Of a stretch of 64,000 nucleotides of DNA, positions 1 through 64,000 are shown in pieces. Every line of letters starts with the position of its first letter. The stretch's first letter is position 1. Position numbers and translations under genes: made by a program. The notes under the pieces are model-generated. The model was not told the origin of the DNA. It worked only from the letters and a program-made list of their open reading frames with translations, and did not search any database. The DNA comes from Rhodocyclales bacterium (GTDB lineage Bacteria; Pseudomonadota; Gammaproteobacteria; Burkholderiales; Rhodocyclaceae). Where the stretch lies: positions 62,001 to 126,000 of the forward strand of contig JACRLX010000001.1 of assembly GCA_016235165.1 (NCBI GenBank). The letters are read 5' to 3'.

Positions 1-30
1 GATGCGTCGCAGGGATCGGCCTGCAAGGCA

Positions 31-142
31 GCATCCACAACGTTTTTCTTTCGCAGCATAGACCGGAATGATGTTTGGGCGATCTGCGAGTGTTGCGCAT
101 TGTAAAACGCTTATTCACAATGCGCAATAGCGGTTTTCCACA
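31..142 (+). promoter_or_regulatory. Three DnaA-box-like 9-mers
   Basis: Three same-orientation 9-mers resemble the DnaA box TTWTNCACA: GCATCCACA at 31-39 (7 of 9), TTATTCACA at 111-119 (full match) and TTTTCCACA at 134-142 (full match). They lie in the non-coding stretch downstream of the bioC operon, close to the window's left edge. They could be a DnaA-titrating or regulatory cluster, or chance matches. No dnaA, dnaN or rpmH gene is visible here to support an origin. Confidence 0.3.
93..127. repeat. Perfect 11-bp inverted repeat
   Basis: The arms TTGCGCATTGT (93-103) and ACAATGCGCAA (117-127) are exact reverse complements separated by 13 bases. The hairpin lies about 70 bases past the last gene of the bioB-bioC run, so it could end that transcript. 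No T-run follows on either strand, so a protein-binding dyad is equally possible. One full-match DnaA-like box (111-119) overlaps the right arm. Apart from this and the boxes I see nothing else in 1-196. Confidence 0.45.
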
Positions 143-196
143 ATCGGGACGAGCGGAGTCCCCGGCGGCCCGGTTCGCAAGGCAACGAATGGGATC

Positions 197-349
197 TCAG
201 TCGTCGTTGGAACGCTGGCGCAGGGACGCCTTCTGGCGGGCGCGGCTGGCGCGCTTGTCCTTGCGCTGGTGCACGCCACCCTTTTTCAGCAGGGGCAGGG
301 TGGCCAGCGGGTTGCGCTTCGGCAAGGCCCGCAGCTTGGCGCGCTTCAT
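197..349 (-). CDS. Small basic protein coupled to bioC
   Basis: A 50-residue ORF whose ATG (349-347) overlaps the bioC stop in an ATGA arrangement, which implies translational coupling. The product is strongly basic, rich in Arg and Lys, contains the segment LATLPLLKKGGVH, and ends in a low-complexity basic tail. No membrane segment or signal peptide is visible. I do not recognise a characterised family. Its composition would suit an RNA- or ribosome-associated peptide, but that is only a guess. The exact stop/start overlap is the main reason to call it a gene. Confidence 0.5.
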   Translation of the reverse strand: MKRAKLRALPKRNPLATLPLLKKGGVHQRKDKRASRARQKASLRQRSNDD

Positions 350-1200
350 CGCGGCCGAAACTTCATTACGGCGCGGCCATCGGCGATCTGCCGCGGCTCG
401 GGCTTCCATGCATGGCCGAAGACGATCTCGAAGCTCGCCGGCAGGCGCCCTTCCGCGTCGCGCGGCCAGGCATCGAAAATCTGCCGCCAGGTGCGCCATG
501 ATTGCGCACCGAACAAGGCGTTGCGCACGCCGAGGTGGCGCTGGTCGGCCAGCATGCCGCGCGGCGTAGCGTAGGTCAGGGTGATCATCTCCATGTCCAT
601 CACCGGATCGCCGAAGCCGGCGGCGACCAGCATGTCACCCAGGTCGTGCATGTCGAGGAAGCGCTTCGCCGTTGCCGGCGCGCGAAGCGCTTGCCCCGGC
701 AGGCAAGGCCCGTCAGCGCCGACTTTTGTCGCCGCACTGCGCAGTTCCTTCAGCGTATCCGGCCCGAGTGCCGCGAAGCAAAGCAGCCCGCCCACTTCCA
801 GCACGCGATGCAGTTCGCGGAAGGCCGGCAGGGGATCGTCCAGCCAGTGCAGCATCAGGTTCGACCAGGCCAGGCCCAGGCTGTTCGCCGCCAGCGGCAG
901 CGCGCGTACATCGGCGTTGAGCAGGCGCGGCCCCCGCCTGAGCAGGCGCTGTGACAGCGGCGCCGCCGCACGGACCGCGCCCAGCATCGGCCGCGCATAG
1001 TCGACGGCCAGCGGCATGGCTTTCGGGTAACGCCTTTGCAGTTCGCGTATGCCGTCGCCGGTGGCGCAGCCGATGTCGGCCACGCGTGCCGGGCTCAGCT
1101 TGACGAGGTCGAGGCGCTCGGCCATGCGAGCGCCCACTTCGCGGGCAAGGACCGCCGCCGAATCGTAAGTCGCGGCGGCTTGAGCGAAGTCGCCGCGCAT
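346..1200 (-). CDS. bioC: Malonyl-ACP O-methyltransferase BioC
   Basis: A 284-residue class I SAM-dependent methyltransferase. BioC methylates the free carboxyl of malonyl-ACP so that the fatty-acid synthase can build the pimeloyl chain of biotin. The SAM-binding motif VADIGCATGDG lies near residue 40, followed by the acidic and post-motif segments of the family (SNLMLHWLDDP). Length fits the family. It begins 6 bases after bioB ends on the same strand, so the two are almost certainly co-transcribed, which supports the biotin role over a generic methyltransferase. Its stop overlaps the start of a 50-residue ORF. Confidence 0.9.
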   Translation of the reverse strand: MRGDFAQAAATYDSAAVLAREVGARMAERLDLVKLSPARVADIGCATGDGIRELQRRYPKAMPLAVDYARPMLGAVRAAAPLSQRLLRRGPRLLNADVRALPLAANSLGLAWSNLMLHWLDDPLPAFRELHRVLEVGGLLCFAALGPDTLKELRSAATKVGADGPCLPGQALRAPATAKRFLDMHDLGDMLVAAGFGDPVMDMEMITLTYATPRGMLADQRHLGVRNALFGAQSWRTWRQIFDAWPRDAEGRLPASFEIVFGHAWKPEPRQIADGRAVMKFRPR

Positions 1201-1206
1201 GGCTGC

Positions 1207-2184
1207 TTACGCGGCGTGCAGCCCCAGCCGCCGGAACAAGGCTTCGTCGCGCCCGGCTTCCGGGTTGTCGGCCGTCAGCAGCTTGTCGCCGTAGAAGATC
1301 GAGTTGGCGCCGGCGAGGAAGCACAGCGCCTGCAATTCGTCGCTCATTTCCTGGCGACCGGCCGAGAGCCGCACCAGCGATTCCGGCATGATGATGCGCG
1401 CCACGGCGATGGTGCGCACGAACTCGAAGGGGTCGAGCGGCGGCGCATTTTCCAGCGGCGTGCCGGGCATCGGCACCAGCTGGTTGATCGGCACCGACTC
1501 GGGCGGCGGTGCGAGGTTGGCCAGCTCGGCCAGCAGCGAGGCGCGCGCGCGGCGCGTCTCGCCCATGCCGACGATGCCGCCGCAGCAGACATTGATGCCG
1601 GCCGCGCGCACCTGGCCCAGGGTGTCGAAACGATCCTGCTGGCTGTGGGTGCTGATCACCTGGCCGTAGAACTCGGGCGCGGTATCGAGGTTGTGGTTGT
1701 AGTAGTCCAGCCCCGCCGCCTTGAGCTTTTCGGCCTGGCCGGGCTTGAGCATGCCCAGCGTGACGCAGGTCTCCATGCCCAGCGCCTTGACCGCGCCGAT
1801 CATGGTCGCCACGCGGTCGAGGTCCTTGTCCTTGGGGCCGCGCCAGGCGGCGCCCATGCAAAAGCGCGTGGCGCCCTTGTCCTTGGCGGCCTTGGCCGCC
1901 GTCACCACCTCGTCGACATCCAGCAGCGCCTCGCGCTCGGCTTCGCCGTGATGGGCCGACTGCGAGCAATAGCCGCAGTCCTCCGAGCAGCCACCGGTCT
2001 TGATCGAGAGCAGGGTCGACAGCTGCACGGCGTTGGCGGCATGGTTCTGCCGATGCACTTCCTGGGCGCGGAACAGCAGGTCGTTGAAAGGCAGTTCGAA
2101 CAGGCCGACGATGGCGTCGGTAGTCCAGCGCAGTTGCGGAACGGGAGCAACGGTATGGCTTTGCCGGGCGGCCGATAGGGTCAT
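1207..2184 (-). CDS. bioB: Biotin synthase BioB
   Basis: A 325-residue radical SAM enzyme that inserts sulfur into dethiobiotin, the last step of biotin synthesis. The radical SAM cysteines are C66, C70 and C73 ([10 protein letters not shown]), and the YYNHNLDT and [13 protein letters not shown] segments are typical of BioB. Full length. The start is ATG at 2184; it overlaps the region upstream of divergent comF, leaving a very compact shared control region. It is followed directly by bioC. Confidence 0.97.
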
Positions 2185-2239
2185 GGCGGGGCTCGCTAGA
2201 ATGCGGGAAAGGCGCGAATCTTGGTGGAAGGAGCCAGGC

Positions 2240-2959
2240 TTGTCAAATCCAGCGGGGCAGGTTTTCCCGTCGCGTAACCGAATCGCGCGGGTGGTCGATG
2301 CGCTATTGCCGCGCGCATGTTTTCTTTGCGTGGCCCCCAGCGGCGACCAACTGCTCTGCCCCGCCTGTCGCGAAGCGCTGCCGGTCTTGCCGACGGAATG
2401 CTGTCCGCTCTGCGCGCTGCCGACGCCTGGCGCCGCGATCTGCGGCGCCTGCCTGAAACACCCCCCCCACTTCGACGCCAGCCATGCCGTGTATCGCTAC
2501 GAATTCCCCATCGATGCCCTGATTCATGCGCTCAAGTACGGTCACCGTCTGGCCAGCGCCGACTTTCTGGCCAGTGCACTGCTAACGACCGCGCCGCGCA
2601 GTTCGCCCGACCTGATCATTCCGGTACCACTGGCGCCGAATCGGCTCGCCGAGCGCGGCTTCAACCAGGCGGTGGAACTGGCGCGACCGCTGGCGCAACA
2701 TTGGCGGGTACCACTCGAAACAACAGGCGTCACCCGCGCCATCGACACCCTGCCGCAAGCCAGCCTGCCCTGGAAGGACCGCGCAAGGAACATCCGCCAG
2801 GCCTTCAGTTGCAGCGTCGATCTGCACGGCAAATCAGTGCTGGTGGTAGATGACGTCATGACCACGGGCGCCACCCTGGATGAACTGGCCGGCACGCTCA
2901 AGACATGCGGCGCCGCCCGCGTCGCCAATCTGGTACTGGCACGCGCGCTCAAGGAGTGA
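2240..2959 (+). CDS. comF: ComF family phosphoribosyltransferase-like protein
   Basis: The product is 239 residues from a TTG start at 2240, chosen because AAGGAG (2228-2233) sits 6 bases upstream and the length matches the family; in-frame ATGs at 2183 and 2201 would reach into bioB. An N-terminal zinc-ribbon-like region carries Cys pairs (C27/C30, C40/C43, C55/C58, C68/C71). A PRTase domain follows, with the PRPP-binding signature [11 protein letters not shown] near the C-terminus. ComF homologues support DNA uptake or recombination linked to natural transformation, which is notable beside a type IV pilus locus, although bioB-comF adjacency is common in betaproteobacteria. Confidence 0.88.
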
Positions 2960-2993
2960 GGGGCCGCTACAATCGGCGCAAAGGACGCTTTGA

Positions 2994-3383
2994 ATGGCCA
3001 TGAGAGACCCCGTCGACAAGCATCTCCTGCGCATGGAGGCGCGGCGCTTCGTGACCCGTTGCGAGGCGGCGATCTCCTCGATCGAGCGGGCGGATACCTT
3101 GCGGGAGGTTTCCCGCCTGGCGTCGTCGATCAGCCTGCCGTATTCCCTGTCGGAAGACTACAGCGCGCGGGACGGCGTGAGGTTGGTCCAGACACGGGCC
3201 GAGGATAGGGCGCGCGAATTGATCCTCGGACAGCTGCAGGCCTATGTTCGAGCCGAGGAGAATCAGCGCGAAAAATATCGGCGGGCGATGGTGGACGCCT
3301 GGGCCAACCTCACCGGCCCGCTATCCCACCTGCATTCGTGGGCGCAAAGCAAGCTGGTGACGGCCCTGCAGCAGCGCGGTTGA
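2994..3383 (+). CDS. Hypothetical protein, 129 aa
   Basis: An ORF of 129 residues starting at ATG 2994, with an AAAGGA-like ribosome binding site about 8 bases upstream. The product is predicted soluble and mostly helical, rich in Arg, Glu and Ala, with no signal peptide or membrane span. I do not recognise a family. It follows comF by 34 bases on the same strand and could share its transcript. It converges on mshN, leaving only 12 bases between stop codons. Confidence 0.6.
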   Translation: MAMRDPVDKHLLRMEARRFVTRCEAAISSIERADTLREVSRLASSISLPYSLSEDYSARDGVRLVQTRAEDRARELILGQLQAYVRAEENQREKYRRAMVDAWANLTGPLSHLHSWAQSKLVTALQQRG

Positions 3384-3395
3384 CGCCAGCCCGGG

Positions 3396-4616
3396 TCAAC
3401 GCAAGCGCTGTTCGACGTGCTGCGCGAGATCGGCAGGCAGGCCGGGCAAGCCACGCGCCTTGAGGTAGGCATCGCGAGCTTCAGCGGATCGACTCGCCGC
3501 ATCGAGCGAGATTCCCAGTCCGGCCCACCATCTTGCCTCGGCGGGTGCCAGACGGGTCGCGAACTGATAGCGCTCGATGGCTTCGCCCGTGCGGCCCACC
3601 CGATTCAGCAAGGCGCCGAGGAATCCCTGATATTCCGCGCTGCGCTCCCCGGCGCCGGCATTACGCATGAGCAGGTCGAGCGCCGCCGGAGCATCCCCCT
3701 TCTCCACCTTCAGGCGCGCCAGGGAGAGCACTGACGCCATTCTCGCCCCAGGAATCTCGACCCCCCGGCGCAACAGTTCGTCGGCCTCGTCGAACTGCTT
3801 GGCTTCGAGCAACATCGCGACCAGCGCCTGACGCGCGGCGGTGTGTTCCGGATGCACCTCAAGCGCCTGGCGCAACAAACCTGCCGCCTGTCCGGCGTTG
3901 CCCTGCCGTTGTGCCGCCAGTCCGCGTCGAAAATAGGCGTCAGCAGTTTCTGCGGGCAACGGCTTGCGCTCCTGCTTCTCCACGCGCGTCTCGGCAACCG
4001 GCTCCTGTACGCGCGCATCCCTGGCGGCGCCAACCGGATTCGCGGCAGACGCGGCCTGCTGCGCGGCCGGGGTCGGTTCGGCAATCGGAGGCGCCTGCGC
4101 CGGCTTGGGGGTCGACGGGTTCATCTCGCGCCTTGGCGGCACCGTGGCGCGCACGCTCTTCCTCGGTTCCGGGACTCGACCCAGTTCATCACTCAAACGT
4201 AACGCCGACGCAGTGTTGATGATTGGCTCCGCGCGAGGTGCAGCCGTCCCTGCAAGCACCTGTGGGCCAGGCGTCCCTGAAGTGGCGGCCGGCAGGTCGG
4301 TCGGCGTCGTGACGGAGTTGACCGCCGGGGCCGGAACAACAGACAGGGCCGACACGTTCGCGGGCACTGGTGCGACCACCATGTCTGGCAAAGACCGAAG
4401 TTCCGGCTTCCGGCGTTGAAAGTCGCCCTGAAGATAGCTCGCTCCCAGACCAAGGAGGGCCGCCACGATTACCACGGCAACCGCGATCAATGGCCATCGG
4501 GTCGAACGATCCAGGCGTGCCGCCAGAGGCGTAACCGCCGCCGGCAGCGAGGTGCGTTCCCCCTCCCCGGCTCGTCGGGCGTCGAGGTCGCGCAGAACCT
4601 TGTTGACCAGGCTCAT
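3396..4616 (-). CDS. mshN: MSHA biogenesis protein MshN (TPR)
   Basis: The product has 406 residues from ATG 4616; the ORF stays open further upstream, but MSLVNKVLRDLDARR is the conserved MshN beginning and lies 1 base after the mshM stop. The layout is a short cytoplasmic N-terminus, one membrane span (about 41-60), a long Pro/Ala/Thr-rich periplasmic linker (about 65-215), then TPR repeats (about 220-400). MshN is thought to support pilus assembly, probably as a bitopic TPR scaffold. It is the last gene of the pilus operon here. Confidence 0.85.
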   Translation of the reverse strand: MSLVNKVLRDLDARRAGEGERTSLPAAVTPLAARLDRSTRWPLIAVAVVIVAALLGLGASYLQGDFQRRKPELRSLPDMVVAPVPANVSALSVVPAPAVNSVTTPTDLPAATSGTPGPQVLAGTAAPRAEPIINTASALRLSDELGRVPEPRKSVRATVPPRREMNPSTPKPAQAPPIAEPTPAAQQAASAANPVGAARDARVQEPVAETRVEKQERKPLPAETADAYFRRGLAAQRQGNAGQAAGLLRQALEVHPEHTAARQALVAMLLEAKQFDEADELLRRGVEIPGARMASVLSLARLKVEKGDAPAALDLLMRNAGAGERSAEYQGFLGALLNRVGRTGEAIERYQFATRLAPAEARWWAGLGISLDAASRSAEARDAYLKARGLPGLPADLAQHVEQRLR

Positions 4617-4617
4617 C

Positions 4618-5454
4618 TCACCACCTGTGCCACCACGCCGGCCTGGCGAGGCCTTCGGTATCCCTGGCCGCCAGCGCGACCTGGCCGCGCGCCACCCGCT
4701 GCCGACCCTCGCCATAGGCCAGGAGCATGGACTTGTGGGCAAGGATATTGATCAGGCGGGGAGTACCGCTGGCCCAGCGGAACAGCAGTCGCGCACTGGC
4801 CGGCAGAAAAACTTCACCATCGCGATGACCGGCGACACGCAAGCGGTGCATCAGGTAGTGCTCAGCCTCCCGCAGCTTAAGACCCGGCATGCGGTAATGG
4901 AAGACAATGCGCTGGCGCAACTGACGAACAGCGGGCAGGTTGAGTTTCTCGTCGAGTTCCGGCTGCCCGAACATCACCACCTGGAGCAGCTTGCGCTTTT
5001 CCGTCTCCAGGTTCGACAGCAGGCGCAGGGCCTCGAGGCTCTCCAGCGGCATCGACTGCGCCTCGTCGATGCAGATGATCACCTTCTTGCCCCTGGCCGC
5101 CATCTCCAGGAGGTGCTGGTTGAACTGCTTGAGCAGGGCGAACTGGTAGTCGTGGCCGAGCAGTTGCAGGCCGAGTTCCTCGGCTATCGCCAGCAGCAGC
5201 ATGCGCGGCTCCAGCATCGGATTGGGCAGGTAGGCCACCACCTGGTCGTCCCTGAGGGTTGCCAGGAAGCGGCGGCACAACAGCGTCTTGCCGGTTCCCA
5301 CCTCACCCGTGATCTTGATGAAGCCCTCGCCGCTGTCGAGGCCGATCAACAGCGTATTGAGCGCCTCCTGGTGCGCATCCGCGGAGTAGATGAAGCTGGT
5401 GTCCGGCGTGATGCCGAACGGGTACTCGCGAAGGCCGAAATGCGAAAGGTACAT
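4618..5454 (-). CDS. mshM: MSHA biogenesis ATPase MshM (ExeA-like)
   Basis: The protein has 278 residues from ATG 5454; upstream in-frame codons lack family similarity. It is an AAA-type ATPase of the ExeA/GspA group: Walker A GEVGTGKT at residues 50-57, Walker B VIICIDEA around 125-132. The usual start MYLSHFGLREYPFGITPD is present. ExeA relatives help place the secretin in the cell wall, so the gene probably works with the adjacent mshL. It follows mshL by 16 bases and precedes mshN by 1 base. Confidence 0.92.
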   Translation of the reverse strand: MYLSHFGLREYPFGITPDTSFIYSADAHQEALNTLLIGLDSGEGFIKITGEVGTGKTLLCRRFLATLRDDQVVAYLPNPMLEPRMLLLAIAEELGLQLLGHDYQFALLKQFNQHLLEMAARGKKVIICIDEAQSMPLESLEALRLLSNLETEKRKLLQVVMFGQPELDEKLNLPAVRQLRQRIVFHYRMPGLKLREAEHYLMHRLRVAGHRDGEVFLPASARLLFRWASGTPRLINILAHKSMLLAYGEGRQRVARGQVALAARDTEGLARPAWWHRW

Positions 5455-5470
5455 CCCGCGCCGGCGACTT

Positions 5471-7171
5471 CTATTGGGCCGGACGTGCGGCCGGAAACTG
5501 GCGCACGCGCTCCTGGACATCCTGCAGATCCTGGGTCCAGGCGCGATCGCTGTCGATCAGCGTGGGTTTGATCAGGATCACCAGCTCGCGCTTGCGGAAC
5601 ACCGACGAACGCTGCCCGAGGGCATTCGCCAGCAGACCCGTCGCGCCGGGCAGCTGCGACCGGTCGCTGGTCTGTTCCTGCCGCATCAGCCCGCCGATCG
5701 CCACGATGTTCCCGTCCTGGACGCGCACGATGCTGTCGGTCTCGTTGATGCTGCTGGCGGCCAGCGGCAGGACATAGGAACCCAGCGCACCGAGGTTGAT
5801 GGTCTTTTCCTTCTCGACCACCGTGCTCACCGCCGGATGCACGTGGAGGATGATGTTCCCGGTATCGTCGATCTGCGGAGTGACGTCCAGCGAAATGCCC
5901 GAGAAGTAAGGTTGCAGCGTGACGGTCGGCGACGAAACCGATCCCGCGGCCGTGGTGGTGGTCGAGGACGATACGTTGGTGACGAACATCTCGTCCGACC
6001 CGACCTTGAGCACCGCCTTCTGGTTGTTCAGCGTCGCAATCCGCGGCGAGGACAGCACGGTGACACTTCCCTGCGTTTCGAGGAAATTGAGCAGGGCGGC
6101 GAAGTTGGAGGTCTGGAATGCGAGCCCGATGAACCCCTTGCTCACGGCTGCCGCGGCGATCGAGCCGAACTGGCCGGGGGTCACCGTCAGGTTGCTGCCT
6201 ATCGTCTGGGCGGAGCCGGCTCCGGCGCTCAGGGTCGCGCTCGACTGGGCACCGCCGACGGCGGAGAAACTGTTCTGGCCACTCTTGAACCCGCCCCAAT
6301 TGATGCCGGCCTGGAAGTCCTCGGAAAGCGTGACGTCGATGATCTTGGCTTCGAGCATGACCTGCCGGTCGGCGATCAACTGGGTCGCCCTGAGGTACTT
6401 GTCCACCATGCGCAGCTCGTTGGGCATTGCCCGGACCAGGACGACGCCGGAGGACTGGTTCACCACCACGCTGCGGCCGTCCGCGCTGCCGACGATGGCA
6501 CCCAGCGCGCGCCGCAGGTCCCCCCAGAAATCGCTCTCGGTGGTCATGCTGACGCGGCTGGTGTCGGTGCCTGCCGAGCCTGAGCCGGTGGAGCCGCTGC
6601 TTGCGGCAGATCCTCCCGCGGCCCCGCCGCTTGCCCCGCTCGTTCCGGTCAGCGAACTCCCGGTCACCCGCAGATCGCTGCTGCCCTGCCTCCGACTGGA
6701 CAGGAAGTTGATCTGGAAAACGCGTGAGGTGAGCGTGTTCGGTTCGATGAAGATGCGCTGTCCCTGGACGCGATACTCGTAGCCGTAAAGCTCGCGGATG
6801 GTGTCCAGCGCCTCCAGCAGCGTCACTTCGCGCAATCCGAGCGTCAGCGTCCCGCTCAGGTCGGGCGGCAGGAGCATGCTGTAACGGGTGCCGGACACCA
6901 GCGCCATGAACACCTGCGCGGCAGGGGCATTCACGACCGAGAGGTCGAAACGCGGCTCGGCGGCCGCCTGGTCGGTCGCGGCGGGGGCCACCAGCGGCGG
7001 CATCAGCGCCTTGTCGACGTCGGGGACGCCTGCCTTGCGCGCCGCGGTCGATTTCAGCAGTACGTCGTTGATCTCGCCCATGACCTCGCCGCTGTTCCGG
7101 CGCGGCGCGGCGCATCCGGCAAGCACGGCCGCCAGCGCGAGGGCCAGGAGTACTCGGCTCGGGTAGTTCAT
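5471..7171 (-). CDS. mshL: Pilus secretin MshL
   Basis: The product is 566 residues long. A lipoprotein signal ends in LAGC, so Cys20 would be acylated and the ring anchored in the outer membrane. N-terminal secretin subdomains are followed by a Gly/Ser-rich insert (about 165-200) and the C-terminal secretin beta-barrel domain with the family-typical VPLLGxxP-like segment replaced here by QLPGATGLLANALG. It forms the outer-membrane pore through which the MSHA-type pilus exits. Its start overlaps the end of mshK by 4 bases. Confidence 0.93.
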   Translation of the reverse strand: MNYPSRVLLALALAAVLAGCAAPRRNSGEVMGEINDVLLKSTAARKAGVPDVDKALMPPLVAPAATDQAAAEPRFDLSVVNAPAAQVFMALVSGTRYSMLLPPDLSGTLTLGLREVTLLEALDTIRELYGYEYRVQGQRIFIEPNTLTSRVFQINFLSSRRQGSSDLRVTGSSLTGTSGASGGAAGGSAASSGSTGSGSAGTDTSRVSMTTESDFWGDLRRALGAIVGSADGRSVVVNQSSGVVLVRAMPNELRMVDKYLRATQLIADRQVMLEAKIIDVTLSEDFQAGINWGGFKSGQNSFSAVGGAQSSATLSAGAGSAQTIGSNLTVTPGQFGSIAAAAVSKGFIGLAFQTSNFAALLNFLETQGSVTVLSSPRIATLNNQKAVLKVGSDEMFVTNVSSSTTTTAAGSVSSPTVTLQPYFSGISLDVTPQIDDTGNIILHVHPAVSTVVEKEKTINLGALGSYVLPLAASSINETDSIVRVQDGNIVAIGGLMRQEQTSDRSQLPGATGLLANALGQRSSVFRKRELVILIKPTLIDSDRAWTQDLQDVQERVRQFPAARPAQ

Positions 7172-7554
7172 CTGCTGCTTGCCCCCCTGTTGCGAGTCTG
7201 GGCGTCGGTGGCCGCCGGCCTGGACGCCTTCTCGACCGCCGGTGTCACCTTGATGGTTTCGGTGCCGCTTGCCCCTTTTAGCACCACTTCACTTTCGGTG
7301 ATCCTGACGACCCGCTTGTCGCCCAGTTTACCGCCGACCACGACATGCTGCCCGTTTATCACCGCGGCCGACTTGCCTCCCGGTCGCAGGATGATTGTCT
7401 GCACGCCGGATTCGGAAGGCGTGGCGGGGACACTTCCCGGAGGCCCCTGGAGGAAATCCGGCGGCCGCGTCGGGTCCTGCACCTGGGCAAACGTCCTGCT
7501 GGCGAAAAGCAGGGCGAATCCAAGGCAAATGGGCGGGAAGATGGCTGGCTTCAT
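7168..7554 (-). CDS. mshK: MSHA biogenesis protein MshK (PilP-like)
   Basis: A 128-residue protein with an N-terminal signal peptide ending near FAQ, then DPTRPPDF, which resembles the N-terminal part of MshK and PilP-type pilotin/linker proteins. The remainder is a small beta-rich domain (IILRPGGKSAAVINGQ). It probably connects the inner-membrane MshI/J complex to the secretin. The position between mshJ and mshL, with 4-base overlaps on both sides, is the classical one. Confidence 0.85.
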   Translation of the reverse strand: MKPAIFPPICLGFALLFASRTFAQVQDPTRPPDFLQGPPGSVPATPSESGVQTIILRPGGKSAAVINGQHVVVGGKLGDKRVVRITESEVVLKGASGTETIKVTPAVEKASRPAATDAQTRNRGASSR

Positions 7555-8312
7555 ACGGTAAGCCAGTTCCTTTCCAGACTCAGGGTATAGACCCGCAGGA
7601 CCAGGACGCTGCGCGGATAGCGTTCCACCGTCAGGCTGACGCTATTCCACAGCAGTTGTTGCGGCATGCGCTCGAGCTCGACAAGGTAGGCCAGCAGATC
7701 GTTGTAGCTTCCGGCCAACCTCAGCTCGATGCCGTGTTGGTAGATACCGTCCACCGCAGCCGACCCGACGCCTCCCTTGGCGCCGCCGGATCCATTCGAT
7801 TGCTGGACGGCAGGGGGCTCGCCCTTCGCCGGTCCGGGCTGCGATGCGGTCAGTTCCTGTTTCGGCATCGAAGCCTGGGTACCGACGAGTTCCGGGGGCA
7901 AGGTCTTGATGCCCAGCAGATCGACCCCGCGATTGGCAGCCAGCAGTCCCTCCAGGAAGCCACGCATGCGATCCGGCGGAACCATGCCCGCTTCGATGCT
8001 GGCCAGACGCTCGTTGGTTGACGCCAGTTCCTTCTGCACCTCTCCGAGCCGGGTCCGGTTTGCGGCATCCGGGTCCGCTGCCTGCCGCTTCAGATCGGCG
8101 ACCAAGCCTCGTTGCTGCACCAGTTCGGACTGGGCGGTGGCCAGTGCGCGGCTAGCGACCCGGATCCGGGCCAACTGCGGATCGATCGCCAGGTTGAAGA
8201 TCAGCATCGCTCCGACCAGGAGCATCCCCCCGCCGATCGTCAGGCGCTCCCTGCGCGACAGCGCGGCAAATCGCCCTGCCCATTGCTTCCATGTCGAGGA
8301 GATCGCGCTCAC
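7551..8312 (-). CDS. mshJ: MSHA biogenesis protein MshJ (PilO-like)
   Basis: The product has 253 residues from a GTG at 8312 that overlaps the stop of the PilN-like gene (GTGA). There is a short cytoplasmic head, one membrane span (about 24-42), a coiled coil, and a periplasmic ferredoxin-like domain with a Gly/Ser-rich loop in the middle, the plan of MshJ/PilO/GspM proteins. It would form the inner-membrane alignment platform with MshI and the PilN-like protein. The stop overlaps mshK by 4 bases. Confidence 0.85.
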   Translation of the reverse strand: MSAISSTWKQWAGRFAALSRRERLTIGGGMLLVGAMLIFNLAIDPQLARIRVASRALATAQSELVQQRGLVADLKRQAADPDAANRTRLGEVQKELASTNERLASIEAGMVPPDRMRGFLEGLLAANRGVDLLGIKTLPPELVGTQASMPKQELTASQPGPAKGEPPAVQQSNGSGGAKGGVGSAAVDGIYQHGIELRLAGSYNDLLAYLVELERMPQQLLWNSVSLTVERYPRSVLVLRVYTLSLERNWLTV

Positions 8313-8983
8313 GGCTTCTTGCCCTTCCCGTCCATCGGGCCTGGCAGCAGGACGAATTCCGTGGCCTGGGACATGGCGGAAGGTGGGCGGACCGGGGACG
8401 ATCCGGGCACCGCGGCAGGCTGACCGGTTGCCGGCTGGCTCCGGTTCATGGCCAACGACGAGAACTGCCGGCCCTTGAAGGCTTTCTCCGTACCGAGGCG
8501 ACGGATGTACTCGGGAACCGCAGCAGGATTGAGGACTGCGCCGCGGATCTCCATGTCCGCGCCACCCTGCCCTATGGCGAGGCCGGTAAGCCACAAGCCA
8601 TCCGGTACCTGTCGTGCCAGCCCGCGAAAATACTCGGAAAAACCGTCGGTGCTGCCGATCACGCCGGAATCGAGGAGGCGCATGATCTCGCTGCGGCGGC
8701 GCAGGCTTTCCCGTGTGCGGTCGAACTCCTCGGCCAGCCTGGGATCGGGCTTGCGGGCGGCATTGGCATTGGTCGCCGCCTCGACTTCCGCCCTCAGCAC
8801 CTCGAGTTCGGCGCCGGCATTCGCAGCAGCCTTGGCGCGTACGTCGGCCTGATAGCGCAACCCACCGGCGACCACGGCCAGGATCGCACAGACGAGCCCG
8901 GTCGCCAGGGCGACCCTGTTCAGGGTAAGCGTATCCGACTGCCTGAGGTAGCGCCGATGAAAAAGGTTGATCTGCGCACTCAT
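8309..8983 (-). CDS. PilN-like pilus assembly protein (MshI2)
   Basis: The protein has 224 residues from ATG 8983, overlapping the mshI stop by ATGA. The N-terminus MSAQINLF is the PilN signature (a short cytoplasmic peptide that docks on PilM), followed by one span (about 22-42), a coiled coil (about 45-90), a periplasmic domain, and a Pro-rich tail. In MSHA loci this is often labelled MshI2. It would pair with MshJ. Confidence 0.85.
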   Translation of the reverse strand: MSAQINLFHRRYLRQSDTLTLNRVALATGLVCAILAVVAGGLRYQADVRAKAAANAGAELEVLRAEVEAATNANAARKPDPRLAEEFDRTRESLRRRSEIMRLLDSGVIGSTDGFSEYFRGLARQVPDGLWLTGLAIGQGGADMEIRGAVLNPAAVPEYIRRLGTEKAFKGRQFSSLAMNRSQPATGQPAAVPGSSPVRPPSAMSQATEFVLLPGPMDGKGKKP

Positions 8984-9918
8984 GCGGCGACCTCGTCGCG
9001 CAAGGCGGCGCCAATGGCGCGAAGGCTCTGGAACTGGCGCAAGGGATCGCGCAGGCCCGATGCCGGTTCGAGATCCAGGATCGTGCCAATATCCAGTTCC
9101 GCAACCGGAATCGCAAGATTGGAACGAAGGTGGTCGAGCAGGCCATCGACTCCGGGGATCGGCGCCACCAGCAAGCACTGCAGGCTCAGCGAGCTGTAAA
9201 TGCGCTCGAAGTTGTCGAGCGAACGCTGCAACTCCAGCTCGACCCGATCGAACAAGGCATCGCGCCGATCAGCCCCCGCCGCCATCAGCTGTCGCGCCGA
9301 GATTTCGACGTGGCGGGCGTTCAGCAGTTCCCCATCCTGGGTGAAAGTCAGCAGGCCTTCGTCGTCGTCGAAGATGAGCGTGGCCAGGGCTCGCTCCCCT
9401 TCCTCGAAATACGCCGCCAGGTTGCGCTGGGACATCTCGGGCAGGTCAATCACGGCCAGGGACAGCCCCGCCGTCTGGAATGCACGGACGAGCGGGCCCA
9501 CCGTCGTCTCCGGCGCCAGGACCGCATACGCCTGACCGGCGCGGCCGTGGACGGGTACGGGAAGCAGGTCGATCGCCGCGCTATCCACGGGGAATTCGAC
9601 CTGATCCTTGAGCTTCCATCGCGCGGCCTCCCGCGCCTCCTCGATCGGCCCGCTGACGGCATCGGTTGGGATCATCTGGTAGCCGCCATGGCGCAAGAGG
9701 GTCGTGCATCGGCATTTGCCCAGCTTGAGGCTGCGCCGGACGGCGTCCAGCGCCGGCGCGTCGTCGCCGAGCTTCTCGACCGAATCGGCCAGCACCACGC
9801 GCGGGCGAGCACCCGCCTGGCGCCGCACGGAAACGACGTCGATCCGGTTATCCCGCAGGACCACGGACACCAGACCTGAGTCGGTTTTCGGCTTGAACAA
9901 CCTCAGCAATGAGCGCAT
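8980..9918 (-). CDS. mshI: MSHA biogenesis protein MshI (PilM-like)
   Basis: The product has 312 residues from ATG 9918, chosen over ATG 9927 because GGGAAG then lies about 9 bases upstream. It resembles the PilM/MshI group, an actin-like cytoplasmic protein without membrane spans that binds the N-terminus of PilN. The C-terminal part (LVAPIPGVDGLLDHLRS, VAELDIG) is typical. It is the first gene of the I-I2-J-K-L-M-N run, 124 bases after mshQ. Confidence 0.82.
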   Translation of the reverse strand: MRSLLRLFKPKTDSGLVSVVLRDNRIDVVSVRRQAGARPRVVLADSVEKLGDDAPALDAVRRSLKLGKCRCTTLLRHGGYQMIPTDAVSGPIEEAREAARWKLKDQVEFPVDSAAIDLLPVPVHGRAGQAYAVLAPETTVGPLVRAFQTAGLSLAVIDLPEMSQRNLAAYFEEGERALATLIFDDDEGLLTFTQDGELLNARHVEISARQLMAAGADRRDALFDRVELELQRSLDNFERIYSSLSLQCLLVAPIPGVDGLLDHLRSNLAIPVAELDIGTILDLEPASGLRDPLRQFQSLRAIGAALRDEVAA

Positions 9919-10042
9919 CGATACCATCTTCCCACGCACTATACAGACCGGCAACGTCGCCCAAACGGCGAAATCCCCGGTGAATGACGTGCAATTGGTC
10001 ACATTGCCGGACTGCCTGCCCGGCGTGGCCGGCTTCCGCGCA

Positions 10043-13000
10043 TCAATAACGTTCGCGCAGGTAGATATAGGGGGCCTTGGGTGAACCGAACTTGACCCGG
10101 GCGTTCGGATCGAGCTTTCCCGCACACCACGCGAACTGCAGCCAGGGCAGGTTGGCTGCCGTCGTGGCCGGACTGCTGGCGTTGCAGGACACGTCGTTCG
10201 TCGTCCCGGTCGCGCCCAAGTTCAGTGCCAGATCGACAGTTCCGGCCGCGGATGGGCTGGGCTTGGCCAGCGTCAGGGTGCCGGTTCCCCCGCTCAGTGT
10301 GACCGCCGACGCGCTGGTGCTGGCAGCCATCCCCCCGGACAACCCGACCGCTGCCGCCGGCACGCTGGTGCAGGAATCCGCCGCGTTTGCCGTCCACTGG
10401 GCTCCGTTGTAATACTCGGCGACCGCCGGCACCCGCAACGGCAGAAGTTCCGATCCGTAGGCATTGCTCAGGCGCAGGCGTCCGTTCCGGATCGTGAGGG
10501 CTGCCTGCGTCCGACCGTGGGAGTTGATCCCGTCGGCATCCCTGGCGCAGACCGAGAACGTCGCCGGCGCGGCCAGGCCCTGGGCATAGCTGATCGGAAG
10601 CGGCGCGGACACATTGGTTTCGACGGGAGTGGTTGCATAGCCCGGCGTGGCGTCGAAATCGGCCGCAGCGAGCGTGTTGTTGCTGAAGCCGGTGACGGTC
10701 GGCACGCAGGATCCGGCATCGTCCTTGCCCAGGGTGACGGCCTTGGCATAGCTGCCGGTGTAGTTCTGGGTCAGCGCCGCTGCCGTGCCGAGCACCGCAT
10801 TGGCCGCGCTCATGGCACTGACCTTGATGCGGAAGGGCTGCCCCGAATAGGCGAAGCTGCCGCAGGGCTGCCCGGCATGGAACTCGGTCGTCAGGTAGGC
10901 GGGCGTGAATGGGCCAGCGGCCGCCGACCCCCAAGGAATGCTTCCGCTGGCGAGGTAACCGGCAGCGTTGGCGATGGCCGCCGAGAGGGTCAGATCGCCC
11001 ACTTCGGTCCAGGCAAGTTCGGTTTCGCAGACCGTTCCGCTGGCGGCGGGGGCACACTTGCCTAGCGTGAAGCTGCCTGGGGTCAGGGTTCCCGGCTGCC
11101 CCGTCGCCGGGCCGACCAGTTGCGAGTTCGTCGCCGAGACCGCCGCCGCGGAGACGGCCTTCAGCACCACGGTTTCCGGGCTGGTTTCGCGTCCGAAGTT
11201 GGGCGTCGCCGCCCCACCGCTGGCACGCGCCGTTACGCGCGCGGAGAAGGAATTGCCGGCGGCATAGGGGCCGCTGGGCACCACCGAGAAATCGTAGGGC
11301 GCGATAACGAAGGGAAGCGAAACGCCCGCCAAGGCAGTCAATAGCGAGCCGCCCGCAGCCTTTGCCGCGTGGAGGCGGGTACGGCCCACATCCGAAAAAT
11401 TCACCGTAAAGGGTGCGTTGCCGCTGCCGTCGAAGGTCAGATTGACGGCCGTATAAGTGCCGACGCTGCCGTTGTTGTTGCGCGCGATGGTCGTCGGAGT
11501 CCCCCCGTTGATGCTCATCAGGTCGCTCGCCGAGCAGGTCGTCGGATCGAGGCATTCGTAGGCCAGGTTCACGCTATTGGCGCCGGTAAGCGCCGCCTCG
11601 CAGGCGAAGGTCGTCGTATTGGTCTGGATCGCCCTCAGGTAACGGGTGGCCGAAGCCACGCCGGCCTGTTGCGTACCGAGTGCCGCTTCGGCTCCGCCGG
11701 CACTGGTCGAAAACAGGAAACCCGCCGTCTTGTTGGTCGCGTCGCAGGTGTCGGTGACAGTACAGGTCCCTCCTTGGCAGCACTTGCGGGCGTTGGCCAC
11801 CGGCGACGTCGCCATCGACTCTCCCGACAGCGTCACGCTGAACGGCACCCCGTCGCCGACGCTGGAGCAGTTCAGCGTAGTAGTCGCGACACCCGAGGCG
11901 TTGAAGCTGATCGGCATGCTGCCCAGGGTGCAGCTCGTGGCTGAGAGGTTGGCGGTCTGTCCGGCGACGGTGGTCGACGGATTGGTGCAGGGGCTGCTGC
12001 TGTCGGCACAGGCCGTGACGGTCACGGTGCCGGCCTGGCAGGCGACGCTGCTGGCGGGCAGCGACAGTTCGTAATGGTCGGGCTGGGTCGCCGCCGGACG
12101 CAGGGCAATCGTAAGGAAGGCATTGATCGAACTGGTGACCGTGGCGGTCGTGCCCCCGGTCGCGCCCGCTGCGGCCAGGGCGCCGTCCCAGACCGCGAAG
12201 CCACCGCCCAGCCCGGTCGCGGTACCGGCATCGTGGCGCTCGGCTATGCCGGTCAGGTTGGCGTTCGCCTGGGCGCTGAAGGCAGCGGCGGCGTTGTCGT
12301 TGTCGCGCGCCACGGCCTGGACCACGAGCGTGTTCGGCACCGTCGTGGTGACGCTGCTCAGGCTGACTGAAGTGCTGGCGGCCGCCTTGACGCCGCCGCC
12401 GCTGGCGTTCCAGGGGTCACCCGTACTCGCCGCGCCGCGATAGCTAAGGATGCGCGCATGGACATGGTCCGTAAGTCCGCCGATCGTCGGGCCACCCATG
12501 GACGTAGATGTCGCCCGCGCCCAATACGCGGACAAGCGCGTACCCGCCGTCCCGGCCCCGGTGGCTTGCGGGCTGCCGCTCACCGCGACGAAACCGGCCG
12601 GATCGGTGAGCGTCGGCGACTGGCCGCCCGCCGTCTCCACGAACAGCAGGGCGACGTCGCCAACCGCATGGGCCGGCCAGTTGAGACCGGTGGTCGCGGC
12701 GGTCCCCACGATACCCAGCACCGGCGCCGTGGTCGCCGACGGCTTCAACGCAATAGTCAGGTAGGCATTGATCGAACTGCTCACCGTCGCGGTCGTGGTT
12801 CCCGTCGCCCCGGCGGTCGCCTTGTAGCCGTCCCAAACGGCAATACCGCCGCCGTTGCCGGCCGTTGTGCCGGCATCGACCCGCTCCGCGAGGCCGTCGA
12901 GATTCACGTTCGCCTGCGCGCTGAAGGCCGCCGTGGCGCTGTCGGTGTCACGGGAAATTGCCTGTACCACCAGCGTCGAGGCGAGCGTGGTGGTTACCCC

Positions 13001-14113
13001 GGGCACGTTGCCCGTGGTGCTTGCAGGTGTCTTTGTTCCGCCCCCGGTCACGTCCCAGGGGTTGCCGGCGTTCGCCACGCCACGGTAGGTCAGGATCTGG
13101 GCATACACATGGTTCCCGGGATCGGCCACGGTAGGTGCGGTCATCGCGGCCGACGTGGCGCGTGCCCAGAACACGGTCAATCGCGTGCCGGCCGTGCCGG
13201 CGCCCACAGCCTGCGGACTGTTGGCCACGGCCGCGAAGCCGGCCGCCACCGAGAGCGTTGCCGGCTGTCCGCCCGAGCTCTCGACGAACAGCAGGGCGAT
13301 GTCGTCGATTGCGTGCGCCGGCCACGCCGGGCTCACCGCACCGGTACCGCCGGCGGCCGTACCGGCGGCTTGAAAGCGCGGCCCCGGCTGCGGCTTGAGT
13401 GCCAGCGTCAGGAAGGCGTTGATCGAGCTCGTCACCGTGGCCGTGGTGCTGCCCGTCGCTCCCGCGGCCGCCTTGACACCGCTCCAGACGCCGATGCCGC
13501 CGCCGTGGCCGTTGGCCGTACCCGCGTCGATGTGCTCGGTAATGCCGGTCAGGTTGACATTCGTCTGGGCGCTGAACGCCGCCGCCGCGGAATCGTTGTG
13601 CCTGGCCACCGCCTGGACGATCAGTGCGTTGGCCACCGTCGTGGTCACGCCCGGAAGCGTCACGCTGGTACTCGCCGCAGCCTTGGTTCCCCCCGCCGTG
13701 GCATCGATCGGATTGCCACTGTTGAGGACTCCGCGGAATGTGACGATCTGGGCGTAGAAGTGGTTGCTCGGCGTGGAAATGCTCGGCGTAGCCATTGCCG
13801 CCGACGTGGCGCGCGCCCAGAACACGGTCAGGCGCGTGCCGTTGGTGCCGGTCCCCGTGGACTGGGGGCTGTTGGCGACGGCGGTGAATCCGTTGGGGAC
13901 GCCCAGTGTTACCGGCTCTTCCCCGGCGCTTTCGACGAACAGCAGGGCGATGTCGTTGGCGGCATGGATCGGCCAGGCGGGGCTGGCGCCGACGCCGGTC
14001 GAGCCGCTCACGGCCGTGCCCGCCGCCTGGTATGTCACGGCAGGCATCGCCGTCGTGCACCAGGCGAACAGCAGGCAGAGGGTGGCGCGTACCAGGAGGG
14101 GAAGCAGGCTCAT
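10043..14113 (-). CDS. mshQ: MshQ-like surface/adhesin protein with tandem domains
   Basis: The protein is 1356 residues from ATG 14113 (GGAAGGA 7 bases upstream; another in-frame ATG at 14161 is less likely). It has a signal peptide of about 25 residues, three tandem domains of about 210 residues (27-240, 247-459, 467-672) sharing motifs such as DIALLFVES and RLTVFWARATS, then a Cys-containing middle region and a C-terminal part of the DUF6701/MshQ type ending in YIYLRERY. MshQ proteins lie at the end of the minor pilin operon and are thought to be exported, perhaps as a tip adhesin. Very Ala, Thr and Gly rich. Confidence 0.85.
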   Translation of the reverse strand: MSLLPLLVRATLCLLFAWCTTAMPAVTYQAAGTAVSGSTGVGASPAWPIHAANDIALLFVESAGEEPVTLGVPNGFTAVANSPQSTGTGTNGTRLTVFWARATSAAMATPSISTPSNHFYAQIVTFRGVLNSGNPIDATAGGTKAAASTSVTLPGVTTTVANALIVQAVARHNDSAAAAFSAQTNVNLTGITEHIDAGTANGHGGGIGVWSGVKAAAGATGSTTATVTSSINAFLTLALKPQPGPRFQAAGTAAGGTGAVSPAWPAHAIDDIALLFVESSGGQPATLSVAAGFAAVANSPQAVGAGTAGTRLTVFWARATSAAMTAPTVADPGNHVYAQILTYRGVANAGNPWDVTGGGTKTPASTTGNVPGVTTTLASTLVVQAISRDTDSATAAFSAQANVNLDGLAERVDAGTTAGNGGGIAVWDGYKATAGATGTTTATVSSSINAYLTIALKPSATTAPVLGIVGTAATTGLNWPAHAVGDVALLFVETAGGQSPTLTDPAGFVAVSGSPQATGAGTAGTRLSAYWARATSTSMGGPTIGGLTDHVHARILSYRGAASTGDPWNASGGGVKAAASTSVSLSSVTTTVPNTLVVQAVARDNDNAAAAFSAQANANLTGIAERHDAGTATGLGGGFAVWDGALAAAGATGGTTATVTSSINAFLTIALRPAATQPDHYELSLPASSVACQAGTVTVTACADSSSPCTNPSTTVAGQTANLSATSCTLGSMPISFNASGVATTTLNCSSVGDGVPFSVTLSGESMATSPVANARKCCQGGTCTVTDTCDATNKTAGFLFSTSAGGAEAALGTQQAGVASATRYLRAIQTNTTTFACEAALTGANSVNLAYECLDPTTCSASDLMSINGGTPTTIARNNNGSVGTYTAVNLTFDGSGNAPFTVNFSDVGRTRLHAAKAAGGSLLTALAGVSLPFVIAPYDFSVVPSGPYAAGNSFSARVTARASGGAATPNFGRETSPETVVLKAVSAAAVSATNSQLVGPATGQPGTLTPGSFTLGKCAPAASGTVCETELAWTEVGDLTLSAAIANAAGYLASGSIPWGSAAAGPFTPAYLTTEFHAGQPCGSFAYSGQPFRIKVSAMSAANAVLGTAAALTQNYTGSYAKAVTLGKDDAGSCVPTVTGFSNNTLAAADFDATPGYATTPVETNVSAPLPISYAQGLAAPATFSVCARDADGINSHGRTQAALTIRNGRLRLSNAYGSELLPLRVPAVAEYYNGAQWTANAADSCTSVPAAAVGLSGGMAASTSASAVTLSGGTGTLTLAKPSPSAAGTVDLALNLGATGTTNDVSCNASSPATTAANLPWLQFAWCAGKLDPNARVKFGSPKAPYIYLRERY
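12098..14035 (-). repeat. Three tandem ~640-bp repeats inside mshQ
   Basis: The first half of mshQ is three diverged copies of one unit, at about 14035-13394, 13375-12737 and 12715-12098. Each encodes the same succession: NDIALLFVE-type strand, RLTVFWARATS, AQI(V/L)TYRG, NxxGNPWD, VTTT-ANTLVVQAVAR, AFSAQANVNL, DAGT-GGGxxVWDG, and SSINAFLTIAL. The copies are similar enough to recombine, so copy number may vary between strains. Confidence 0.8.
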
Positions 14114-14170
14114 CTCATCGTCCTTCCGCAGGGCAGGGCCGGGAGTCGGCGCTGATGACACGGCGATTCA

Positions 14171-14593
14171 TCAGAAGGATACCGAAAGCCGGCGCTCTAC
14201 ATACAGGTCACCGGGCGTCGTGATGTTCGGGCAGAGCGGCTCGGCGGCATTGGGCTGGTTGCAGGCGGTGGCCGTCACCGTGTATACCGTCGGTCCCGAG
14301 AATCCCCCCGGATCGGCGGTCGCCACGCAATCCACTGTCACGGTGAATCCGGCCAGGCTGCTCGCTGCCGGCGCGAACGACGTCGCACCGGCGCAGGAGC
14401 CCGCGCGCAGCTGGCGATACAGCCCCCATTCGAGGCCGGCGCGCGCCGTCTGGTAGGCGCGGACGCCTTGCAGGTCCAGCGCGGCACCCACCTGCTGGCC
14501 GGAAGACAGGCTGACGACGAATCCGCCCAGGGCCGCGAGGACGACCAGGATGAAGATCGCCGAGACCATGGCGAAGCCGCGCCGCCGCTTCAT
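14171..14593 (-). CDS. mshP: MSHA minor pilin-type protein MshP
   Basis: The product has 140 residues. A 6-residue basic leader MKRRRG is followed by a hydrophobic pilin-like helix FAMVSAIFILVVLAALGGF. It has Ser rather than Glu at position +5, a trait of GspK/PilX-like pilins that initiate a pseudopilus. The rest is a small Cys-containing domain. The start overlaps the end of mshO by 4 bases, and mshQ follows after 57 bases. Confidence 0.85.
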   Translation of the reverse strand: MKRRRGFAMVSAIFILVVLAALGGFVVSLSSGQQVGAALDLQGVRAYQTARAGLEWGLYRQLRAGSCAGATSFAPAASSLAGFTVTVDCVATADPGGFSGPTVYTVTATACNQPNAAEPLCPNITTPGDLYVERRLSVSF

Positions 14594-15438
14594 GGCGTGT
14601 TATCCACCCTGATCTGCTCGAACAGCGTCACCGACTCGCCGCCGATTGAATCCGTGAGCGTCAGTTGCACCGCAAGCATGGCGTTTCGCGCCAGTGCCGT
14701 GGTCGTCAGGTCGATGGTGCAGGCGGCACTGACGCCGCCGCCGCCGGCAAGCGTGACGCCGGCATCCGGGCATACCGAAGGCGTTGCCAGGCTGCACGCG
14801 GCCTGGCGGGTCAATACGCCGCCGGTGCAGGTATAGCGTATGACCTTGTCGGCGTCGGCGACGACCTGGAAGCGGGAACTGGGCGAAGGCAGCGGGGGCG
14901 TCTGCGCGCCGAAGACATTGCTCGCCAGGCGCACGGTAGTCGCCGCCGGCAGGCTTGCCACGCGCGCGATGTTGCATCCCGGCGGAGTGGCGGAACAGTC
15001 ATAGGCATTCGCAGGTGCAAAGCCGGGACCGAGGTTGTAGACCACGATGAAGTCGCCGCTGGCACCCGTGATCAGCGCCGGCATCGGCCCCAGGACGTCG
15101 AAGTCGGTGCTGGCGGCCGAGGTGAAACTCAGCACGTTGCCACCGGTCGAGCCGTCGCCCGAATCGCGGTACCTTCCCGCGGCCTTGGTCATGACGAACT
15201 CGAAGCCGTTGGTTACCGTGCGCAGGCTGTTGGGCAGCGCGAGGCGGACGTCGCGGCTCATCCGGCGCAAGGCGATGTCGGCGGCGCTGACCAGCTCGGC
15301 ACGGCGCGCCGTATCGACATAGCTGCGGATGGGCCCGGCGATGAATACCGCCACGATGGCCGCGACGATGCCGGTGACGACGATGGCCACCACGGCTTCG
15401 ATCAGGGTGAATCCAGCTGACTCGTAGCGCAGGCTCAT
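14590..15438 (-). CDS. mshO: MSHA minor pilin MshO
   Basis: The product has 282 residues from ATG 15438, which overlaps the mshD stop (ATGA). It is a type IV prepilin: leader MSLRYESAG, cleavage before FTLIEAVVAIVVTGIVAAI with Glu at +5. The long globular domain with several cysteines fits MshO, a PilW/GspJ-like minor pilin. It would be matured by a prepilin peptidase that is not in this window. Confidence 0.88.
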   Translation of the reverse strand: MSLRYESAGFTLIEAVVAIVVTGIVAAIVAVFIAGPIRSYVDTARRAELVSAADIALRRMSRDVRLALPNSLRTVTNGFEFVMTKAAGRYRDSGDGSTGGNVLSFTSAASTDFDVLGPMPALITGASGDFIVVYNLGPGFAPANAYDCSATPPGCNIARVASLPAATTVRLASNVFGAQTPPLPSPSSRFQVVADADKVIRYTCTGGVLTRQAACSLATPSVCPDAGVTLAGGGGVSAACTIDLTTTALARNAMLAVQLTLTDSIGGESVTLFEQIRVDNTP

Positions 15439-16040
15439 GGCAGGCTGTTGGGCGCGAAGCGGGTTCGGTATCCCTCGAGCACGAGGGTTTCCGCACCGGC
15501 GCTGGGGCAGGCGGCAGCCCGGCACACAGTGACCGTGATCAGCAGGGAATCCGCTACCGGCACGGTGGACAAGGCGGACGACGACACGCTGATGCTGGCA
15601 CTGTAGCCGGCAGGGAAGGCGGCGCCGGTAACACCGGTAGTGACGTTGGTCAGGCCGTTGTAGTCGCTGACGTTGTCGAAGGGATCGGTGGCACTGAGGC
15701 GGTTGTCGGTATTGCCGCTGACGGTTTCCACTCCCACGGCCTCGACTGCGTCCCAGCATTGGGCCGGATCGGTGGCGGTCGCGTCAAGCGTGGCGCTGGT
15801 CGCGGTAGCCGCGCTGCGGTCGTCGGGATCGCACCAGGTGAAGGGCAGCGATTGAACCTCGTCGAGCAATGCCTCGGCGATCGACTGCATCTGCTTTCGC
15901 GCCATGGGGTCGGCGCTCGACCTCACCGACACGCCGAAAACAGTGAGCACGCCCGCAAGCGCCACGCCGACGATCATCATGAAGACGATCAGTTCGATCA
16001 GGGTAGTGCCGAACTCCCGGCACGGTCGCCTAGAAGACAT
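15435..16040 (-). CDS. mshD: MSHA minor pilin MshD
   Basis: The product has 201 residues. Prepilin leader MSSRRPCREFG is followed by TTLIELIVFMMIVGVALAG, so Thr rather than Phe would be the mature N-terminus, with Glu at +5. Similar to MshD/PilV-type minor pilins, with cysteines in the globular part. It overlaps mshC by 11 bases and mshO by 4. Confidence 0.87.
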   Translation of the reverse strand: MSSRRPCREFGTTLIELIVFMMIVGVALAGVLTVFGVSVRSSADPMARKQMQSIAEALLDEVQSLPFTWCDPDDRSAATATSATLDATATDPAQCWDAVEAVGVETVSGNTDNRLSATDPFDNVSDYNGLTNVTTGVTGAAFPAGYSASISVSSSALSTVPVADSLLITVTVCRAAACPSAGAETLVLEGYRTRFAPNSLP

Positions 16041-16524
16041 GGCCCGTCTCGCCTGTCACCGTGATGGTCGGGTTGCCCCCGCCCGACACGGTATAGGTTC
16101 CCGCGCCCAGCGTCGCCCTCCCCAGCGGATCGAACTGTATGCTGGCCGCCGGCGTCAGGGTGACGCCGGCCGGATGGCAGATCATGTTCGTCGCGCCGCC
16201 GCACGCGGCGTCGGTGGCCGGCAGGCCGAGCGGACGTCCATAGGGGCAGACCGCACTGTGGCCGGCATTCTCCGGCTCGACGCTCTCGATGGTGAAGGTG
16301 ACGTCGCCCGCCGCATCGATCACCGCACAGGTAAAACGGCGCTGGGCAACCGCAGCCTTGCGTGCGTACTGCAGACTGGCCCTGACCTTGTCGCGGTAGC
16401 CTTCCTCGTCAAAACCGCGGAGGATGTCCAAGCGTGGCAGGGCAAAGTAGGCCATGATGCCGATGACAATCATCACTGTCACCAGCTCTATGGTCGTGAA
16501 GCCCCGGCCGCGACGCTGCGCCAT
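16030..16524 (-). CDS. mshC: MSHA minor pilin MshC
   Basis: The product has 164 residues with leader MAQRRGRG, cleavage before FTTIELVTVMIVIGIMAYF, Glu at +5, and a GspH/FimT-like globular domain containing several cysteines. MshC-type pilins initiate or tip the fibre. It is the first of the C-D-O-P minor pilins, starting 3 bases after the small membrane-protein gene ends. Confidence 0.87.
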   Translation of the reverse strand: MAQRRGRGFTTIELVTVMIVIGIMAYFALPRLDILRGFDEEGYRDKVRASLQYARKAAVAQRRFTCAVIDAAGDVTFTIESVEPENAGHSAVCPYGRPLGLPATDAACGGATNMICHPAGVTLTPAASIQFDPLGRATLGAGTYTVSGGGNPTITVTGETGHVF

Positions 16525-16527
16525 CGC

Positions 16528-16761
16528 CTAGTCCTGCGTCGGATCCGCCTGCGGCACGCCATCGCGCCGGTCCGCGTAGCCTGACAGTCGCTGGGCATAT
16601 TCGGCCTCCTGCGCCCGGGCATGATCGGCACGCAGGCGCAGCAGGAGCACAAGCAGGGCTGTCAGCATCGCCATCGTCGTCCAGTCCTTGAGGAACTCGC
16701 CGATACCAAGAACCACGAATTCGATGCAGGCCAGCGGATTCCCGCCGCAGATTGCCGCCAT
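16528..16761 (-). CDS. Small membrane protein between mshA and mshC
   Basis: The product has 77 residues from ATG 16761 (AAAGGA about 7 bases upstream); a longer ORF from 16818 is possible. One hydrophobic span (TTMAMLTALLVLLLRL, about residues 28-43) is followed by a charged C-terminus. I do not recognise a family. The tight spacing to mshC (3 bases) and the location just after the mshA terminator suggest it heads the minor pilin transcript and may be a pilus accessory protein. Confidence 0.55.
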   Translation of the reverse strand: MAAICGGNPLACIEFVVLGIGEFLKDWTTMAMLTALLVLLLRLRADHARAQEAEYAQRLSGYADRRDGVPQADPTQD

Positions 16762-16878
16762 TGTCCATCCTTTGCGTGCCGACCCGGCGGAGTCTAGCGT
16801 ATGCCCCCAATACGCCAAGTCCGGAAATACCGTAACCCTAGACGGTGCGCCGGGAATAAGCCAACTGGCCGAGGTCTA

Positions 16879-16908
16879 CAAAACAAAAGGCCCGGAGAAC
16901 CCGGGCCC
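16879..16908 (-). terminator. Intrinsic terminator or attenuator after mshA
   Basis: Read on the minus strand, a 7-bp GC stem (arms 16901-16907 and 16889-16895, 5-base loop) is followed by the T-rich tract TTTTGTTTTG. It lies about 40 bases past the mshA stop. It would end most pilin mRNA and allow limited read-through to the minor pilin genes, which fits the usual excess of major over minor pilin. Confidence 0.75.
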
Positions 16909-16949
16909 GACAGTCATCCGGAGACCTCCCCGGAACAGGCTCGCGCCAT

Positions 16950-17402
16950 TTAGCTGCAGTTGGTCAATAAGGTACTGCTGCCCTGGATCGAGACCCGCGC
17001 CACCGAACTCGCCGACGCGTCCTGATATTCGAAACGGCAGTTTGGATAGCCATTGGTAAGGAAAATGCCCGCCGCTGTGACGGAGAAATCGGTGGACATG
17101 TCGAGCAGCGTCGTGGCGAAGTGCGCCACCGCAGGAAAGCCATACGAGATATTGATGTTTGCGCTGCCGATCACCGCGCTCAAGACTGTCAGCTGCGCTC
17201 CCTGCAGGCCACGCGCAGATGCCCGCCCATAAACCATGTTCGCCGAGCCTTGAACCGCTCCCGACAAGCCCTTGATCGCCGCAGCACGTGCATCGCCCGA
17301 CAGGTTCACGAACTTCGGCAACGCCGTAGCCGCGAGGATACCCAGAATGACGATGACGACGATGAGTTCGATAAGTGTAAAGCCACCTTCCCTGGTTGCC
17401 AT
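16950..17402 (-). CDS. mshA: Major MSHA-type pilin MshA
   Basis: The product has 150 residues from ATG 17402 (AGAGGT 7 bases upstream); an upstream ATG at 17429 would give an atypical leader. The short leader MATREGG precedes [24 protein letters not shown], an almost ideal type IVa pilin helix with Glu at +5. A C-terminal region with two cysteines (NCRFEYQD and the final NCS) could form the disulfide-bounded D-loop. It is probably the major pilin, because it has its own strong-looking promoter and a terminator. It may be the substrate of the modification genes encoded on either side. Confidence 0.9.
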
Positions 17403-17438
17403 TTCGCCTACCTCTTTCTTATATGACATATTTGAATT

Positions 17439-17467
17439 ATTTTATTCCACCCCGGCCCCATGGGCAA
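17439..17467 (-). promoter_or_regulatory. Predicted sigma-70 promoter of mshA
   Basis: On the minus strand a -35 TTGCCC (17467-17462) and a -10 TAAAAT (17444-17439) are separated by 17 bases, in an AT-rich patch unlike the surrounding GC-rich DNA. The -10 is 37 bases before the chosen mshA ATG. It faces the promoter of the plus-strand modification cassette. Confidence 0.55.
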
Positions 17468-17487
17468 GGTGGCATTAGCCAAATCAA

Positions 17488-17516
17488 GTGAGATATTACC
17501 GCCCTGACGCTAGAAT
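17488..17516 (+). promoter_or_regulatory. Possible promoter of the plus-strand cassette
   Basis: A -10-like TAGAAT (17511-17516) lies 17 bases after a weak -35-like GTGAGA (17488-17493). It would start transcription about 25 bases before the ATG at 17547 and drive the divergent glycosyltransferase/methyltransferase cassette. The match is modest and the call rests mainly on its position. Confidence 0.35.
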
Positions 17517-17546
17517 GCCACCATTGCTTCAAGTAAATTGTCGGAA

Positions 17547-17855
17547 ATGCCCTTATTTTCCAGGATTGTTGCAACCGCCCAACAACTTGTTTCCGTTCTG
17601 TCCGCCCATTATTCGGCGGCACAGAATGTAATCGGGGGCCGGCGCGGCGAAGGATTGCGCCGCATCGGCGTCGAGACCTTTCTGGCGGCCGTCGCCAACC
17701 ATCGCAAGGAAGCCAGGCCCGGACTGCTGCGCCGCGTGCTTCTCGCCCGCGCCCTCCAACGCGAACTGCTCGCCGCCGGGTACGACCCGCAGTTCGTGCG
17801 CACGCTGATGCCGGCCGTACTTGCCGAACTTACGCATTCAGCCGCATCTCACTGA
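17547..17855 (+). CDS. Hypothetical protein heading the modification cassette
   Basis: The product has 102 residues from ATG 17547; a TTG at 17538 is also possible. It looks like a soluble helical protein, with an Arg-rich middle (RRGEGLRRIG) and hydrophobic-patterned helices. I do not recognise a family. It ends 13 bases before the start of the large TPR glycosyltransferase gene and is divergent from mshA, so it is probably co-transcribed with the cassette. Confidence 0.55.
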   Translation: MPLFSRIVATAQQLVSVLSAHYSAAQNVIGGRRGEGLRRIGVETFLAAVANHRKEARPGLLRRVLLARALQRELLAAGYDPQFVRTLMPAVLAELTHSAASH

Positions 17856-17868
17856 TCAGGAGCATTCT

Positions 17869-20800
17869 GTGGTGGGATGGCTAACCTTGCTACTCCGTCC
17901 CCCGCCCGCCTCCGGCAGAGAAAGCAGCGTCGCGGCGCCGGCCACGAAATCCTCGTCGACAGGTCCCGATGATCGCTCCGGGCTCCGGCGCGCCAGGGAA
18001 AGCGGCGACCTCGCAACGGCCCAGAGGCTCGTGTTGCGTCTCCTGGCCGGAGCGCCGGACGATGCCGAACTGCTTTTCGAGCTGGCCCAGATCCTGAGGG
18101 CGCAGGGCAACGACGAAGATGCTCTGGGCTGCCTGGAAAAGATCCACGCTGGCGCGACGGAGCACCTCGATGCACTGCGCCTTGGGGTCAGCCTTTCGAA
18201 GCGCTTCGGCAAGTGGCAACAGGCCGTGACCTGGATGGCCAAGCTCGCACGGCGACCCGGCGCACCGCTCGACGACTGGTTCTTCCTTGCCCAGCTGCAG
18301 CGGGAATGCCAGCAAGCCGCGAAAAGCATCGAAGCCATCGCCGAGGGCATGCAGCACTATCCCGACGACGTCCACCTGCTGGTGGAGCGCGGACTGGCGT
18401 TACGCGAGCTCAATCGCTATGCCGAGGCGGAGGCCGACATCGCGCGTGCCTACGCCGCAAATCCAGCGGACGAGGAGACAACCTACGCCTGGTCCCTGAT
18501 CCTCAGCGAAACCGGTCGTGCCCGCGCAGCCGTCGATCTGGCTGCGGCGTATGCCGAAAAGCATCCGCAGCTGCTGCGGGCGCGCGCCAGCCTCGCCGGC
18601 GCGCTGAAGGCGGACGGGCGCCTCCCCGAGGCACTGGCGGTGTATCAGGCGATGGCCGCCGATTTCGGCGAGCGGCCCGAGCCCTGGATGAACCTCGCGC
18701 ACATCTACCCCAAGCTTGGACGCTACGACGAAGCGATCACGGCAGGCCGCCGCGCCGTCGAACTGGGGCCGCAGACGGCTTATGCACACATCAACCTGGC
18801 AATGAGCCTGCTCGCCTGCGGCCAGTTCGAGGAAGCCTGGCCGCACTACCAGTGGCGCTACCAGGCACTGCTGCGCAAGGACTATCCCATTCCACCCTGC
18901 CCGTCGAACCCCCTGATCCGCTTCCCGGGCGACCTGCTGCCGCTCGACTTCACCGGCCGCCGCATCACGCTGATCGAGGACCAGGGTCTGGGAGACGAGT
19001 TGTCCTTCCTGCGCTTTGGCCCTCTGCTGCGCCGGCGGGGAGCCCACGTGACCTATGTCCCGGACCCCAAGCTGGCCTCCATGGTGGCGCGTTCCGCCGC
19101 GGCCGACATCGTCACCGAACCCGGCGCGGACGCACCGGCCAACACCGAGATCTATCTGGCGCCCGGCGACCTGCCCTTGTTGCTCGATGTTTCCGCCGCG
19201 GAGCGGATCCCGCCGCCGCTCGGCCTGACGGCAGACCCGGGGGCGACAAGACAGCTCGAACCGCGCCTTGCGCCGCTGCTGGGTTCGGGCCGTCCCTTGG
19301 TTGGGGTCACCTGGCGCGGCGGAACGCATTCCGTTCGCGGCGACAAGCTGTTCAAGACCATCTCGCCGCAAGCCCTGGCGCTGATCCTGCGCGATCTCCC
19401 GGTCGAGGTGGTGATCCTGCAGCGGGCGCCGCTGGCCGGCGAAATCGAGGAATTCGCCGCCCACCTCGGCCGGGCAGCCCACGATTTCAGTGACCTCAAT
19501 GCGGACCTGGAGGCCATGCTGGTGCTGCTGGACAATCTCGACGACTATGTGTCAGTCAGCAACACCAACATCCACCTGCGTGCCGGCCTGGCGAAGCCGG
19601 CGCGCATCCTGGTGCCCTTCCCACCCGATTACCGCTGGATGGCCCACGGTCGGGAAAGCCCCTGGTTCCCGGGCTTCCCGATCTACCGCCAGGGTTCCGG
19701 CGGCCACTGGGACGAGGCTCTGCGCACATTGCAGCACGACTTGTGGCAACGCTTCGCCGGCACTCCGCCACCGCCCGATCTGGTACCGAACGAGTGGCCA
19801 ACCGCGACACGCAACATGGCGGCCACGGCGGTCGCGTCCCGCTGCGTGCGCATCGGCACCCTGTCGGCAGGCTCGGGCAAGCCGCAAGCCCTGAGCTTCG
19901 TCACCCTCGACAGCTTCGTCACCGGCGCGGACGGCTTGCCCATCGCCACGCTGGCTTCGACGCGCTACCGCGTCATGCTGCCGGGGATGCAATTGGCGCG
20001 CCGCGGCTTCGATGTCAGGGTGTTCCCCCGTCCCGAGGCCGGCTGGAGCGGCACGGCGGCCGACGACATTCCGCCCGGACCGACGGTATTCTCGAAGAGC
20101 TTTTCCGCCGACAACGTGGAGTTGGCGGCCCGCCTCAAGCAGCGCGGCCATCCGGTCGTGCTCGACCTATGCGACAACCATTTCGGCCATCCGCAGTTCG
20201 GCCCCCAATTGCATGCCTTGTGCGGCCTGGCCGACAGGATAGTTGCCGCGACCGAAACGATGGCTGCGGCGATACGCGAGGCGACGGGCCGCGATTCGGT
20301 GATCATCGGTGATCCCGTCGAAGGTCCCCGCGGTGAGCCGGTCTTCGCCCCGCGCTTCCCTGCGATTCGGCTGCTCTGGTTCGGCCATCCGTCGAATCTC
20401 GATTCGCTGCGGGCAGCGACAGGTCAGCTCGCCACGGCCGCCGGCCGTTATCCGCTCCGGCTCACAATCCTGACCCAGATCGACGGCGCGGTCGAAAGAC
20501 TCGGTGCCGAGATCGCGGCGGCGGCTCCCGGCAGGATCGAATGCCTGGCCCGCCCCTGGACGGCAGACGCCACCTGGCGCGAACTCGAAGCCTGCGATCT
20601 GGTGGTCATTCCTTCATTGGCCGATGACCGAAAATCGGTGAAGAGCCCGAACCGCTTGCTCGAAACGATCTGGGCCGGCCGCCTGGCGATAGCCCATCCG
20701 GTGCCCTCCTATCGGAGGTTCGCCGAGTATTGCAGGATAGGAGACGACCTCGCCGAGGGAATCGCGTGGGCGCTGGAGAATCAGGCCGATGTCCTGCAAC

Positions 20801-21450
20801 GCCTGCGCGCAGGGCAGGATGCCATCGCATTCGATCATTCATCGTGGAAGATCGCCGCGGACTGGGAGCGCATCCTGCGGGCCGAAACGGCGCTGCCGGC
20901 AGAATCGGTTCGGCTCCATCTGGGCTGCAGCGACAGGATTCTGCCCGGATACATCAACGTCGATGAACTTGCGCAGGTCCGCGGCACGAGGCCCGACGTG
21001 ACGGGCAGCCTGCGCAGACTGGCCATGTTCCCGCCGCAGTTTGCCGACGAAATCCTTTGCGTCCATGCCCTTGGCCGCTTTGCACGCTGGGAGGTGGAGG
21101 ATGTGCTGCGCGAATGGCTGCGCATCCTCAAGCCGGGCGCCCGGCTCATTGTCGAATGCGGGAATCTGGATACGGCCTGCGGCAGACTCGCCGATGCCCC
21201 CGAGGCCGAGTCCTGGCCCGATCAGCGGGGCCGGCAGACCATGTGGGTCCTCTATGGCGATCCGTCCTGGAAGGACCCGGCGATGATCCATCGCTGGGGA
21301 TATTCCCCGCGCAGCCTGGAGGAGTTGCTGCGCTCCGTCGGCCTGGTCAATGTGCGCCAGGAGCCGGCCCAGTTCAAGCTCAAGGAGCCCCGGGACATGC
21401 GCCTGGTTGGCGAGAAGGCGTCCGAACCCGTTTCCGAGTCGACCAGATGA
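17869..21450 (+). CDS. TPR - glycosyltransferase - glycosyltransferase - methyltransferase fusion
   Basis: The protein is 1193 residues from GTG 17869 (AGGAG 6 bases upstream). The domains I see are: TPR repeats (about 40-330); a GT41/GT9-like glycosyltransferase domain typical of bacterial TPR proteins (about 345-625; ITLIEDQGLGDELSF, LVGVTWRGG, VSNTNIHLRAG); a GT-B-like domain (about 680-1005; SPNRLLETIWAGR nucleotide-sugar-binding type segment); and a class I methyltransferase (about 1012-1185). The last domain has HLGCSDR where the downstream paralogue has NLGCGDK, and lacks its VIEHF motif, so it may be inactive. It probably transfers and edits sugars on pilin or a surface glycan. The stop overlaps the next gene (ATGA). 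Confidence 0.8.
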   Translation: MVGWLTLLLRPPPASGRESSVAAPATKSSSTGPDDRSGLRRARESGDLATAQRLVLRLLAGAPDDAELLFELAQILRAQGNDEDALGCLEKIHAGATEHLDALRLGVSLSKRFGKWQQAVTWMAKLARRPGAPLDDWFFLAQLQRECQQAAKSIEAIAEGMQHYPDDVHLLVERGLALRELNRYAEAEADIARAYAANPADEETTYAWSLILSETGRARAAVDLAAAYAEKHPQLLRARASLAGALKADGRLPEALAVYQAMAADFGERPEPWMNLAHIYPKLGRYDEAITAGRRAVELGPQTAYAHINLAMSLLACGQFEEAWPHYQWRYQALLRKDYPIPPCPSNPLIRFPGDLLPLDFTGRRITLIEDQGLGDELSFLRFGPLLRRRGAHVTYVPDPKLASMVARSAAADIVTEPGADAPANTEIYLAPGDLPLLLDVSAAERIPPPLGLTADPGATRQLEPRLAPLLGSGRPLVGVTWRGGTHSVRGDKLFKTISPQALALILRDLPVEVVILQRAPLAGEIEEFAAHLGRAAHDFSDLNADLEAMLVLLDNLDDYVSVSNTNIHLRAGLAKPARILVPFPPDYRWMAHGRESPWFPGFPIYRQGSGGHWDEALRTLQHDLWQRFAGTPPPPDLVPNEWPTATRNMAATAVASRCVRIGTLSAGSGKPQALSFVTLDSFVTGADGLPIATLASTRYRVMLPGMQLARRGFDVRVFPRPEAGWSGTAADDIPPGPTVFSKSFSADNVELAARLKQRGHPVVLDLCDNHFGHPQFGPQLHALCGLADRIVAATETMAAAIREATGRDSVIIGDPVEGPRGEPVFAPRFPAIRLLWFGHPSNLDSLRAATGQLATAAGRYPLRLTILTQIDGAVERLGAEIAAAAPGRIECLARPWTADATWRELEACDLVVIPSLADDRKSVKSPNRLLETIWAGRLAIAHPVPSYRRFAEYCRIGDDLAEGIAWALENQADVLQRLRAGQDAIAFDHSSWKIAADWERILRAETALPAESVRLHLGCSDRILPGYINVDELAQVRGTRPDVTGSLRRLAMFPPQFADEILCVHALGRFARWEVEDVLREWLRILKPGARLIVECGNLDTACGRLADAPEAESWPDQRGRQTMWVLYGDPSWKDPAMIHRWGYSPRSLEELLRSVGLVNVRQEPAQFKLKEPRDMRLVGEKASEPVSESTR

Positions 21451-22121
21451 TCAACATCTTCATCGGTTTCGACCCGCGCGAGGCCATCGCCTTCCACGTC
21501 TGCGCCAACAGCATTATCCGCCGTTCGTCGCTGCCGGTGGCGATCACACCCTTGGCGCTGAACAACCTTGCCGGCTACACGGAGCGCCACACCGACGGCT
21601 CGAACCAGTTCATCTACAGCCGCTTCCTTGTTGCCTACCTGATGAACTATGCCGGATGGGCGCTGTTCATCGACGGCGACATGCTGTTGCGCGCCGACAT
21701 CGCCGAGCTTTGGGCCCTGCGCGATCCGGACAAGGCGGTATTGTGCGTGCACCATGACTACCAGACCCGGACGACGGACAAGTACCTCGGCGCCCGCAAC
21801 CAGGATTATCCGCGGAAGAACTGGTCCAGCGTGGTGCTCTGGAACTGCGGCCACCCGGCAAACCGGATCCTGACCCCCGAGTACATCGAGGCGGCCAGCG
21901 GTTCCCGGCTCCATCGGTTTGCCTGGCTTGACGATGGGCAGATCGGGGAACTGCCGAAGGTCTGGAACTGGCTGCCGGACGAGTTCGGTCCGAACGAGGA
22001 TGCCAGGCTGCTGCACTGGACGCTGGGCACGCCGTGTTTCCATGAATATGCCACCGCGCCCATGGCGGATGAGTGGCACCGCGAGCGCATGCTGGCCAAC
22101 TACAGCCTGCAGCGCTCCTGA
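21447..22121 (+). CDS. GT8-like glycosyltransferase
   Basis: The product has 224 residues from an ATG that overlaps the stop of the preceding gene, implying coupled translation. The fold features are those of a GT-A enzyme: N-terminal INIFIGFDPREAIAFHVCANSI, then the metal-binding DXD motif as DGD at 76-78 (ALFIDGDM), and later SSVVLWNCGHPAN. There is no signal peptide or membrane span, so it is cytoplasmic. It should transfer a sugar from a nucleotide donor; the acceptor is unknown, and from context I infer a glycan or pilin precursor. Confidence 0.8.
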   Translation: MINIFIGFDPREAIAFHVCANSIIRRSSLPVAITPLALNNLAGYTERHTDGSNQFIYSRFLVAYLMNYAGWALFIDGDMLLRADIAELWALRDPDKAVLCVHHDYQTRTTDKYLGARNQDYPRKNWSSVVLWNCGHPANRILTPEYIEAASGSRLHRFAWLDDGQIGELPKVWNWLPDEFGPNEDARLLHWTLGTPCFHEYATAPMADEWHRERMLANYSLQRS

Positions 22122-22137
22122 ACCGGGCTGGGCGGCC

Positions 22138-23538
22138 GTGCACTTCGCCGACAGACTGCGCAGCGCCATCGCGAACGCCTGCCTGAGCCTGGTCGACAGC
22201 ATAGTCGGGCGCCGGGCGGCGGTGGAGACGGCGCCGCGCGACGCGGTAGCGACGCACTCGGCGGCGGAAGCCCTGAAGCTGAACCTCGGCTGCGGCGACA
22301 AGCGGCTTCCGGGTTATCTCAACATCGATGTGGCTCCATCGCGTCGCGGCGTGCATCCCGACGTGGTCTGCGATCTGAGGCGACTGGAGCGCTTCGCCGA
22401 CGACAGCGCGGTCGAAGTGCTGGCGGTCCATGTGATCGAGCATTTCTGGCGCTGGGAGGTCGAGGACGTCCTTCGCGAGTGGTTACGTGTCCTCAAGCCG
22501 GGCGGAGAGATGGTAATCGAATGCCCCAACCTCGTCTCCGCCTGCGAAACCGTGCTGGCCGACCCTGCCGTCGCTGGCGCCGGGGACGCGCGTGGGCAAA
22601 GATCGATGTGGGTGTTCTATGGCGACCCATCGTGGCGCGACCCGCTGATGTGCCACCGTTGGGCCTACACCCCGGCCAGCCTGGCCAACCTGATGGTCGG
22701 CATCGGCCTGGCCGAGGTGCGCCAGGAACCCGCAAAGTTCAAGCTCAGGGAACCGCGCGATATGCGCCTTGTGGGGCGCAAGCCCGACCCGCGTGCCGCC
22801 GTCGCCCCCCCGCCGGCCATCGCGCCGCCACGCCCCGTTCCACCGGCCGCAGCGGCGCCCCGCGCATCCGGCGGACCGGCGCCCGCCGCACCCAGCGCCG
22901 CGGCCGAGCAGTACCACCGCTGGTACTACGACAGCCAGGTCTGGAAGCAGGTGAGCTACCATGGCATCCGCACGCTGAAGCTGGTCTCCGACTTGTGGAA
23001 TTACCAGGAAATCGTCTTCGAGCATGGCATAGACTACGTGGTCGAGACCGGAACCCGGCACGGCGGCTCGGCCCTCTTCTTCGCCGACACCCTGGCCGCG
23101 CGCAACGAACAGGGCTTCGTCGTCAGCATCGACCTGAGCGGCGACGAGAACCAGGTCCGTAGCCACCCCCGGATCCGCTTCCTCGTCGCCGACAGCGCCG
23201 CGCCGGCGACTGTGCGGTCGGTCACCGCGCTGCTGCCCGAACCCGCGCAGCGCGGACCGTGCTTCTGGATTCTGGATTCCGACCATTCCCGCGACCACGT
23301 CCTGCGCGAGCTCGAGGCCTGGGTTCCGGTCATGAAGCCAGGCGACTACCTGGTGGTCGAGGACTCGAACGTCAATGGCCATCCGGTCAGACCCGATTTC
23401 GGTCCGGGCCCCTGGGAGGCCATCCGCGATTTCAATGCCCGTCATCCCGGCCTGCTGGCCGCCGACAGGAAGCGCGCGGAAAAATTCGGCCTCAGCTTCG
23501 CCACCGACGGCTACTTCATCCGGGCCGGTACCCCGTGA
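22138..23538 (+). CDS. Methyltransferase - CmcI-like fusion protein
   Basis: The product has 466 residues from GTG 22138, 16 bases after the preceding stop; the ribosome binding site is weak. The N-terminal class I SAM methyltransferase (about 46-215; LNLGCGDKRLPGYLNID, VHVIEHFW) is clearly paralogous to the last domain of the 1193-residue protein. A Pro/Ala linker (about 218-255) leads to a CmcI/cephalosporin-hydroxylase-like domain (about 258-460; ETGTRHGGSALFFAD, ILDSDHS), a family that includes sugar O-methyltransferases. It probably methylates hydroxyls of a glycan. The stop overlaps the radical SAM gene. Confidence 0.8.
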   Translation: MHFADRLRSAIANACLSLVDSIVGRRAAVETAPRDAVATHSAAEALKLNLGCGDKRLPGYLNIDVAPSRRGVHPDVVCDLRRLERFADDSAVEVLAVHVIEHFWRWEVEDVLREWLRVLKPGGEMVIECPNLVSACETVLADPAVAGAGDARGQRSMWVFYGDPSWRDPLMCHRWAYTPASLANLMVGIGLAEVRQEPAKFKLREPRDMRLVGRKPDPRAAVAPPPAIAPPRPVPPAAAAPRASGGPAPAAPSAAAEQYHRWYYDSQVWKQVSYHGIRTLKLVSDLWNYQEIVFEHGIDYVVETGTRHGGSALFFADTLAARNEQGFVVSIDLSGDENQVRSHPRIRFLVADSAAPATVRSVTALLPEPAQRGPCFWILDSDHSRDHVLRELEAWVPVMKPGDYLVVEDSNVNGHPVRPDFGPGPWEAIRDFNARHPGLLAADRKRAEKFGLSFATDGYFIRAGTP

Positions 23539-24374
23539 TTTCGCGCGCCATCGACAAGCTCGGGTTCGACGTGGTGCATGGTTGCCAGCTGCGCTGCATC
23601 GGCTGCCCGAATTCGACCCTGAAACCCAAGATCCGCCAGATCGCGGTGGCCGACTTCGGCCGTGCCCTGCGCAACATCGATGTCGCCCACGTCGGCCTGT
23701 TTCGCCTTTTCAACTTCGGCGAACCCCTGCTGCATGACGACTTGCCCGATATCCTTGCCGAGATCCCCCGGCAGGCGTGGCGCGCCGGCACGATCGAAAT
23801 ATCGACCAATGCCCAGTACCACGACTTCCCTTTGTTCGCGGCGGCGCTCAGGACGGGAGTCCTCACCCGCCTGGTCGTGAGCTGCGACGGCGATGGCACG
23901 CCGGCGGACTATGAGCGACTGCGCCCGCCGGGGAAATGGGAGAAGCTGATCGAGTTCATGGCGCGCATGCGTGAACTGCGCGACAGGCATGCCCCCAGGC
24001 TGGCACTGATGACGCGCACGATCTGCACTGATCCGGCGGCCCAGGAACGCTGGAGACGGACCCTTGCGCCGCTGGGCTGGATTCCCGAATTCCGCGACTG
24101 GCAATACTTGCCCGAGTCCCAGAGCAACATGCTCGGGCGCGAGCTGCGCGTGCCCGCCGCCGTCTGCTCCTTCGTCAAGCCGGGGAACAGACTCTATGTC
24201 GATTGGGACGGAACCGTGGTGCCCTGCTGCGTCCATCCGGCGGCCGGGAACTTCGGCAACCTTCTCAGCCATCGCTACAGCGAGCTGCTGGCCGGCACGC
24301 GACGCATCGAATTCATGGGTCGGCTGCACACGGCACGTGCGGCCATGCCGATCTGCAACCGCTGCGAGTATTGA
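23535..24374 (+). CDS. Radical SAM/SPASM protein in pilus cassette
   Basis: The product has 279 residues from a GTG overlapping the upstream stop. The radical SAM cluster cysteines are C17, C21 and C24 (GCQLRCIGC). A C-terminal SPASM-like set is C211, C231, C232, C274 and C277 (VVPCCVHP; CNRCEY), suggesting one or two auxiliary Fe-S clusters. Such enzymes modify peptides or small metabolites by radical chemistry. No precursor peptide is obvious nearby, so the substrate may be a sugar, pilin or the product tethered to the neighbouring carrier domain. It converges on the adenylation fusion gene with 9 bases between stops. Confidence 0.85.
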   Translation: MISRAIDKLGFDVVHGCQLRCIGCPNSTLKPKIRQIAVADFGRALRNIDVAHVGLFRLFNFGEPLLHDDLPDILAEIPRQAWRAGTIEISTNAQYHDFPLFAAALRTGVLTRLVVSCDGDGTPADYERLRPPGKWEKLIEFMARMRELRDRHAPRLALMTRTICTDPAAQERWRRTLAPLGWIPEFRDWQYLPESQSNMLGRELRVPAAVCSFVKPGNRLYVDWDGTVVPCCVHPAAGNFGNLLSHRYSELLAGTRRIEFMGRLHTARAAMPICNRCEY

Positions 24375-24383
24375 TCCCGCGCG

Positions 24384-27371
24384 TCAGGCTTCGCTCAGCC
24401 AGGACTCGACCACCTCGGCGATCAGGGCCTGTCCGCGGTCGGTGAGGTGGGTGCGGTCGGCGAACAGCCAGACTGGCTCACGAAATCGGGGCTCAGCATT
24501 GAGGTCGATGAAATCGAAGCCAGCCGTGCTGCAGGCGGAACCCAGATCCGCCAGGAATCGCTCCTTCCATGGACCAAGCCGTTCCGGTCCGTGGGCGCAC
24601 TGAACCGCCTGCGGCGATCCGTCGAACAGGGCGACCAGCTCGCGTTCCTCGGCTGAGAGCTCCTTGTCGATCCAGGCCAGGACCGGCTGCATGAGGAATA
24701 GGCGGCGTGCACTGCGCCGTGCCAGCCAGGCGCCGGCGACTTCGAGGTCGCGCCGAAGCTGGCGAACCAGATCCGGATAGGCGGCGGCGATGTCCTGACC
24801 ACGCGCTGGCGACCCCGCCCCCACGAGCTTGCGAAACATCCATTCGCCGACATAGGGTGCCGGATTCGTGGTGTCGCCACCCCCGAGCAGGGCGGCAACC
24901 AGCGTGTTCACCCCCGACATCCACACGACATGGGAGAAGCTGTCGGGCGCATGCAGCTCCGCCGCCAATCGCTCCTGCGTCAGCGAGGAGGCGCGCAGTG
25001 CCAGACTGAACCAGCAAACCGCCGGCGGCAGCGAGCGCTGGTTGAGCTGGTTCGCCAGGCTATGCCGGTCATGACTGGTGCCGATGCCGAATGCAACGCT
25101 GTTGCCGAGCACAAGGCCACGCGGCCCCGGCATCGACAGGAACTCGTCGATGCCAAACGCCCTGCCATCCTGCCAGCCGAGGCGGAATCCGCAGCGATCC
25201 GTGTTGAGGCTGGGCGAACGGAATCCGGCCGCACCGCGCCGCATCAGGTAGGACACCCACTCGTAGGGTTGTCGATCGACGTCAGCAAACTGCGGCAGCA
25301 GCTGATTGCGCCGCGATGCGATGCTGGCGTTGCCTGCTGGCGCAGGAGTCGGCGCCGGCAACACGGCGATCGCCGCCGCCAGGCCGGCTATGCTGTCGTA
25401 GCGCTCAGGGTGCACCAGCGCATCCTGTGGCAAGGCGCGCCCCAGGGCCTTTTCCATGGCGCTGAACAGCGACACCAGGCCAAGTGAATCGATCACGCCG
25501 CCCACCAGAAGCGGCGCATCGTCGGCAAGGTCGGCAAGCACGGTCGCCGCACTGTCGGATGGCATGGCCTGACGCAGGCAGTCGCGCACGGTGGCGCGCA
25601 GGTCTTCGCCGTCGGCCGCGGCCGGGAACGCCGGACGGGGCCACGCCTGTCGATGCTCCCGCTTGAGGTAGCGCTCGCGGTTGATCCGCCGGGACAGCTT
25701 GCCTGAGGTGGATTTTCGCAACCACATGTGGGGAACGATGGCTACGTCCGCCGGCATCACGTCGGTGCGGCTGGCGACGGTGCGATGGATCGCGCGCAGC
25801 AGGGCATCGGCGTCGACGCCGGTCCTGTGGGATTCGGCTATCACGACCAGGGCCTCGGTACCAAGATCCTCGTCCGGCACGCCTACCACCACGCAGCGCC
25901 CCGGGAGCACGCCGTCCACTTCGAGCACCACCTCCTCGATGTCCTGCGGATGCACGTTCTTGCCGGCAACGATGATCGTGTCCTCGCTGCGCCCGAGCAC
26001 GAATACTTCATTGCGCCAGACGAAGCCGCGGTCGCCCGTGGCGAAGCCGTGGCGCTGCAGGCGTTGTGCCGTCAGGTCCGGGTTATGGAGGTAGCCCTGG
26101 AAAAGGCCCGGACTGGCGACCGCCAGCTCGCCCACCCTGCCCTCCGGCAGGGCGTTCCCGGCGTCGTCGAGCACGGCGACCAGGGTTTGCGGCAACGGAC
26201 GACCGCTCGACACAAGACGCAGCCCGCCGGCGCCCTGCTGCAACCTTATCTCCGCCGCATTCACCAGATCGAGCGGAGCGACATCGATTACCGCCGGGGG
26301 ACGATCGAAGCCCCCCGAGGTGACCGCGAAGACGTTCTCGGCCATTGCATAGCTGGCGCAGAGTGCCTCTCTCCTGAGGCCATAAGCGGCAAACCGTTGC
26401 AGAAAGCGTTCGTGGGATGTCGCGCGGACAGGCTCCGAGCAGTTCACCACGCCGCGCAAGCTGTGCAGCGAAACACCGCGGATCGCATCATCCGCGACGC
26501 GGTCGGCAAGGAAACGATAGGCAAAGTTCGGCAGCCAGCACAGGCTCGCGCAATGCTCGGAGATGGCGTGCAGGAACTGCTCGGGCTTGCGCACCCAGTC
26601 GAAGGGCGAAAGGGCGACGATCGGCACACCGTGCAGCAGGGGCATCAACCAGCAGCTCATCAGGCCCATGTCGTGATAAAGCGGCAGCCAGCTGGCAATC
26701 CTGTCGTCGCGGTTGAGGCCTATCACCCGGGCGTAGGTATCGATCTGCCAAAACAGGGCCCGATGACTGATCTCGATGCCCTTCTTGAGCCCGGTCGTTC
26801 CCGAGGAGAACTGGACCAGGGCGGTCGCTTCCGGATCGGCCTGCGGCGACTCCCGGTCGGCTTCGCCGGCCGGCAGGATCTCTTCTCCGGCGACGATGCG
26901 CATCACTCCGGCGGCCAATTCGCCCCCCTTGATCTGGCCGGCAAGCTCCGGATAGAGCACTACGGCAGCGGCTCCGGCGGCGGAGACCAGCCTGTTCAGC
27001 GTGGCAAAGAACTCAGCGCGCGAGTGCTTGGGCGACGGATGAGCGAAGTAGCTCGGGACCAGGTCGCCAAGCATGGCGCCTAGATAGGCCGCGTAAAGAT
27101 CGCGGCTGTGGGGAAGTATCACGACGACTCGCTGTCCAGGCCGCAATCCCCGTGAACGGTACAACGCCCCCCAACGTCCGGCGAGTTCCACCAGGCCGTC
27201 ATAGGTGAGCACATCTTCGCGACGGTCCGGATACCTCAGATGGAGGAAGGCAAGCCCCCGCAAGGATTCGGCATTACGGCGGATTCTTTGCACCAGGTGG
27301 GTGGCCGGTTCCGCGGTCGCGCCAGGCGCCGCGGACAAGGGCTGCAACAAGCGGTCGAGCAGGGCTTTCAA
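24384..27371 (-). CDS. Adenylation (FAAL-like) - ACP - SGNH fusion enzyme
   Basis: The protein has 995 residues. First is an acyl-adenylating domain (about 1-575) with the A3 loop FSSGTTGLKKG (188-198), the YAMAEN motif, TGD (445-447) and the SGK lysine K558. Next is an acyl carrier domain (about 590-670) with phosphopantetheine serine S629 in VIDSLGL. Last is an SGNH-type hydrolase/transferase domain (about 735-995) with GNS (S758), SGVN (819-822) and DRTH (D972, H975). It could load an acyl or amino acid onto its own carrier and pass it to an acceptor such as a sugar. It lies 28 bases after mshB on the same strand. Confidence 0.85.
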   Translation of the reverse strand: MKALLDRLLQPLSAAPGATAEPATHLVQRIRRNAESLRGLAFLHLRYPDRREDVLTYDGLVELAGRWGALYRSRGLRPGQRVVVILPHSRDLYAAYLGAMLGDLVPSYFAHPSPKHSRAEFFATLNRLVSAAGAAAVVLYPELAGQIKGGELAAGVMRIVAGEEILPAGEADRESPQADPEATALVQFSSGTTGLKKGIEISHRALFWQIDTYARVIGLNRDDRIASWLPLYHDMGLMSCWLMPLLHGVPIVALSPFDWVRKPEQFLHAISEHCASLCWLPNFAYRFLADRVADDAIRGVSLHSLRGVVNCSEPVRATSHERFLQRFAAYGLRREALCASYAMAENVFAVTSGGFDRPPAVIDVAPLDLVNAAEIRLQQGAGGLRLVSSGRPLPQTLVAVLDDAGNALPEGRVGELAVASPGLFQGYLHNPDLTAQRLQRHGFATGDRGFVWRNEVFVLGRSEDTIIVAGKNVHPQDIEEVVLEVDGVLPGRCVVVGVPDEDLGTEALVVIAESHRTGVDADALLRAIHRTVASRTDVMPADVAIVPHMWLRKSTSGKLSRRINRERYLKREHRQAWPRPAFPAAADGEDLRATVRDCLRQAMPSDSAATVLADLADDAPLLVGGVIDSLGLVSLFSAMEKALGRALPQDALVHPERYDSIAGLAAAIAVLPAPTPAPAGNASIASRRNQLLPQFADVDRQPYEWVSYLMRRGAAGFRSPSLNTDRCGFRLGWQDGRAFGIDEFLSMPGPRGLVLGNSVAFGIGTSHDRHSLANQLNQRSLPPAVCWFSLALRASSLTQERLAAELHAPDSFSHVVWMSGVNTLVAALLGGGDTTNPAPYVGEWMFRKLVGAGSPARGQDIAAAYPDLVRQLRRDLEVAGAWLARRSARRLFLMQPVLAWIDKELSAEERELVALFDGSPQAVQCAHGPERLGPWKERFLADLGSACSTAGFDFIDLNAEPRFREPVWLFADRTHLTDRGQALIAEVVESWLSEA

Positions 27372-27399
27372 TCCGGGCCCCTTCCTGCGCGCCTGGCGC

Positions 27400-27936
27400 T
27401 CAGCACCCCGCAGTGACCACGCTGATCACCGGCGCGACAATGGTTCCGCCCTCCACGGTTGCCGGCTGGTAGCTCACCCGGCAGTTCGGGGGATCGCCCC
27501 CGATCACGTCGTAGCAGCGGGCGCCGGTGGGACATCCGGCACCGCCAACGGTCAGGCGGTCGGCGGCAAGGTTCAAGGCGGCCGCGGCGTCCACCCCGGC
27601 CGCCGTCGCAGCGGGATGGCGATTCACCATCTCTATCATGCTGCCGTCCATTTCCACCCGGGGCGGCGTCGCGCGACAGGACGTGCCGGGCAATCCGGCT
27701 TCACCCTTGGCCAGATCGAGTTCGCAACGCGACCTCGCCAGAGAGGTGGCGGAACGGATCGAACCGTGGATCGCATGCGCCTTGGCGACACGCGCATCGC
27801 GCTGGGCATCGATCAGCCTGGGAAGCGCCACCGCAGCGAGGATGCCGATGACAGCGATCACCACCACCAGTTCGATCAAGGTAAAACCCTGGTATGTCGA
27901 TCTCCGCCGTTGCTCGTCTGGTTTTCTGGCAGTCAA
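27400..27936 (-). CDS. mshB: MshB-type pilin
   Basis: The product is a 178-residue prepilin. The leader MTARKPDEQRRRSTYQG (17 residues) is longer than that of mshA; the helix FTLIELVVVIAVIGILAAVALPRL has Glu at +5. Several cysteines lie in the C-terminal half. Position after mshG and mshF, as in Vibrio MSHA loci, supports MshB, a minor or alternative pilin related to MshA. It shares only the helix closely with the mshA product in this window. Confidence 0.83.
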   Translation of the reverse strand: MTARKPDEQRRRSTYQGFTLIELVVVIAVIGILAAVALPRLIDAQRDARVAKAHAIHGSIRSATSLARSRCELDLAKGEAGLPGTSCRATPPRVEMDGSMIEMVNRHPAATAAGVDAAAALNLAADRLTVGGAGCPTGARCYDVIGGDPPNCRVSYQPATVEGGTIVAPVISVVTAGC

Positions 27937-27987
27937 GGCCGTTCTCGCAGTTTCCGCATGTCATTGGCACCAACCGATGGCCGCGAT

Positions 27988-28449
27988 TCAGTTTACCTCT
28001 TCCAGCGCCACACCCACCGTCCTGCCGGCCGAGTCGATACGCGGTACCAAACGCCAGCGCAATCGTATCGCATCATCGAAGGCCCTGGGCTGGCGCGGGT
28101 GGTAACGCAGCTCACGGCTCCCCTTGTCGTAAGTCCACTCGCCCATCGCCGGCGTCGAACCGTGCCCGTCCGCTGCTGGCGGATGGCGCGCAAGATAATT
28201 GAGGGGGTTCGACGCCAGGATGTCGGCGATCCGGTGCTCCTCGCCCTGGATGATCCTCTCGCCGACTGCCAGTTGCAGTCCGACGCGGATATTGCGCAAG
28301 ACCATGTCCATTGCCGTGCGCTCGGCCTCGGCTTCCATGGCCTCCAGCCTGAGCAGGAGGATGGCCGCCAGCAGGCCGAAGACGCTGGCCACGATCGCAA
28401 ACTGGAGCTTCGATGTGCCGCCCATTCCGGCCGGCCGACGAAGCTTCAT
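27988..28449 (-). CDS. mshF: MSHA biogenesis protein MshF-like
   Basis: The product has 153 residues from ATG 28449, which overlaps the radical SAM stop (ATGA). One N-terminal membrane span (about 15-35, LQFAIVASVFGLLAAILLL), a helical stretch, and a small domain with WTYDKGSRELRYHPRQP, which resembles pilin-like accessory proteins. The order mshE-mshG-(rSAM)-this gene-mshB matches the mshEGFB order of Vibrio, so MshF is the best name. Its exact role in MSHA assembly is not well known. Confidence 0.7.
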   Translation of the reverse strand: MKLRRPAGMGGTSKLQFAIVASVFGLLAAILLLRLEAMEAEAERTAMDMVLRNIRVGLQLAVGERIIQGEEHRIADILASNPLNYLARHPPAADGHGSTPAMGEWTYDKGSRELRYHPRQPRAFDDAIRLRWRLVPRIDSAGRTVGVALEEVN

Positions 28450-29396
28450 GCGTAGGCGATGCATGCCTCGCACACGGTACCGCGCACGTCCTTGCGCAAA
28501 TGCGCGTCGCGCAGCGCGACGAAGGGCGCCGAGTTCCATGCCTCCATGAAAGACTGTTTGTTCAGGTCGCCCATGGTCCAGTTGGCATTGGCATCGAAGC
28601 AACAGGCCGACAGCGAACCGTCCGCCGTCACGTGACCTTCGGTGAAGGCCGACCAGCAGGGAAGCGGTTCGCGCAGTGCTCCCAGTCGCCCCTGGTTGCC
28701 AGCGGTAGGGCGATATCCCAACTCCTCCTCCCGCTGAGTGGCGAAGGCCCCCATCGAATACAGCGGCAACCAGTAGTGCTGGTCGACATAGGGCCGGATA
28801 GCCTCGGCGAGGTAACGCTCCATTCGCTCCTGCTGCGCGCCGTCATAGCGTATCGACGACGCGTACAGGCCGGTTGCGTAGCCGCCGCGGCGACGTATCT
28901 CGTACGCTTCCTTGATGTTTCCGGCAGCGTTGCGAAACAACTTCTTCGACACCCCCATGATCGCCTCGAACTGATCTTCGTCGGCGGCATTGCATGACCA
29001 CTTGAGCGAATCCAGCCCGGCCTTCATGCATTCCTCAACGGCTTCCGGAAAGGCCATCGAGGCATTCGAGGTCAAAAACACATAGGGGAAGCCGAGTTCC
29101 CGCTTCGCATGACGAATGCAGTCGACCAGCAGACGCGGATTCATGAAGGATTCGCCAAGATAGAAGACGCCGATTTCTTCGACGCCGGCCTCCCGCATCT
29201 CGCCGGTTATGCGCTTGTAAAGTTCGAAATCGATGTCCCATTTCGGCTGCACCTCCCGATTGCGCAAGGCACAGAAGCCGCAGCGGTAGTTGCAGCGTGG
29301 GGAAATCTCGATCTTGACGCTGCGTGGCGCCGGCGGGCTTGGCCTGCAGCGGTCTGGCGGGATGCGGGTAATCGAATCGATGCGGTCGGTAATCAA
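28446..29396 (-). CDS. Radical SAM/SPASM protein inside the msh operon
   Basis: The product has 316 residues from a TTG at 29396; no ATG or GTG start is available before the cluster motif, and the ribosome binding site is weak. Radical SAM cysteines are C35, C39 and C42 (CNYRCGFC). SPASM-type cysteines are C247, C265, C266, C309 and C312. The DGSLSACCFDAN segment is typical of SPASM proteins that act on peptides or sugars. It is co-directional with mshG and coupled to mshF. It is not part of standard MSHA loci. I infer a role in modifying the pilin or its glycan; the substrate is unknown. Confidence 0.85.
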   Translation of the reverse strand: MITDRIDSITRIPPDRCRPSPPAPRSVKIEISPRCNYRCGFCALRNREVQPKWDIDFELYKRITGEMREAGVEEIGVFYLGESFMNPRLLVDCIRHAKRELGFPYVFLTSNASMAFPEAVEECMKAGLDSLKWSCNAADEDQFEAIMGVSKKLFRNAAGNIKEAYEIRRRGGYATGLYASSIRYDGAQQERMERYLAEAIRPYVDQHYWLPLYSMGAFATQREEELGYRPTAGNQGRLGALREPLPCWSAFTEGHVTADGSLSACCFDANANWTMGDLNKQSFMEAWNSAPFVALRDAHLRKDVRGTVCEACIAYA

Positions 29397-29468
29397 GTTG
29401 GATTCCAGTATGTCTACAGATTGTCGGGAAGGAGGGTTTCCGGACGGCCAATGCCCAAGGCAATCCGG

Positions 29469-30701
29469 TTAACGTCTCATGCTTACCTTGCCCAAGTCCC
29501 ACAGGGGGAGGAAGATCCCGAGAGCAAGTATCAGGACCATTATGCCCAGCACGACGATCAGGATCGGTTCGATCTGCTGCGCCAGGGTCTTGAGTTCGTA
29601 CTCGACTTCGCCTTGGTACATGTCGGCGATCTCCTTCATCATGTCGTCGAGTGCGCCAGACTCCTCGCCTACCGCGATCATCTGCAACACTACAGGAGTG
29701 AACACGCCGGCGGCAATCGAAGTACGCAGGACGCTCTCTCCGCGCTCGACACCTTCGCGCATCTTCTCCACCTTGCGCGCGATGTAGGCGTTACTGACCG
29801 TCTCGGCCACATTGGTCAGCGCCTGGATGATGGGAACGCCGCTACGGGATGCCATGGCAAAGCTCGCCGCAAAGCGCGCCAGTGTCGCCTTGCGCACGAT
29901 CTTGCCGGCGATCGGAATCCGCAACCTGGCCCTGTCCCAGGCGTAGCGACCGCCGGGAGTCGCGATCCACGCCCGAAATCCCAGCGCCGCGACGGCCATC
30001 GCCACCAGGATCGCAGGCCACCACGCCAACGTGAAATCTGAAAAACCGATCAGCATTCGCGTCATCAGGGGCAGTTCCGCGCCGAACCCCTTGAACACCT
30101 TGGCGAATGCCGGTATGACAAAGACATTGACGACCGCAATGGCGATCGCCATCGCGGCAATCACGAAGGACGGGTAGCGCAAGGCTGATTTCACCTGATC
30201 CTGCATGAAGCGCTCGAAGGCAAGGTGATCAAACAGCCGGATGAAGACCTCTTCCAGGCGCCCTGTCATTTCACCGACACGCACCATCGAGATATAGAAG
30301 GGAGAAAATACCTTCGGATGGCGCGCCAGCGAATGAGACAATTCGCGGCCGGAATCAAGGCTTTCCCGCACATCCTGGAGCACCTCGCGCATCGCCGGAT
30401 TGGTGCTGGACTCCTGCAACCCGGCCAGCGCACGCATGATCGGCACACCGGCCCGCAACAGGGTATGCAATTGGCGGGAGAACAGCAACACATCGAGATG
30501 CTCGACAGACGGTCGGAACAGATTGATCGAGAGCGCGGTGCCAACGTTGGCCCCGCCCGATCGCTCGGCAGGTTTGATCTCCAGCGGAGTCAGGCCTCGC
30601 TCGAATAATTGGTCCGCTACGGCGCCGGCTGTCTCTCCGACCAGAATACCCTGAACCAGTTGCCCGGCGGCATCGCGCCCACGAAAGGAAAAGCTGGCCA
30701 C
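29469..30701 (-). CDS. mshG: Inner-membrane platform protein MshG
   Basis: The product has 410 residues from GTG 30701, 5 bases after the mshE stop; upstream in-frame sequence runs antisense-like through mshE and is not used. It belongs to the GspF/PilC family, with two repeated cytoplasmic domains (about 70-190 and 270-390) and three membrane regions (near 170-190, 215-240 and 380-402). The protein couples the MshE ATPase to pilin extraction from the inner membrane. Confidence 0.93.
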   Translation of the reverse strand: MASFSFRGRDAAGQLVQGILVGETAGAVADQLFERGLTPLEIKPAERSGGANVGTALSINLFRPSVEHLDVLLFSRQLHTLLRAGVPIMRALAGLQESSTNPAMREVLQDVRESLDSGRELSHSLARHPKVFSPFYISMVRVGEMTGRLEEVFIRLFDHLAFERFMQDQVKSALRYPSFVIAAMAIAIAVVNVFVIPAFAKVFKGFGAELPLMTRMLIGFSDFTLAWWPAILVAMAVAALGFRAWIATPGGRYAWDRARLRIPIAGKIVRKATLARFAASFAMASRSGVPIIQALTNVAETVSNAYIARKVEKMREGVERGESVLRTSIAAGVFTPVVLQMIAVGEESGALDDMMKEIADMYQGEVEYELKTLAQQIEPILIVVLGIMVLILALGIFLPLWDLGKVSMRR

Positions 30702-30706
30702 GATCC

Positions 30707-32413
<1,707 letters not shown>

Positions 32414-32508
32414 CAGATGCTCTCCATGCCAAGCTTAAAATTGCCTGTGTTGTCAATTCTGCACCAAGTCGAACCTCCGCTTCGCCGACAAATCGCAGGA
32501 AAAGCCTC

Positions 32509-32973
32509 GTGTTTCACGTCGTTCTCGTCGCCCCCGAAATCCCGCCCAACACCGGCAACGTGATCCGGCTGTGCGCGAATACCGGCTGCCGTCTGCATCT
32601 GGTCGAACCCTTGGGATTCGAGCTATCCGACGCACAACTGCGCCGCGCCGGCCTCGACTACCATGAGATGGCCTGCGTCAGCGTCCATGGCGACTGGGAT
32701 GGGTGCCGCGCAAGGCTTGGCGACGTCCGGTTGTTTGCCATGACGACGAAGGCGGAACGCCGTATCGACGGCGCCGACTTCCGGCCCGGAGATGCCTTCG
32801 TCTTCGGCGCCGAGTCACACGGCTTGTCGGCGGAAATGCTGGTGAGCTTTGCTCCCGACCGGCGGCTGCGCCTGCCGATGATCCCGGGCAATCGCAGTCT
32901 CAACCTGTCGAACGCGGTGGCGGTCACGGTGTACGAAGCCTGGCGCCAGCAGAGCTACGCCGGCGGCATCTGA
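32509..32973 (+). CDS. trmL: tRNA (cytidine(34)-2'-O)-methyltransferase TrmL
   Basis: The product has 154 residues from GTG 32509 (AGGAAA about 8 bases upstream), which yields the usual start (M)FHVVLVAPEIPPNTGNVIRL. A SPOUT enzyme that methylates the 2'-OH of the wobble base of certain leucine tRNAs. The trefoil-knot motifs are present (FGAESHGLS, LPMIPGNRSLNLSNAVAV). It is divergent from mshE and converges on gpsA. Confidence 0.95.
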   Translation: MFHVVLVAPEIPPNTGNVIRLCANTGCRLHLVEPLGFELSDAQLRRAGLDYHEMACVSVHGDWDGCRARLGDVRLFAMTTKAERRIDGADFRPGDAFVFGAESHGLSAEMLVSFAPDRRLRLPMIPGNRSLNLSNAVAVTVYEAWRQQSYAGGI

Positions 32974-33007
32974 GCGCGGGGCCGGCTATTCGTGACGCGC
33001 CCCGCGC
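32974..33007. terminator. Hairpin between convergent trmL and gpsA
   Basis: The arms GCGCGGGGC (32974-32982) and GCCCCGCGC (32999-33007) are perfect complements around a 16-base loop and start right after the trmL stop. It covers the last codons of gpsA. No U-tract follows, so it is at best a weak bidirectional terminator or mRNA end-stabilising hairpin. Confidence 0.35.
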
Positions 33008-33966
33008 GCCATCAACTGCTCCACCGCCGCGCGTGGCGTAATCCGGCCATCCAGCACCGCGGTCACGGCGCGGGTGATCGGCATGTCGATGCCCAGGGCC
33101 TCGGCACGGCGCGCCACCTCGCGCGCGGCAGGCACGCCCTCGGCCACATGCCCGAGTTCGCGCACCACGTCCGCCAGCGCACGCCCCTCGGCGAGCAGCA
33201 AGCCGACGCGACGATTGCGCGACAGCTCGCCGGTACAGGTCAGCAACAGGTCGCCCATGCCGGCCAGGCCCATGAAGGTCTCGCGCTTCGCCCCCAGCGC
33301 CTCGCCGAAACGGGTAATTTCGACCAGGCCACGCGTGATCAGGGCGGCACGCGCGTTGCTGCCGAGGCCGAGGCCGTCGCAAATGCCGGTGGCGATGGCC
33401 AGCACGTTCTTCACCGCGCCACCGACCTCGGCGCCCACCAGGTCTCCGTTGTCGTAAATGCGCAGATTGCCGCCATGCAGGGCATGCGCGGTGGTGGCGG
33501 CAAAGGTCTCGTCGGCTGCGGCCAGCGTAATCGCGGTCGGCAGGCCGCGGGCCACTTCCAGCGCGAAGCTCGGCCCGGTCAATACGCCACAGTGCGCCAC
33601 GCCCATCACCTCGGCAACCACCTGATGGGGCAGCAGCCCGGTACCGGCCTCCAGACCCTTGCAAACCCAGAGGAAAGGTGTTTCCGGCGCGGTGGTTTTC
33701 AATCGCCCCAGCAACTCCCTCAGTCCGGCCAGTGGCCCCGCCAGCAGGGCGAGGTCGGCATTCGCCAGTGCCCGGGAAAAATCCGCCGTCAATTGCAGGC
33801 CAGGGGGAAAGGGGCACTCCGGCAGGTAGCGTGAATTCACGCGCTGCCGCGCCATCTCGGCAACACGCTGCGCATCGCGGGCCCACAGCACGACCTCATG
33901 CCGGGCGGCAAAGGCGATTGCCAGCGCCGTACCCCAGGCTCCCGCACCGAGCACCGCTATGCGCAT
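32986..33966 (-). CDS. gpsA: Glycerol-3-phosphate dehydrogenase [NAD(P)+]
   Basis: The product has 326 residues. It reduces dihydroxyacetone phosphate to sn-glycerol-3-phosphate for phospholipid synthesis. N-terminal Rossmann motif [10 protein letters not shown] (7-16) and the family segments KGLE and [12 protein letters not shown] are visible. Cytoplasmic. It is 210 bases downstream of the SH3-domain gene on the same strand, in the secB-gpsA order common in betaproteobacteria. Confidence 0.97.
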
Positions 33967-34090
33967 CCCAGCTCCCCCGCCGGACGCCCTGCAGGGCGCC
34001 TCAATTCACGCTAACGCCCATGGCTTCGGTAACCACCCTTGCATCATGAAACGCCCACACTCTGGCTCACGCATGGGCGAGCAAACTCGG

Positions 34091-34178
34091 CCCGCCCCCC
34101 TTCGCCCCCCTCGCGGGGGGTTCCCAATCGGCTCGCTTCGCTCGAAATCACAAGCGGCCCATCCTGTCGTTTCACGTT
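34091..34178. repeat. Intergenic GC hairpin and TTTCACG motif
   Basis: Between gpsA and the SH3 gene (33967-34176, no gene) lies a C-rich tract with a perfect hairpin, CCCCCC (34105-34110) and GGGGGG (34115-34120) around TCGC. It is followed by a GCTCGCTTCGCTCG stretch and TCGTTTCACGTTAAA (34164-34178). The hairpin resembles dispersed intergenic repeats of betaproteobacteria. The TTTCACG element recurs at the gpmA-envC junction in this window. Confidence 0.45.
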
Positions 34179-34626
34179 AAAGGCCCCAGACCTGCGGTGC
34201 CTTGAGAAACCCGCCCTGACCGTCGCGATGCCTGACCTTGACCCAGCCGCCGGGCGCCGCCTCCTGCAACTCCAGGATCACGTCGCGCTCGGCCTCGAAC
34301 ACCAGCGCCGCCTTTTCGTCCGCCAGGGCGCGAACCTGCGCGCGGTCGACGCGGACGATGACCGTGCGTTTTTCCGCCAGATGTTTCTTTTCGATCCAGA
34401 CCAGGTCGCCCCTGCTGTCGCGCACCTTGGACCAGCCATCGAGGCCGACCACCACTTCGACCGGGGTACCCGCCAGCATCACGAATATAGGCGTGGACTT
34501 GGCCGAGGGCGCGTCGTAAGCGGGCACCACGTCGGCGACACTGCGATAGTCGAGGGCCTGGGCCATGCCAACGGCCCCCAGCAGGCCCAGGCCGACTGCC
34601 AGCACATGAAATCGCCGTGTCGCCAT
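34177..34626 (-). CDS. Secreted bacterial SH3-domain protein
   Basis: The product has 149 residues with a signal peptide ending near AQA (residues 22-24). Two SH3b-like segments follow (ILVMLAGTPVEVV-type with DGWSKVRDSRGDLVWI, and VILELQEAAPGGWVKVRHRDG), as in SH3 type 3/4 proteins that bind peptidoglycan or proteins in the periplasm. It starts 6 bases after secB ends, so it shares the operon. Confidence 0.8.
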   Translation of the reverse strand: MATRRFHVLAVGLGLLGAVGMAQALDYRSVADVVPAYDAPSAKSTPIFVMLAGTPVEVVVGLDGWSKVRDSRGDLVWIEKKHLAEKRTVIVRVDRAQVRALADEKAALVFEAERDVILELQEAAPGGWVKVRHRDGQGGFLKAPQVWGL

Positions 34627-34632
34627 CGCCGA

Positions 34633-35088
34633 CTATTGCAGCTGGATGCGGCTTTCGCCTTGCTGCTGCTCCATCAGGCGCTGCTGGTAGAGCGACTCGA
34701 AATTGACCGGGGCGAGAATCACCGGCGGGAAGCCGGCGCGATTGACGGCATCGGAAATCGTCTCCCGCGCATAGGGGAACAGAATGTTCGGGCATGCCAC
34801 GGCGAGGATGGGCTCCATGTCCGCTTCCGGCACGTTGCGAATCTGGAAAATGCCGGCCTTGACTACCTCGACAAGGAAAAAGGCCTTCTCGCCATCCTTG
34901 GCATTGACCGTGATGGTCAACGCGACCTCGAACAAGCCTTCGCCAACGCCCTGCGCCGCGCTCTGGATCTGCACTTCGATGCTGGGGGTCTCGCGTTCAA
35001 GGAAAATTTGCGGTGCATTGGGCACCTCGATGGAAAGATCCTTGACGTAAATCTTTTCGATGCTGAATACCGGCTGCTCGTCGCTCAT
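34633..35088 (-). CDS. secB: Protein-export chaperone SecB
   Basis: The product has 151 residues, typical of SecB. It keeps preproteins unfolded and delivers them to SecA. Family signatures present: IYVKDLSIEVPNAP, PNILFPYARETI and PPVILAPVNFESLY. Soluble tetramer in the cytoplasm. It follows grxC by 47 bases in the usual grxC-secB order. Confidence 0.97.
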   Translation of the reverse strand: MSDEQPVFSIEKIYVKDLSIEVPNAPQIFLERETPSIEVQIQSAAQGVGEGLFEVALTITVNAKDGEKAFFLVEVVKAGIFQIRNVPEADMEPILAVACPNILFPYARETISDAVNRAGFPPVILAPVNFESLYQQRLMEQQQGESRIQLQ

Positions 35089-35135
35089 GATTATCGGATG
35101 GTGTGGAAAAGGAAAGGGGCCGCGGCCCGCCAGGA

Positions 35136-35393
35136 TCAGGCGGCCAGCAGCGAATCAAGCTTGCCCTGGTGCTCAAGCTCGTACAGATCGTCGCAACCGC
35201 CGACGTGGGTATCGCCGATATAGATTTGCGGCACGGTGCGCCGGCCGGTTTTCTGCATCATCTCCTCGCGCCGCGCCGGCTCCAGGTCGACGCGCACCTT
35301 TTCGATCTCGGTAACGCCCTTGCGGGTAAGCAACTGCTCGGCGCGAACGCAGAAGGGGCAGACGGCAGTGGAATACATCAGGACTTTGGCCAT
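35136..35393 (-). CDS. grxC: Glutaredoxin 3
   Basis: The product has 85 residues. The redox-active motif CPFC is at residues 12-15, with the cis-proline TVPQIYI and the GGCDDL glutathione-binding segment. A glutathione-dependent thiol reductase in the cytoplasm. It lies in an operon with the rhodanese gene upstream and secB downstream. Confidence 0.95.
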   Translation of the reverse strand: MAKVLMYSTAVCPFCVRAEQLLTRKGVTEIEKVRVDLEPARREEMMQKTGRRTVPQIYIGDTHVGGCDDLYELEHQGKLDSLLAA

Positions 35394-35406
35394 GGGGACT
35401 CCGTGT

Positions 35407-35817
35407 TCAGTTCTTGGTGGTCAGGGGCAAGCTGGCATCGCGCCAGGCGGAGACGCCGCCGCCAAGGCTGAACACCTTGCCGAAGCCATGTTTCTTGAGG
35501 TTGCCGCAGGCCGATGCGGAACGATTGCCAGTGGCGCAGACGACGATGATCGGCCGCTCCTTGAACTTTTCGAGCTCCGAGACGCGGCTGTCGAGCTGGC
35601 CCAGGGTGATGTGGCGCGCGCCGCTGATATGGCCGCTGCCCCACTCGCTGGTTTCGCGCACGTCGAGCACGACGGCATCTTCGCGATTCATCAACAGCGT
35701 CGCCTCGGCCGGGGTCAGGTGGGCCACGGTACCGCCGGCGATCAAGGGCCAGATCAGCATGCCGCCGCTCACCACCGCCAATGCCACCCAGATCATGTTC
35801 TGCTGCACGAATTCCAT
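35407..35817 (-). CDS. Membrane-anchored rhodanese-like protein
   Basis: The product has 136 residues. An N-terminal membrane segment (about 9-28) anchors a single rhodanese domain with active-site Cys94 in CATGNRS and the upstream LDVRE motif. Rhodanese domains carry persulfide sulfur. It lies 6 bases after the arsR-type gene ends, so sulfur or persulfide sensing by the regulator is likely. The equivalent yibN-grxC-secB order is widespread in Proteobacteria. Confidence 0.9.
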   Translation of the reverse strand: MEFVQQNMIWVALAVVSGGMLIWPLIAGGTVAHLTPAEATLLMNREDAVVLDVRETSEWGSGHISGARHITLGQLDSRVSELEKFKERPIIVVCATGNRSASACGNLKKHGFGKVFSLGGGVSAWRDASLPLTTKN

Positions 35818-35823
35818 TGTCGA

Positions 35824-36147
35824 TCAATCCTTGAACGTGGGCACGCCACAAAATACCTCGCGCATCATGGCGATAAGTTGCAGCGTGCGCTGGTCGGCGA
35901 TGCTGTAGAAAACCCGGTTGGCGTCCTTGCGTGTCTGCAACACGCCCTTGTCGCGCAGGATTGCCAGGTGCTGGGAAATGTTGCTCTGCGAGGTTCCCAC
36001 AGCGTCAACAATGTCCTGCACGCAGATCTCCTCGCCGCCCACCACGCAAAGAATTTTCAGGCGCAGCGGATGCGAAATCGCCTTCAAGGCGCGCGCTGCG
36101 GTCTCGATATGCTCCTGCTTGCCGATCAGATCGTCGATTGCATGCAT
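35824..36147 (-). CDS. ArsR-family regulator, candidate persulfide sensor
   Basis: The product has 107 residues from ATG 36147; upstream in-frame codons lack similarity. Winged-helix HTH with [18 protein letters not shown] as the recognition region (about 53-70). It has three cysteines, C34, C42 and C100. The spacing of C42 and C100 resembles the redox cysteine pair of BigR/SqrR-type sensors, and the next gene is a rhodanese, so I infer a persulfide or thiol sensor. It heads the run rhodanese-grxC-secB-SH3-gpsA and probably controls at least itself and the rhodanese gene. Confidence 0.85.
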
Positions 36148-36187
36148 GCCTGGGTATCCCGGATGGCCGATGGTCTGGCGTAAAGAC

Positions 36188-36213
36188 TGGATATTATAGA
36201 ATATTGATATCCA
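36188..36213. promoter_or_regulatory. AT-rich dyad, likely ArsR operator
   Basis: TGGATAT (36188-36194) and ATATCCA (36207-36213) form a perfect 7-bp dyad around the AT-rich core TATAGAATATTG. This is the only AT-rich patch between the divergent arsR and gpmA starts. The core resembles BigR/SqrR-type operators (ATA-GAATAT repeats). Binding here could regulate both directions. Confidence 0.5.
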
Positions 36214-36233
36214 CCTGCATCCAGGCTCCAATC

Positions 36234-36983
36234 ATGTACAAAATTGTTCTGCTCCGCCATGGCGAATCCACCTGGAACCAGGAAAACCGCTTCACCGGCT
36301 GGACCGACGTCGGCCTCACGGAAAAGGGCATGGCCGAGGCCATCGCGGCCGGCCAGCTGTTGAAACAGGAAGGCTATGAATTCGACCTGGCCTACACCTC
36401 GGTACTGCGCCGCGCGATCAAAACCCTATGGACAGTACTGGAACAGATGGACCGCATGTGGCTTCCGGTGCAGCATTCCTGGCGTCTCAACGAGCGCCAT
36501 TACGGCGCCTTGCAAGGGCTCAACAAGGCGGAAACCGCGGCCAAGTTCGGTGACGAGCAAGTGCTGGTTTGGCGCCGCGCCTACGACACGCCGCCGCCGC
36601 CGCTGGATGAAACCGATCCGCGCTACGAAATCACCGATCCGCGCTACGCCGGGCTCAAGCCGGGCGAATGTCCGCGCACCGAATGCCTCAAGGACACGGT
36701 TGCCCGCGTCCTGCCGTTCTGGAACGAAACCATCGCGCCGAGCATCAAATCCGGCAAGCGCATCGTCATTGCCGCGCATGGCAACAGCATCCGCGCCCTG
36801 ATCAAATACCTCGACCAGGTATCCGACGCCGACATCGTCGGCCTCAACATCCCGACCGCGCAGCCCCTGGTATACGAACTCGATGCCGACCTGAAGCCGA
36901 TCCGCAACTATTACCTCGGCGATCCGGAGGCGATCAAGGCCGCCATGCAGGCCGTCGCCAATCAGGGCAAGGCAAAAGCGTGA
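36234..36983 (+). CDS. gpmA: 2,3-bisphosphoglycerate-dependent phosphoglycerate mutase
   Basis: The product has 249 residues from ATG 36234. It interconverts 3- and 2-phosphoglycerate in glycolysis and gluconeogenesis. Catalytic LRHGESTWN (His near residue 9) and the second active-site segment AAHGNS are present, with [12 protein letters not shown] typical of dPGM. Full length. The stop codon lies in a GAAACGTG-repeat hairpin that leads into envC. Confidence 0.97.
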
Positions 36984-37054
36984 AACGGGAAACGTGAAAC
37001 GTGAAACGTGGCTGTTGCAAGGGCTGCTTCACTTTTCACGTTTCACTTTTCACG
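36980..37054. repeat. GTGAAAC tandem repeat hairpin
   Basis: Tandem copies of GTGAAAC (36980-37011) are followed about 15 bases later by their inverse, TTTCACG/TTTCACT (37027-37054), forming a long imperfect hairpin. It contains the gpmA stop and the envC start and encodes part of the EnvC signal peptide (CFTFHVSLF). The same TTTCACGTT element occurs alone at 34167-34175. It looks like a mobile or REP-like intergenic repeat that also acts as transcript end. Confidence 0.6.
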
Positions 37055-38239
37055 ATTGCGCTGGCTCTGCTTGCGGCGTCACCGGCGCAGGCCGCCAGCA
37101 TCGAAGGCAAGAAGGAAGAGCTTCAGGATCTCAAGGGCCGCATCGAGTCGCTGCGGCGCGAGGTCGCCGCCGCCGAAGAAACCAGAAGCCATGCCGCCGA
37201 CCAGTTGCGCGAGGCGGAATCGTCAATATCCAACGTCAACCGTCGCCTGCATGAGCTGGCGGAGGAAGGCGCCGCCCTGCGCGGCGAACTGGCCAATCTC
37301 GACGCCCAGGGCCAGCGCCTCGATCGTCAGAGCGGATCACAGCAGAATCAACTGGCCCGCCTGCTCAACCGCCAGTTCGTCGGCGGCGATGCCGACGCCA
37401 TGAAACTGCTGCTGGCCGGCCGCGACCCGAACCAGGCCGCCCGCGACCAGTATTTCCTGAACCAGCTATCGCGCGCCAAGGCCGAGATGATCCAGCAGTT
37501 GCGCAGCGCGGCCGAGGAAAAGAAGCAGCTTGCCGAGAAGGTTCGCGAACGCCAGGCGCAACTGGCGCGGATCGAACAGCAGCAGCAGGAACAACGCGCC
37601 CAGTTGCTGGAACGAAAGAAACAGCGCCAGACTCGCCTGGTCGCCATTGCCGACAAGCTCAAGGCGCAGCGCAGGGAGATCGACAGCTTGCGTCGCGACG
37701 AGCAACGCCTGACGCGCCTGATCGACGGCCTGATACGCATCGCCGCAGCGAGAAAGCCGAAATCGGCGGGCAAGGGCAAGCCGGGCCCGGCGCCCAAGAC
37801 ATCCGCCCTCAAAAGCCACGATCCGGGCAATGTCGGCGGTGCCTTTGCGGCATTGCGCGGCCGGCTGCGGCTTCCGGTCAAGGGCAGCGTTGCCGGCCGC
37901 TTCGGTACCCCGCGCCCGGAAGGCGGCGCGCTGTGGAAAGGCATCTTCATTCGCGCCACGGAAGGTGCCGAAGTACGGGCGGTGGGCGAAGGCACCGTCG
38001 TGTTCTCCGACTGGCTGCGCGGGTTCGGCAACCTGCTGGTGATCGACCACGGCGACGACTTTCTCTCGGTCTATGGCAACAACGAATCGCTGCTGGCGGC
38101 CGTGGGTGCCGCCATCAAAAATGGGCAAGCCGTGGCCACCGTGGGAAACAGCGGTGGCAACCCGGAGTCGGGTTTATACTTTGAACTCAGGCATCGGGGC
38201 CTGGCCTTCGATCCCTTGAAGTGGGCCGGCAATCCCTGA
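37001..38239 (+). CDS. envC: Murein hydrolase activator EnvC
   Basis: The product has 412 residues. A signal peptide ending near AQA, partly encoded by a repeat hairpin, leads to a long coiled coil (about 35-270) and a C-terminal LytM/M23 domain (about 300-410). The LytM zinc ligands are degenerate (WKGIF in place of the first histidine motif, LYFELRH in place of HxH), as expected of EnvC proteins that activate amidases instead of cutting murein themselves. The gpmA-envC-ctpA order is common in betaproteobacteria. Confidence 0.88.
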   Translation: MKRGCCKGCFTFHVSLFTIALALLAASPAQAASIEGKKEELQDLKGRIESLRREVAAAEETRSHAADQLREAESSISNVNRRLHELAEEGAALRGELANLDAQGQRLDRQSGSQQNQLARLLNRQFVGGDADAMKLLLAGRDPNQAARDQYFLNQLSRAKAEMIQQLRSAAEEKKQLAEKVRERQAQLARIEQQQQEQRAQLLERKKQRQTRLVAIADKLKAQRREIDSLRRDEQRLTRLIDGLIRIAAARKPKSAGKGKPGPAPKTSALKSHDPGNVGGAFAALRGRLRLPVKGSVAGRFGTPRPEGGALWKGIFIRATEGAEVRAVGEGTVVFSDWLRGFGNLLVIDHGDDFLSVYGNNESLLAAVGAAIKNGQAVATVGNSGGNPESGLYFELRHRGLAFDPLKWAGNP

Positions 38240-38273
38240 GTCCGGATTCCTCCGTCGTACAACTGGAGTTCCT

Positions 38274-39683
38274 ATGAGCAGCAAGCTGCAGCAAATCGGT
38301 CTCGTGGCTACCGGCCTGGTGGCGGGCGTCTTCCTCAGCCTCAACTTTTCCGCCAGCGCCAACAAGGAAGCCGCCAATGCGTTGCCGATCGAGGAACTGC
38401 GCAGCTTCGCCGATGTGTACAGCGCCATCAAGCAAGGCTATGTGGAGCCGGTCGAGGACAAGAAGCTGATCACCCATGCCATCAGCGGCATGCTGGCCAA
38501 CCTCGATCCGCACTCGGCCTATCTCGATCCCGACTCCTTCAAGGACCTGCAGGTCAGCACCCAGGGCGAATTCGGCGGGCTGGGCATCGAAGTCGGCATG
38601 GAGGACGGCTTCGTCAAGGTGGTATCGCCGATCGAGGACACGCCGGCGTTTCGCGCCGGCCTCAAACCCGGCGACCTGATCATCAAGATCGACGACACGC
38701 CGGTCAAGGGCATGACGCTCAATGACGCGGTGAAGAAGATGCGCGGCAAGCCGAAGACGCAGATCCGCCTCACGGTGGTGCGCAAGACCGAACAACGTTC
38801 CTTCGACGTCACGCTGACGCGCGAAAAGATCAAGGTGCAAAGCGTCAAGTCGAAACTGCTTGAAGGCGGCTACGGCTACCTGCGCGTGACCCAGTTCCAG
38901 GAAGAAACCGCGCCGGACGTGGTCAGGCACCTGGACAGGCTGACCAAGGCCGACAAGGAAGCCAAGGGAGAGGGTATCAAGGGTCTGGTACTCGATCTGC
39001 GCAACGATCCGGGCGGCCTGCTGAGCGGCGCCATCGGCGTTTCGGCGGCCTTTCTCCCACCCCAGATCCTGGTCACCTCCACCGACGGCCGCACCAATGA
39101 TGCCAAGCGCCGTTACATGGCCAGCCCCGAGGACTACCAGCGCGGCAGCAGGGACGATTTCATGAAGACCCTGCCGGCCTGGGCCAAGACCGTGCCGATG
39201 ATCGTCCTGGTCAACGGCGGTTCGGCATCCGCTTCGGAGATCGTCGCGGGCGCCCTGCAGGACCACAAGCGTGCCGTCGTCATGGGTACCCAAACCTTTG
39301 GCAAGGGTTCGGTGCAGACTGTACTTCCGCTGTCGAACAACGCGGCGATCAAGCTGACGACGGCGCGTTACTTCACCCCGTCCGGACGTTCGATCCAGGC
39401 CAAGGGCATCACGCCCGACATCGTGGTCGAGGAAAGCGCCAATGGTGCCTCGCGCGGCCGCGTGCGCGAAGCCGATCTGGAGCGTCATCTGACCGGCGAA
39501 GGCGAAAAGTCCGAGCCGGCTGCTCCGGCCAAGGCGACAGGCAAGACCGACAAGAAGGACAAGGGCAAGGCCGACGAGGCCGACGACTCGCCGCATGCCC
39601 TGATCGAGTTCGCCTCGCCCAAGGACTATCAGCTGGGCCAGGCTGTCAACCTGCTGAAGGCCTGGCAGATCATCAAACGGTGA
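38274..39683 (+). CDS. ctpA: Carboxy-terminal processing protease (S41)
   Basis: The product has 469 residues. An N-terminal signal or anchor (about 7-24), a PDZ domain (about 100-175), and the S41 serine protease core with GGSASASE (315-322) and the catalytic Lys344 in FGKGS. A Lys/Asp-rich linker (about 405-445) precedes the C-terminus. It trims periplasmic proteins and, in several bacteria, regulates cell-wall hydrolases, which suits the place after envC. Confidence 0.95.
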   Translation: MSSKLQQIGLVATGLVAGVFLSLNFSASANKEAANALPIEELRSFADVYSAIKQGYVEPVEDKKLITHAISGMLANLDPHSAYLDPDSFKDLQVSTQGEFGGLGIEVGMEDGFVKVVSPIEDTPAFRAGLKPGDLIIKIDDTPVKGMTLNDAVKKMRGKPKTQIRLTVVRKTEQRSFDVTLTREKIKVQSVKSKLLEGGYGYLRVTQFQEETAPDVVRHLDRLTKADKEAKGEGIKGLVLDLRNDPGGLLSGAIGVSAAFLPPQILVTSTDGRTNDAKRRYMASPEDYQRGSRDDFMKTLPAWAKTVPMIVLVNGGSASASEIVAGALQDHKRAVVMGTQTFGKGSVQTVLPLSNNAAIKLTTARYFTPSGRSIQAKGITPDIVVEESANGASRGRVREADLERHLTGEGEKSEPAAPAKATGKTDKKDKGKADEADDSPHALIEFASPKDYQLGQAVNLLKAWQIIKR

Positions 39684-39697
39684 CGGGGGACGGCGCG

Positions 39698-40180
39698 ATG
39701 AGCCGCATGACCGTTGAGAAAGCCCGCGAGCTGCGCGACGAAAAGCGCGACGGCAAGCATCGCCAGCGGCCAGCGGCCTTCGTGCCGCAGCCTGGCACGC
39801 GCAAGCATCGCGAGCTGCGCTTCGACCACCGCCATCCCGAGCATGTCGAGGAGGCGCGCAAGCTGTTGGCCGGCCTCGACGGTATGGAAATCGACGACGG
39901 CCTCGCCCCCTACAGCCTTTCGATCTGGTACGAGATCAGCGACTACTCGCTGGAAGGCCTTGAGGCGGCGCTGGTGCGCCAGGGCTTCCATCTCGACAAC
40001 AGCATGTACAGCAAACTGATGCGCACCGTGGTGTATTTCTGCGAAGAAACCCAGATGCGCAACATGCGCGTGCCGGAACGCCTGATCAAGAAGTCGCACG
40101 AGGTGTATTCCAAGGCCTGGGAACACCATCCCCACGGCGACCACGACGAAACCCCGCCCGATCTGCGCCAGGAACGATGA
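39698..40180 (+). CDS. Conserved hypothetical protein
   Basis: The product has 160 residues from ATG 39698 (GGGGGA about 7 bases upstream); a GTG at 39680 overlapping the ctpA stop is possible. Soluble and His-, Arg- and Glu-rich, with ISDYSLEGLEAALVRQGFHLD in the centre and a His-rich C-terminal stretch (EHHPHGDHDE). I recall similar proteins near ctpA and moeB in betaproteobacteria but know of no function. It overlaps moeB by 4 bases. Confidence 0.7.
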   Translation: MSRMTVEKARELRDEKRDGKHRQRPAAFVPQPGTRKHRELRFDHRHPEHVEEARKLLAGLDGMEIDDGLAPYSLSIWYEISDYSLEGLEAALVRQGFHLDNSMYSKLMRTVVYFCEETQMRNMRVPERLIKKSHEVYSKAWEHHPHGDHDETPPDLRQER

Positions 40181-40926
40181 CCGACGAGCAACTGCTGCGC
40201 TACAGCCGCCACATCCTGCTGCCGCAGATCGGCATCGAGGGCCAGGAGAATATCGTCAAGGCACGCGCGCTGGTGGTCGGCGCCGGCGGCCTCGGCTCAC
40301 CGGCAGCCTTCTACCTTGCCTCCGCCGGCATCGGTACCCTGGTGCTGGCCGACGGCGACACGGTTGACCTGACCAACCTGCAACGTCAGATCCTCCACCG
40401 CAGTGACGCCATCGGCATGACCAAGGTCGAGTCAGGCAAGCGCACGCTGGGCGGAATCAATTCCGAATGCAAGGTGATCGCCCTGGCCGAGCGCCTCGCC
40501 GGCGACCGGCTCAACGAGGAAATCGCACTGGCCGACGTGGTGCTCGACTGTTGCGACAACTTCGCCACCCGCCATGCCGTCAATCGCGCCTGCGTCAAGT
40601 TGCGCAAGCCGCTGGTCTCGGGTGCGGCGATCCGTTTCGACGGCCAGATCGCGGTATTCGATTCGCGCCAGGCAAACGCGCCCTGCTACCACTGCCTGTT
40701 CCCCGAGGGCCAGGATGTCGAGGAAGTCCGCTGCGCCGTAATGGGAGTGTTCGCGCCGTTGACCGGCGTCATCGGCACGGTGCAGGCCGCGGAGGCGCTG
40801 AAGCTGATCATCGGCTGTGGCACCAGCCTTGCCGGGCGCCTGCTGCTGCTCGACGGCCTCGGCATGGAATGGCGCGAAATTCGGGTGCCGCGCGACCCGG
40901 CCTGCCAAGTCTGCGGCGCCGGCTGA
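40177..40926 (+). CDS. moeB: MoeB/ThiF-type adenylyltransferase
   Basis: The product has 249 residues. Rossmann motif VVGAGGLGSP (34-43), the DLTNLQRQ segment, zinc-binding CxxC pairs (CYHC and CQVC) and the RCAVMG segment of this E1-like family are present. It adenylates the C-terminal glycine of ubiquitin-like sulfur carriers (MoaD or ThiS), for molybdopterin or thiamine biosynthesis. No carrier gene is nearby, so the pathway is not fixed. Confidence 0.93.
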   Translation: MTDEQLLRYSRHILLPQIGIEGQENIVKARALVVGAGGLGSPAAFYLASAGIGTLVLADGDTVDLTNLQRQILHRSDAIGMTKVESGKRTLGGINSECKVIALAERLAGDRLNEEIALADVVLDCCDNFATRHAVNRACVKLRKPLVSGAAIRFDGQIAVFDSRQANAPCYHCLFPEGQDVEEVRCAVMGVFAPLTGVIGTVQAAEALKLIIGCGTSLAGRLLLLDGLGMEWREIRVPRDPACQVCGAG

Positions 40927-41244
40927 TCAGAACAGGCGCCAGTGGCGGAGCCGTCCCGGCGCGTGGCTGAGCAGGGCCGAATACACGATCAGCAGCCAGA
41001 ACAGGGCCTGCTGTCCGTCGTGCCAGAGAACCATCGCCGCCACCAGCAGCAGCTTCAGCAGCATGGCCAAGCCCTGCACCTGGCGCAGGTAGGCGGGTTC
41101 CGACCAGGCATCGAGCGCCATCATCAGCGCACCGCTGGTCAGCAGCGCGATCCCCCAGCGCCAGCCGTCGGGTCCGGCGGCGAGCACCGCGGCGGCGAAC
41201 CCGGCAAGCGCCACCAGGTGCGTGGCGCGCATCAGGTTCACCAT
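40927..41244 (-). CDS. Small integral membrane protein
   Basis: The product has 105 residues from ATG 41244. Three or four hydrophobic segments (about 8-25, 32-48, 60-78 and 80-95) suggest an inner-membrane protein. I do not recognise a family. Its stop codon abuts the convergent moeB stop. It lies 46 bases after ribD on the same strand and is probably expressed with it. Confidence 0.6.
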   Translation of the reverse strand: MVNLMRATHLVALAGFAAAVLAAGPDGWRWGIALLTSGALMMALDAWSEPAYLRQVQGLAMLLKLLLVAAMVLWHDGQQALFWLLIVYSALLSHAPGRLRHWRLF

Positions 41245-41290
41245 CAGCCGGCGGCCGCGAAAATCGCGGCGAGCTGGGTTTTCGCCGTCG

Positions 41291-42388
41291 CTACGCAAGG
41301 CGGGCCCGAATGCGAAAGTCGGCGCCCACGGCACGGCGCTCGATGATGTTCAGACGGTGCGCGCCGGTCAGGTCGCTCAACTCGGCCAGGCCGAACATGC
41401 CGCGCGCGGCATCGCCGATCAGCAGCGGCGCCTGGTAGATCAGCAACTCGTCGACGCAGCCTTCGCGCAGCAGCGAACCGTTGAGCCGCGTGCCGGCCTC
41501 GGCCAGTACCTCGTTGATGCCGCGCCGGCCGAGCTCCTGCAGCAGGTCGGCGAGTTCCACCTTGCCATCGGCATTGGGCAGGACGAGGATTTCGGCGCCG
41601 CGCGCGCGCAGGGCGGCGGCACGCCCGGCATCTCCCTGTGCCGCCGCGATGAGCACGTTGCCGCCATCGAGGATCGCCGCGTCGGGCGGGGTTTCGAGCC
41701 GGCTGTCGATCACCACGCGCAAGGGCTGGCGCGTGGTCGGCACCTCGCGCACGGTGAGGCGTGGATTGTCGTCCCTGACCGTGCCGATGCCGGTGAGGAC
41801 GGCGCAGGAACGCGCGCGCCAGGCGTGGGCATCGCGCCGTGCCGCCGGCCCGGTGATCCACTGCGAGACACCGTTGTTGAGTGCGGTCTTGCCGTCGAGG
41901 CTGGCAGCGACCTTGAGCCGCAGCCAGGGCCGGCCGCGCGTCATGCGCGCAACGAAGCCGATGTTGAGTTCGCGGGCTTCCGCCTGCAGGAGACCGCTCG
42001 CCACCTCGATGCCCGCCGCGGCCAGCCGGGCCAGGCCCTGCCCGGCGACCAGGGGATTCGGATCCTGCATCGCCGCCACCACGCGCACCACACCGGCCGC
42101 GATCAGCGCATCGGCACAGGGCGGAGTGCGTCCGAAGTGGCTGCAGGGCTCCAGCGTGACGTAGGCGGTGGCGCCGCTCGCCGTGTCACCAGCGCCGACT
42201 ATTGCGTTCAGTGCGGCTGCCTCGGCATGCGGCCCGCCAGCCTTTTCGTGCCAACCCTCCCCGATCACATGGCCATCGCGTACCAGGACGCAGCCGACAC
42301 GGGGATTCGGCGTGGTGGTGTTGAGTCCGCGCGCCGCGAGTTGCAGCGCGAGGGCCATGAAGCCGTGGTCGGCGGCGCTGAAACTCAT
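41291..42388 (-). CDS. ribD: Riboflavin biosynthesis deaminase/reductase RibD
   Basis: The product has 365 residues from ATG 42388; further upstream the frame runs through nrdR. The N-terminal deaminase domain holds HAE (H54, E56) and the zinc cysteines C82 and C91 (PCSHFGRTPPC). The C-terminal reductase domain has ASLDGKTA and AEAGTRLNGSLL. It performs two consecutive steps of riboflavin synthesis. The nrdR-ribD order is widespread. Confidence 0.96.
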   Translation of the reverse strand: MSFSAADHGFMALALQLAARGLNTTTPNPRVGCVLVRDGHVIGEGWHEKAGGPHAEAAALNAIVGAGDTASGATAYVTLEPCSHFGRTPPCADALIAAGVVRVVAAMQDPNPLVAGQGLARLAAAGIEVASGLLQAEARELNIGFVARMTRGRPWLRLKVAASLDGKTALNNGVSQWITGPAARRDAHAWRARSCAVLTGIGTVRDDNPRLTVREVPTTRQPLRVVIDSRLETPPDAAILDGGNVLIAAAQGDAGRAAALRARGAEILVLPNADGKVELADLLQELGRRGINEVLAEAGTRLNGSLLREGCVDELLIYQAPLLIGDAARGMFGLAELSDLTGAHRLNIIERRAVGADFRIRARLA

Positions 42389-42402
42389 GCCGCCGCCATC
42401 GA

Positions 42403-42876
42403 TCAGGAACGCGCCCGCGGCTGGCGCGGCTTCTTGATCTCGCGGATCGCCTCGGAAAACTCGTCGACGTCCTCGAAGTTGCGATACACCGAGGCGAAGC
42501 GGATGTAGGCCACCTTGTCCAGCCGCTTCAGTTCGCGCATCACCAGTTCGCCGATGCGGTCCGAGGGCACTTCGCGCAGGGCCAGCTGCACCAGTTTTTC
42601 CTCGATGCGGTCCAGCGCCAGGTCGATGCTCTCGGTGGTCACCGGCCGCTTGCGCATCGCCAGCATCATGCTGGCCTTGAGCTTGTCGCGGTCGTAGTCG
42701 GTGCGGCTGCCATTCTTTTTCACCACCTGCGGCAGTTGCAACTCGACGCGCTCGTAGGTAGTGAAGCGCTTGTCGCAGCTCAGGCAACGGCGGCGACGGC
42801 GCACCGTGTCGCCGTCCTCGTTCTCCCGTGTATCGACGACCTGGGTGTTAGGCTCGGCGCAATACGGGCATTTCAT
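42403..42876 (-). CDS. nrdR: Transcriptional repressor NrdR
   Basis: The product has 157 residues from ATG 42876. Zinc ribbon C3, C6, C31 and C34 (CPYC, CLSC) is followed by an ATP-cone domain. It senses ATP/dATP and represses ribonucleotide reductase genes. Starts 5 bases after glyA ends, giving the common glyA-nrdR-ribD run. Confidence 0.97.
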
Positions 42877-42881
42877 GACTG

Positions 42882-44126
42882 TCAGCCATACACCGGGAAT
42901 TTCTTGCACAAGCCCGACACTTCGCCGCGCACGCGGGCCAGCACCGCTTCGTCGGCGGGGGCATCGAGGACGTCGGCGATCAGGTTGGCCACCTGCTCGG
43001 CTTCGATCTCGGTGAAGCCGCGGGTGGTCATCGCCGGGGTGCCGATGCGGATGCCGCTGGTGACGAAGGGCTTCTGCGGGTCGTTGGGAATGGCGTTCTT
43101 GTTGACCGTGATGTGGGCCTTGCCCAGTGCCGCCTCGGCGTCCTTGCCGGTGATGTTCTTGGCTTGCAGGTCGACCAGGAAAACGTGCGACTCGGTGCGC
43201 CCGGAAACGATGCGCAGGCCGCGCGCCTTGAGCACCTTGGCCATCACCTGGGCATTGTCGATCACCTGTTCCTGATAATCCTTGAACTCGGCGCTCATTG
43301 CTTCCTTGAAGGCGGCGGCCTTGGCGGCGATGACGTGCATCAGCGGTCCGCCCTGCAGGCCGGGGAAGATCGCCGAGTTGATCGCCTTCTCGTGCTCAGC
43401 CTTCATCAGGATCAGGCCGCCACGCGGGCCGCGCAGGGTCTTGTGCGTGGTCGATGTCACGACATCCGCATGCGGCACCGGGTTGGGATAGAAGCCGGCG
43501 GCAACGAGGCCCGCGTAGTGCGCCATGTCCACCATGAAGATGGCGCCGACCTCCTTGGCGATCCTGGCGAAACGCGGAAAGTCTATCTTCAGGGCAAAGG
43601 CGGAGGCACCGGCAATGATCAGCCTGGGCTTGTGCTCGCGGGCCAGGCGTTCCAGCTCGGCATAGTCGATGTCCTCGTTGGCATCGAGGCCGTAGGGAAT
43701 GACGTTGAACCATTTGCCCGACATATTGACCGAGGAACCATGGGTCAGGTGGCCGCCCATGGCCAGGTTCATGCCGAGGATGGTGTCGCCCGGCTTGAGG
43801 AATGCCATGAACACCGCCTGGTTGGCCTGCGAGCCGGAATTCGGCTGGACATTGGCGGCATCGGCGCCGAACAGTTTCTTGGCACGGTCGATGGCCAACT
43901 GCTCGGCCTTGTCGACGTATTCGCAACCGCCGTAATAGCGCTTGCCGGGATAGCCCTCGGCGTACTTGTTGGTCAATTGCGAGCCCTGTGCCTCCATCAC
44001 CGGCCAGGAGACATAGTTTTCCGAGGCGATCAGCTCGATGTGGTCTTCCTGGCGGCGGTTTTCCTCCTGGATGGCGGAAAACAGTTCGAGGTCGGTCTTG
44101 GCGAGGGAGGCTTGTTTGGAAAACAT
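42882..44126 (-). CDS. glyA: Serine hydroxymethyltransferase
   Basis: The product has 414 residues. PLP-dependent enzyme that interconverts serine and glycine and loads tetrahydrofolate with one-carbon units. The PLP lysine is K229 in [14 protein letters not shown]. Full length, cytoplasmic. The 138 bases upstream hold no recognisable glycine riboswitch; I see nothing further there. Confidence 0.98.
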
Positions 44127-44264
44127 TCTCTGGCTTTCGATAAAAGGACGGCGGGCGGGTTCGGGCGCAAGGGCAAGCGCCAGCCAATGCGGAATTCCGG
44201 GTGGCGCAGGCGGGAACCGCGGAGTTTAGCATCCGCACGCCGCCGCTCGGGGAGCCGGCGCGGC

Positions 44265-44912
44265 TCAGCCGGGGAGTTCGTCGAGCGCGGCCCGCAAGTG
44301 CCGGCTATCCGCCCAGGCGACAAGCTGCCAGCGGCCGGCACGGTAGTCGAGCCAGTTGAGCGCCGCATTGGCCAGGGAAAAATCGCGCGGCGCGTCGATG
44401 GCACGGCCGGTGGCGGCGCGGTACATGACGTCGAGCACGCCGCCGTGGGTAAATGCCAGCACCGTTTCGCCAGCGTGGCGCTCGGCCATGGCCGCCAGTC
44501 CCGACAGCACCCGGGCCGCAAACCGGTTCAGCGACTCGCCGGTTTCGTAGTCGAAATCAGGATTGCGCTCCCTGTGCAGGCGGTAGGCGGCGGGATTCAC
44601 CATACCGGCTTCAGTGGCAGTCAGGCCCTGGAGGACGCCGAAATGACGCTCGCGCAAAGTCGGCGCCGGGGACACGGCGATGTTCCTCGCCTGCACTGCA
44701 ATGCAGGCGGTACGCCAGGCGTGGGCCAGGTCGCTGCTGTAGACGGCGGCGAAGTCATGATCGCCGAGGGCATCGGCAAGCGCGCGCGCCTGCGCCTCCC
44801 CGGTGGCGTTCAAATCGATGTCGATCTGCCCCTGGACGCGCTTCTCCGCGTTCCAGTCCGTCTCGCCATGGCGAATCAGGCAGAAGCGCGTGACGGCAAC
44901 TATGCTTGGCAT
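44265..44912 (-). CDS. Histidine phosphatase family protein
   Basis: The product has 215 residues from ATG 44912; ATG 44921 is an alternative. The RHG phosphatase signature LIRHGETDWN lies near residue 13, with the second histidine in FTHGGVLD and the RERHFGVLQG middle motif. It could be a GpmB- or CobC-like phosphatase; its substrate cannot be told from sequence. It is a monocistronic-looking gene divergent from the sigma-54 activator gene. Confidence 0.85.
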   Translation of the reverse strand: MPSIVAVTRFCLIRHGETDWNAEKRVQGQIDIDLNATGEAQARALADALGDHDFAAVYSSDLAHAWRTACIAVQARNIAVSPAPTLRERHFGVLQGLTATEAGMVNPAAYRLHRERNPDFDYETGESLNRFAARVLSGLAAMAERHAGETVLAFTHGGVLDVMYRAATGRAIDAPRDFSLANAALNWLDYRAGRWQLVAWADSRHLRAALDELPG

Positions 44913-45024
44913 GGGCGGCATTCTACCGTCCGTCCGGCGACGGCCCGGACTGGGCGTTTGGTGTGAAAATGCATGGCGATTCCGGCCCGGCCCGGAACCC
45001 GGCTCGACGAAAGGATTTCGCGCG

Positions 45025-46455
<1,431 letters not shown>

Positions 46456-46572
46456 CATCGCCGACGACAAGTGTTCGCCGTGCCGTACGCATCGTCCGCC
46501 GGCGCGTACGATCCCGCCCGCGGCTCCCGGTAGCCACTTGGAAAATCAGCGAGTTAGCCAGCCACGGCGGAA

Positions 46573-46588
46573 TGGCCCGGTCCTTGCT
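46573..46588 (+). promoter_or_regulatory. Sigma-54 promoter of the CoA-transferase
   Basis: TGGCCCGGTCCTTGCT matches the sigma-54 layout TGGCAC-N5-TTGCW, with GG and GC correctly spaced 10 bases apart. It lies about 90 bases upstream of the CoA-transferase start and downstream of a sigma-54 activator gene. Upstream (46470-46540) two CGTACG-containing stretches may serve as activator sites. Confidence 0.72.
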
Positions 46589-46677
46589 GACATGCATCCA
46601 TGCCTCCCGGTCCCGTTGCGATCGGGACGAGTGTCGCGACCGCTTGGGCGCCGGCGCTCCATCATGAGGAGAAGATC

Positions 46678-48711
46678 TTGACCCAGCACGCGTTGACGGC
46701 ATCCTTCCGCGCCGGCGAAACCGGCAAGGTGGTCGGCGCGCGCGAGGCCGTGCAGCTGATTCGCGACGGCGACACGGTGGCCACCAGCGGCTTTGTCGGC
46801 ATCGGCTTTGCCGAGAACATCGCGGTCGCGCTGGAAGCGCTGTTTCTCGAAGGCGAAGCCGCCGAGCCGCAAAGCCTGGGCCGGCCGCGCAACCTGACCC
46901 TGGTGTATGCCGCCGGCCAGGGCGACGGCAGCACGCGCGGCCTCAACCATCTCGGCCACGACGGCCTGGTCAGCCGCGTGATCGGCGGCCACTGGGGCCT
47001 GGTGCCAAAGCTGCAGCAACTCGCCGTGGCCAACCGGATCGAGGCCTGGAACCTGCCGCAGGGCGTGATCTGCCACCTGTTCCGCGACATCGCCGCGGGC
47101 AAGCCGGGCACCCTGACCCGCGTTGGCCTCGGCACCTTCGTCGATCCGCGCCATGGCGGCGGCAAGCTCAACGAAAAAACCCTCGCCTGCGCCACCGAGC
47201 TGGTGCGCGTGATGGAAATCGACGGCGAGGACTACCTGTTCTACAAGACCTTCCCGATCAATGTCGGCATCATCCGCGGCACCACCGCCGACCCCGACGG
47301 CAACATCAGCATGGAAAAGGAGGCGCTGACCCTGGAAGCGCAGGCCATCGCCATGGCCGCCCACAATTCCGGTGGCATCGTGATCGCCCAGGTCGAGCGC
47401 ATCGCCGAACGCAATTCGCTGAACCCGCGCCAGGTCAAGATTCCCGGCGTGCTGGTGGATTGCGTGGTGGTGGCGGAAAAGCCCGAGTACCATATGCAGA
47501 CCTTCATCGAGCCCTACAGCCCGGCTTTCGCCGGCGAAATCCGGGTGCCGCTGTCGGCCGCGCTCGGCAACGGCGCGCCGATGGCGCTCGACGCGCGCAA
47601 GGTCATCGCCCGTCGCGCGGCGATGGAACTCGCCGCCAACGACGTGGTGAATCTCGGCATTGGCATGCCGGAAGGCATCGCCGCGGTCGCCGCGGAAGAA
47701 AAGATCAGCGACCTGATCACCCTCACCGCGGAACCCGGCGTGATCGGTGGGGTGCCGGCCGGCGGCCTCAACTTCGGCGCCGCCACCAACACCCAGGCCA
47801 TCCTCGACCAGCCCAGCCAGTTCGATTTCTACGATGGCGGCGGGCTCGACATCGCCTTCCTTGGCCTGGCCCAGGCCGATCGCGAGGGCAACCTCAATGT
47901 CTCCCGCTTCGGCCCCAAGCTGGCCGGCGCCGGCGGCTTCATCAACATCAGCCAGAACGCCCGCAAGGTGGTATTCGTCGGCACCTTCACCGCCGGCGCG
48001 ATGGAAATCGAACTGGCGGCCGGCGGCGTGAAAATCCTCGCCGACGGCAAGGCCAGGAAGTTCGTCACCGAGGTCGAGCACCGCAGCTTCAGCGGCCCGG
48101 TCGCGGCCAGGAGCGGCAAGACCGTGCTCTACGTCACCGAGCGCTGCGTGTTACGGCTTTGCGCCGAGGGCCTGGAACTGATCGAGATCGCCCCTGGCGT
48201 CGACTTGCAGCGCGACATCCTGGAGCGCATGGAATTCGCTCCCATTATGCGCAAGCCGCCGCTACTGATGGATGCGCGCCTGTTCGCGCCGGAGCCGATG
48301 GGCCTGCGTTCGCAACTGCTGGAGCGGCCGCTTGAACAGCGCCTGGCTTACGACCCGGAGCAGAACATCTTCTTCGTCGATTTCGAGGGGCTGTCGGTGC
48401 GCCGCGCGGAGGACATCGACCGCATCCTGCATGCCGTCGAGGCGCGCTTGGCGCCGATCGGGCACAAGGTCGCGGCGGTGGTCAATTACGAGCGCTTCAG
48501 CATCGCGCCGGAACTCATCGATGATTACACCGGCATGGTCAGGGGCCTCATGGAACGCCACTACAGCGACGTCACTCGCTATACCGCGAGCACCTTCCTG
48601 CGCGCCCGGCTTGGCGAATCCTTCGGCAAACGGGTCGCCGATCCGCAGATTTTCGAGACCCGCGACGAGGCGCAGCGGCACCTGCGGCGCGACGCGTCCG
48701 CCACGCCATGA
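46678..48711 (+). CDS. YdiF-type acyl-CoA:carboxylate CoA-transferase with extra C-terminal domain
   Basis: The product has 677 residues from TTG 46678 (GAGGAGAAG upstream). Fused alpha and beta domains of a class I CoA-transferase: [14 protein letters not shown] at the start, [10 protein letters not shown], and the probable catalytic Glu352 in TAEPGVIGG. It exchanges CoA between a carboxylic acid and an acyl-CoA, such as acetate or propionate. About 140 residues after the usual YdiF end (from near 540) form an added domain ([28 protein letters not shown]). Likely activated by the upstream sigma-54 regulator. Confidence 0.87.
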
Positions 48712-48761
48712 GGCAGACCGTCGATCGGGCTGTCCGTCGCGGGCTCAGCCGGCGTCAGGCT

Positions 48762-49493
48762 TCAAGGCTTGCGCCGCGCGTCACTGCGCAGCATGCGCGT
48801 CAGGTTCTGGCGCACGTAGCCGATGTGATTGGCGGCGGCCGCCAGCGCCTGCGTTGCATCGCCCGTCTCGATGGCGCGCCACACCGCGCGATGCTGGGCC
48901 AGCAAAGCTTCCCTGGCGGCCGACACCTGCATCAGTTCGGAGAGGTTGCGGCGCAGGTTGTCGCGCATCAGGCGCAGCAGGCTCGCCGTCAGGTGGCCGA
49001 CGATGACGTTGTGCGAGGCTTCGGCGATGGCCTGGTGAAAGGCCAGATCGCTATCGACCTGACTGTCCAGGTCATTCCCGGCAAACGCCGCCTCCAACTG
49101 CTCCAGGCAAAGCCGGACGCGCTCGCGATCGGCAGCGGTAGCCCTCAGGGCGGCGCACTCGGCGGCCCTGCCCTCCAGCATGTGGCGAAACTCCAGCATG
49201 TCCTCATGCACCGCGGGATGGTCGCGCAGGATTTCTTCCCAAGGATTGCCAAAGCTCGCATCCAGGCGATCGGTGACAAAGGTGCCGCCGCCCTGGCGGC
49301 TTTCCAGCAGGCCGCGCGCCACCAGCTTCTGGATCGCTTCGCGCAGGGAGGCGCGCGACACCCCGAGCTGCGCCGACAGTTCGCGCTCTGCCGGCAGCCG
49401 GTCGGCCGGCTTCAGGCGGCCTTCCAGCACACGCTGTTCGATTTCCCGCGCAACCACGTCGGCCAGTCGCGGGGCGGTCATTTTTGTATCCAT
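48762..49493 (-). CDS. FadR-type GntR repressor of the TRAP operon
   Basis: The product has 243 residues. The N-terminal winged HTH (LPAERELSAQLGVSRASLREAI, about 33-54) is followed by an FCD ligand-binding domain with the metal-binding pattern FRHMLEG, DLAFHQAI and HRAVWRAI. Similar to LldR/PdhR-like regulators of lactate and pyruvate genes. Two palindromic TGGTCTGACCA sites in the divergent intergenic region are its likely operators. Repression would be relieved by the transported acid. Confidence 0.9.
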   Translation of the reverse strand: MDTKMTAPRLADVVAREIEQRVLEGRLKPADRLPAERELSAQLGVSRASLREAIQKLVARGLLESRQGGGTFVTDRLDASFGNPWEEILRDHPAVHEDMLEFRHMLEGRAAECAALRATAADRERVRLCLEQLEAAFAGNDLDSQVDSDLAFHQAIAEASHNVIVGHLTASLLRLMRDNLRRNLSELMQVSAAREALLAQHRAVWRAIETGDATQALAAAANHIGYVRQNLTRMLRSDARRKP

Positions 49494-49510
49494 GCAGAAA
49501 AATATAGCAT

Positions 49511-49521
49511 TGGTCTGACCA
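49511..49521. promoter_or_regulatory. GntR operator 1
   Basis: TGGTCTGACCA is a perfect palindrome around one base and fits the FadR-family consensus TGGT-N3-ACCA. It lies 18 bases upstream of the gntR start, a position for autorepression. The identical site lies 98 bases away. Confidence 0.8.
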
Positions 49522-49568
49522 TAAGATCAACCCGGAAAATTATCATTTGCGTTTCTTGTTAACATCTA

Positions 49569-49597
49569 TTGACAGTGGCACAGGCGGCCTTTACCAT
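49569..49597 (+). promoter_or_regulatory. Sigma-70 promoter of the TRAP operon
   Basis: Consensus -35 TTGACA (49569-49574), 17-base spacer, and -10 TACCAT (49592-49597). Operator 2 begins 12 bases after the -10, across the expected start site, so repressor binding would block transcription. The leader to dctQ is over 200 bases long and I see no gene in it. Confidence 0.7.
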
Positions 49598-49608
49598 TTC
49601 ACCATTTT

Positions 49609-49619
49609 TGGTCTGACCA
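49609..49619. promoter_or_regulatory. GntR operator 2
   Basis: The second exact copy of TGGTCTGACCA, lying just past the TRAP promoter -10. Two identical sites spaced 98 bases apart could support cooperative binding or a small loop and control both divergent units. Confidence 0.8.
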
Positions 49620-49831
49620 TTGATCCACGCCAAGGGAACCCAAGAATCGTCGCCTGAGCTTCAGGCGATTCGAGGGGCGCACAGGTGCCACACTGACAAC
49701 GTCAAGGAGAAGTTCTTGAATCAACGACTGTTGAAAGCTCGGGTTAAGATGCCGCCAAAACAGAACCGCAGCGCGCAAGGTCATGTGCGGCACGACCGGC
49801 GCGCCGATAATGCAATAGTGGAGGTCCGCGC

Positions 49832-50488
49832 ATGAACGCGATGCTCAAAATGTCGCAACTGATCGACGGCCTGAATGAGCGCATCGGCCGCAACCTGATG
49901 TGGCTGGTTCTCGCCGCGGTCGTCATCTCGGCGGTCAACGCCATGGTGCGCAAGGCCTTCGACACCAGTTCGAATGCCTTTCTCGAAATCCAGTGGTATC
50001 TGTTCGCCGGCTTCGTCCTGCTCGGTTCGGCCTACACCATGCTGCGCCAGGGGCACGTCAAGATCGACGTGATCCTCGGCCACTTTTCCAAGCGCACCCA
50101 GATCCTGGTCGAGTGTTTCGGCATCGTCTGCTTCCTGATGCCCTTCGTGTTCAAGGTCATTACGCTGGTCTGGCCGCTGGTGGCCCGCGCCTACGACAGC
50201 GGTGAAATGTCGCAAAACGCCGGCGGCCTGATCCGCTGGCCAGTGTATGCCCTGGTGCCGGTCGGCTTCGCCCTGCTCGGCCTGCAGGGCCTCTCCGAGC
50301 TGGTCAAGCGCCTCGCCTTCCTCACCGGCGCAGGCCCCGATCCGACGCACCCGGTGAAGACCAAGACCGCCGAGGAGGAACTCGCCGAGGAAATCAAGAA
50401 ACACCAGGTCGCCCCGGAAGTGATCAATCGCGTCGAGGATTCACTCGACATGCATCGGGATCAGACCAGGAACGGGAGCGCCAAATGA
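49832..50488 (+). CDS. dctQ: TRAP transporter small permease (DctQ-type)
   Basis: The product has 218 residues from ATG 49832 with a strong GGAGGT ribosome site. Four membrane spans in the first 155 residues (for example near 24-40, 55-70, 92-110 and 140-160) as in DctQ proteins, then a charged cytoplasmic tail of about 50 residues (TAEEELAEEIKKH) that is longer than usual. It works with the large permease and overlaps it by 4 bases. Confidence 0.9.
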   Translation: MNAMLKMSQLIDGLNERIGRNLMWLVLAAVVISAVNAMVRKAFDTSSNAFLEIQWYLFAGFVLLGSAYTMLRQGHVKIDVILGHFSKRTQILVECFGIVCFLMPFVFKVITLVWPLVARAYDSGEMSQNAGGLIRWPVYALVPVGFALLGLQGLSELVKRLAFLTGAGPDPTHPVKTKTAEEELAEEIKKHQVAPEVINRVEDSLDMHRDQTRNGSAK

Positions 50489-52248
50489 TCGAGTTCCTGC
50501 AGCACAACATGGCGCCGATCATGTTCGGCGGCCTGATCGTGTTCCTCCTGATGGGCTATTCGGTATCGTTCTCGCTGGCCGCCTGCGGCCTGTTCTTCGG
50601 CTGGCTTGGCGTCGAGCTCGGCCTGTTGCCGCAATCGCTGCTCGCCGCGCTGCCCTTGCGCATCTTCGGCATCATGCAGAACGACACGCTGCTGGCGATC
50701 CCCTTCTTTACCTTCATGGGCCTGATCCTCGAGCGCTCGGGCATGGCCGAGGACCTGCTCGACACCATCGGCCAGCTGTTCGGGCCGATTCGCGGCGGCC
50801 TCGCCTACGCGGTGATTTTCGTCGGCGCCATGCTCGCCGCGACCACCGGCGTGGTGGCGGCCTCGGTGATCTCGATGGGCCTGATCTCGCTGCCAATCAT
50901 GCTGCGCTACGGCTATGACCGGCGCATCGCCTCGGGCGTGATCGCCGCCTCGGGCACCCTGGCGCAGATCATCCCGCCCTCGCTGGTGCTGATCGTGATC
51001 GCCGACCAGCTCGGCCGCAGCGTCGGCGACCTCTACGCCGGCGCCTTCATTCCCGGCTTCGTGCTCACCGCGCTCTATGCCGGCTGGGTGTTCGTGGTCA
51101 GCATCTTCAGGCCGGCCTTCGTGCCGGCCCTGCCGCTCGAAGCGCGCACCATCCGCGAGGACGACGGCAGCGCCGGCCTCAAGTCGGTGCTGGCGCTGGT
51201 GCTTGTCTCCGCGGGCGCCGCGGTTGCCTTCGCCCGGACGCGCCCGGCCGAGACGCCGACCGACGAGCTGATCGTGGTTTCGATGTGCGTCGGCGTCGGC
51301 ATCGCCTTCGCCCTGGCGGTGCTCAACAAGCTCACCAAGCTCGGCCTGCTCTCGCGCATGGCCGAGCGCGTGACCTTCGTCCTGATCCCGCCGCTGGCCC
51401 TGATCTTCCTGGTGCTGGGCACCATCTTCCTCGGCATCGCTACGCCGACCGAAGGTGGCGCGATGGGTGCCGTCGGCGCCCTGATCATGGCCATCTCGCG
51501 CCGCCGCCTGAGCATGGCGCTGCTCAAGCAGGCGATGGACTCAACCATGAAACTGTCCTGCTTCGTGGTCTTCATCCTGCTCGGCGCCACGGTGTTCAGC
51601 CTGACCTTCCAGGCGGTGGACGGCTCGATCTGGGTCGAGCACCTGCTGACCAGCCTGCCCGGCGGCCAGATCGGCTTCCTGATCGTGGTGAACTTGCTGG
51701 TATTTTTCCTCGCCTTCTTTCTCGACTTCTTCGAGCTGGCCTTCATCGTCGTGCCGCTGCTGGGCCCGGTGGCGGAGAAGCTCGGTATCGACCTGGTCTG
51801 GTTCGGTGTGGTGCTGGCGGTCAACATGCAGACTTCCTTCATGCACCCGCCCTTCGGCTTCGCGCTGTTCTACCTGCGCAGCGTGGCGCCGCACAACGAG
51901 TACGTCGACCGCCTGACCAAGAAGGCCATCGCGCCGGTGACCACGGGACAGATCTACTGGGGCGCAGTGCCATTCGTGGTGATCCAGGTGATCATGGTCG
52001 CCTTGGTGATCGCCTTCCCGCAGTTGGTTACGGGCAGCGTCGACAAGACGCCCAAGGCCGATGTGCAGAATATCCAGCTCGAAGTACCGCCGGCGCCAAG
52101 TCAGGATCTCGCGCCGCCCGCTGGCGCCGACGCCAAGGCCGGCGCCGACAAGTCCGATGAAGCGGAATCCGACGCGGCAAAGGAGGAGGAGGAAGAGGAA
52201 GATCCGGCCAAGGCGCTCGAGCGCGCGATCAAGCAGGGCAAGAAGTAG
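50485..52248 (+). CDS. dctM: TRAP transporter large permease (DctM-type)
   Basis: The product has 587 residues. About twelve or more membrane spans, with FATPTEGGAMGAVGAL-like (IATPTEGGAMGAVGA) family motif and the GASGTLAQIIPPS-like segment. It moves the substrate with sodium. The last 70 residues form an acidic tail with a run of Glu (about 567-575), which is unusual for DctM. Part of the dctQ-dctM-dctP operon. Confidence 0.93.
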   Translation: MIEFLQHNMAPIMFGGLIVFLLMGYSVSFSLAACGLFFGWLGVELGLLPQSLLAALPLRIFGIMQNDTLLAIPFFTFMGLILERSGMAEDLLDTIGQLFGPIRGGLAYAVIFVGAMLAATTGVVAASVISMGLISLPIMLRYGYDRRIASGVIAASGTLAQIIPPSLVLIVIADQLGRSVGDLYAGAFIPGFVLTALYAGWVFVVSIFRPAFVPALPLEARTIREDDGSAGLKSVLALVLVSAGAAVAFARTRPAETPTDELIVVSMCVGVGIAFALAVLNKLTKLGLLSRMAERVTFVLIPPLALIFLVLGTIFLGIATPTEGGAMGAVGALIMAISRRRLSMALLKQAMDSTMKLSCFVVFILLGATVFSLTFQAVDGSIWVEHLLTSLPGGQIGFLIVVNLLVFFLAFFLDFFELAFIVVPLLGPVAEKLGIDLVWFGVVLAVNMQTSFMHPPFGFALFYLRSVAPHNEYVDRLTKKAIAPVTTGQIYWGAVPFVVIQVIMVALVIAFPQLVTGSVDKTPKADVQNIQLEVPPAPSQDLAPPAGADAKAGADKSDEAESDAAKEEEEEEDPAKALERAIKQGKK

Positions 52249-52319
52249 CTGGTGTAGGATGCGGCACGCCTTCTTCGGCGCTGCCGAATGTGTTGGACAA
52301 CAATCGAGGAGATTCATAC

Positions 52320-53438
52320 ATGGAACGTCGCAAGTTTCTGCAGAACGCCGGCATCGCCGGAATCCTGGCCGCCGGCGCGGCGCCTGCCGTGCATGCCCAG
52401 CAGGCCAACATCCGCTGGCGCCTGGCATCGAGCTTCCCCAAGGCGCTCGACACCATTTTCGGCGCTGCCGACGTGTTTTCCAAGACCGTCGCCGAGGCCA
52501 CTGGCGGCAAGTTCACAATTTCGGTGCACGCCGGTGGCGAGTTGATGCCCCCCTTCGGCGTGGTCGACGGCGTGCAGCAGGGCACTGTCGAATGCGCACA
52601 CACCGCGCCCTATTACTTCTTCGGCAAGGACGACACCTTCGCCATCGACTGTGCGATTCCCTTCGGCCTCAACAGCCGCCAGATGACGGCCTGGATGTAC
52701 GAAGGCAACGGCCTGAAGCTGCTGCGCGAGTTCTACAAGCAGTACAACATCGTGAACTTCCCGATGGGCAACACCGGCGCCCAAATGGGCGGCTGGTACC
52801 GCAAGGAGATCAAGACCCTGGCCGACATCAAGGGCCTCAAGATGCGCATCGGCGGCTTCGGCGGCAAGGTGCTGTCGGCCATCGGCGGAGTGCCGCAGAA
52901 CATCCCCGGCGGCGAAATCTACCAGGCGCTGGAAAAGGGCACCATCGATGCCACCGAGTGGGTCGGTCCCTATGACGACGAGAAGCTGGGCTTCTACAAG
53001 GTGGCCAAGCACTACTATTACCCCGGCTGGTGGGAAGGCGGCCCGCAGCTCTCGCTCTACGTCAACCAGAAGGCATGGGACGCGCTGCCCAAGGACTACC
53101 AGGCCATCGTCGCCGCGGCGGCCTCGCAGGCCCACGTCGACATGCAGGCTAAATACGACGCAAAGAACCCGGCGGCCCTGAAGCGCCTGGTCGCCGCCGG
53201 CGCCAAGCTGGCGGTGTTCGACAAGACCATCCTAATGGCCGCCCACGACGCCGCGATGCAGCTGTATTCCGACCTGTCGGCGAAGAACCCGAACTGGAAG
53301 AAGGTCTACGAGGACTACGCCGCCTTCCGCGACGAGCAGCACCTCTGGTTCCGCTTTGCCGAAGCCGGTTTCGACAACTTCATGCAGAGCGGCCGCTTCG
53401 CCAAGGGCAAGGCCGCCGCCGCGCCGAAGAAGAAATAG
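52320..53438 (+). CDS. dctP: TRAP transporter substrate-binding protein (DctP/TakP-like)
   Basis: The product has 372 residues from ATG 52320 (GAGGAG upstream). A Tat-type signal ERRKFLQNAG leads to cleavage near AVHAQ. The periplasmic binding domain resembles TakP-type proteins for 2-oxo- or 2-hydroxy-monocarboxylates (MGNTGAQMGGWYRKEI, PGWWEGGPQLSLYVN). The substrate is inferred; a LldR/PdhR-like regulator and adjacent CoA-transferase agree with a small carboxylic acid. A strong terminator follows. Confidence 0.9.
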   Translation: MERRKFLQNAGIAGILAAGAAPAVHAQQANIRWRLASSFPKALDTIFGAADVFSKTVAEATGGKFTISVHAGGELMPPFGVVDGVQQGTVECAHTAPYYFFGKDDTFAIDCAIPFGLNSRQMTAWMYEGNGLKLLREFYKQYNIVNFPMGNTGAQMGGWYRKEIKTLADIKGLKMRIGGFGGKVLSAIGGVPQNIPGGEIYQALEKGTIDATEWVGPYDDEKLGFYKVAKHYYYPGWWEGGPQLSLYVNQKAWDALPKDYQAIVAAAASQAHVDMQAKYDAKNPAALKRLVAAGAKLAVFDKTILMAAHDAAMQLYSDLSAKNPNWKKVYEDYAAFRDEQHLWFRFAEAGFDNFMQSGRFAKGKAAAAPKKK

Positions 53439-53458
53439 CTCCGCGACCACGTCCCGGC

Positions 53459-53490
53459 AAGGCCCCGCCACGGCGGGGCCTTGTTTTTTC
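53459..53490 (+). terminator. Intrinsic terminator of the TRAP operon
   Basis: An 11-bp perfect GC-rich stem (AAGGCCCCGCC and GGCGGGGCCTT) with a tiny loop is followed by TTGTTTTTTC. It starts 20 bases past the dctP stop. This is the clearest rho-independent terminator in the window. Confidence 0.93.
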
Positions 53491-53599
53491 TCCCGACATC
53501 CCTCACGGGCGCGCGACCTGACGCTGGTCCATGCCGCCGGGCAGGGAGCGCAGCCGAGGCGAGGCCAAGGCCCATCCGCAAACCGGGCCAGGCGGCGGC

Positions 53600-55927
53600 C
53601 TATGCCCTGCTCTGGATTTCCTCGATGAAGCCCTGCATGCCGGTGGTAATGTTGCCGGCATTGCCCTCGTCGGTGTCGATATGCATGGCGAGGCGGAAGT
53701 TCGGATTGACCCGCACCACCACGTCGCCATAGGTCACCTCGCGCTCGCCTTCGATGCGCACGCGCACCACGTAGCGGTCGCGCAGGCGCAGGCGCATGGC
53801 GTCTTCAGGCGACATGTGGATATGGCGATGCGCGCAGATCACGCCGCGTTCGAGCTGGGTGCTGCCGGCCGGGCCTTCCAGCCGTATGCCGGGCGTATTG
53901 GCCAGATCGCCGGATTCACGGATCGGCGGCTGCACGCCGAGCTTGAATTGCTCGGTCATGGCGATTTCGACCTGGCTTTCCTTGCGCGTCGGGCCAAGCA
54001 CGCGCACATTGGCGATGCGTCCCTTGGGGCCGACCAAGTCGACTTTTTCGGCGCAGGCAAACTGGCCGGGCTGCGACAGTTCGTGCTCGGGCGTCAGCTG
54101 GTGGCCGGGGCCAAATAGCTTGTCCACGTCGGCCTGGGCCAGATGCACGTGGTGGGCGGAAACTTCGATCGGAATCGGCGAGGCGGCTTCGTCGCGTATC
54201 GCCAGGGTGATCTGGTTGCGCTCGATGGCCCGCAGCGCCTCCCAGGCCAGCAGGCGCTCGTCATTGTTGGCGACGACGATGATCACGACCGGCGAGTCGT
54301 CGGCCGAGATCACCGCATAGTCGCGCAGCTCGGCCAGATTGCGGTTCTTATCCTCGTCTAGCTTGATGCCCATGTAGGCCAGGCCCTGGCAAGCCAGGCT
54401 GCGCACCGCGGAACTGGTCTCGCCGATGTCGCCGGTAAAGGCCAGTACGCTGACCCCGCCCATCGCCGCGACATAGGCGCCGATGTTCTTGCGGACCTGG
54501 TAGCAAAAGGCCTTGTGCGCCAGCAGTGCGCGATGGTGGCCGTCGGCGGCGGCAGCCTCGATTTCATGGATGTCGCTGGAAATGCCCGAGATGCCTTTGA
54601 GGCCGCTTTCGGAATTGATCAGCGTGTTGAGCTCGTCCGGTCCCAGCTTGTAACGGTCCATGAGCTGGATCATGATCGCCGGATCGAGGCTGCCGGATCG
54701 GCTGGGCATGATCAGGCCGTCCGAGGGCGTCATGCCCATGGTGGTATCCACCGAGCGGCCATGGTCGATGGCGCAGATCGAGGCGCCGACGCCCAGATGG
54801 CAGGAAATGATTTCCAGCTCGCCCAGCGGTCGCTTGACCACCTCCGCCGCCTTCAGGGAGACATAGCGGTGGGAAGTGCCGTGGAAACCGTAGCGGCGGA
54901 TACCTTCCTTCTTGTACCAATCGTAAGGCAATCCATACAGGTAGGCGTAGGTCGGCAGCGTCTGGTGAAAGGCGGTATCGAACACGGCGACGTGCGGCAC
55001 GCCGGGAAAGAACTTGATCGCCTCGCGCATGCCTTCGAGGTTGTGCGGATTGTGCAGCGGCGCCAGCACGGCCAGCGCCTCGATGTCGGCCAGCACCTGC
55101 GGCGTGATCACCGTGGCACTCGAAAACTTGCTGCCACCATGCACCACACGGTGGCCGACGGCGATCACGTCGAGTGGCGTGAACAAAAAACTGTTGTCGA
55201 GTTCCAGCATGGACTCGAACAGAACGTGGAAGAATTCGCTGATCGCGAAGGCGGGCCGTTCGCGGCGATGGACCTGACCGGCTGCGGTCATGGTGATATG
55301 CACCGACTCGCAGTCGGCGCAATCGACCACGCCATGCACGTCCAGCGCCTCGTTGTGGGTGTCGTAGATGCCGAAGCGGATCTGGCTGAGGCCGGCGTTG
55401 AGCGAGAGGATCTTGCCGTGCACCTCTTTCTTCAGGCTCAAGGCATAGGGATCGTCGGACTGCGCCAGGGCGCGCGCGCGCAACTGGCTGCTGGTGACAT
55501 CGACCGCCTGCGCCCGCGCCCGGTCGGCAAGCAGCTTGGAAAGATAGAGGATGGCCTTGGGATTGATCAGGATGTGGCTGCTGACCAGGTCCTGCGGAAT
55601 CAGCAGCACCAGGCAACGGTTGCCGGCAATGACATCGGCAACCGTGCGGTCGCCGGTCAGCACCGACATCTCGCCGAACACGTCGCCAGCCTCGATGGCG
55701 TTGATGACGATGCGGCCGCCGGTATTGTCGGCGATCGAGATCTCGCCATGGCCATCGATCAGGACGCCGATGAAGCGGCCTTCCTCGCCGCACTGGATGA
55801 TCGATTCGTTGCCTTCGTAGGTGCGCAGCTCGGAGCCATCGGCGATGGATTCAACGCTGCCCTCGCCGAAACTCTCGAACAGCGGCACCTGTTTGAGCAG
55901 GAAGGGGATCAGGTCTTCTTGGGTCAT
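53600..55927 (-). CDS. cNMP-binding - acetate kinase - PduL phosphotransacylase fusion
   Basis: The protein has 775 residues. A cyclic-nucleotide-binding/CRP-like domain (about 1-145; GDVFGEMSVLTGDRTVADV) precedes an acetate/propionate kinase (about 170-570) that retains the catalytic arginine in GHRVVHGG, the histidine in FHGTSH, R410 and E503 in DIGET. RSGSLDP replaces the usual RSGDLDP, and LNAGLSQIRF replaces LNAGSSSLKF. The C-terminal PduL-type phosphotransacylase (about 580-770) has metal-binding HHVH (592-595) and HRHIH (700-704). It would convert acyl-CoA to carboxylate plus ATP in one polypeptide, perhaps controlled by cAMP or c-di-GMP. Confidence 0.88.
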   Translation of the reverse strand: MTQEDLIPFLLKQVPLFESFGEGSVESIADGSELRTYEGNESIIQCGEEGRFIGVLIDGHGEISIADNTGGRIVINAIEAGDVFGEMSVLTGDRTVADVIAGNRCLVLLIPQDLVSSHILINPKAILYLSKLLADRARAQAVDVTSSQLRARALAQSDDPYALSLKKEVHGKILSLNAGLSQIRFGIYDTHNEALDVHGVVDCADCESVHITMTAAGQVHRRERPAFAISEFFHVLFESMLELDNSFLFTPLDVIAVGHRVVHGGSKFSSATVITPQVLADIEALAVLAPLHNPHNLEGMREAIKFFPGVPHVAVFDTAFHQTLPTYAYLYGLPYDWYKKEGIRRYGFHGTSHRYVSLKAAEVVKRPLGELEIISCHLGVGASICAIDHGRSVDTTMGMTPSDGLIMPSRSGSLDPAIMIQLMDRYKLGPDELNTLINSESGLKGISGISSDIHEIEAAAADGHHRALLAHKAFCYQVRKNIGAYVAAMGGVSVLAFTGDIGETSSAVRSLACQGLAYMGIKLDEDKNRNLAELRDYAVISADDSPVVIIVVANNDERLLAWEALRAIERNQITLAIRDEAASPIPIEVSAHHVHLAQADVDKLFGPGHQLTPEHELSQPGQFACAEKVDLVGPKGRIANVRVLGPTRKESQVEIAMTEQFKLGVQPPIRESGDLANTPGIRLEGPAGSTQLERGVICAHRHIHMSPEDAMRLRLRDRYVVRVRIEGEREVTYGDVVVRVNPNFRLAMHIDTDEGNAGNITTGMQGFIEEIQSRA

Positions 55928-56051
55928 GATGGTCGTCGGGGGCTATACGGGAGCATTTGAAGATCATTATATTGCTGCATTGCACAAACATTAGAGCCTG
56001 ATCTCGCTTCTGCGACAAATACCGAGGCCGCCGGGCGGCGAACCGACGCGG

Positions 56052-57185
56052 TCAGGCGCGCAAACGCCAAAGCGAGGTGATCTCCCTGGCTCGCGCGGCA
56101 TGAAGTGCATCGTTGCCGTCCGCGGCGCGCGGATGACCGGGGCGGGCATCCAGCCGCCCGGCCACCGTCAGCCTGGCGGCGGCGAACGCCGACAGCAGAT
56201 CGGCGCGGGTACGCATGCCAAGCAGTTCGGCGAGATCGGACAGGATCAGCCAGCCCTCCCCACCCGCTGCCAGGTGCGCCGCCAACCCATTGAGGAAGCC
56301 GCGCAGCATGCGGCTGCCGGGATCGTACACCGCACGCTCCAGCGGCGTGCCTGGCTTGCCCGGCAACCAGGGCGGGTTGCAGACGACGAGATTCGCCTGT
56401 CCGGGCGGGTAAAGATCGGCGGCCACCACCTGCACACGGTCGTCCAGATGCAGGCGGGCGATGTTTTCCCTGGCACAGTCCAGCGCCCGCGAATCGCAGT
56501 CGGTAGCAATCAGTTCGCCGACGCCCCGTCGCGCCAGCACCGCCGCCAGCACGCCCGTGCCGGTACCGACGTCGAAGGCCCGTTTGCAGCCGGCGGGCAG
56601 CGGCGCCGTGGCCAGCAGCTCGACATATTCGCCGCGCACCGGGGCGAAAACGCCGTAATGGGGATGGATTCGCGCCGCCAAAGCCGGCACTGCAATGCCC
56701 TTGCGGCGCCACTCGTGAGCCCCGATGATCCCCAGCAGTTCGCGCAAGGAGGCCACATAGGCTTCCCCCACCATGCCGTGCGCCTCGCGACAGGCCGCCG
56801 CCACGTTCGGCGCGCGGCGCAGCGGCAGGCCATGGTCGGCATCGAAGGGCAGCAGGAGCATGCCCAGCGTCCGCGCGCGTTGCGCCCGAGCCAGGCGGTA
56901 GCGATGGAAGCCCTCCGGCGTCGTCACCGCTTCGGGCTTGGCCCTGGCGGCCCGGCGCTCGATGCGGCGCGCGATGGCTTGCAGCAATTGGCGCGCGTTC
57001 TGGAAATCGCCGCGCCACAATAGCGCGCTGCCTTCCGACACCAGACGGAAGGCCACATCCGCCGCCATGCCATCGTCGGCGACCACAACGCGACGCGGCG
57101 GCGGCGTACCGGCCAGAGATCGCCAGCAGGCATGGCGATACTCGCCGCCCTCCTCCCATTCGATCAGGACAGGGGCTTCGCTCAT
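56052..57185 (-). CDS. Class I SAM-dependent methyltransferase (NPPW type)
   Basis: The product has 377 residues from ATG 57185. The SAM-binding motif AFDVGTGTGVLAAVLARRG lies in the middle and the N-methyltransferase motif NPPW at 270-273 (VVCNPPWLPGKP), as in enzymes that modify the amide or amino group of glutamine or nucleic-acid bases (PrmC, RsmC, RlmG groups). The N-terminal 190 residues are a separate domain with no clear signature. The exact substrate is not assigned. Confidence 0.8.
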   Translation of the reverse strand: MSEAPVLIEWEEGGEYRHACWRSLAGTPPPRRVVVADDGMAADVAFRLVSEGSALLWRGDFQNARQLLQAIARRIERRAARAKPEAVTTPEGFHRYRLARAQRARTLGMLLLPFDADHGLPLRRAPNVAAACREAHGMVGEAYVASLRELLGIIGAHEWRRKGIAVPALAARIHPHYGVFAPVRGEYVELLATAPLPAGCKRAFDVGTGTGVLAAVLARRGVGELIATDCDSRALDCARENIARLHLDDRVQVVAADLYPPGQANLVVCNPPWLPGKPGTPLERAVYDPGSRMLRGFLNGLAAHLAAGGEGWLILSDLAELLGMRTRADLLSAFAAARLTVAGRLDARPGHPRAADGNDALHAARAREITSLWRLRA

Positions 57186-57388
57186 AAGGCGATCCGTTTC
57201 CGGCTCGGTTTTCGATATGTCATGGCACAGGCTGGCTGCATGCGGAACAGGCGATGCTACGCGGCCACGGCATTGCTGTAAATTCGAACACGCCCCGAAT
57301 CGCCGTATCGTCGGCGCCGACTTTCGGCCTCGTCGAACCGGCATGCCTCTTGGGGTAAAGTTCCTCCCCCCGCCCAGCCGCCCCGCCC

Positions 57389-58729
57389 ATGCCCGCCCGC
57401 CTGCTGTTCACCATCGTCTTCATCGAGGGCTATTGCTCGCTGGGCGCCGAGATCATTGCCTTGCGGCGCCTGATACCCCACGTCGGCAGTTCCATCGTGG
57501 TCACGGCGCCAACCATAGGCTTTTTCCTGCTGGCTCTGGCGCTCGGCTACCACTCCGGCAGCCGCGTCGCCCTCGACTATCGCAAGGTGGTGGCGCGCAA
57601 CTTCCTGATATCCGCCGCGCTGATGGGCGGCGGCCTGGCCGCAAGCACGGTGAACGCCATTTTTGCCGGCACCCAGCCGGCATTCGCCTACCTGGTCTTC
57701 ATCGGCGGCATCCTCTGTCCGCTGGCCTGGCTGCTCGGCCAGACGGTGCCGATCCTGACCAACCTGATGCTGGCGCAGCGCAGCGGCGAAGCCGCCGGGC
57801 GCGCACTCTATTGGTCCACCCTGGGCTCGTTTCTCGGCTCGGTCACGCTCTCGCTGCTCGTGATGCAATCGCTCGGCGTCTGGGCAGCCGTGTTGCTGGG
57901 TACGCTGATGCTGGTCGTCGGCGCGTTCCTGACGCTGCGCCCGGCCCCGGCGATAGGCATGTTGCTGGCCGCCATCGTCGCCCTGGCCGGAGGCCTCAAC
58001 CTGCATGATCGCGGCCGCATCGATACCGCCTATGCCGACTACGAGGTGCAGCCAGTGACGCGTGAGGGCATGATCGATCCGCGCGCCTTCGTGGTGAACA
58101 ACCAGAGTGCGTCGCTGATCGACAACAGCCGGCCACCGCAATATGCCCGCTACGTGCAGCATATCCGTCGCATCCTGCTCGACGATCTTGCCCTGGCGGA
58201 TCACGACATCCTGGTGCTGGGCGCCGGCGGCTTCAGTCTTTCCCACCGCGAACCGCTGAACCGCTACAGCTTCGTCGACATCGATCCGGCGATACGCGGC
58301 ATCGCCGAGCGGGAGTTCCTCCGCGAAGCGGCGGCCGGCGAATTCATCGCCACCGATGCGCGACGCTTCGTCGCCACCACGGCAAAGCGCTATGACGCGC
58401 TGGTGGTGGATGTCTATAGCTCGCGCACCTCGATTCCCGGTCATCTGGTAACGCGCGAGTTCTGGCTTGACACGCGCCGCGCCTTGAAGCCGGGCGGCGT
58501 GATGCTGGCCAACCTGATCCTCGACGGACAACTCGCCAGTCCCTACGCCCGCAACCTGCTGGCGACGATAGAAAGCGCCTACGGCCGCTGCGCCGTTGAA
58601 GTGCTCTACAAGTCGGCGGCGCTCAGCAACGCAATCGTGACCTGCTTCGCCCGAGGCGTATCCGAGCCCGCAAGAATCTATGTTGACGAACGCAATCGCG
58701 CCGACATCGATTCGTCACGATCAAACTGA
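57389..58729 (+). CDS. Membrane-anchored spermidine synthase-like protein
   Basis: The product has 446 residues. The first 205 residues hold six or seven hydrophobic spans; the C-terminal part is a spermidine-synthase-like Rossmann domain (DILVLGAGGFSLSHR, YSFVDIDPA, DALVVDVYSS). Such fusions are common in bacteria but rarely characterised; they need not make spermidine. It is divergent from the NPPW methyltransferase and converges on the double methyltransferase gene. Confidence 0.8.
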   Translation: MPARLLFTIVFIEGYCSLGAEIIALRRLIPHVGSSIVVTAPTIGFFLLALALGYHSGSRVALDYRKVVARNFLISAALMGGGLAASTVNAIFAGTQPAFAYLVFIGGILCPLAWLLGQTVPILTNLMLAQRSGEAAGRALYWSTLGSFLGSVTLSLLVMQSLGVWAAVLLGTLMLVVGAFLTLRPAPAIGMLLAAIVALAGGLNLHDRGRIDTAYADYEVQPVTREGMIDPRAFVVNNQSASLIDNSRPPQYARYVQHIRRILLDDLALADHDILVLGAGGFSLSHREPLNRYSFVDIDPAIRGIAEREFLREAAAGEFIATDARRFVATTAKRYDALVVDVYSSRTSIPGHLVTREFWLDTRRALKPGGVMLANLILDGQLASPYARNLLATIESAYGRCAVEVLYKSAALSNAIVTCFARGVSEPARIYVDERNRADIDSSRSN

Positions 58730-58781
58730 GATGCCCCGCGAGTGGAAGGCATCAAGCGGCAATCCCTGATTTGCCGAACCT

Positions 58782-60044
58782 TCAGTACTTCTGCAACACG
58801 AATTCGATTCCGCATTCCGCGAGCGGGGTCCTGGTCTGATCGGCGCCGGCCGGGACAAGCTTGGAGCGGTACCCCTGGTCGATCTGTGTCAACGAAATGA
58901 TCCGTGCCTGGGAAGCGAACTCGCGCAATAGATCGAGAACATTCACGGAAACGGGTGACCATGACGATGTCTTGCAGATGGTAAAACTCAGCTTGTGGTC
59001 GGAATTGAAACGCGATGGCCATTGCCCTTGTTCGTAAAGGTCTTCATCGGGAACCTGGATGACGAGATAACCACCGCCCCGCACCACCCGCAACCAGCTT
59101 TCCAGCGCCTGACGGGCATCGCGCATGTGCTCAAGGCAGTGCGAAGAGTAGAGGAAGTCGAACGCACCATCGTCGACGTTTTTCAGGTACTGCGCATCGC
59201 CATTTTCGATATCGTAGCGACTGATGCAGGTCGCCAAGGGGAAGAACTCCTGGAACAGCGCCAGGGTATCGGTGCCACCCCCGACATCCAGACCCTGCCC
59301 GACGAAGTAGCGCGTGGCAAAGCGGTGGTCGGACAAGCGTCGCTGCATGGATATCGAGGTGACCCCGGGGACATTGAAAGGAAATGCCAGAACACCGTTG
59401 CCCGCAGGGTCGCCCGGTTTGACCCTGACCATGTCGCGCCAGTCGGCCTTCGTGCTTTTGGGAATCAGGAGGAAATAGCCGTGGTCCTGTCTCAGCAACT
59501 GCACAGAATGCGTTGCGCCGAAGCGTGCAAGCCTGGCATCGAGGTCTGGGAGCTGGTTCCATATTCGCGCCCAATCCGGACATTCGCCATAAGCAAAGAC
59601 GCCCTCCACATACAAGCGCGCATCGTCGATGATCACCCAGTCGTTGCCAGATATCCTTTCGGCCAGCAGGTCAAGCTCATCGATGAGCGGAAACGATCTC
59701 GGATCCGTGGCCGACGCACGCAAGGCGTCCATGTCCTTGTAGTCGGCGCCATCAATAAAGTGTGCGTCAAGAAATATCAGACGCGGCGACACCCCGCCGG
59801 CAGGCAGTGAGCGAATGAGTTCCAGGCTCGCGCCACACAACAACTCGATACCGGGCAGATGCCCAAGATTTGCCTGTGCCTGTTCATGAACTTCGGGATG
59901 TTGCTCGATCGACGTGATCTTTTCGATACCGCAGTCGTGCGCCCATTGCAGCGACACACCATGACCCGTCCCGGTTTCCACAAGCTCGTTAACTCCGCAC
60001 TCGAGCTTGAGTCGGCGTAGATCGAAACGAGTCAATTTCCCCAT
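58782..60044 (-). CDS. Protein with two methyltransferase-like domains
   Basis: The product has 420 residues from ATG 60044 (GGAGG about 5 bases upstream). An N-terminal CmcI/class I-like domain (ELVETGTGHGVSLQWA, FLDAHFIDG) is followed by a methyltransferase-11-like domain (about 235-400; GLDVGGGTDTL, SSHCLEHMRDARQALESWLRVVRGGG). The pairing of an ETGT-type and an EH-type domain mirrors the fusion in the pilus cassette in reverse order. Base composition looks less GC-rich than its neighbours, which hints at later acquisition. Substrate unknown; a sugar is plausible. Confidence 0.75.
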   Translation of the reverse strand: MGKLTRFDLRRLKLECGVNELVETGTGHGVSLQWAHDCGIEKITSIEQHPEVHEQAQANLGHLPGIELLCGASLELIRSLPAGGVSPRLIFLDAHFIDGADYKDMDALRASATDPRSFPLIDELDLLAERISGNDWVIIDDARLYVEGVFAYGECPDWARIWNQLPDLDARLARFGATHSVQLLRQDHGYFLLIPKSTKADWRDMVRVKPGDPAGNGVLAFPFNVPGVTSISMQRRLSDHRFATRYFVGQGLDVGGGTDTLALFQEFFPLATCISRYDIENGDAQYLKNVDDGAFDFLYSSHCLEHMRDARQALESWLRVVRGGGYLVIQVPDEDLYEQGQWPSRFNSDHKLSFTICKTSSWSPVSVNVLDLLREFASQARIISLTQIDQGYRSKLVPAGADQTRTPLAECGIEFVLQKY

Positions 60045-60143
60045 GGTTCCTCCCCGGCATACCCGGTACAAACATTGATCACAAACAGCACTTTTTCATG
60101 GCCGATCGCCGACACCTGCCGGAGCGTCTTCCATAGTCGCGGC

Positions 60144-61481
60144 TCAGTTTCCTGCAACCGTCATGCACTCCACCAGAATCGACCCCACCTGCTTCGAGCC
60201 GCGCACCTCGATGTCATTGCCGATGTCGACAATGCCGGCAAACATCTCGCGCAGGTTGCCGGCGATGGTGATCTCTTCCACCGGATAGGCGATTTCCCCG
60301 TTCTCCACCCAGTATCCGGCGGCGCCACGAGAATAGTCGCCGGTCACGTAATTCACGCCCTGGCCCAGCAACTCGGTCACCAGCAAGCCGCTGCCCATCA
60401 CGCGCAGCAATCCGGCCAGATCGTGCGTGCCGGGTCGTACCAGCAGGTTGTGCGAACCGCCGGCATTGCCGGTGGTCGGCATGCCGAGTTTGCGGCCGGA
60501 ATAGACGGAGAGGAAATAGCCCTGAAGCACGCCACCCTCCACCACCTCGCGATCATGCGTCGCCACACCGTCGTCGTCGAAGGGCGAGGAAGCGAAGCCG
60601 CCGCGGATATGGGGCCGTTCGCTGATGCGCACAAAATCGGGAAAAATCCTTCTGCTCAGGCTATCGACCAGGAAGCTGGTCTTGCGGTAGAGGGCACCAC
60701 CGGAAATCGCGTGCACAAAGCTGCCGATCAGGCCGGAAGCCAGGGGTGCCTCGAAGATCACCGGGCATTTGCGGGTTTTGAGCTTGCGTCCGTTCAGGCG
60801 CGACAACGCCCGCCGCGCGGCATAGTCGCCGATGCGAGCGGCATCGGGAAACTCGGCGGCATTGCGGCGCGAGGCGTACCAGTCGTCGCGCTGCATGTCT
60901 TCGCCTGCGCCGGCGATCACCGAGCACGACACGTAATGCCGCGAGGTCGCGAAACCGCCCATGAAGCCCAGGCTGTTGGCGGAGACGAAATGCGACTGCT
61001 GCGCCGACACCGAGGCTCCCTCGGAATTGCGGATCAGCGGGCTGACATCGAAGGCCGCCTGCTCGCAACGGCGGGCGATCTCGATCGCGCCCTCGACGGA
61101 GATGTCCCAGGGGTGGAACAGGTCGAGGTCCATGTCGCGCTTCGCCAGCAGCCTGGCCTCGGGAAGCCCTGCGCAATCGTCTTCCGCCGTGAAGCGGGCG
61201 ATCGACAGCGCGGCATCGACCGTCGCCGCCATCGCCGCCGGAGAGAAATCCGAACTGCTGGCGTGACCGCGTCGCTGGCCCAGATACACCGTGACGCCGA
61301 GTCCCTTGTCACGGTTGTATTCGATGGTTTCCACTTCCTGTCGGCGCACGCTCACCGATTGGCCGAAGCCTTCCGAGACATCGACTTCGCAGGCACTGGC
61401 GCCGCGCGCCGCCGCGTGATCCAGTGCCGCCTGGGCCAGTTCGCGCAAGGCGGATTTTGAGTGAGCGAAGCCATCGGACAT
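60144..61481 (-). CDS. pmbA: Metalloprotease PmbA (TldE)
   Basis: The product has 445 residues of the U62 family. With TldD, PmbA degrades or matures small peptides and antitoxins in the cytoplasm. C-terminal motifs LLVRPGTHDLAGLL and GVNYVTGDYSRGAAGYWVENG are present. As in other TldE subunits the zinc-binding HExxxH motif is absent. It is divergent from darP, a usual pmbA neighbour. Confidence 0.95.
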   Translation of the reverse strand: MSDGFAHSKSALRELAQAALDHAAARGASACEVDVSEGFGQSVSVRRQEVETIEYNRDKGLGVTVYLGQRRGHASSSDFSPAAMAATVDAALSIARFTAEDDCAGLPEARLLAKRDMDLDLFHPWDISVEGAIEIARRCEQAAFDVSPLIRNSEGASVSAQQSHFVSANSLGFMGGFATSRHYVSCSVIAGAGEDMQRDDWYASRRNAAEFPDAARIGDYAARRALSRLNGRKLKTRKCPVIFEAPLASGLIGSFVHAISGGALYRKTSFLVDSLSRRIFPDFVRISERPHIRGGFASSPFDDDGVATHDREVVEGGVLQGYFLSVYSGRKLGMPTTGNAGGSHNLLVRPGTHDLAGLLRVMGSGLLVTELLGQGVNYVTGDYSRGAAGYWVENGEIAYPVEEITIAGNLREMFAGIVDIGNDIEVRGSKQVGSILVECMTVAGN

Positions 61482-61519
61482 GCGGGAACCCCTGAAAAGG
61501 CAAAGCTATAATCTTACCC

Positions 61520-62050
61520 GTGGACGCCATCGAAGACGCGCCGGACGGCTATTCCGGGCCCAGCAAATCACAGCGCAAGCGCGAAATGACCGCCTTGCAG
61601 GATCTCGGCGCGGAACTGGTCGAACTTTCGCGCGAGCGTTTGGCCAAGATCGACATGCCGGAACGCCTGCGTGAAGCCCTGCACGATGCGCAGCGCATCA
61701 GCAAGCACGAAGCGCGGCGGCGACAGCTGCAGTACATTGGCAAGATCATGCGCGACGTCGATGCCGCCCCCCTGCGCGAGGCAATCAATGCCCTCAAGGG
61801 CATCTCGGCCGCGGCCAATGCGCGCCAGCATCGGCTGGAGCAACTGCGCCTGCGCCTGATGGCCGATGAGACTGCGTTTGGCGATCTGGCGCGGGATTAT
61901 CCCGGTGCCGACATCCAGCATCTGCGCCAGTTGCGCCGCAACGCGCTGAAGGAGGCCGAACAGGGCAAGCCGCCACGCGCCTTTCGCGAGCTGTTCCGGC
62001 AACTGCGGAAACTGGACGAATCGCCCGCCGGCGATCCGTTGGAAGACTAG
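61520..62050 (+). CDS. darP: Ribosome-associated protein DarP (YjgA)
   Basis: The product has 176 residues from GTG 61520. Charged and all-helical with PSKSQRKREMTALQDLG, the family start, and RRNALKEAEQGKPPRAFRELFRQL. DarP acts late in large ribosomal subunit assembly. Its stop codon overlaps the convergent stop of the next gene. Confidence 0.93.
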   Translation: MDAIEDAPDGYSGPSKSQRKREMTALQDLGAELVELSRERLAKIDMPERLREALHDAQRISKHEARRRQLQYIGKIMRDVDAAPLREAINALKGISAAANARQHRLEQLRLRLMADETAFGDLARDYPGADIQHLRQLRRNALKEAEQGKPPRAFRELFRQLRKLDESPAGDPLED

Positions 62051-62313
62051 GCCGCCGCGCGCGGCAGCGCGTCCGGCATACCCGAGGCAAGAATGGTCAG
62101 CAAGCCCTGGGCATGCTCGGCGGCGTCGCGCCCGAGTCCGGTCAGGTAACCGCCGTCGGCCTGGCTCAGCAGCCCCTTCCGGTACAGGCGTTGCGTCGCC
62201 GCGATCACCTCCGCATCGGCGGTCTTGTGCACCTTGATGCCGTGCTGGCTATTGGCCAGATCGAAGCGCAGCAGGATGTCGAGTTCATGAACCAGATCGG
62301 GCGTGTAGGGCAT
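62047..62313 (-). CDS. TIGR02647-type small protein
   Basis: The product has 88 residues from ATG 62313. The sequence from YTPDLVHELDILLRFDL through GIKVHKTA to HAQGLLTIL matches my recollection of the TIGR02647 family, small proteins suspected to bind DNA. No direct functional evidence. It converges on darP. Confidence 0.7.
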   Translation of the reverse strand: MPYTPDLVHELDILLRFDLANSQHGIKVHKTADAEVIAATQRLYRKGLLSQADGGYLTGLGRDAAEHAQGLLTILASGMPDALPRAAA

Positions 62314-62401
62314 GGGCTGGCCTCGTGCTTGTGATGGCTGCAATGGAGGGCCGATTGTAGCCGTCAGACTTCCACCTGGTTGAGGTTTCTGCGGTCCGAG
62401 C

Positions 62402-63343
62402 TCATAGGCTGGCGTCGCTGCCGCCGCCCTTGACGGTCGCCTCGACCACGCGCCGCGTCAGCTGCGGCGCCAGCAGTTCCATGAAGTCGTAGTCGTAGCC
62501 GCGCAGCCAGAGGTCGCGGCGGAATCCCAGGCGCGTGGTGTTGATCTCGAACAGGTGCCGGGCGGGAAGCGCCGCGAGCGCCGCGTCACGCGCCGGGTCG
62601 AAGGCCATTTCGGCGATGATGCCGACGCCGAGGCCAAGTTCGACATAGGTCTTGATCACGTCGGAATCGATGGCGGTGAGCACCACGTTCGGACTCAGGC
62701 CCTGGCGTTCGAAGGCGCGGTCGATGCGCGAACGTCCGGTGAAGGTGGCATCGTAGGTCACCAGCGGGAATTCGGCCAGCGCGGCCAGCGTCAGGGATTC
62801 GTGCGCCAGCAGGGGATGGCCGCGCGGCGCCACGACCAGGTGCGACCACTGGTAGCAGGGCAGGGTCACCAGCTCGGGATGGCGGTCCAGCGCTTCGGTA
62901 GCGATGCCGAGTTCGGCCGTACCGTCCAGCAACCAGTCGGCGACCTGGACCGGGCTGCCCTGCTGGACGTGCAGGCGGATGCGCGGATGGCGCGCAACGA
63001 ACTGCTTGACCACTTCCGGCAGCGCATAGCGCGCCTGGGTATGGGTGGTCGCCAGCGTCAGCAGCCCTCCGGATTCGGCGGCGAAATCGGCGCCGACCCG
63101 GCTCAGGTTGGCGGCCTCGCGCAAGACCCGGCGCGCCTGGTCGAGCACCATGCGCCCGCCCGGGGTAATGGCGGTGAGACGCTTGCCGCTGCGTTCGAAC
63201 ACCGTGACGCCGAGTTCTTCTTCGAGCAGCCGGATCTGCTTGGAGATGCCCGGCTGGGAGGTAAACAGCGCAGCGGCGGCCTCTGAGACGTTGAGGCCGC
63301 GGTTTGCCACTTCGACGAGGTAGCGCAGTTGCTGAAGCTTCAT
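62402..63343 (-). CDS. cysB: CysB-like LysR regulator
   Basis: The product has 313 residues from ATG 63343; an upstream in-frame start at 63385 falls in the AT-rich promoter. It has the CysB-type HTH (MKLQQLRYLVEVANRGLNVS; TSQPGISKQI) and the effector domain ending in LWLRGYDYDFMELLAP. CysB or Cbl regulates sulfur assimilation, with acetylserine as ligand. It is divergent from a TauE/SafE gene, a probable target. Confidence 0.93.
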   Translation of the reverse strand: MKLQQLRYLVEVANRGLNVSEAAAALFTSQPGISKQIRLLEEELGVTVFERSGKRLTAITPGGRMVLDQARRVLREAANLSRVGADFAAESGGLLTLATTHTQARYALPEVVKQFVARHPRIRLHVQQGSPVQVADWLLDGTAELGIATEALDRHPELVTLPCYQWSHLVVAPRGHPLLAHESLTLAALAEFPLVTYDATFTGRSRIDRAFERQGLSPNVVLTAIDSDVIKTYVELGLGVGIIAEMAFDPARDAALAALPARHLFEINTTRLGFRRDLWLRGYDYDFMELLAPQLTRRVVEATVKGGGSDASL

Positions 63344-63418
63344 ATAACTAAAAGAGATTAACAAATATCTACAAAGTATTTTCAAGAACTATACACCGGC
63401 TTTAGGATGCGCTGCATC
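63344..63418. promoter_or_regulatory. AT-rich divergent promoter region, cysB/tauE
   Basis: About 60 bases of AT-rich DNA (63344-63400) in otherwise GC-rich sequence. It contains ATAACTAAAAGAGATTAACAA and TATACA. LysR/CysB binding sites are expected here, but I cannot define one by sequence. Confidence 0.45.
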
Positions 63419-64000
63419 ATGAGTTTCGAAATCTTCAACCCACTGCTGCCCCTGTCCGGTTTCGCCGTCGGCGTGCTGGTCGGCCTGACCGGCGTCGGCG
63501 GCGGCTCGCTGATGACGCCGCTGCTGGTCTTGCTTTTCGGCTTCAAGCCGGCGACCGCAGTGGGCACTGACTTGCTCTATGCGGCGATCACCAAGGGCGG
63601 CGGTTCCTGGGTGCATCACCGCCACGGCAACATCGACTGGGGCATTACCGGGCGCCTGGCGCTGGGCAGCGTGCCGGCGGCCGGCCTGAGCTTGCTGCTG
63701 CTGGCGCAACTGGGCATCGGCAGCCATGGTGCCCCGGCGCTGATTTCTGTAGTCCTGGGCTTCGCCCTGCTGCTGACCGCCGCCTCGCTGGTCTTCCGCC
63801 AGCGCCTGCTTGACCTTGCCAAACGCCGTAGCGCCAGCGCCGACTTTTCGCGGCGCCATGTCGTCGGCGTGCTCACCGTCGCCGTCGGCGTCCTGTTGGG
63901 CGTGCTGGTGACGATCTCCTCCGTCGGTGCCGGCGCGCTGGGCGTCACGGCGCTGAGCTTCCTCTACCCGCAACTGGCGACGCGCCGCATCGTCGGTTCC
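63419..64000 (+). CDS. TauE/SafE-family permease (truncated by window end)
   Basis: At least 194 residues; the frame is open at 64000. The likely start is ATG 63419 (ATG 63407 is possible). It is an integral membrane protein with several hydrophobic spans and the family motif VGLTGVGGGSLMTPLLV near residue 20, plus a second ISSVGAGALGV motif. TauE/SafE proteins export or import sulfite, sulfonates and related ions, in keeping with a divergent CysB-like regulator. Confidence 0.85.
   Translation, partial: MSFEIFNPLLPLSGFAVGVLVGLTGVGGGSLMTPLLVLLFGFKPATAVGTDLLYAAITKGGGSWVHHRHGNIDWGITGRLALGSVPAAGLSLLLLAQLGIGSHGAPALISVVLGFALLLTAASLVFRQRLLDLAKRRSASADFSRRHVVGVLTVAVGVLLGVLVTISSVGAGALGVTALSFLYPQLATRRIVGS

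Follow-up and report, generated by a model that had tools for sequence, protein, structure and literature searches.

The MSHA pilus locus analysed here carries a cassette of seven genes that probably encodes a pathway of filament-protein glycosylation and sugar tailoring, serving the MSHA pilus in this lineage. It lies in a window of 64,000 nucleotides, the whole stretch of DNA that was analysed. Parts related to the cassette also lie beside flagellar and other pilus genes, which points to a little-known route of pilus glycosylation. What the sequences show directly is which genes are present, how well they are conserved, that they are linked to pilin and flagellin genes, and the motifs named below.

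Layout of the locus

The surroundings of the cassette are those of an MSHA locus: MshL, MshE with MshEN, MshG, prepilins and an MshQ-like protein are all present in Pfam/NCBIfam searches. The top match of MshL was TIGR02519, 'pilus (MSHA type) MshL', at 233.7 bits, slightly below the NCBIfam cut-off of 250.2. T2SSF was found on MshG, DUF6701 on the MshQ-like protein and N_methyl on the mshA-, mshB- and mshO-like proteins. The other msh gene names are presumptive, being taken from synteny.

4618..7554, minus strand: msh assembly genes K, L and M; L is an MSHA-type secretin, K and M named by synteny
10043..16524, minus strand: mshC, D, O, P and MshQ-like genes, named by synteny
16950..17429, minus strand: mshA-like pilin, presumed acceptor (N_methyl; synteny)
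17547..17855, plus strand: P0, small protein of 102 aa, from a family without a name
17821..21450, plus strand: P1, predicted fusion of TPR, glycosyltransferase, GT4-like and methyltransferase parts; begins at either TTG 17821 or GTG 17869
21447..22121, plus strand: P2, GT8-like glycosyltransferase (GT8 match, DGD motif)
22138..23538, plus strand: P3, methyltransferase - CmcI/rhamnosyl O-methyltransferase fusion (Pfam/NCBIfam)
23535..24374, plus strand: P4 or rSAM-A, radical SAM/SPASM protein (Radical_SAM and SPASM)
24384..27371, minus strand: P5, fatty-acyl-AMP ligase (FAAL) - acyl carrier - SGNH (CgnD-like) fusion (Pfam/NCBIfam, CgnD match)
27400..27936, minus strand: mshB-like pilin (N_methyl)
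27988..28602, minus strand: mshF-like protein by synteny, with no family match; true start uncertain
28446..29396, minus strand: rSAM-B, the other radical SAM/SPASM protein, lying between mshG and mshF
29469..30740, minus strand: mshG (T2SSF); true start uncertain
30707..32413, minus strand: mshE (T2SSE and MshEN)

All of the enzyme reading frames proposed in a first-pass annotation proved to be open at the coordinates listed, and the start/stop overlaps that it described were seen for P1/P2 and P3/P4, at 4 bases each. The frames of P0 and P1 share 17821-17855 if P1 starts at TTG 17821, and P4 and P5 converge, 9 bases apart. Its placement of the cassette between mshB and mshA is right for P1 to P5 but not for rSAM-B. 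P0, the seventh gene and the first of the span 17547..29396, had been left out of that annotation.

The cassette among msh loci

All seven genes are kept, at 75-93% identity, in a sibling locus (L035) of the uncultured beta proteobacterium LaPlata-7m bin-306, where gene order is identical for them and for the mshE-to-MshQ stretch of msh genes; given this conservation, the arrangement is not a matter of chance. In 40 further msh loci from the same order the cassette was not found, in agreement with the earlier claim that msh loci normally do without it. These 40 were taken from 44 non-own loci in the sample, and they include 8 that are short at contig ends, one without a pilin after mshG (L113) and one with only two pilins there (L111). 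A different protein-glycosylation gene stands by the pilin genes in 4 of the 40.

L139: PglL-type protein (Wzy_C_2/Wzy_C/PglL_A)
L130: Wzy_C with TPR
L115: TPR-GT41 with FkbM
L131: TPR-GT41 with methyltransferase

The pilin area of msh loci is thus a repeatedly used slot for glycosylation genes. An independent msh locus, L089, has mshG and mshE together with TPR-GT, TPR-GT41, GT4, methyltransferase, CmcI and FAAL-SGNH, its contig ending within the last of these.

Cassette relatives beside filament genes and elsewhere

Single parts were followed through 72 cassette loci, namely the stretches L009-L110 and L194 having a GT8, GT4 or TPR-GT match at E<=1e-8, with the duplicates L055, L058 and L063 removed. 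Chosen for relatives of cassette genes, they form a non-random sample that includes pairs of adjacent stretches from a single contig (L023/L024, L025/L026) and, for some genomes, several loci. The first-pass annotation had itself proposed that homologous cassettes lying mostly away from pilus genes would refute it, and single parts do mostly lie away from such genes: a pilin was present in 13 of the 72 loci and a flagellin in 5, with neither in the stretch examined for the remaining 54, many stretches being short. Within the order, places with a GT8 relative had a pilin in the stretch in 6 of 16 cases (that of L110 cut at a contig end), versus 2 of 39 random 20-kb windows (40 drawn, one overlapping window dropped), with a pilin pattern slightly wider in the control and one of its two 'pilins' being a frame of 459 aa and probably no true pilin; one further control window had a flagellin.

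The small protein P0 follows the pilins. Its relatives occur in 10 of the 13 cassette loci with a pilin and in none of the 59 without (9 of 13 at a cut of 0.05), in a count that includes the two pilin-locus members from which the profile was started. The search gave twelve matches, with L035 at E 0.089, kept in the count since its copy is 83% identical to the P0 of the window. The latter matched a profile of nine pilin-locus relatives weakly, at E 0.0037 with 18,694 ORFs searched. Pfam and NCBIfam gave no match above chance for P0 and three relatives; the relative from Azoarcus is predicted to form a helical bundle (pLDDT 88, pTM 0.79). At a locus of Azoarcus sp. L1K30 (L052), rSAM-B, a TPR protein with a glycosyltransferase match, a Pfam Pilin protein and P0 are consecutive.

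These distributions bear on two other readings. The cassette could have no functional tie to the pilus, making a sugar of a surface polysaccharide or glycolipid, and merely have landed in the msh operon, as the 54 loci with neither filament gene in the stretch examined would allow, and as would G022, where cassette parts were read by eye near an ABC-transporter glycan locus. However, no flippase, polymerase or initiating transferase turned up among the span's scanned proteins, the P0 family follows pilin genes, and four other msh loci have protein-glycosylation genes in the same area; we regard this reading as unlikely. It could also be that the cassette decorates flagellin in trans and that its msh position has no functional meaning. 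Close relatives of its parts do occur in flagellin loci: L036 brings together a flagellin, TPR-GT, rSAM-B (81%), GT8 (76%) and GT4-MT, L049 has flagellins with GT4-MT, rSAM-A (59%), SGNH (40%) and CmcI, and L048 is a further such locus. The genome has two Flagellin_N proteins, one read as FlgL, both on contig 29, and the window, on contig 12, has no adjoining flagellin. Yet the genome's own flagellar stretches (20 and 11 kb) are without cassette relatives, and the P0 family, a cassette member, was seen at no loci other than the window and those with a pilin, which makes decoration of flagellin highly improbable.

Glycosylation of the pilus, our preferred reading, also draws on a link between rSAM-B and GT8. 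All 8 genomes with rSAM-B fall within the 16 with GT8 among 150 genomes surveyed, and counted by genus, our own left out, the link holds in 5 of 5 genera (p 1e-5, kinship ignored). It counts against this reading that rSAM-B genes picked without regard to the cassette lay apart from it in all 8 stretches (L009-L015, L194); some of these cassette-free genes adjoin a Crp-type regulator or an anaerobic ribonucleotide reductase. The earlier proposal of a pilus-glycan pathway is partly supported, by the absence of the cassette from 40 msh loci, by the other glycosylation genes in 4 of them, by the rSAM-B/GT8 link and by L089, and weakened by the position of single parts, mostly away from pilus genes.

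Domains and motifs of the cassette enzymes

P1 begins with TPR repeats, matched in stretches between residues 56 and 340, and ends in a methyltransferase at residues 1050-1179 (Pfam/NCBIfam). No Pfam model matched its two putative glycosyltransferase regions at E<=0.01, and in relatives these regions are found as separate proteins. Among the best 60 of 485 PDB matches to the TPR-GT portion (residues 40-680), the top stretch falls in the TPR part. The terminal methyltransferase may be inactive, judging from its motif, since HALGR (HAIGR in the sibling) replaces the HVIEH of P3 and the HVVEH consensus (alignment A2). P2 reaches 22.8 bits against GT8, slightly below the Pfam cut-off of 24.3, and has the DGD motif; P3 combines Methyltransf_11 with RMNT_CmcI (E 6e-50).

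In P5 the AMP-binding domain is of the fatty-acyl-AMP-ligase type, closest to FAALs, and is followed by a carrier with a DSL motif (DSLG in the window, DSLG not found in the sibling copy). The SGNH domain, at E 0.006 in Pfam, has CgnD (8a2n, E 1e-25) as its sole PDB relative. The likeness spans nearly all of the domain, as two stretches in which the serine and Asp/His motifs align; GNS, SGVN and DRTH are kept, as paired by motif and not by residue number. Unlike CgnD, the domain lies in a filament locus.

Both rSAM-A and rSAM-B have Radical_SAM and SPASM domains with CxxxCxxC and the SPASM cysteines, and in rSAM-A the CxxxCxxC and five C-terminal cysteines are invariant among four aligned sequences. 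The only PDB match of rSAM-A by sequence is another radical SAM protein, BtrN, a weak one (E 4e-5) confined to residues 7-74. We take BtrN to be an aminocyclitol enzyme, 2-deoxy-scyllo-inosamine dehydrogenase.

SPASM enzymes are often peptide maturases. CgnD, a hydrolase of crocagin synthesis, is described as releasing the core of crocagin from the leader peptide (PMC10070186). As in the maturation of ribosomally synthesised peptide natural products, the pilin peptide itself, and not a sugar, might accordingly be the substrate of the two radical SAM enzymes and of the CgnD-like domain. We consider this very unlikely. Unlike CgnD, the SGNH domain of P5 is fused to an acyl-loading module of FAAL and carrier; the one PDB sequence match of rSAM-A is BtrN; and rSAM-B is 77-81% identical to 6 of 9 aligned non-sibling relatives (55-63% to the other three) despite their different filaments. 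A small common substrate would suit an enzyme so alike across such genomes.

Proposed pathway and its meaning

For pilus glycosylation we infer the following order of steps. The TPR part of P1 would capture the MshA prepilin in the cytoplasm, P0 assisting, and the first glycosyltransferase domain of P1 would start an O-linked glycan, to be extended by its GT4-like domain and by P2 and O-methylated by P3. rSAM-A and rSAM-B may carry out a radical step on a sugar (oxidation, deoxygenation or epimerisation), and the FAAL part of P5 would load an acyl group onto its own carrier for the SGNH part to pass to the sugar. Insertion of the modified pilin and its assembly would then fall to the msh machinery. 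One point against this course is that a prepilin glycosylated in the cytoplasm would still have to enter the membrane.

A precedent, FlmG of Caulobacter crescentus, is described as binding flagellin with its TPR domain and glycosylating it in the cytoplasm with a GT-B domain (PMC7591256). By these descriptions, P1 resembles FlmG-type enzymes in joining TPR and putative glycosyltransferase parts free of an oligosaccharyltransferase, the FlmG acceptor being, like the one presumed here, a filament protein, but it lies beside pilin genes, is fused to GT4-like and methyltransferase parts and has radical SAM, acyl and P0 partners. Methyl and acyl groups belong to the modified viosamine of Pseudomonas syringae. 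We know of no radical SAM enzymes or FAAL-ACP-SGNH described for the flagellin island of that species. The island is reported to place a short glycan ending in modified viosamine on the filament protein (PMC3927599); as described, it shares with the cassette the form of a gene island and, under the pathway proposed here, a modified end sugar, whereas the cassette would serve a pilus and not a flagellum.

Most of what is understood about pilin glycosylation comes from periplasmic ligases. Those of the PglL/PilO type glycosylate type IV pilins, and in Vibrio cholerae the pglL gene is located upstream of the msh operon, glycosylation of MSHA being only suggested in that account (PMC6901666). A PglL-type protein is present in the L139 msh operon, whereas the cassette has none: no Wzy_C-type ligase was found among the ten locus proteins scanned, and the two of the genome are on contigs 2 and 21. 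In the texts returned by our literature search we found no description of radical SAM enzymes in filament glycan synthesis, the nearest case being Brachyspira plasmid genes with radical SAM proteins beside a glycosyltransferase (PMC4267127).

More broadly, and with less than even confidence, we suggest that betaproteobacteria possess a second, oligosaccharyltransferase-free route of type IV pilin glycosylation, in which TPR-guided transferases act on cytoplasmic prepilin delivered by a dedicated small helical protein, the P0 family, and an unusual sugar is made by radical SAM enzymes; the window would hold the most elaborate form of this route seen in the present analysis, in an MSHA locus. 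If soluble TPR-guided transferases do glycosylate pilins, the rule that pilins are modified by ligases and flagellins by soluble enzymes fails. The P0 family would then be a candidate for holding prepilin for a cytoplasmic enzyme, and radical SAM chemistry would gain a place in filament glycan synthesis.

Gene arrangement in the window

Family searches and open reading frames identify the minus strand of the window, which lies on contig 12 of a 4.47 Mb genome, as an MSHA-type pilus locus. The genes run as follows, several msh names being our presumptive assignments by synteny:

Minus strand: mshE, mshG, rSAM-B (radical SAM/SPASM), mshF, mshB, P5 (FAAL-ACP-SGNH fusion)
Plus strand: P0 (small protein), P1 (TPR-GT-GT4-methyltransferase), P2 (GT8-like), P3 (methyltransferase-CmcI), P4 (rSAM-A, radical SAM/SPASM)
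Minus strand: mshA, C, D, O, P, an MshQ-like gene, and the assembly genes K, L and M

Domain and PDB sequence matches bear out the six enzymes named in the first-pass annotation (17547..29396), each with the domain make-up stated there, and the presence of this gene set within an msh locus is confirmed. Position 17547 is also where the small gene P0, which that annotation left undescribed, begins. P1 joins a TPR-GT to a GT4-methyltransferase, which relatives carry as separate proteins. In P1 the methyltransferase part (residues about 1030-1110; gene 17821-21450) has lost the HVxEH motif, reading HALGR here and HAIGR in the sibling locus; it may partner P3 without being catalytic itself. Across 4618-32413 the same-strand msh genes run E-G-F-B-A-C-D-O-P-Q and then K-L-M, an order permuted relative to that of Vibrio. 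A third radical SAM gene of the window, at 1207-2184, is biotin-synthase-like with a BATS domain and bears no relation to the cassette.

Comparison with other msh loci

All seven genes recur, 75-93% identical and in unchanged order, within the msh genes of the sibling locus, from an uncultured beta proteobacterium MAG (L035). Of 148 genomes of the order, 45 have MshE (E<=1e-190), and 40 of the 44 loci other than our own were fetched. The cassette was not found in any of the 40, in keeping with the earlier claim that MSHA loci do not normally carry it; one of them, L131, has a distant methyltransferase match. Protein-glycosylation genes of another kind do occur by the pilins in four of the 40:

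L139, 14565-16388, minus strand: PglL-type ligase inside the msh operon
L130, 4418-6418, plus strand: Wzy_C protein with TPR, by msh pilin genes
L115, 5151-9201, plus strand: TPR-GT41, FkbM methyltransferase and P0 relative, by msh pilin genes
L131, 12461-15475, minus strand: TPR-GT41 and methyltransferase, by msh pilin genes

Different glycosylation systems have thus settled where the msh operon carries its pilins, and this hint is the strongest pointer to the pilin as acceptor.

Cassette parts at other loci

In a scan of named genomes, a profile of the GT4-methyltransferase matched at 65 loci. An independent locus of MSHA type, L089 (MshG 57%, MshE 61%), also has TPR-GT, TPR-GT41, GT4, methyltransferase, CmcI and, interrupted by the contig end, a FAAL-SGNH gene. 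The flagellar locus L049 has two flagellins, with FlgL, FlaG, FliD and FliS identified by eye, followed by GT4-methyltransferase, a TylF-type methyltransferase, rSAM-A (59%), a separate SGNH protein (40%), CmcI and TPR-GT41. Flagellin, TPR-GT, rSAM-B (81%), GT8 (76%) and GT4-methyltransferase occur together in L036. In L052 (Azoarcus sp. L1K30) four genes follow one another, those for rSAM-B (78%), a GT-matching TPR protein, a Pfam Pilin and P0, and GT4-methyltransferase and GT8 are close by. Outside the window the SGNH part was seen in three fetched loci (L035, L049 and L089), each with filament genes. Since these relatives sit at both pilus and flagellar loci, the cassette resembles a set of modules for filament proteins, and the filament that it would serve differs between loci.

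This independent co-location (L089, L049, L036, L052) supports the proposed pathway, in which an unusual sugar or acyl-sugar would be fixed to MshA or a pilus-linked glycan. Against the filament reading, and against the pathway by the first-pass annotation's own criterion of homologous cassettes lying mostly away from pilus genes, stands a count of single parts: neither pilin nor flagellin was found, within the often short stretch examined, at 54 of 72 fetched loci with a GT8, GT4 or TPR-GT match, a set chosen for cassette relatives and not at random.

The P0 family

A P0 profile seeded from two relatives spotted by eye (L026 and L052) recovered seven further strong members as well as L115; each of the seven lies at a cassette locus that has a type IV pilin (cut in L110). 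Rebuilt from nine and run against 18,694 ORFs, it scored L115 at E 3e-6, the window P0 at 0.0037 and L035 at 0.089, with nothing else at E<=1. P0 was present in 10 of 13 pilin-bearing cassette loci, versus none of five with flagellin and none of the 54 with neither. The window P0 is probably a member, given its weak score, its position directly before TPR-GT and the alignment. No Pfam or NCBIfam model matched the family above chance. The Azoarcus member is predicted to be a helical bundle (pLDDT 88, pTM 0.79), for which structural neighbours were uninformative. We propose that P0 is a helper holding the prepilin for TPR-GT; it might instead have a general role in pilus assembly.

P5 and the radical SAM proteins

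The adenylation part of P5 is of the fatty-acyl-AMP-ligase type. Its SGNH part matches CgnD in two stretches, nearly full length (E 1e-25), and keeps the motifs GNS, SGVN and DRTH. CgnD belongs to the crocagin pathway, where, with its Ser-Asp-His triad, it slowly cleaves a leader peptide (PMC10070186). Because the SGNH part is fused to an acyl-loading module, we infer that it would handle the acyl group of a sugar, either as an acyltransferase or as a thioesterase.

Both radical SAM proteins have the three-cysteine motif, and their C-terminal cysteines are invariant in alignments. PDB sequence searches gave a sole match for rSAM-A, BtrN (E 4e-5, residues 7-74), and 18 sequences at E<=0.01 for rSAM-B (unnamed radical SAM proteins, viperins, BtrN, MoaA, PqqE, NifB and one more). 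Among 150 genomes of the order, rSAM-B occurs in eight (E<=1e-40) and GT8 in 16 (E<=1e-20), including all eight with rSAM-B (hypergeometric p 2e-9; 2e-8 with our own excluded; 1e-5 by genus; all ignoring the relatedness of the genomes). Identity of rSAM-B to nine aligned non-sibling relatives is 77-81% in six and 55-63% in three, higher than for most transferase relatives. Such identity is compatible with a small substrate common to different loci, and a nucleotide sugar would fit.

In the eight stretches retrieved via rSAM-B itself (L009-L015, L194) the cassette did not adjoin it. Neighbours included a Crp-type regulator in L013 and an anaerobic ribonucleotide reductase in L014, and elsewhere genes resembling, by eye, nitrate reductase or oxidase genes. 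Close relatives with regulator, oxidase-like or reductase neighbours lie at L009:9662-12127, L013:2024-4519 and L014:9496-12659, a pattern as if the enzyme were produced at low oxygen. Genome G055 has two adjoining paralogues (L010:9579-11449), 39% and 79% identical to rSAM-B.

Proposed mode of action and significance

The order of pathway steps would follow from what the families do. The established route of pilin glycosylation uses a periplasmic ligase; no ligase of that type is among the cassette proteins. The genome's two Wzy_C proteins are both away from the cassette, and we take the one whose surroundings were examined to belong to a polysaccharide-type locus. In the NGT system, protein is modified in the cytoplasm and exported afterwards. 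That system gives a precedent for a cytoplasmic transferase modifying protein (PMC5303269). Caulobacter FlmG binds flagellin through its TPR part and glycosylates it through its GT-B part in the cytoplasm, with no ligase (PMC7591256); in P1, likewise, the TPR part precedes a putative GT region.

Filament glycosylation islands are already known as a kind of system. What sets the candidate island here apart is its place in an MSHA locus, its two radical SAM enzymes, its FAAL-ACP-CgnD-like fusion, and a family of small proteins (P0), described by no Pfam or NCBIfam model, that is linked to the pilin form.
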